In this document: one piece after another, positions 1-16,997 of the stretch
Numbering within the stretch: position 1 is the stretch's first letter
Layout of the letters: the number at the start of each line of letters is the position of its first letter
The notes under the pieces: model-generated
Databases searched by the model: none
Told to the model about the DNA's origin: nothing
The model's input: the letters and a program-made list of their open reading frames with translations, nothing else
Assembly: GCA_023253905.1 (NCBI GenBank)
Contig: JALREG010000068.1
Location: forward strand, 1-16,997
Length of the DNA stretch: 16,997 bases
Source: Burkholderiaceae bacterium
GTDB lineage: Bacteria; Pseudomonadota; Gammaproteobacteria; Burkholderiales; Burkholderiaceae
Direction: 5' to 3'
Made by a program: the position numbers and the translations under genes

Positions 1-893
1 ACCCCGCTATCCATGAGCACCGACGCACGCTGACCCCCCGCGTCAACGATTTCTGGCAGTACGTCGATCGGGGCGGCGGATATATCGAGGCAGCGTCCGC
101 CATGGTTGGACACGACGATGCCGTCGGCGCCGCAATCGACTGCCTTCCTGGCGTCGTCCGCGCGCAGAATGCCTTTGACCAACAGCTGTCCGGGCCACCT
201 GCGGCGCAGCTCACGAATGTCATCGAAGGTCAGGTTCTCCGCGTATTCCGGCATCTTTTCGTACTGGGGAATGCCGGTGGTGCGCTGATACTTTCCAATG
301 ACCTCGATCAACCAGCGCGGATGGCGCAGCATGTCGATCACCGAGCGTGGCGTGGCCTTGAAAGGGAAGGTGTAGCCGTTACGCCGGTTGAATTCGCGGT
401 TCGGTTGAACCGGTACGTCCGCCGTGACCAGAAGCGCCTTGGCCCCCGATCCTGCCACCCTGTCGATGAGCTTCCAGGTTTGAGCCCGGTCGGTGAACAC
501 ATAGAGCTGATACCAGAGTGTGCCGCCCAGCGCGACGATCTCCTCCAGGCTGCTCATTGAGCGGGTGGCAATCGTAAAGGGAATCCCCATGGCTGCGGCA
601 GCTTTGGCGAGTTCCATTTCCCCTTGATACCAGACCAGCCCGGCAGCGCCCGTGGGGGCGATCGCCATGGGCATTGAAAAACGCTCGCCCAGCATGGTGG
701 CCTCGCAGGTGCGCTGGCTGACATCGACGAGCGCCTGCGGCCGGGCCTTGATCCTGCGAAACGCCTCGCGGTTGTGAGCCAGGGCTTCATCATCTTCCGC
801 ACCCCGGTCGATGAATTCAAAGATTCCCTTGGGCAAGCGCTTTCGCGCGGCTTCACGGACGTCGGAGAGGTTGTAAAGGCGGTCGAGGTTCAT
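1..893 (-). CDS. FMN-dependent alpha-hydroxy-acid dehydrogenase/oxidase, C-terminus beyond window
   Basis: This enzyme of the glycolate oxidase / L-lactate dehydrogenase / mandelate dehydrogenase family oxidises an alpha-hydroxy acid to the 2-oxo acid with FMN. Seen: the minus-strand frame from the ATG at 893-891 runs without a stop to the window edge (about 297 residues of a family length near 360-400). It opens MNLDRLYNLSDVREAARKRL, as family members do. It contains APTGAAGLVWYQGE, the FMN-region WYQLYV, TADVPVQPNREFNRRNGY, the lysine segment LLVKGIL, and the active-site stretch VSNHGGRCLD with the catalytic His and the substrate-binding Arg. The residue after that Arg is Cys, whereas the family signature has Gln. 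No strong ribosome binding site precedes the start; the next upstream ATG hits a stop at once. It is divergent from the PHA synthase gene. Family is certain; substrate (lactate, mandelate, glycolate or other) is not determined. Confidence 0.9.
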   Translation of the reverse strand, partial: MNLDRLYNLSDVREAARKRLPKGIFEFIDRGAEDDEALAHNREAFRRIKARPQALVDVSQRTCEATMLGERFSMPMAIAPTGAAGLVWYQGEMELAKAAAAMGIPFTIATRSMSSLEEIVALGGTLWYQLYVFTDRAQTWKLIDRVAGSGAKALLVTADVPVQPNREFNRRNGYTFPFKATPRSVIDMLRHPRWLIEVIGKYQRTTGIPQYEKMPEYAENLTFDDIRELRRRWPGQLLVKGILRADDARKAVDCGADGIVVSNHGGRCLDISAAPIDVLPEIVDAGGQRASVLMDSG

Positions 894-1131
894 ATCGAAA
901 TCATGTTGTCTTTGATGATGGGCGTCAAACTGTTGCTGTGAAGCGCGTGATCATGACTGCGCACTTCAGTTGCGGCGACCGCGATCAAACCCGTAGCGAC
1001 GCAACCCCGTCAACATGCCGGGTCGTTTTCTGAGGCCCTCCGCCATGAGCCGTCGCCCGCAGCCTTCACTACCTACGGCAGGTGCCCGCCGCCGACCTCG
1101 CGCGGTGACTGCGCCTGCGTCGACTCCGATC
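894..1131. promoter_or_regulatory. Divergent intergenic region between hydroxyacid dehydrogenase and PHA synthase
   Basis: This stretch separates two divergently transcribed genes and so should carry both promoters. I see no clear sigma-70 hexamer pair, no strong Shine-Dalgarno sequence and no long inverted repeat. The reading frame of the downstream PHA synthase is open from 1015, so 1015-1131 could also be coding if an upstream start is used. That stretch would encode an Arg/Pro-rich leader unlike the start of the family. Confidence 0.3.
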
Positions 1132-2913
1132 ATGAACACTTTGCATCCGGAGCCGCCTTTTCGGGGGGGCGCTGATGTGGATGCGGCCGCACTGGTGGCG
1201 CGACAGACCGATCAATTGGCCCAGGCCCTGCTTGCCGGCTGGACGAATGGCGTGTCGCCGGTGGCCATTTCGCTTGCCTTCAGCGACTGGCTGCTTCACC
1301 TGTATTCCTCGCCTGGAAAGCAGGTGGAGCTCCTCCGAAAGCTTTCAAGAAAATCATTGCGCTACGGGTGGTACCTGGTGCTGCTTTTGCAACAGCATGA
1401 ATGTCCGACCTGCATCGAGCCCTTGCCAGGGGATCGCCGGTTCCGTGGTGAGGCATGGAGCCGATGGCCCTTTAACGCGATGCATCAGGCGTTCCTGCTG
1501 CAGCAGCAGTGGTGGCACAACGCGACGACCGATGTCCACGGCGTGTCGCCTCATCATTTACAGTTGGTCAATTTTTGCGTACGACAGATGCTGGATGCGT
1601 GGGCGCCGGCCAATTTTCCCGCGACCAATCCGGAGGTGCTAAATGAGACAACACGCAGCGGCGGGGGTAATCTGCTGCGTGGCGCATTGAACTTGTCCGA
1701 TGACCTGCGGCGAGGCGTGCTCGCTGAACCGCCGGCGGGTGCGGAGGCGTTCGCCCCGGGCGAGGTCGTTGCGATCACACCCGGCGTGGTGGTGTTTCGG
1801 AATCGGCTGATTGAGCTGATTCAATATCTTCCGCAGACACCTTCGGTACACCCCGAACCGGTCCTGATCGTGTCGGCCTGGATCATGAAGTACTACATCC
1901 TGGATCTGTCGCCCGATCATTCGCTGATTCGTTATCTGGTACGGGCGGGATTCACAGTGTTCGCCATCTCATGGGTCAATCCGGGACCCGACGAGCGTGA
2001 CCTGTCCATGGAGGACTACCTGCAGATGGGTATCCTCGACGCCATGGCGGTGATCGGAACGATCGTGCCGCGCGCCCGAATTCATGCGACCGGCTATTGC
2101 CTGGGCGGCACATTGCTCGCCATGGCGGGGGCCGCGCTGGCTCGCGAGCGTGCACACAATCTCGCCAGCATCACGCTTTTTGCCGCGCAGGTTGACTTTG
2201 AGGAGGCGGGCGAACTGACACTCTTCATCGACCACAGTCAGGTCGCGCTGATGGAGGACATGATGGCGGCGCAAGGATTTCTCGAAACCCGTCAGATGTC
2301 GGGCGCCTTTCAGATGCTGCGCTCGAACGATCTGATCTGGTCGAGGACGCTTCGCGACTATCTTCTCGGCCAACGCGCGCCGATGACTGACCTGATGGCC
2401 TGGAATGCTGATGCCACGCGCATGCCGTATCGGATGCATAGCGACTATCTGCGCCGGCTGTTTCTGGGTAACGACCTCACGGCTGGGCGTTGTCGGGTAG
2501 GCGGCCGGGCAGTGAGTCTTGGTGATATTGATGTCGACTTGTTTGCCGTGTCCGCCCATGGCGACCATATCGCACCCTGGCGCTCGGTCTACAAACTGCA
2601 CCTTTTTACAGAGACCGAACTGTGCTTTGTGCTGGCGAGCGGGGGGCACAATACCGGGGTGATCAATCCCCCCGACGCCGCGTTTCCCTCATCAACCTAC
2701 AAGTGCGCCACCCGGCGCCGTGGCGCTCACTATGATGATGCAACCAGCTGGGCGGCGCGCGCACCGACCCAGCCCGGGTCTTGGTGGCCAACCTGGGTAG
2801 CGTGGCTTGAGGCGCGATCCAGCCGGCTTCGTACGCCGCCTCCTGCGGGCAATCCGGCCGGGGGTTTCCCCGTGCTCGGTACCGCGCCGGGTACGTATAT
2901 TCATCAGCGGTGA
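1132..2913 (+). CDS. phaC: Polyhydroxyalkanoate synthase (class I-like, PhaC)
   Basis: PHA synthase polymerises 3-hydroxyacyl-CoA, usually 3-hydroxybutyryl-CoA, into storage polyester on granules, releasing CoA. Seen: an alpha/beta-hydrolase polymerase with the lipase-like box GYCLGG holding the nucleophile Cys, the Asp in SAHGDHIAPW and the His in SGGHNTGVINPP. The N-terminal part has PLPGDRRF and SPANF-like APANFPATNPEVLNET segments. The end is GSWWPTWVAWLEARS, then a class I-type tail PGTYIHQR. The frame is open from ATG 1015 (632 residues). I chose ATG 1132 (593 residues) because it gives Cys323, Asp478 and His506, close to Cys319/Asp480/His508 of the 589-residue Cupriavidus necator enzyme as I remember it. 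No candidate start has a convincing ribosome binding site, so the start is uncertain. No phaA, phaB, phasin or phaR lies nearby, so this looks like a secondary, orphan synthase. Confidence 0.92.
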   Translation: MNTLHPEPPFRGGADVDAAALVARQTDQLAQALLAGWTNGVSPVAISLAFSDWLLHLYSSPGKQVELLRKLSRKSLRYGWYLVLLLQQHECPTCIEPLPGDRRFRGEAWSRWPFNAMHQAFLLQQQWWHNATTDVHGVSPHHLQLVNFCVRQMLDAWAPANFPATNPEVLNETTRSGGGNLLRGALNLSDDLRRGVLAEPPAGAEAFAPGEVVAITPGVVVFRNRLIELIQYLPQTPSVHPEPVLIVSAWIMKYYILDLSPDHSLIRYLVRAGFTVFAISWVNPGPDERDLSMEDYLQMGILDAMAVIGTIVPRARIHATGYCLGGTLLAMAGAALARERAHNLASITLFAAQVDFEEAGELTLFIDHSQVALMEDMMAAQGFLETRQMSGAFQMLRSNDLIWSRTLRDYLLGQRAPMTDLMAWNADATRMPYRMHSDYLRRLFLGNDLTAGRCRVGGRAVSLGDIDVDLFAVSAHGDHIAPWRSVYKLHLFTETELCFVLASGGHNTGVINPPDAAFPSSTYKCATRRRGAHYDDATSWAARAPTQPGSWWPTWVAWLEARSSRLRTPPPAGNPAGGFPVLGTAPGTYIHQR

Positions 2914-2950
2914 TGACAGGCGTGCTGTTGCGGATTTGACTCGGATTAAG

Positions 2951-2964
2951 GCGCACTTTTGCGC
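2951..2964 (+). repeat. Small inverted repeat after phaC
   Basis: GCGCA and TGCGC form a perfect 5-bp inverted repeat with a 4-nt loop in the 94-nt gap between the PHA synthase stop and the aminotransferase start. No T-tract follows, so it is a poor intrinsic terminator. It might act as a weak terminator, an operator, or have no role. Confidence 0.25.
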
Positions 2965-3007
2965 TTCCGCGTACACTTCCCGCCTCGATTCGGCAACGGA
3001 GTGTCAC

Positions 3008-4168
3008 ATGCCCGGTCTTCTGCCCAACGTCGATCCCGACGGTTTGCTTGAATATTCGGTGGTTTACACCGATCGCGCGCTCAATCACATGTCCCGGCGT
3101 TTTCAGGGCGTCATGGGCGACATCTCTGCCATTCTCAAGGAGGCCTACGGCGCTCGCTCGGCCGTGGTGGTCCCGGGGAGCGGCAGTTTCGGTATGGAGT
3201 CCGTTGCCCGGCAGTTCGCGACGGGTCAGCGTGTCATGGTGCTGCGTAACGGCTGGTTCAGCTACCGCTGGTCCCAGATCTTCGATGCCGGCGGCTTCTC
3301 AAGCCACTGCACGGTGTTGAAAGCGCGCCGGCTGAAGGCCGGAAGCCGCGAGCCGTTTGTGCCCGCTCCCATTGATGAGGTCGTGAGCGCCATTCGTGCA
3401 GAACGCCCGGCAGTGGTTTTCGCGCCTCATGTGGAAACCTCCTGCGGCCTGGTGCTGCCCGACGACTACCTTAAGGCGGTCGCGGCGGCGGCACACGAAG
3501 CGGGTGGGCTGTTTGTTCTCGACTGCATCGCCTCGGGTGCGCTTTGGGTCGACATGAGGGCCTGCGGGGTTGACGTGCTCGTGAGCGCCCCCCAGAAAGG
3601 CTGGACGGGTTCGCCCTGTTGCGCCTTCGTCATGCTGTCGGAACTCGCCCGCGAGCGCATTGACGGCACCACCAGTTCAAGTTTCTCGCTGGATCTCAAG
3701 AAGTGGCTGCAGGTGATGGAGACCTATGAGTCGGGCGCCCATGTCTATCACACCACCATGCCTACCGACGCGCTCGCCATTACCCGAGCCGCCATGGTTG
3801 AAACCCGTGAACGGGGGTTTGAGGTCTTGCGCGCCGCCCAGATCGAGCTTGGAAGGCGGGTACGCGAGGTCATGGTGCGGCATGGTTACCCCAGCGTAGC
3901 AGCCGAGGGTTTTCAGGCTTCGGGCGTCGTCGTGAGCTACACCCACGATCCCGAGATGCAAAGCAGCAAGGCTTTCCTCAACCTGGGCCTTCAAACGGCC
4001 TCAGGTGTGCCGCTGCAGTGCGACGAGGGCGCAGATTTCCGTACCTTCAGGCTTGGGCTCTTCGGGCTCGAGAAGCTGGGTCGCACCGACGCCACGGTCA
4101 AACCGCTCGAAGAAGCGCTTGTTCAGATCGAGCGTGAGCGTGCCGGGCGTCTCCCCGCTGCAGCGTGA
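3008..4168 (+). CDS. Class V PLP-dependent aminotransferase (alanine/serine-glyoxylate aminotransferase-like)
   Basis: This cytosolic PLP enzyme probably transfers an amino group between an amino acid and a 2-oxo acid; the pair is unknown. Seen: 386 residues, typical of the alanine-glyoxylate / serine-glyoxylate aminotransferase branch of fold-type I. GSGSFGMESV lies near residues 58-66 (phosphate-cup region) and HVETSCGLVLP near 141-151. Asp172 in VLDCIASG should pair with the pyridine nitrogen. Lys197 in SAPQKGW is the expected Schiff-base lysine. The C-terminal small domain contains FRTFRLGLFG, with an Arg expected to bind the substrate carboxylate. The frame is open from 2807, but ATG 3008 is preferred: GGAG at 2998-3001 sits 6 nt before it and the protein then begins like its family. 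The neighbouring PHA synthase and hydroxyacid enzyme hint at 2-oxo or hydroxy acid metabolism, but this is inference. Confidence 0.88.
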   Translation: MPGLLPNVDPDGLLEYSVVYTDRALNHMSRRFQGVMGDISAILKEAYGARSAVVVPGSGSFGMESVARQFATGQRVMVLRNGWFSYRWSQIFDAGGFSSHCTVLKARRLKAGSREPFVPAPIDEVVSAIRAERPAVVFAPHVETSCGLVLPDDYLKAVAAAAHEAGGLFVLDCIASGALWVDMRACGVDVLVSAPQKGWTGSPCCAFVMLSELARERIDGTTSSSFSLDLKKWLQVMETYESGAHVYHTTMPTDALAITRAAMVETRERGFEVLRAAQIELGRRVREVMVRHGYPSVAAEGFQASGVVVSYTHDPEMQSSKAFLNLGLQTASGVPLQCDEGADFRTFRLGLFGLEKLGRTDATVKPLEEALVQIERERAGRLPAAA

Positions 4169-4211
4169 TCTGCCGGTCACATGTCGCGCCGGGCGGGCTG
4201 GATTCCCCCCC

Positions 4212-4235
4212 GCTCGGGGCGTTTGGGCTCCGAGC
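4212..4235 (+). terminator. GC-rich stem-loop after the aminotransferase gene
   Basis: Positions 4212-4220 and 4227-4235 can pair over 9 bp (one G-U pair in the plus-strand RNA) around a 6-nt GTTTGG loop, 43 nt past the aminotransferase stop. Only TT-C-AT follows, so the U-tract is poor. It lies between convergent genes, where a terminator is expected. A second repeat, GCTGATC at 4258-4264 with GATCAGC at 4274-4280 (7 bp, 9-nt loop), overlaps the last codons of the minus-strand oxidoreductase and may be chance. Confidence 0.45.
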
Positions 4236-4252
4236 TTCATAAGGTGTGCGGT

Positions 4253-5263
4253 TCAGGGCTGATCTGATACCCGGATCAGCATCCGCCCCGTGTGTCTACG
4301 CTCAACCAGCGCATCAAACGCCTCCACCGTGTGTTCCAGCGAAAACGCGGTGGGCGGCGCCGGCCGCAACTGACCCTTCGCCACCAGGGCTGACAGCTGG
4401 TTGATCATGTCACGCATCTTGGGCGCGTGCGTCTGGCGCTCGTCGCCAGGTGTCCAGCCGGTATAAAGCCCCAGATTCACGCCGATGACGGCCACGTTTT
4501 TTACCAGCAGCAGGTTGGCGGGAACCTGAGGAATGGTTCCTCCCGCAAACCCGATCACGAGGATACGGCCCTCCGGCGCGACCGCCTTCATTGCGTGTTC
4601 GAAACTCTGACCGCCTACCGGATCGAATATCACATTGATACCGCGGCCGCCGTGCCGCTCCTTGAGCATACGGCCCAGGTCTGGCGTGTCACTGCGCCAG
4701 CCCTCGTGAGCGCCGTGTTCAAGGGCGACCTGAATGCGGGCCTCGTCTCGGGCAACAGCAATGACATGGGCGCCTGCGAGTCTGGCCAGTTCGACTGCAC
4801 ACCGACCCACGCCTCCCGCTGCGCCAAATACCAGCACGGTTTCGCCGGCCTGTAAGCGAGCGCGCCAGTGGAGCGCCGCCCAGGGCGTGCCATACGCGGC
4901 TGGCAGCAGGCAGGCGAGGTCGAACGGGACCTCTTCCGGAATCTTCCAGACCGTGTCGGCGGTGCCGACTGCTTCTTCTGCGTAACCACCCCAGTCAATG
5001 ATGCCGGCGACCCGGTCGCCCACCGCCAGATGCGAGACCTCAGGCGCCACTTCGGTGATCACCCCAGAGACCTCCGTGCCCGGAACAAACGGTAGAGGCG
5101 GCTTTCGCTGGTATCGACCCGCAACGATCAGTGAAGTACCAAAGCCGACGCAGCAGTATTTCACGGCGATTCGAACGCAGCCGGCGCGTAGCGGCGGGGG
5201 CGCAACATCACGAAGCTTCAGGTCCTGGTAGCCGGTATAGGCTTCACAGACGATTGCACGCAT
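4253..5263 (-). CDS. NADPH:quinone oxidoreductase-like medium-chain reductase (zinc-free MDR)
   Basis: This cytosolic enzyme is expected to use NADPH to reduce a quinone, enone or enoyl-thioester-type substrate. Seen: 336 residues with an N-terminal GroES-like domain (PFVPGTEVSGVI near 58-70, VGDRVAG near 81-87). It lacks the catalytic and structural zinc cysteines of true alcohol dehydrogenases. A Rossmann domain has the dinucleotide motif VFGAAGGVGRCAVELA (about 145-160), followed by the NVIFDPVGG and GRILVIGFAGG strands typical of the quinone oxidoreductase group. The ATG at 5263 has a good AGGAG ribosome binding site (5270-5274), 6 nt away. The gene starts 27 nt after the DctM stop, so it is most likely the last gene of the TRAP operon and may act on the imported compound or its CoA ester. 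Family assignment is firm; the substrate is unknown. Confidence 0.88.
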   Translation of the reverse strand: MRAIVCEAYTGYQDLKLRDVAPPPLRAGCVRIAVKYCCVGFGTSLIVAGRYQRKPPLPFVPGTEVSGVITEVAPEVSHLAVGDRVAGIIDWGGYAEEAVGTADTVWKIPEEVPFDLACLLPAAYGTPWAALHWRARLQAGETVLVFGAAGGVGRCAVELARLAGAHVIAVARDEARIQVALEHGAHEGWRSDTPDLGRMLKERHGGRGINVIFDPVGGQSFEHAMKAVAPEGRILVIGFAGGTIPQVPANLLLVKNVAVIGVNLGLYTGWTPGDERQTHAPKMRDMINQLSALVAKGQLRPAPPTAFSLEHTVEAFDALVERRHTGRMLIRVSDQP

Positions 5264-5290
5264 CAGCGACTCCTAGCGTGGTGGTGCCGA

Positions 5291-6571
5291 TCAGTAGCCC
5301 AGCATCCTGGGCAGCCAGGTAACGAGCGGCGGGAAAACAATGCACGCGATCAACAGCAGATATTGAGAAACAATGAAAGGCATGCAGTGCTTGACCAGTT
5401 CCCCCATGCGGATGCCTGTCATGCCGCAGATGACAAATAACACCACACCAACGGGAGGCGTCATCATCCCGATGATCAGATTGAGTACGAACAGGAAGGC
5501 GAAATGGGTGGGGTCGATGCCATACGACATGGCAATGGGGTGCAGCAAGGGCACCAGCATGATGTAGGCCGCATTCGACTCCAGAAACATGCCGACCACC
5601 AGGAGGAGCAGCGCCACCAGCAGGTTGAAGACCAGCGGACTCGAAGTGATGGAGCGCAGCCAGTCAGCGAGCGCCTGCGGCAGCAGATCTACGGTGAGCA
5701 GGAACGTGACGGTGGAGGCAAAGGCGATCATGGCTGCCACCACCCCCGACATGACGGCCGAGCGATAGAGAATCTCGGGCAAATCGGCGAGCTTCAATTC
5801 TCGGGTGACGAAAAATCCAAGCAGCAGGGCGCCGACCACTGCGATTGCCGCGCCCTCGGTGGCGGTGAACGCGCCCCCGATGATGCCCACGATCACGCCA
5901 ATCGGAAGCGCGAGGGTGAGCCAGGAAGCACCGGTTGCCTGCGCGAGCCGTCTGACGGTGAAGGGCTCGCCGGTCAGCGGGTAGTTGCGGCGCTTGGCGA
6001 TCCACCAGCACTGCGCCATGAAGACTGCTGTGATGATGACGCTGGGAATGGCTGCCGCCACAAAGAGGGCGCCGATCGATACCGACGAGCCTGCCATGTA
6101 GGCGTAGACAATCATGGCAGCCGACGGCGGGATGATGGGTCCGAGGTTGGCTGAGGCCGCGATCACCGCGGTGGAGAAACCGAGTCCGTAGCGCTTCTTC
6201 AGTTCTGGGCCAACCGTGGAGGACAGAGCTGCAGCGTCGGACACGGCGGTACCCGACACCAGCGACAAGATGGCACCGGCCAGCATCGCGACCTGCGCTA
6301 GCCCACCCCTCACGCGCCCCACCAGCGCATTGGCGAACAGGATCATGCGCTCCATGATCCCGCCCTTGATCATGAGTTCGCCAGCGACCATGAAGAGCGG
6401 GATAGACATCAGCGGGAATGAATTCACCGCGTTCATCATGCGGGTCGGAAGCATCCCGTAGTCAATGTCGGCCACAGCAAGTCCGGCAAGCGCCGCTACA
6501 CCCAGCGCAAAGGCCAGTGGCATACCGGCGAGTGCAGCCACGGCAAAAACCAGCATCACAAGTGTGCTCAT
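5291..6571 (-). CDS. dctM: TRAP transporter large permease (DctM)
   Basis: DctM is the ion-driven translocation subunit of a tripartite ATP-independent periplasmic transporter in the inner membrane. Seen: 426 residues, the usual length, almost wholly hydrophobic with about 11-12 predicted segments. Family-typical motifs are present: NSFPLMSIPLFMVAGELM, VSGTAVSDAAALSSTVGPELKKRYG, ASANLGPIIPPSAAMIVYAYMAGSSVSIGALF, and near the end NLIIGMMTPPVGVVLFV. The start at 6571 lies 13 nt after the DctQ stop, with only a weak AAGGG upstream, so translation is probably coupled. It works with DctQ and DctP immediately upstream. Confidence 0.95.
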   Translation of the reverse strand: MSTLVMLVFAVAALAGMPLAFALGVAALAGLAVADIDYGMLPTRMMNAVNSFPLMSIPLFMVAGELMIKGGIMERMILFANALVGRVRGGLAQVAMLAGAILSLVSGTAVSDAAALSSTVGPELKKRYGLGFSTAVIAASANLGPIIPPSAAMIVYAYMAGSSVSIGALFVAAAIPSVIITAVFMAQCWWIAKRRNYPLTGEPFTVRRLAQATGASWLTLALPIGVIVGIIGGAFTATEGAAIAVVGALLLGFFVTRELKLADLPEILYRSAVMSGVVAAMIAFASTVTFLLTVDLLPQALADWLRSITSSPLVFNLLVALLLLVVGMFLESNAAYIMLVPLLHPIAMSYGIDPTHFAFLFVLNLIIGMMTPPVGVVLFVICGMTGIRMGELVKHCMPFIVSQYLLLIACIVFPPLVTWLPRMLGY

Positions 6572-6584
6572 CGCGACCGTGCCC

Positions 6585-7079
6585 TTACTCGTGGTTGATG
6601 ACGCTGGTGCGAACAGGATCGCGCCAGAGGAGGGCGATCAGATGCAACAGGCAATGGAGCGCGCACACCGCGACCGGAACCAGAAACCAGTTGGTGCTCA
6701 CCGGAAGGGTGGGCATCAGTTCGTCCCAGGTTTCAATCGCCACCGTGACCGTGAAGTAAAGCACCACCGCCATGAGCAGCATGGCAACCAGAGAGCACAG
6801 TCGGGACAGGAGCCGCCTGGGGGCCGCCGGTACGAACTGCACAAGAAGCTCGATACCGACATGGGATCCTTCCCGCAGGCCCAACGGGATAGCCAGGAAC
6901 ATGCACCATACGAACAGGAGGCGCGAGACCTCATCGGACCAGTCGATTGAGGTATTGAAGGCATAGCGCAGCAGCACCTGGACCGATACCACCACGATCA
7001 TCAGGGCCGAGCAGACGATGACCAGCCAGCGGGCCGCGCGGTCCAGCCGCGCGAGCCCCGCTTCATAAGTGGTAAGCAC
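6585..7079 (-). CDS. dctQ: TRAP transporter small permease (DctQ)
   Basis: DctQ is the small four-helix membrane subunit that pairs with DctM. Seen: 164 residues with hydrophobic helices near 17-36, 47-62, 91-113 and 131-150. The family-like segment YAFNTSIDWSDEVSRLLFVWCMFLAIPLGLREGSHVGIELLV follows the first helix. The start is GTG at 7079-7077, just 3 nt beyond the DctP stop, which suggests translational coupling; no clear independent ribosome binding site is seen. The nearest ATG is out of frame. Confidence 0.9.
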   Translation of the reverse strand: MLTTYEAGLARLDRAARWLVIVCSALMIVVVSVQVLLRYAFNTSIDWSDEVSRLLFVWCMFLAIPLGLREGSHVGIELLVQFVPAAPRRLLSRLCSLVAMLLMAVVLYFTVTVAIETWDELMPTLPVSTNWFLVPVAVCALHCLLHLIALLWRDPVRTSVINHE

Positions 7080-7082
7080 CGC

Positions 7083-8084
7083 TTACTGCTTGGCGGCTTC
7101 GGCAAGCACGCGTGCGACCAGATCCGCCCCCGCACGCTTTTTCACGTCTTCCACGATATTGGCTGTTGCGGCGCGCATGTCGGCGATCAGTTTGGGTGAC
7201 ACCTCATCGTAGGTGACGCCACGACGTTTGATTTCCCCGATTGAGTCGGCTTCCTGAATCAAGGCGCGCTCGCGCTGATACCGAACCGCTGCATTCATCG
7301 ACTCACGAACCGCCTTCTGGTGAGCGGGCGACAGCGCTTCGAACGCCTTGCGATTGGCAATCACAACGATGAAGTCGAAAAAGTGTCCGGTATTGGACAT
7401 GAATTTCTGGACCTCAAAGTAGCGGTTTGCGTTGATGATGGAAAAAGGATTTTCCTGTCCATCGACCACACCTTGCTGGAGGGCCGAATAGAGCTCCTTG
7501 ACGTCCATGGCCACGGCGTTGGCGCCCAGCGCACGGAAGGATGCGAGGTGCGTCTCGTTGGGCTGGAGCCTGATCTTGAGACCTTTGAAATCCTCAAGCG
7601 TTTTGATGGGGCGCTTTGAGTTGGTGACGTGGCGTGCGCCGAGCTCCATGAACCCGAGCAGTGTGACGCCCTTACTCGCGATCCGGCGATCGATCTCGGC
7701 GCCAATCGGGCCATCGGTCACGCGAAACGCCTGCTCGCGGCTGGTGAACTGGAAGGGCAGTGACAGCGCCTCGAGCTCAGGAACGGTTCGGGTGAGAAAG
7801 GCCATGCCCACCCAGGTCATCTGGATGGAACCGGTGCGCACCCCCTGAACGTTTTCCTGCGCGCCACCCAGTTGCATGGCGGGAAAAAGATCGACCACAA
7901 ATTTTCCAGCGGTTGCTTTTTCAAGCTCTTCCTTGAAGAGCTTCATCGCTTCGGATGAGGTGTGCTCCACGGCAAAATTGCCCGCCGCACGCCACTTGGC
8001 CTGCGCCATGGCAGACGGCTGAGCAAAGGCGATCGCTGCAGCAGCAACGAGCGAAGCGACGAATTTCGGATGACGCAGGATCAT
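7083..8084 (-). CDS. dctP: TRAP transporter periplasmic solute-binding protein (DctP family)
   Basis: This is the periplasmic receptor that captures a small organic acid and delivers it to DctQM. Seen: 333 residues. A signal peptide (MILRHPKFVASLVAAAAIAFA, cleavage probably near AMA-QA at 25-28) precedes a DctP domain. That domain has the conserved LKGLKIR-type segment, here FKGLKIRLQPN with Arg172 expected to salt-bridge the ligand carboxylate. It also has MDVKELYSALQQGVVDGQENP (about 193-213). The frame is open far upstream to 8471, but ATG 8084 is clearly right: AAGGAG (8091-8096) precedes it and the signal peptide starts there. It is the first gene of the dctP-dctQ-dctM-oxidoreductase operon. 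The ligand cannot be predicted; C4-dicarboxylates, 2-oxo acids, sugar acids and aromatic acids are all known for the family. Confidence 0.93.
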   Translation of the reverse strand: MILRHPKFVASLVAAAAIAFAQPSAMAQAKWRAAGNFAVEHTSSEAMKLFKEELEKATAGKFVVDLFPAMQLGGAQENVQGVRTGSIQMTWVGMAFLTRTVPELEALSLPFQFTSREQAFRVTDGPIGAEIDRRIASKGVTLLGFMELGARHVTNSKRPIKTLEDFKGLKIRLQPNETHLASFRALGANAVAMDVKELYSALQQGVVDGQENPFSIINANRYFEVQKFMSNTGHFFDFIVVIANRKAFEALSPAHQKAVRESMNAAVRYQRERALIQEADSIGEIKRRGVTYDEVSPKLIADMRAATANIVEDVKKRAGADLVARVLAEAAKQ

Positions 8085-8262
8085 GGGAGGCTCCTTCGAG
8101 AGTGAGCTGGGACGATAGCGCGGTCGCCGATGAGCGGCAAATTGCCCCGACCTGGTGCGTGGGGCATCTGGTGCCCTGTATGGATGCTCCACTGGGGCCT
8201 TTGGTTGCGTGAAGAGAGGGGGGCCAGTACCATCCGAGCCGGCAACTACCCAAGACACCATA
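8085..8262. promoter_or_regulatory. Divergent control region between the two transporter operons
   Basis: This 178-nt gap separates divergent operons, so both promoters should be here. Two short perfect inverted repeats stand out. GGCAA-A-TTGCC is at 8136-8146. GGGCA-TCTGG-TGCCC is at 8162-8176, 16 nt after the first ends. Repeats of this size and spacing could be operators for a shared regulator, but no regulator gene is in the window and no clear promoter hexamers were identified. Confidence 0.35.
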
Positions 8263-9417
8263 ATGAAAGTCATCATCTCTGGCGCAGGGCCAGTCGGTCT
8301 CACCACAGCGCTCGCGCTCGCACGCGAGGGCATCGGTGTCACCATCCTAGAGCGTGCTGCTGAGCTCGCAACCGATCTGCGCGCTTCGACCTGGCACCCG
8401 CCCACGCTCGACATGATGGGCGAACTGGGTCTGGTTGATGAGATTCTGCGAGATGGCCTGATCGCGCGCACCTTCCAGGTGCGTGATCGTCAGACCGGTG
8501 CGATCGCCGAGTTTGACATGGGGTTGCTGAAGGGTGAGACCGATCACCCGTACCGGGTGCAATACGAGCAATTCCGGTTCACTCAACTGGTTGCCGCAAG
8601 GCTTGCCGCGTTTCCGCATGCCAGTCTCGTGTTCAACGCCAAGGTGGCGTCGGTTTCTCAGGACCCTGAGCATATTCGGGTCACCACCGAAGACGGCACG
8701 GTCCATGAAGCTGACTGGTTGATTGGCTCGGATGGCGCCTACAGCTCCGTGAGGACTGCGCTCGGTATTGAGTTCCCCGGGCTCACCTTTCCCGAGCGGT
8801 TCTTTGTGGTCAGCACGCCGTTTCCGTTCGAAGATCACCTCAACCGCCTGTCCTACGTCAACTACGTAGCAGACATAGATGAGTGGTGCGTGCTCCTCAA
8901 GGTGCCGGGGCTTTGGCGCTGCCTGTTTCCCACCAGTGAGGAGAGCGACGAAGAGGTGCTCGCTTCGGGTGAACGCCGGCTGCAGGGTGTGTTTCAAAAA
9001 GCCGAGCCCTATGAAACGCGACACAAGACGCTCTACCGTGTGCACCAGCGTGTTGCGGAAACCTACCGCAAAGGGCGGGCGTTTCTCGCGGGCGATGCGG
9101 CGCATCTGAATAATCCGATCGGCGGCATGGGCATGAACGGCGGTCTGCATGACGGGCTGAACCTGGCCGGTAAGCTGATCGAACTGAATCGCACCGGCGC
9201 CGATCGTCTGGCCGAGTACGAGCCTGAGCGTCGTCCGGTGGCCGTCGAACACATCAACGCGACCACCGCGCGGAACCGTGAAGTGCTCGCTGAGCGTGAT
9301 CCCGCGGCGCGCAAGCGCAAGCAGGATGAACTCTGCCGCACCGCAGAGGATCCGGTGGCGGCCAAGGCTTACCTTATGAAGAGTTCAATGATCAACACTC
9401 TGCGGAGGGCTGCATGA
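8263..9417 (+). CDS. FAD-dependent monooxygenase, PHBH-like group A flavoprotein
   Basis: Enzymes of this family use NAD(P)H and O2 to hydroxylate aromatic or related substrates through a flavin C4a-hydroperoxide. Seen: 384 residues with the N-terminal FAD motif GAGPVG (7-12) in a beta-alpha-beta fold ending ILER. The DG motif is GSDGAYSSVR (155-164), and the second FAD motif is GDAAHLNNPIGGMGMNGG (277-294). It is single-domain and lacks the thioredoxin-like C-terminal domain of MhpA/phenol 2-monooxygenase types. The frame is open from 8155, but ATG 8263 places the FAD motif at the usual distance from the N-terminus; the ribosome binding site is weak. Its stop overlaps the start of the TAXI gene, so the two are translationally coupled. 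The coupling suggests it acts on the imported substrate. Exact substrate unknown. Confidence 0.9.
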   Translation: MKVIISGAGPVGLTTALALAREGIGVTILERAAELATDLRASTWHPPTLDMMGELGLVDEILRDGLIARTFQVRDRQTGAIAEFDMGLLKGETDHPYRVQYEQFRFTQLVAARLAAFPHASLVFNAKVASVSQDPEHIRVTTEDGTVHEADWLIGSDGAYSSVRTALGIEFPGLTFPERFFVVSTPFPFEDHLNRLSYVNYVADIDEWCVLLKVPGLWRCLFPTSEESDEEVLASGERRLQGVFQKAEPYETRHKTLYRVHQRVAETYRKGRAFLAGDAAHLNNPIGGMGMNGGLHDGLNLAGKLIELNRTGADRLAEYEPERRPVAVEHINATTARNREVLAERDPAARKRKQDELCRTAEDPVAAKAYLMKSSMINTLRRAA

Positions 9418-9419
9418 TG
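9404..9419 (+). promoter_or_regulatory. Ribosome binding site and overlapping stop/start for the TAXI gene
   Basis: GGAGG at 9404-9408 serves two consecutive ATG codons at 9414 and 9417. The monooxygenase stop TGA is at 9415-9417. ATG 9417 has the better 8-nt spacing and ATG 9414 has 5 nt. Either choice overlaps the stop and indicates coupled translation. Confidence 0.6.
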
Positions 9420-10376
9420 GTTCACGGGTTTCGCCTGTCACTACGCCTGGCCGCGGGTCTGATCGCAGCCACGTCCGCCGTTGTTGCCTCTGCACAGGTG
9501 GTGGGTCTTGGCACCACGCAGACGGGAGCCACTTTCCAGCTGGCGACGGGCCTTGCGAAGGTGGTGTCGGATAAAGGCGGAATGCAAATGCGCACCCAGC
9601 CGATGGCGGGTGCCGCGCAATACGCGCCGCTGGTCAATCGCGGCGACATCGAGTTCGGTATTTCGAACGTGCCGGAGCTCCACTACCTCATCGCGGGCAC
9701 CGTCATTACCGAGCGTCCGAATCCCGACCTTAGGATGGTGGCGCGTATCGTCCCTTGGTACAACGGACTTGTGGTCAAGAAAGACAGCGCCATCCGCAGC
9801 CTCGCCGACCTGAAGGGGCAGCCGGTACCGGCAGGATTCACCGGCAATCCTTTGGGAAAGGTTCTGATTACTGGGTACCTTGCGAATGCCGGGATGACGT
9901 TTGAGGACACGCGGCAGGTCCCGGTTCCGGCCTTCCCGCGGATGTTTGACGCGTTCAAGCAGCAGCAGACGGTCACCTCCATCGGTACCATCGGCATGGC
10001 GCAGCTGCGTGAGTGGGATGCCGCGCTCGGCGGAGTCAGATTCATCCCCTTCGACCCTGCGCCCAGGGCGGTCGAAGCAATCACCCGGCACGTTCCCCAC
10101 AGCAGGGTTGAAATGGTTCAGCCGGCGCCAGGACGGATCGGTGTTGATCAGCCCACGACCATGTTGGTGTATGACTACGCGTTGTGGGCCAATGTGAAGG
10201 TCAGCAATGAAACCGTGGCCAAGGTCGTGCGCGCGCTATTCGCCAACGAAGCCGATTTGAAAGCGGCAGGGCCGTTGTTTGCCGAGTTCGAATCCAAACG
10301 GATTGGCGACAACACGGGCGTGCCGTATCACCCGGGAGCGATCGAAGCGCTGAAGGCGTTGGGTCTGGCGCGCTGA
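9414..10376 (+). CDS. TAXI family TRAP transporter solute-binding protein
   Basis: This is the periplasmic receptor of a TRAP-associated extracytoplasmic immunogenic (TAXI) system, which feeds a fused permease. Seen: 320 residues beginning with a signal peptide (hydrophobic core LRLAAGLIAATSAVVASA, cleavage near SA-QV at 27-29). The TAXI-typical start GLGTTQTGATFQLATGLAKVV follows. Then come the PLVNRGDIEFGISN segment, a central VKKDSAIRSLADLKGQPVP segment, and the C-terminal LFANEADLKAAGPLFAEF. TAXI proteins are unrelated to DctP in sequence, so this is a separate receptor from the one at 7083-8084. The gene overlaps the monooxygenase and is followed after 63 nt by the fused permease. Known TAXI ligands are few (glutamate or 2-oxoglutarate-like compounds have been proposed); the ligand here is unknown. 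Confidence 0.92.
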   Translation: MMVHGFRLSLRLAAGLIAATSAVVASAQVVGLGTTQTGATFQLATGLAKVVSDKGGMQMRTQPMAGAAQYAPLVNRGDIEFGISNVPELHYLIAGTVITERPNPDLRMVARIVPWYNGLVVKKDSAIRSLADLKGQPVPAGFTGNPLGKVLITGYLANAGMTFEDTRQVPVPAFPRMFDAFKQQQTVTSIGTIGMAQLREWDAALGGVRFIPFDPAPRAVEAITRHVPHSRVEMVQPAPGRIGVDQPTTMLVYDYALWANVKVSNETVAKVVRALFANEADLKAAGPLFAEFESKRIGDNTGVPYHPGAIEALKALGLAR

Positions 10377-10378
10377 CC

Positions 10379-10400
10379 CTGGCGTTCCGGAAGCGCCCAG
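10379..10400 (+). other. Intergenic hairpin between TAXI receptor and fused permease genes
   Basis: CTGGCGTT (10379-10386) can pair with AGCGCCCAG (10392-10400), with one bulged C and a CCGGA loop. It begins 2 nt after the TAXI stop codon and has no U-tract. Hairpins in this position often protect the receptor mRNA or cut expression of the downstream permease. That role here is inference. Confidence 0.35.
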
Positions 10401-10439
10401 TCTCCGGTTCAAGTCTCTCCCGCTTCTGCGCCATCCATC

Positions 10440-12347
10440 ATGATTCGGTTCTCATCTGGGCTAGGCGTTTTTCTCGCTCTGGCGGGATTGTTCTGGGCGA
10501 TTGATGCGCCCACCTGGTTGAACTGGTTCATCTATCAGGAACAGTTCATTGCCGGCGCGCTCGGTGGTTCACTGTTCATCGCGTTCGCGGGGCAGGCGTC
10601 CCGGCGGGCAGGGGTCGAGCCATCTGCCGCGCGCCTCCTGTTTGCCCGCTTCATTCCAGCGGGCGTGGGTCTGACTGCAGGGCTCTGGCTATGTGTGCGC
10701 TATCCCGTGCTGCAAGCCGATGTGATTGGCAATGAAACCGAGGCGATCGTTCTGGCGACGATCCTGCTTGTGCTGTCGCTTGAAGCGTGTCGCCGATCCG
10801 CAGGCAGCGTCCTCACCATTGTCTTCGGTGTGTTTTTTGCGTGGGCCCTGTTCGGCTATTTGCTCCCTGGCATGCTCGCCACCAAGCAGGTGTCGCTAGC
10901 GCGTCTCCTGCCGTACCTTGCGCTTGATACGTCCAGCATGCTGGGCGCATCGCTCATGATCGCTGCCACCACGGTACTGGTATTCATGTTTTTCGGCCGA
11001 ATCCTGCAGAACTGCGGCGGCGCCGAGTTTTTCACTGACATCTCCACCGCCATGTTCGGGCGTTATCGCGGCGGCACGGGCAAGGTGGAAGTGGTGGCCT
11101 CGGCTTTGTTCGGGACGATCTCGGGCAGCGCGGTGGCCAATGTGATGTCCACGGGCATTATCACCATTCCCAACATGAAGAAGGCGGGCTACACGCCGCA
11201 AACGGCAGGTGCGGTGGAGGCGGTTTCTTCCACCGGCGGGCAGATCATGCCCCCCGTGATGGGCGCCGCTGCATTCCTGATGGCTGAGAACCTGCAGGTG
11301 CGCTATGCCGAAGTGGCGCTCGCGGCACTCATTCCCTCGCTTTTGTTTTACGTGTCGATCTTCGTCCAGGTTGATCTTGAGGCGGCGCGGCGAAAGATCG
11401 GTGGTATCGACCCCGCCGAACTTCCCAAATCGGGCGATGTGTTCCGGAGGGGGTGGTTCTTTACCATTCCGTTCATCGTGCTGTTTGCCCTCATGGCCAC
11501 GACCGATGTTCAGGCTGAGCCCGCTGTGTTGCTGGGTGTTGTGGCCATGCTGCCGTTCGCATTCCTGAAGGGCTACGGCGGCAAGCGCCTGAGCCTGCGC
11601 GGCATGTTGGAGGCGTTGATCGCCACCGGTCGCGATGCGGTCGACATCATCGTCATCTGTGCGGTGGCGGGTGCGGTGATCGGGTTATTGAACATCAGCG
11701 GATTGAGCCTCAGTCTTTCCCTGGCACTTGCGAAACTGGGCGAGGGCAACGTCATGCTGCTGCTTGTTGCGGTGGCGGTGATGTGCCTGATTCTTGGCAT
11801 GGGTCTGCCCACGACCGGGGTGTATCTGCTGGTGGCAGTGATTGCGGCGCCTTCCCTCGTACAGCTCGGCGTGCCGCCGCTTGCCGCGCACATGTTCGTG
11901 TTTTTCTTCGGATGCCTGTCGATGATTACCCCACCTGTTGCGATGGCGGCGTTTGCAGCAGCCCATATTGCGCAGACCAGCCCGGTCCAGGTGGCGATGA
12001 CCGCCTGTCGCCTCGGCTGGCCAGCGTTTGTTGTTCCGTTTGTCTTTGTATTCAGCCCCGGGCTGCTGATGGGTGGCGGGGCGCTGGTGATTGTCGTGTC
12101 GCTGGTGGCGGCGTGTGCAGGAGTCTGGATGGGGTCGGTGGCCTTGGCGGGTCAGTTGACGAGGCCTCTGCCGTGGCCGTCGCGCTTCGCAGCAGCGCTA
12201 TCGTGCGCGCTCCTTCTCTATCCGTTTGAGGCGAGTCTGGCTGGTGCCTTGATGAAAATTGCCGGTGCGGCGCTTTGTACAGCGCTTGCGGTGCGCGAGT
12301 TTCGGGTGGTCCCTTCTTCGGCCGCTTCCGGAACCGATGCGCCCTGA
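10440..12347 (+). CDS. TRAP transporter permease, DctQ-DctM fusion (TAXI type)
   Basis: This inner-membrane permease fuses a small DctQ-like part (about residues 1-165) to a large DctM-like part (about 170-560) and ends in further hydrophobic segments. Seen: 635 residues, normal for the fused TAXI-TRAP group. The DctM half has GTISGSAVANVMSTGIITIPNMKKAGYTPQTAGAVEAVSSTGGQIMPPVMGAAAF split across helices. Its partner motif is LILGMGLPTTGVYLL and later CLSMITPPVAMAAFAAAHIA. ATG 10440 gives a start directly in front of a first membrane helix; no good ribosome binding site is visible. Its receptor is the TAXI protein 63 nt upstream. An SDR gene starts 22 nt downstream, so all are likely one operon. 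Confidence 0.95.
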   Translation: MIRFSSGLGVFLALAGLFWAIDAPTWLNWFIYQEQFIAGALGGSLFIAFAGQASRRAGVEPSAARLLFARFIPAGVGLTAGLWLCVRYPVLQADVIGNETEAIVLATILLVLSLEACRRSAGSVLTIVFGVFFAWALFGYLLPGMLATKQVSLARLLPYLALDTSSMLGASLMIAATTVLVFMFFGRILQNCGGAEFFTDISTAMFGRYRGGTGKVEVVASALFGTISGSAVANVMSTGIITIPNMKKAGYTPQTAGAVEAVSSTGGQIMPPVMGAAAFLMAENLQVRYAEVALAALIPSLLFYVSIFVQVDLEAARRKIGGIDPAELPKSGDVFRRGWFFTIPFIVLFALMATTDVQAEPAVLLGVVAMLPFAFLKGYGGKRLSLRGMLEALIATGRDAVDIIVICAVAGAVIGLLNISGLSLSLSLALAKLGEGNVMLLLVAVAVMCLILGMGLPTTGVYLLVAVIAAPSLVQLGVPPLAAHMFVFFFGCLSMITPPVAMAAFAAAHIAQTSPVQVAMTACRLGWPAFVVPFVFVFSPGLLMGGGALVIVVSLVAACAGVWMGSVALAGQLTRPLPWPSRFAAALSCALLLYPFEASLAGALMKIAGAALCTALAVREFRVVPSSAASGTDAP

Positions 12348-12369
12348 TCTTTGAGAGGGTTCGCTTCCC

Positions 12370-12627
12370 ATGCCTGCTCAGACCATGAGCCATCACCCGT
12401 CGCTCAGGGGGCGTACCGTGCTGATCACCGGCGGAAGTCGCGGAATCGGCCGATCCTTTGCTCTGGCGCTTGCCAGGGCTGGCGCCCGCGTGGCCGTCTG
12501 CGGGCGAAATGCCGAGTCGCTCGATCGTGTGCTGCTCGATCTTCGAGCACAGGGCGCGCTCGATCCCCTGGCTGTTGTCGGCGATGTCTCGAGACGGGCG
12601 GACAGCGAACGCATTGTCGAGGAAGTA
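12370..12627 (+). CDS. Short-chain dehydrogenase/reductase, N-terminal fragment cut at the junction
   Basis: This is the first ~85 residues of an SDR, an NAD(P)-dependent oxidoreductase of about 250 residues when whole. Seen: TVLITGGSRGIGRSFALALARAGARVAVCGRN (16-47) with the TGxxxGIG cofactor loop, then the VVGDVSRRADSERIVEE segment (69-85) that normally leads to the NNAG strand. After residue 85 the frame stays open to 13,209 but is exactly antisense to ettA. The NNAG motif, the catalytic Ser-Tyr-Lys and the rest of the fold are therefore missing. Start is ATG 12370 or ATG 12385; a GAGAGGG lies rather far upstream. It sits 22 nt after the fused permease, so in an intact source genome it would be the last known gene of that operon. 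As it stands it cannot be functional. Confidence 0.85.
12613..12627. other. Junction between two unrelated sequence blocks (15-nt shared stretch)
   Basis: These 15 nt read I-V-E-E in the SDR frame on the plus strand and Y-F-L-D-N in the EttA frame on the minus strand. Both fit their families. Immediately right of it the SDR homology ends and EttA antisense begins. Immediately left of it the EttA homology ends (family continues V-A-G-W, here A-F-A-V) and SDR begins. Both genes therefore lose their 3' parts at one point. An assembly chimera or a microhomology-mediated rearrangement would give this pattern. Confidence 0.85.
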
Positions 12628-13290
12628 GCGATCGTGGGTGATGGCCACCACGGTGCCGGGGTATTCCTGCAGGAAGCGCTCCAGCCAGGCCACGCTTTCG
12701 GCATCCAGGTGGTTGGTGGGCTCGTCCAGCAACAGCATGTCGGGGTTGGACAGCAGCAGGCGGCACAGTGCCACCCGGCGCTTCTCACCGCCCGACAGAT
12801 TGTTCACGTCGGCATCCCAGGGTGGCAGGCGCAGGGCGTCGGCGGCGATCTCGAGCTTGCGCTCCAGATCCCAGCCTTCTGCGGCGTCGATGGCATTCTG
12901 CAATTCGCCCTGCTGTTCCAGCAGCGCGTTCATCTCGTCGTCGCTCATCGGTTCGGCGAAGCGGTCGCTGATGGCGTTGAATTCCTCGATCAGCTTCAGG
13001 ATCGGGCCCATGGCCTCCTCGACATTGCCGCGCACATCCTTCGCCGGGTTGAGGGCCGGTTCCTGGGGCAGGTAGCCGATGTTGATGCCGGTCTGGGCGC
13101 GGGCCTCGCCATGATGGTCCTTGTCGATGCCCGCCATGATGCGCAGCAGCGAGGACTTGCCGGAGCCGTTCAGGCCGAGCACGCCGATCTTGGCGCCGGG
13201 GAAGAATGACAGTGAGATGTCCTTGAGGATCTCGCGTTTGGGCGGGACGACCTTGCCGACACGATGCATGGTGTAGACGAACTGGGCCAT
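12613..13290 (-). CDS. ettA: EttA, energy-dependent translational throttle ABC-F ATPase, N-terminal 226 residues, cut at the junction
   Basis: EttA binds the ribosomal E site and gates entry into elongation according to ATP/ADP. Seen: MAQFVYTMHRVGKVVPPKREILKDISLSFFPGAKIGVLGL matches the EttA N-terminus closely. Walker A is GLNGSGKSS (39-47), the Q-loop region GYLPQEP (72-78), the signature LSGGEKRRVALCRLLL (165-180), Walker B with MLLLDEPTNHLD (185-196), and the H-switch AITHDRYFLDN (216-226). Full EttA is about 555 residues, so the P-site-interacting linker and the second ABC domain are missing. The open frame continues to 12,052, but those residues are antisense to the SDR and TRAP permease genes and are not EttA. 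An AGGA lies about 9 nt before the ATG. The gene is divergent from glyA. Identity is near certain; the truncation may be an assembly effect. Confidence 0.92.
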
Positions 13291-13476
13291 AGAAGTATTC
13301 CTGAACTGGGATGGAGGCGGGCGGCATTATGGCACAAGGCAGCTGCGCCGTGATCCCGCCTGCGCACGGGGCAAATGCCCTGGGATTGGCCGACTGAGCA
13401 CTTTCTGAGTGCCGGCGGCAGCCGCATGCAGTAAAATGCCACGCAATTGAAACTTGATCACCCCTGGGGGAAATGC
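13291..13476. promoter_or_regulatory. Divergent ettA-glyA intergenic region
   Basis: This 186-nt gap should hold both promoters. TAAAAT at 13432-13437 is a good -10-like hexamer for glyA, 39 nt before its ATG, but no convincing -35 lies 16-18 nt upstream of it. Two perfect short inverted repeats are present: GGGCA-AA-TGCCC at 13369-13380 and GCACT-TTCTG-AGTGC at 13398-13412. The second lies just where a -35 element would be and could be an operator. GGGGGAA at 13466-13472 is the glyA ribosome binding site and decides the start at 13477. I recognise no riboswitch. Confidence 0.4.
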
Positions 13477-14733
13477 ATGTTTAGCCGTGAAATGACCATT
13501 GCGACCTTCGATCCTGAACTCAGTGCCGCCATTCAGGCGGAAGCCGAACGTCAGGAGCACCACATCGAACTGATCGCGTCCGAGAACTACGCCAGTCCGC
13601 GCGTCATGGAGGCTCAGGGCTCGGTGCTCACCAACAAGTATGCCGAAGGCTACCCGGGCAAGCGTTACTACGGCGGCTGCGAGCATGTCGACGTGGTGGA
13701 GACCCTGGCCATCGAGCGTGCCAAGGCGCTGTTCGGCGCCGACTACGCCAACGTGCAGCCCCATTCCGGTTCCCAGGCCAATGCGGCCGTCTACATGGCC
13801 CTGCTCAAGCCGGGCGACACCGTGCTCGGCATGAGCCTGGCTGATGGCGGTCACCTCACTCACGGCGCCAGCGTCAGCTTCTCCGGCCGCATCTACAAGG
13901 CCGTGCAGTACGGCCTGAACAGCGTCACCGGCGAGATCGACTACGATCAGGTGGAAGCCCTTGCCCTGGAGCACAAGCCGCGCATGATCGTGGCCGGTTT
14001 CTCCGCCTATTCCCGCGTGGTTGACTGGCAGCGTTTCCGCAGCATCGCCGACAAGGTGGGGGCGTATTTCCTGGTGGACATGGCCCACGTCGCCGGCCTG
14101 GTGGCCGCTGGTGTCTACCCGAATCCGGTGCAGATCGCCGACGTCACCACCTCCACCACCCACAAGACTCTGGGCGGCCCGCGCGGCGGCATCATTCTGG
14201 CGAAAGCCAATCCCGAACTGGAAAAGAAGCTCAATTTCGCCGTGTTCCCCGAGAGCCAGGGCGGCCCGCTGATGCACGTGATCGCGGCCAAGGCCGTGTG
14301 CTTCAAGGAAGCCATGAGCCCCGAATTCAAGGCCTATCAGCAGCAAGTGGTGAAGAATGCCCAGGCCATGGCCAACACGTTCATTGCCCGGGGTTTCGAA
14401 GTGGTGTCGGGCGGTACCGACGATCACCTGTTCCTGCTCAGCCTGGTCAAGCAAGGCATCACGGGCAAGGACGCGGACGCCGCGCTGGGCCGCGCCAACA
14501 TCACCGTGAACAAGAATGCCGTGCCGCGTGATCCGCTGCCGCCCTTCGTCACCAGTGGTCTGCGCATCGGCTCGCCGGCAGCCACTCGCCGTGGCTTCAA
14601 GGAAGCGGAAGTGACCGACCTGGCCGGCTGGATCTGCGACATTCTCGACCACATGGGCGATGAGTCCGTGGTGGCCGAGGTGCAGCGCAAGGTCATCGCG
14701 CTGTGCGAGCGCTTCCCGGTGTACGGCAAGTAA
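13477..14733 (+). CDS. glyA: Serine hydroxymethyltransferase
   Basis: GlyA interconverts serine plus tetrahydrofolate with glycine plus 5,10-methylene-THF using PLP, the main source of one-carbon units. Seen: 418 residues, the bacterial length. Hallmarks are [40 protein letters not shown] split by family positions, [11 protein letters not shown], and [18 protein letters not shown]. The PLP lysine is Lys230 in [12 protein letters not shown] (Lys229 in E. coli GlyA). [10 protein letters not shown] and the [19 protein letters not shown] segment close the family pattern. The frame is open from 13447, but ATG 13477 (MFSREM) has a GGGGGAA ribosome binding site 4 nt upstream and aligns with the E. 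coli start MLKREM. nrdR follows after 24 nt, a common neighbour pair in Betaproteobacteria. Confidence 0.98.
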
Positions 14734-14757
14734 GACGGCTGCGGCCCGGAGCCCTCC

Positions 14758-15213
14758 ATGCAGTGTCCGTTCTGCAACGCGCTGGATACCAAGGTGATCG
14801 ACTCGCGTCTGGTGGCTGAAGGCAACCAGGTGCGACGTCGGCGCGAGTGCATCACCTGCTCCGAACGCTTCACCACCTATGAGACGGCAGAACTGGTGAT
14901 GCCTCGCATCATCAAGCAGAACGGCAATCGTGAGCCTTTCGACGAAAACAAGCTGCATGCCGGCCTGCTCAAGGCGCTGGAAAAGCGACCGGTGAGCATC
15001 GAGAAGGTGGACGAGGCCATCAATCGCATCAAGAACCATCTGCGCGCCACGGGCGAGCGCGAAGTGCCGTCGCGCATCGTCGGCGAGCAGGTGATGCAGG
15101 AACTGCGGCAGCTGGACGAAGTGGCCTATGTGCGCTTCGCCTCGGTCTATCGCAGCTTCAAGGACCTGAACGAATTCCGCGCCGAGATCGACCGTCTGGC
15201 CAACGACAACTGA
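14758..15213 (+). CDS. nrdR: Transcriptional repressor NrdR of ribonucleotide reductase genes
   Basis: NrdR senses dATP/ATP and represses nrd operons by binding paired NrdR boxes. Seen: 151 residues. An N-terminal zinc ribbon has Cys3-Cys6 (MQCPFC) and Cys31-Cys34 ([13 protein letters not shown]), with the basic stretch VRRRREC between them. An ATP-cone follows from about residue 49 ([26 protein letters not shown] onward) and ends with [22 protein letters not shown] 14758 has GGAG at 14748-14751 with 6-nt spacing. It lies 24 nt after glyA and 17 nt before ribD, so it is probably cotranscribed with both. Confidence 0.98.
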
Positions 15214-15230
15214 GTGTCCGGACTTCCGAG

Positions 15231-16343
15231 ATGAGCAAGCAGCCCGACGACTACATGACGCTCGCCTTCGCGGCGGCGGCCAAGGTGTCCTCCACCTCGC
15301 CGAACCCGCGCGTGGGCTGCGTGCTCGTGCGCGATGGCGAGATCGTGGGCGTGGGGCTGCATGAGCGGCCGGGCGAACATCACGCCGAGGTCAATGCGCT
15401 GCTGGCGGCGGGCGAGCGGGCGCGTGGCGCCACCGCCTATGTGTCGCTGGAGCCCTGCTGCCATTTCGGGCGCACGCCGCCCTGCACGCAGGCACTGATC
15501 GCCGCCGGAGTCGCCGAGGTGGTGTATGCCATGCCCGACCCGAATCCCCTGGTGGGTGGCAAGGGCGTGCAGGCCTTGCGCGCGGCGGGCATCCGCGTCA
15601 TCGGACCGCTGCTGGAGACGCAGGCCCGGCAGCTCAACCGTGGCTTCATCAAGCGCATGGAGCAGGGCCTGCCCTTCGTGCGCTGCAAGCTGGCCATGAG
15701 CCTGGACGGCCGCACCGCCATGGCCTCGGGCGAAAGCCAGTGGATCACCGGGCCGGCCGCGCGCGCCGATGTGCAGCGTCTGCGCGCCGAGTCCTGTGCC
15801 GTGCTGACAGGCGTGAACACCGTGCTGAGCGATGATCCCGCGCTCAACGTCCGCGTGGATGCGCAGGGCGCTGCCGCCGAGCCGTCGAGCTTGCGTCAGC
15901 CGCGGCGCGTGATCCTCGACTCCGCACTGCGTACGCCGGCCAGCGCCCGCCTGCTGCAATTGCCGGGTGCAGTGCTGGTACTTACGGCGAGCGCTGAGAC
16001 GGCGCGGCTCGCCGTCCCCGGCGTGGAGGTGCGACAGTTGGCTGCCGACACGGCCGGGCGCGTGGATCTGCGCGCGGCCATGCAGTGCCTGGCGCAGGAC
16101 TACCAGTGCAACGAAGTGCTGCTGGAGGCAGGCCCGACCCTGAGCGGGGCCATGGTGCAGGCGGGGCTGGTGGACGAAGTGATCCTCTACATCGGCGCGA
16201 AATTCCTGGGCAGCGAGGCCATGCCGCTGCTGCGGCTGAGCGGCCTGCAGCAGCACATGGCAGACCAGATCGCGCTGGACATCACGGACGTGACGACCAT
16301 CGGCGCTGACCTGCGCGTCACCGCCCGTCCGCGTTCCCATTGA
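15231..16343 (+). CDS. ribD: Bifunctional riboflavin biosynthesis deaminase/reductase RibD
   Basis: RibD performs steps two and three of riboflavin synthesis from GTP: deamination of the pyrimidine and reduction of the ribosyl side chain with NADPH. Seen: 370 residues, the standard length. The N-terminal CMP/dCMP-deaminase fold has the zinc site HAE (51-53) and PCCHFGRTPPC (75-85). The C-terminal reductase domain starts near 149 (VRCKLAMSLDGRTAMASGESQWITG) and has VLTGVNTVLSDDPALNVR and the late LLEAGPTLSGAMVQAGLVDE. ATG 15231 follows nrdR by 17 nt with a weak ribosome binding site, so coupling is likely. ribE follows after 14 nt. Confidence 0.97.
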   Translation: MSKQPDDYMTLAFAAAAKVSSTSPNPRVGCVLVRDGEIVGVGLHERPGEHHAEVNALLAAGERARGATAYVSLEPCCHFGRTPPCTQALIAAGVAEVVYAMPDPNPLVGGKGVQALRAAGIRVIGPLLETQARQLNRGFIKRMEQGLPFVRCKLAMSLDGRTAMASGESQWITGPAARADVQRLRAESCAVLTGVNTVLSDDPALNVRVDAQGAAAEPSSLRQPRRVILDSALRTPASARLLQLPGAVLVLTASAETARLAVPGVEVRQLAADTAGRVDLRAAMQCLAQDYQCNEVLLEAGPTLSGAMVQAGLVDEVILYIGAKFLGSEAMPLLRLSGLQQHMADQIALDITDVTTIGADLRVTARPRSH

Positions 16344-16357
16344 GACAGGAAAAGAAC

Positions 16358-16997
16358 ATGTTCACCGGCATCATCGAAGCATTGGGCAGCGTGGATTCCC
16401 TGCAACTGCAGGGCGGCGAGTGGCGGCTGCGCGTGCGCAGCGAGTCCCTGGATTTCGCCGACGTGGGGCTGGGCGACAGCATTGCCGTGAACGGCGTGTG
16501 CCTGACCGTCACGCAATTGGCGCCGCACGGCTTCGCTGCCGATGTCTCCAACGAGACCATGCAGCTCACGACCCTGCACGGCCTGCACACCGGCAGCCGG
16601 GTGAATCTGGAAAAAGCGCTCACACCCGTGAAGCGATTGGGCGGCCATATCGTCAGCGGCCATGTGGACGGGGTGGGGGAGCTGCTCGCACGCCGCCCCG
16701 ATGGCGCCAGCATCCGCATGGATTTCCGCGCGCCCGCCGCGCTGGCCCGCTACATCGCGCAGAAGGGCTCGATCTGCATCGATGGCACCAGCCTGACGGT
16801 GAACACCGTGAACGGCGCCACCTTCAGCATCAACGTGATTCCCCACACCCAAGCCCAGACCATCCTCCAGGACTACCGCGAGGGGCAGCAGGTGAACCTG
16901 GAGGTGGATCTGATCGCGCGGTATCTGGAACGCCTGATGCAGGGCGAGCACGCGGCCGACGAACATGACAGCAAGGCGGGCACTCTCCCCCGCGCCT
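16358..16997 (+). CDS. ribE: Riboflavin synthase alpha chain, 3' end beyond window
   Basis: Riboflavin synthase dismutates two 6,7-dimethyl-8-ribityllumazine molecules into riboflavin plus the pyrimidine precursor. Seen: 213 residues with no stop before the window ends. The lumazine-binding barrels are repeated. The first (from MFTGIIEALGSV) has DSIAVNGVCLTV and the second (from about residue 98) has GGHIVSGHVDG and GSICIDGTSLTVNTV. Family length is about 195-220, so little is missing; the last residues (from about 195) are low-complexity and polar. AGGAAAAG before ATG 16358 is a good ribosome binding site. The gene is also called ribC in some genomes. ribBA and ribH would be expected next. 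Confidence 0.96.
   Translation, partial: MFTGIIEALGSVDSLQLQGGEWRLRVRSESLDFADVGLGDSIAVNGVCLTVTQLAPHGFAADVSNETMQLTTLHGLHTGSRVNLEKALTPVKRLGGHIVSGHVDGVGELLARRPDGASIRMDFRAPAALARYIAQKGSICIDGTSLTVNTVNGATFSINVIPHTQAQTILQDYREGQQVNLEVDLIARYLERLMQGEHAADEHDSKAGTLPRA

Follow-up and report, generated by a model that had tools for sequence, protein, structure and literature searches.

The window, that is, the whole 16,997-nt stretch of DNA analysed, holds two groups of genes that meet where a plus-strand SDR oxidoreductase gene and a minus-strand ettA gene, both incomplete, run into each other. Its features are the following:

1..12610, left piece: FMN-dependent dehydrogenase (cut by the contig end), phaC, class-V aminotransferase-like gene (weak match), quinone oxidoreductase-like gene, TRAP dctM/dctQ/dctP, FAD monooxygenase-like gene, TAXI TRAP binding protein, TRAP fused permease and the SDR 5' part
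12370..12621, plus strand: SDR oxidoreductase gene, 5' part, residues 1-84 of 282 (profile, Pfam and protein alignments)
12611..12621: join, the 11-nt stretch GCATTGTCGAG fitting both parents (ends of the SDR, EttA and L090 matches)
12611..13290, minus strand: ettA, 5' part, residues 1-227 of 555, the last codon partly shared (profile, protein and DNA alignments)
12622..16997, right piece, assigned to a Pseudohongiellaceae genus: ettA 5' part, glyA, nrdR, ribD and the 5' part of the riboflavin synthase gene (ribC)
12370..13209, plus strand: 279-aa chimeric frame, SDR start followed by the antisense of ettA (P0001; one member, one contig)
12052..13290, minus strand: 412-aa chimeric frame, EttA start followed by the antisense of the SDR and TRAP permease genes

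On the plus strand, positions 12370-12624 fitted SDR models at their N-terminal part only (NF004825, positions 3-75 of 268; PF00106, 2-69 of 195), and the later catalytic region of a full-length SDR of about 250-280 aa was missing. Searching about 5.8 billion proteins with residues 1-85 gave 350 matches. Among the matches listed, the best 120 of 350, four intact SDRs of 282 aa (P0002-P0005) showed 100% identity over 99% of the SDR part. Residues 1-84 were identical in all four, and residue 85 was R in these proteins vs E in the window. Two more proteins, P0006 and P0007, also aligned to the window SDR and were excluded, their N-termini being different.

The minus-strand gene gave a similar picture. 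In a profile search, with which Pfam agreed, positions 12613-13290 fitted TIGR03719 at positions 1-223 of 552, that is, not as a full-length EttA, an ABC-F protein of about 555 aa. EttA residues 1-226 were then used as a query; scoring covered the 8000 candidates with the most words in common, and the best 120 were listed. All 120 were 554-624 aa long, and the 412-aa chimeric frame was absent among them. Two intact 555-aa proteins, P0121 and P0122, were identical to the window EttA through residue 227 (codon 12610-12612), and P0123, P0124 and P0127 showed 1, 3 and 5 differences, respectively, before residue 228. All five departed from the window sequence at residue 228. The first-pass annotation had proposed that the SDR and ettA genes were cut at one point, and this was borne out, since complete homologues of both proteins agree with the window up to the join. 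Both truncations stood as well: the SDR had been given its first ~85 residues, and identity to intact SDRs ends at residue 84; EttA had been given 226 of about 555, and identity to P0121 and P0122 reaches residue 227.

To the right of the join, the DNA of a related genome was at hand. The locus L090 (contig C56 of genome G335) aligned to the window in one HSP covering 12611-16997 (4387 nt), with 92.5% DNA identity and one gap opening. The alignment stopped at the join: position 12610 was a mismatch and there was no extension leftwards. Because SDR identity ends at 12621 and the L090 match starts at 12611, the stretch that suits both parents is at most 12611-12621, that is, the 11 nt GCATTGTCGAG. 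Seven of its 11 positions are fixed by SDR codons, and all seven agree with the ettA side; the remaining four are third-codon positions, compatible with SDR and not proven. For the SDR parent only the protein is known, so that the true overlap may be shorter than 11 nt. The interval proposed at first, 15 nt at 12613-12627, was therefore displaced: it should include 12611-12612 as well, while the six bases at its right end come from ettA only. Likewise, the reading of these 15 nt as I-V-E-E suiting both parents held up to 12621, the second E coming from the ettA side alone. When the two halves were joined at random (2,000,000 draws), shared runs of at least 11 nt occurred at a frequency of 9.5e-6. 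With such a frequency, a chance origin of the microhomology at the join is unlikely.

We looked for the same join in other sequences. The 279-aa junction frame, P0001, had one member and the window's own contig as its sole contig in the search of about 5.8 billion proteins. The longest contig listed for P0001 measures 16,997 nt, so the window appears to be a complete contig. A degenerate 39-nt junction pattern, in which synonymous changes were permitted on either side of the common core, gave 0 matches in genome_contigs and 0 in viral_contigs. Thus, an independent occurrence of the join, which the first-pass annotation had named as refuting an assembly error, was found neither within these two collections nor in the membership of P0001. 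In protein collections, the predicted 279-aa P0001 is best read as a chimera and not as a family member.

A designed gene overlap or fusion was considered and rejected. Each of the two long frames continues antisense across the gene of the other parent, neither has a Pfam match past about residues 87 and 227, respectively, and the 279-aa frame is single-member.

The right piece had a close counterpart in G335. The glycine hydroxymethyltransferase, NrdR, RibD and riboflavin synthase were 92-99% identical to their L090 counterparts, with order preserved. RibD was 92% identical in G335, the best of 137 genomes of its family, and at best 66% among the 293 genomes of an order sample. In L090, ettA is complete and is followed on its 3' side by genes for a DnaT-domain protein and a replication-P-like protein, and not by the SDR gene. 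We take the family of G335 (137 genomes) to be Pseudohongiellaceae, a name that the EttA match P0229 bears. Judging from these alignments, the right piece is that of a Pseudohongiellaceae genus. Incidentally, positions 103-6196 of L090 carry three look-alike reading frames in a row, and the one tested was a PQQ beta-propeller dehydrogenase.

The left piece behaved otherwise in the same family. The intact SDR was found in none of the 137 Pseudohongiellaceae genomes at E<=1e-40, with a query that did match relatives in the Burkholderiales and class samples. The TRAP fused permease had no counterpart in G335 and had distant versions in three relatives of G335, at best 39% identical over a long stretch. 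At the DNA level, with two candidates per genome scored, the left 12,600 nt gave conserved-patch matches in 56 of the 137 family genomes, G335 not being among them. The best-scoring match was 68% over 1072 nt, in the class-V aminotransferase-like gene, and shorter patches reached 91% over 35 nt. That gene (2807-4168, a weak Pfam match) is the left gene with Pseudohongiellaceae DNA matches longer than 500 nt (63-68%), and its protein is 59-62% identical to those of three Pseudohongiellaceae genomes.

Other groups were searched as well. The five organism-named PhaC relatives among the 120 matches listed were from Paucibacter (66%), three entries named Burkholderiales bacterium (60-61%) and Vicinamibacteria (60%), so that four of the five, Paucibacter counted, were Burkholderiales. 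In a sample of 399 genomes from the order of G011, whose record is titled Burkholderiales, the SDR was found in one genome at E<=1e-60 (G566, 57% identity; up to six candidates per genome scored). Within the family of G566, this genome was also the only one of five to carry it, and the first 20 kb of its SDR-bearing contig held none of the other left genes. The class sample likewise gave one genome of 369 at E<=1e-65 (44%; up to six candidates per genome scored), and an alignment scan of genome_contigs gave at best 41% among the matches listed. PhaC was found in 0 of the 399 Burkholderiales genomes at E<=1e-230, in a set without a known positive for this query. Plasmid searches returned only matches below 60% identity, and the scan of viral_contigs gave no SDR relatives. 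Neither the 399 Burkholderiales nor the 369 class genomes included one close to the left piece, and a close species is possibly absent from these samples. From these comparisons, the left piece probably comes from another lineage than the right, perhaps a Burkholderiales-like one. The comparison of best hits on the two sides, which had been suggested as a check, gave on the right 92.5% DNA identity to a Pseudohongiellaceae genome and on the left at most a Burkholderiales-like affinity. As a side observation, the region 5291-12347 carries two distinct TRAP systems close together, dctM/dctQ/dctP on the minus strand vs the TAXI binding protein and fused permease on the plus strand, and then the SDR.

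Composition was also compared. GC content, taken in steps of 1 kb, ranged over 0.59-0.65 in the left piece and 0.63-0.69 in the right one. The tetranucleotide correlation between left and right was 0.43, as compared with a mean of 0.60 (sd 0.095) for 480 equal-length pairs drawn within G335, 5% of which were as low as 0.43. The separation of the halves by tetranucleotide usage is weak, as is its support for two sources, and the similar GC content counts against them.

Collectively, the two sides correspond to two different parental loci that are intact elsewhere, the left parent being known as protein only, and both matches end at one point. We consider it very probable, on this sequence evidence, that two DNA molecules, most likely those of two different bacteria, have been fused into one chimeric contig at a microhomology no longer than 11 nt (12611-12621), likely outside the cell. 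The first-pass annotation had offered a short-overlap assembly chimera or a recombination at microhomology, and this pair of readings was supported by the intact genes found elsewhere, by a right side from Pseudohongiellaceae and by a left side without a close match there. A template switch or a ligation during amplification or library preparation might have put a chimeric read into the data; alternatively, the ends of two contigs might have been merged by the assembler across a short overlap. In either case, we infer a joining outside the cell, and the join would then have no biological function. Against a plain k-mer join by the assembler, 11 nt is a short overlap, and either a chimeric read or some finishing step would have to be assumed. 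Being shorter than usual assembly k-mers, the overlap also sets the window apart from metagenome-assembly chimeras.

Two published kinds of chimera resemble this one. It is a known error of metagenome assembly that two replicons end up in one contig (PMC9795473), and the window would be such a case, with one contig made of two distinct replicons. In a study of 475 chimeric junctions from multiple displacement amplification (MDA; PMC1855051), complementarity of 2-21 nt was present at >70% of junctions. The window is similar in that two segments are joined at short complementarity, up to 11 nt, with the seven codon-fixed positions in agreement. The MDA chimeras are mostly inversions of segments within 10 kb (337 of the 475 junctions; PMC1855051), whereas the window apparently joins two organisms. 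For segments >10 kb apart, complementarity was reported there for just 34.8% of the inverted and 27.6% of the direct junctions (PMC1855051). Such distant segments come closest to two separate molecules being joined, and their low complementarity would count against a simple fit. A search for literature on gap closing at short overlaps yielded nothing to the point.

The same join might have been made in a cell, by genuine illegitimate recombination that brought a foreign left cluster into a Pseudohongiellaceae ettA at the microhomology and broke both ettA and SDR. Microhomology joins also arise in cells, an overlap of at most 11 nt would suit such an event, and the sequence as such contains nothing that speaks against it. 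We nevertheless regard this as very unlikely: the junction frame occurs only once and the junction pattern is absent from genome_contigs and viral_contigs, intact SDRs and EttAs equal the window residue by residue up to the join, the donor SDR would have to be broken at the same base as ettA, and no mobile-element protein was seen among the window gene products scanned. The corresponding biological event, in which recombination between lineages would recently have brought a catabolic cluster of at least 12.6 kb into ettA in a single cell line, with loss of EttA, is just as improbable.

A common origin of the two halves in a single Pseudohongiellaceae genome, misjoined or rearranged within it, is scarcely credible: GC is similar on both sides and the class-V aminotransferase-like gene has its 63-68% DNA matches over more than 500 nt in several family genomes, but no left gene was found at high full-length identity in the 137 family genomes, nor any in G335, to which the right side is 92.5% identical, the tetranucleotide difference between the halves is at least as large as in 95% of the within-G335 pairs, and four of the five organism-named PhaC relatives among the matches listed, one Paucibacter included, are Burkholderiales.

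Under the favoured reading, a chimera of two molecules, the join brings no new biology and carries a practical warning: neither gene neighbourhood nor taxonomy should be transferred across 12611-12621, and 1-12610 and 12622-16997 are best handled as separate contigs, as the first-pass annotation had already advised for gene context.

Lastly, two EttA proteins from other contigs showed internal duplications. P0126 (576 aa, 100% identical to the window part) repeats GKTTFLRMLVG around a ten-residue insert, and P0125 (624 aa) repeats about 70 residues; these may be assembly artefacts too.
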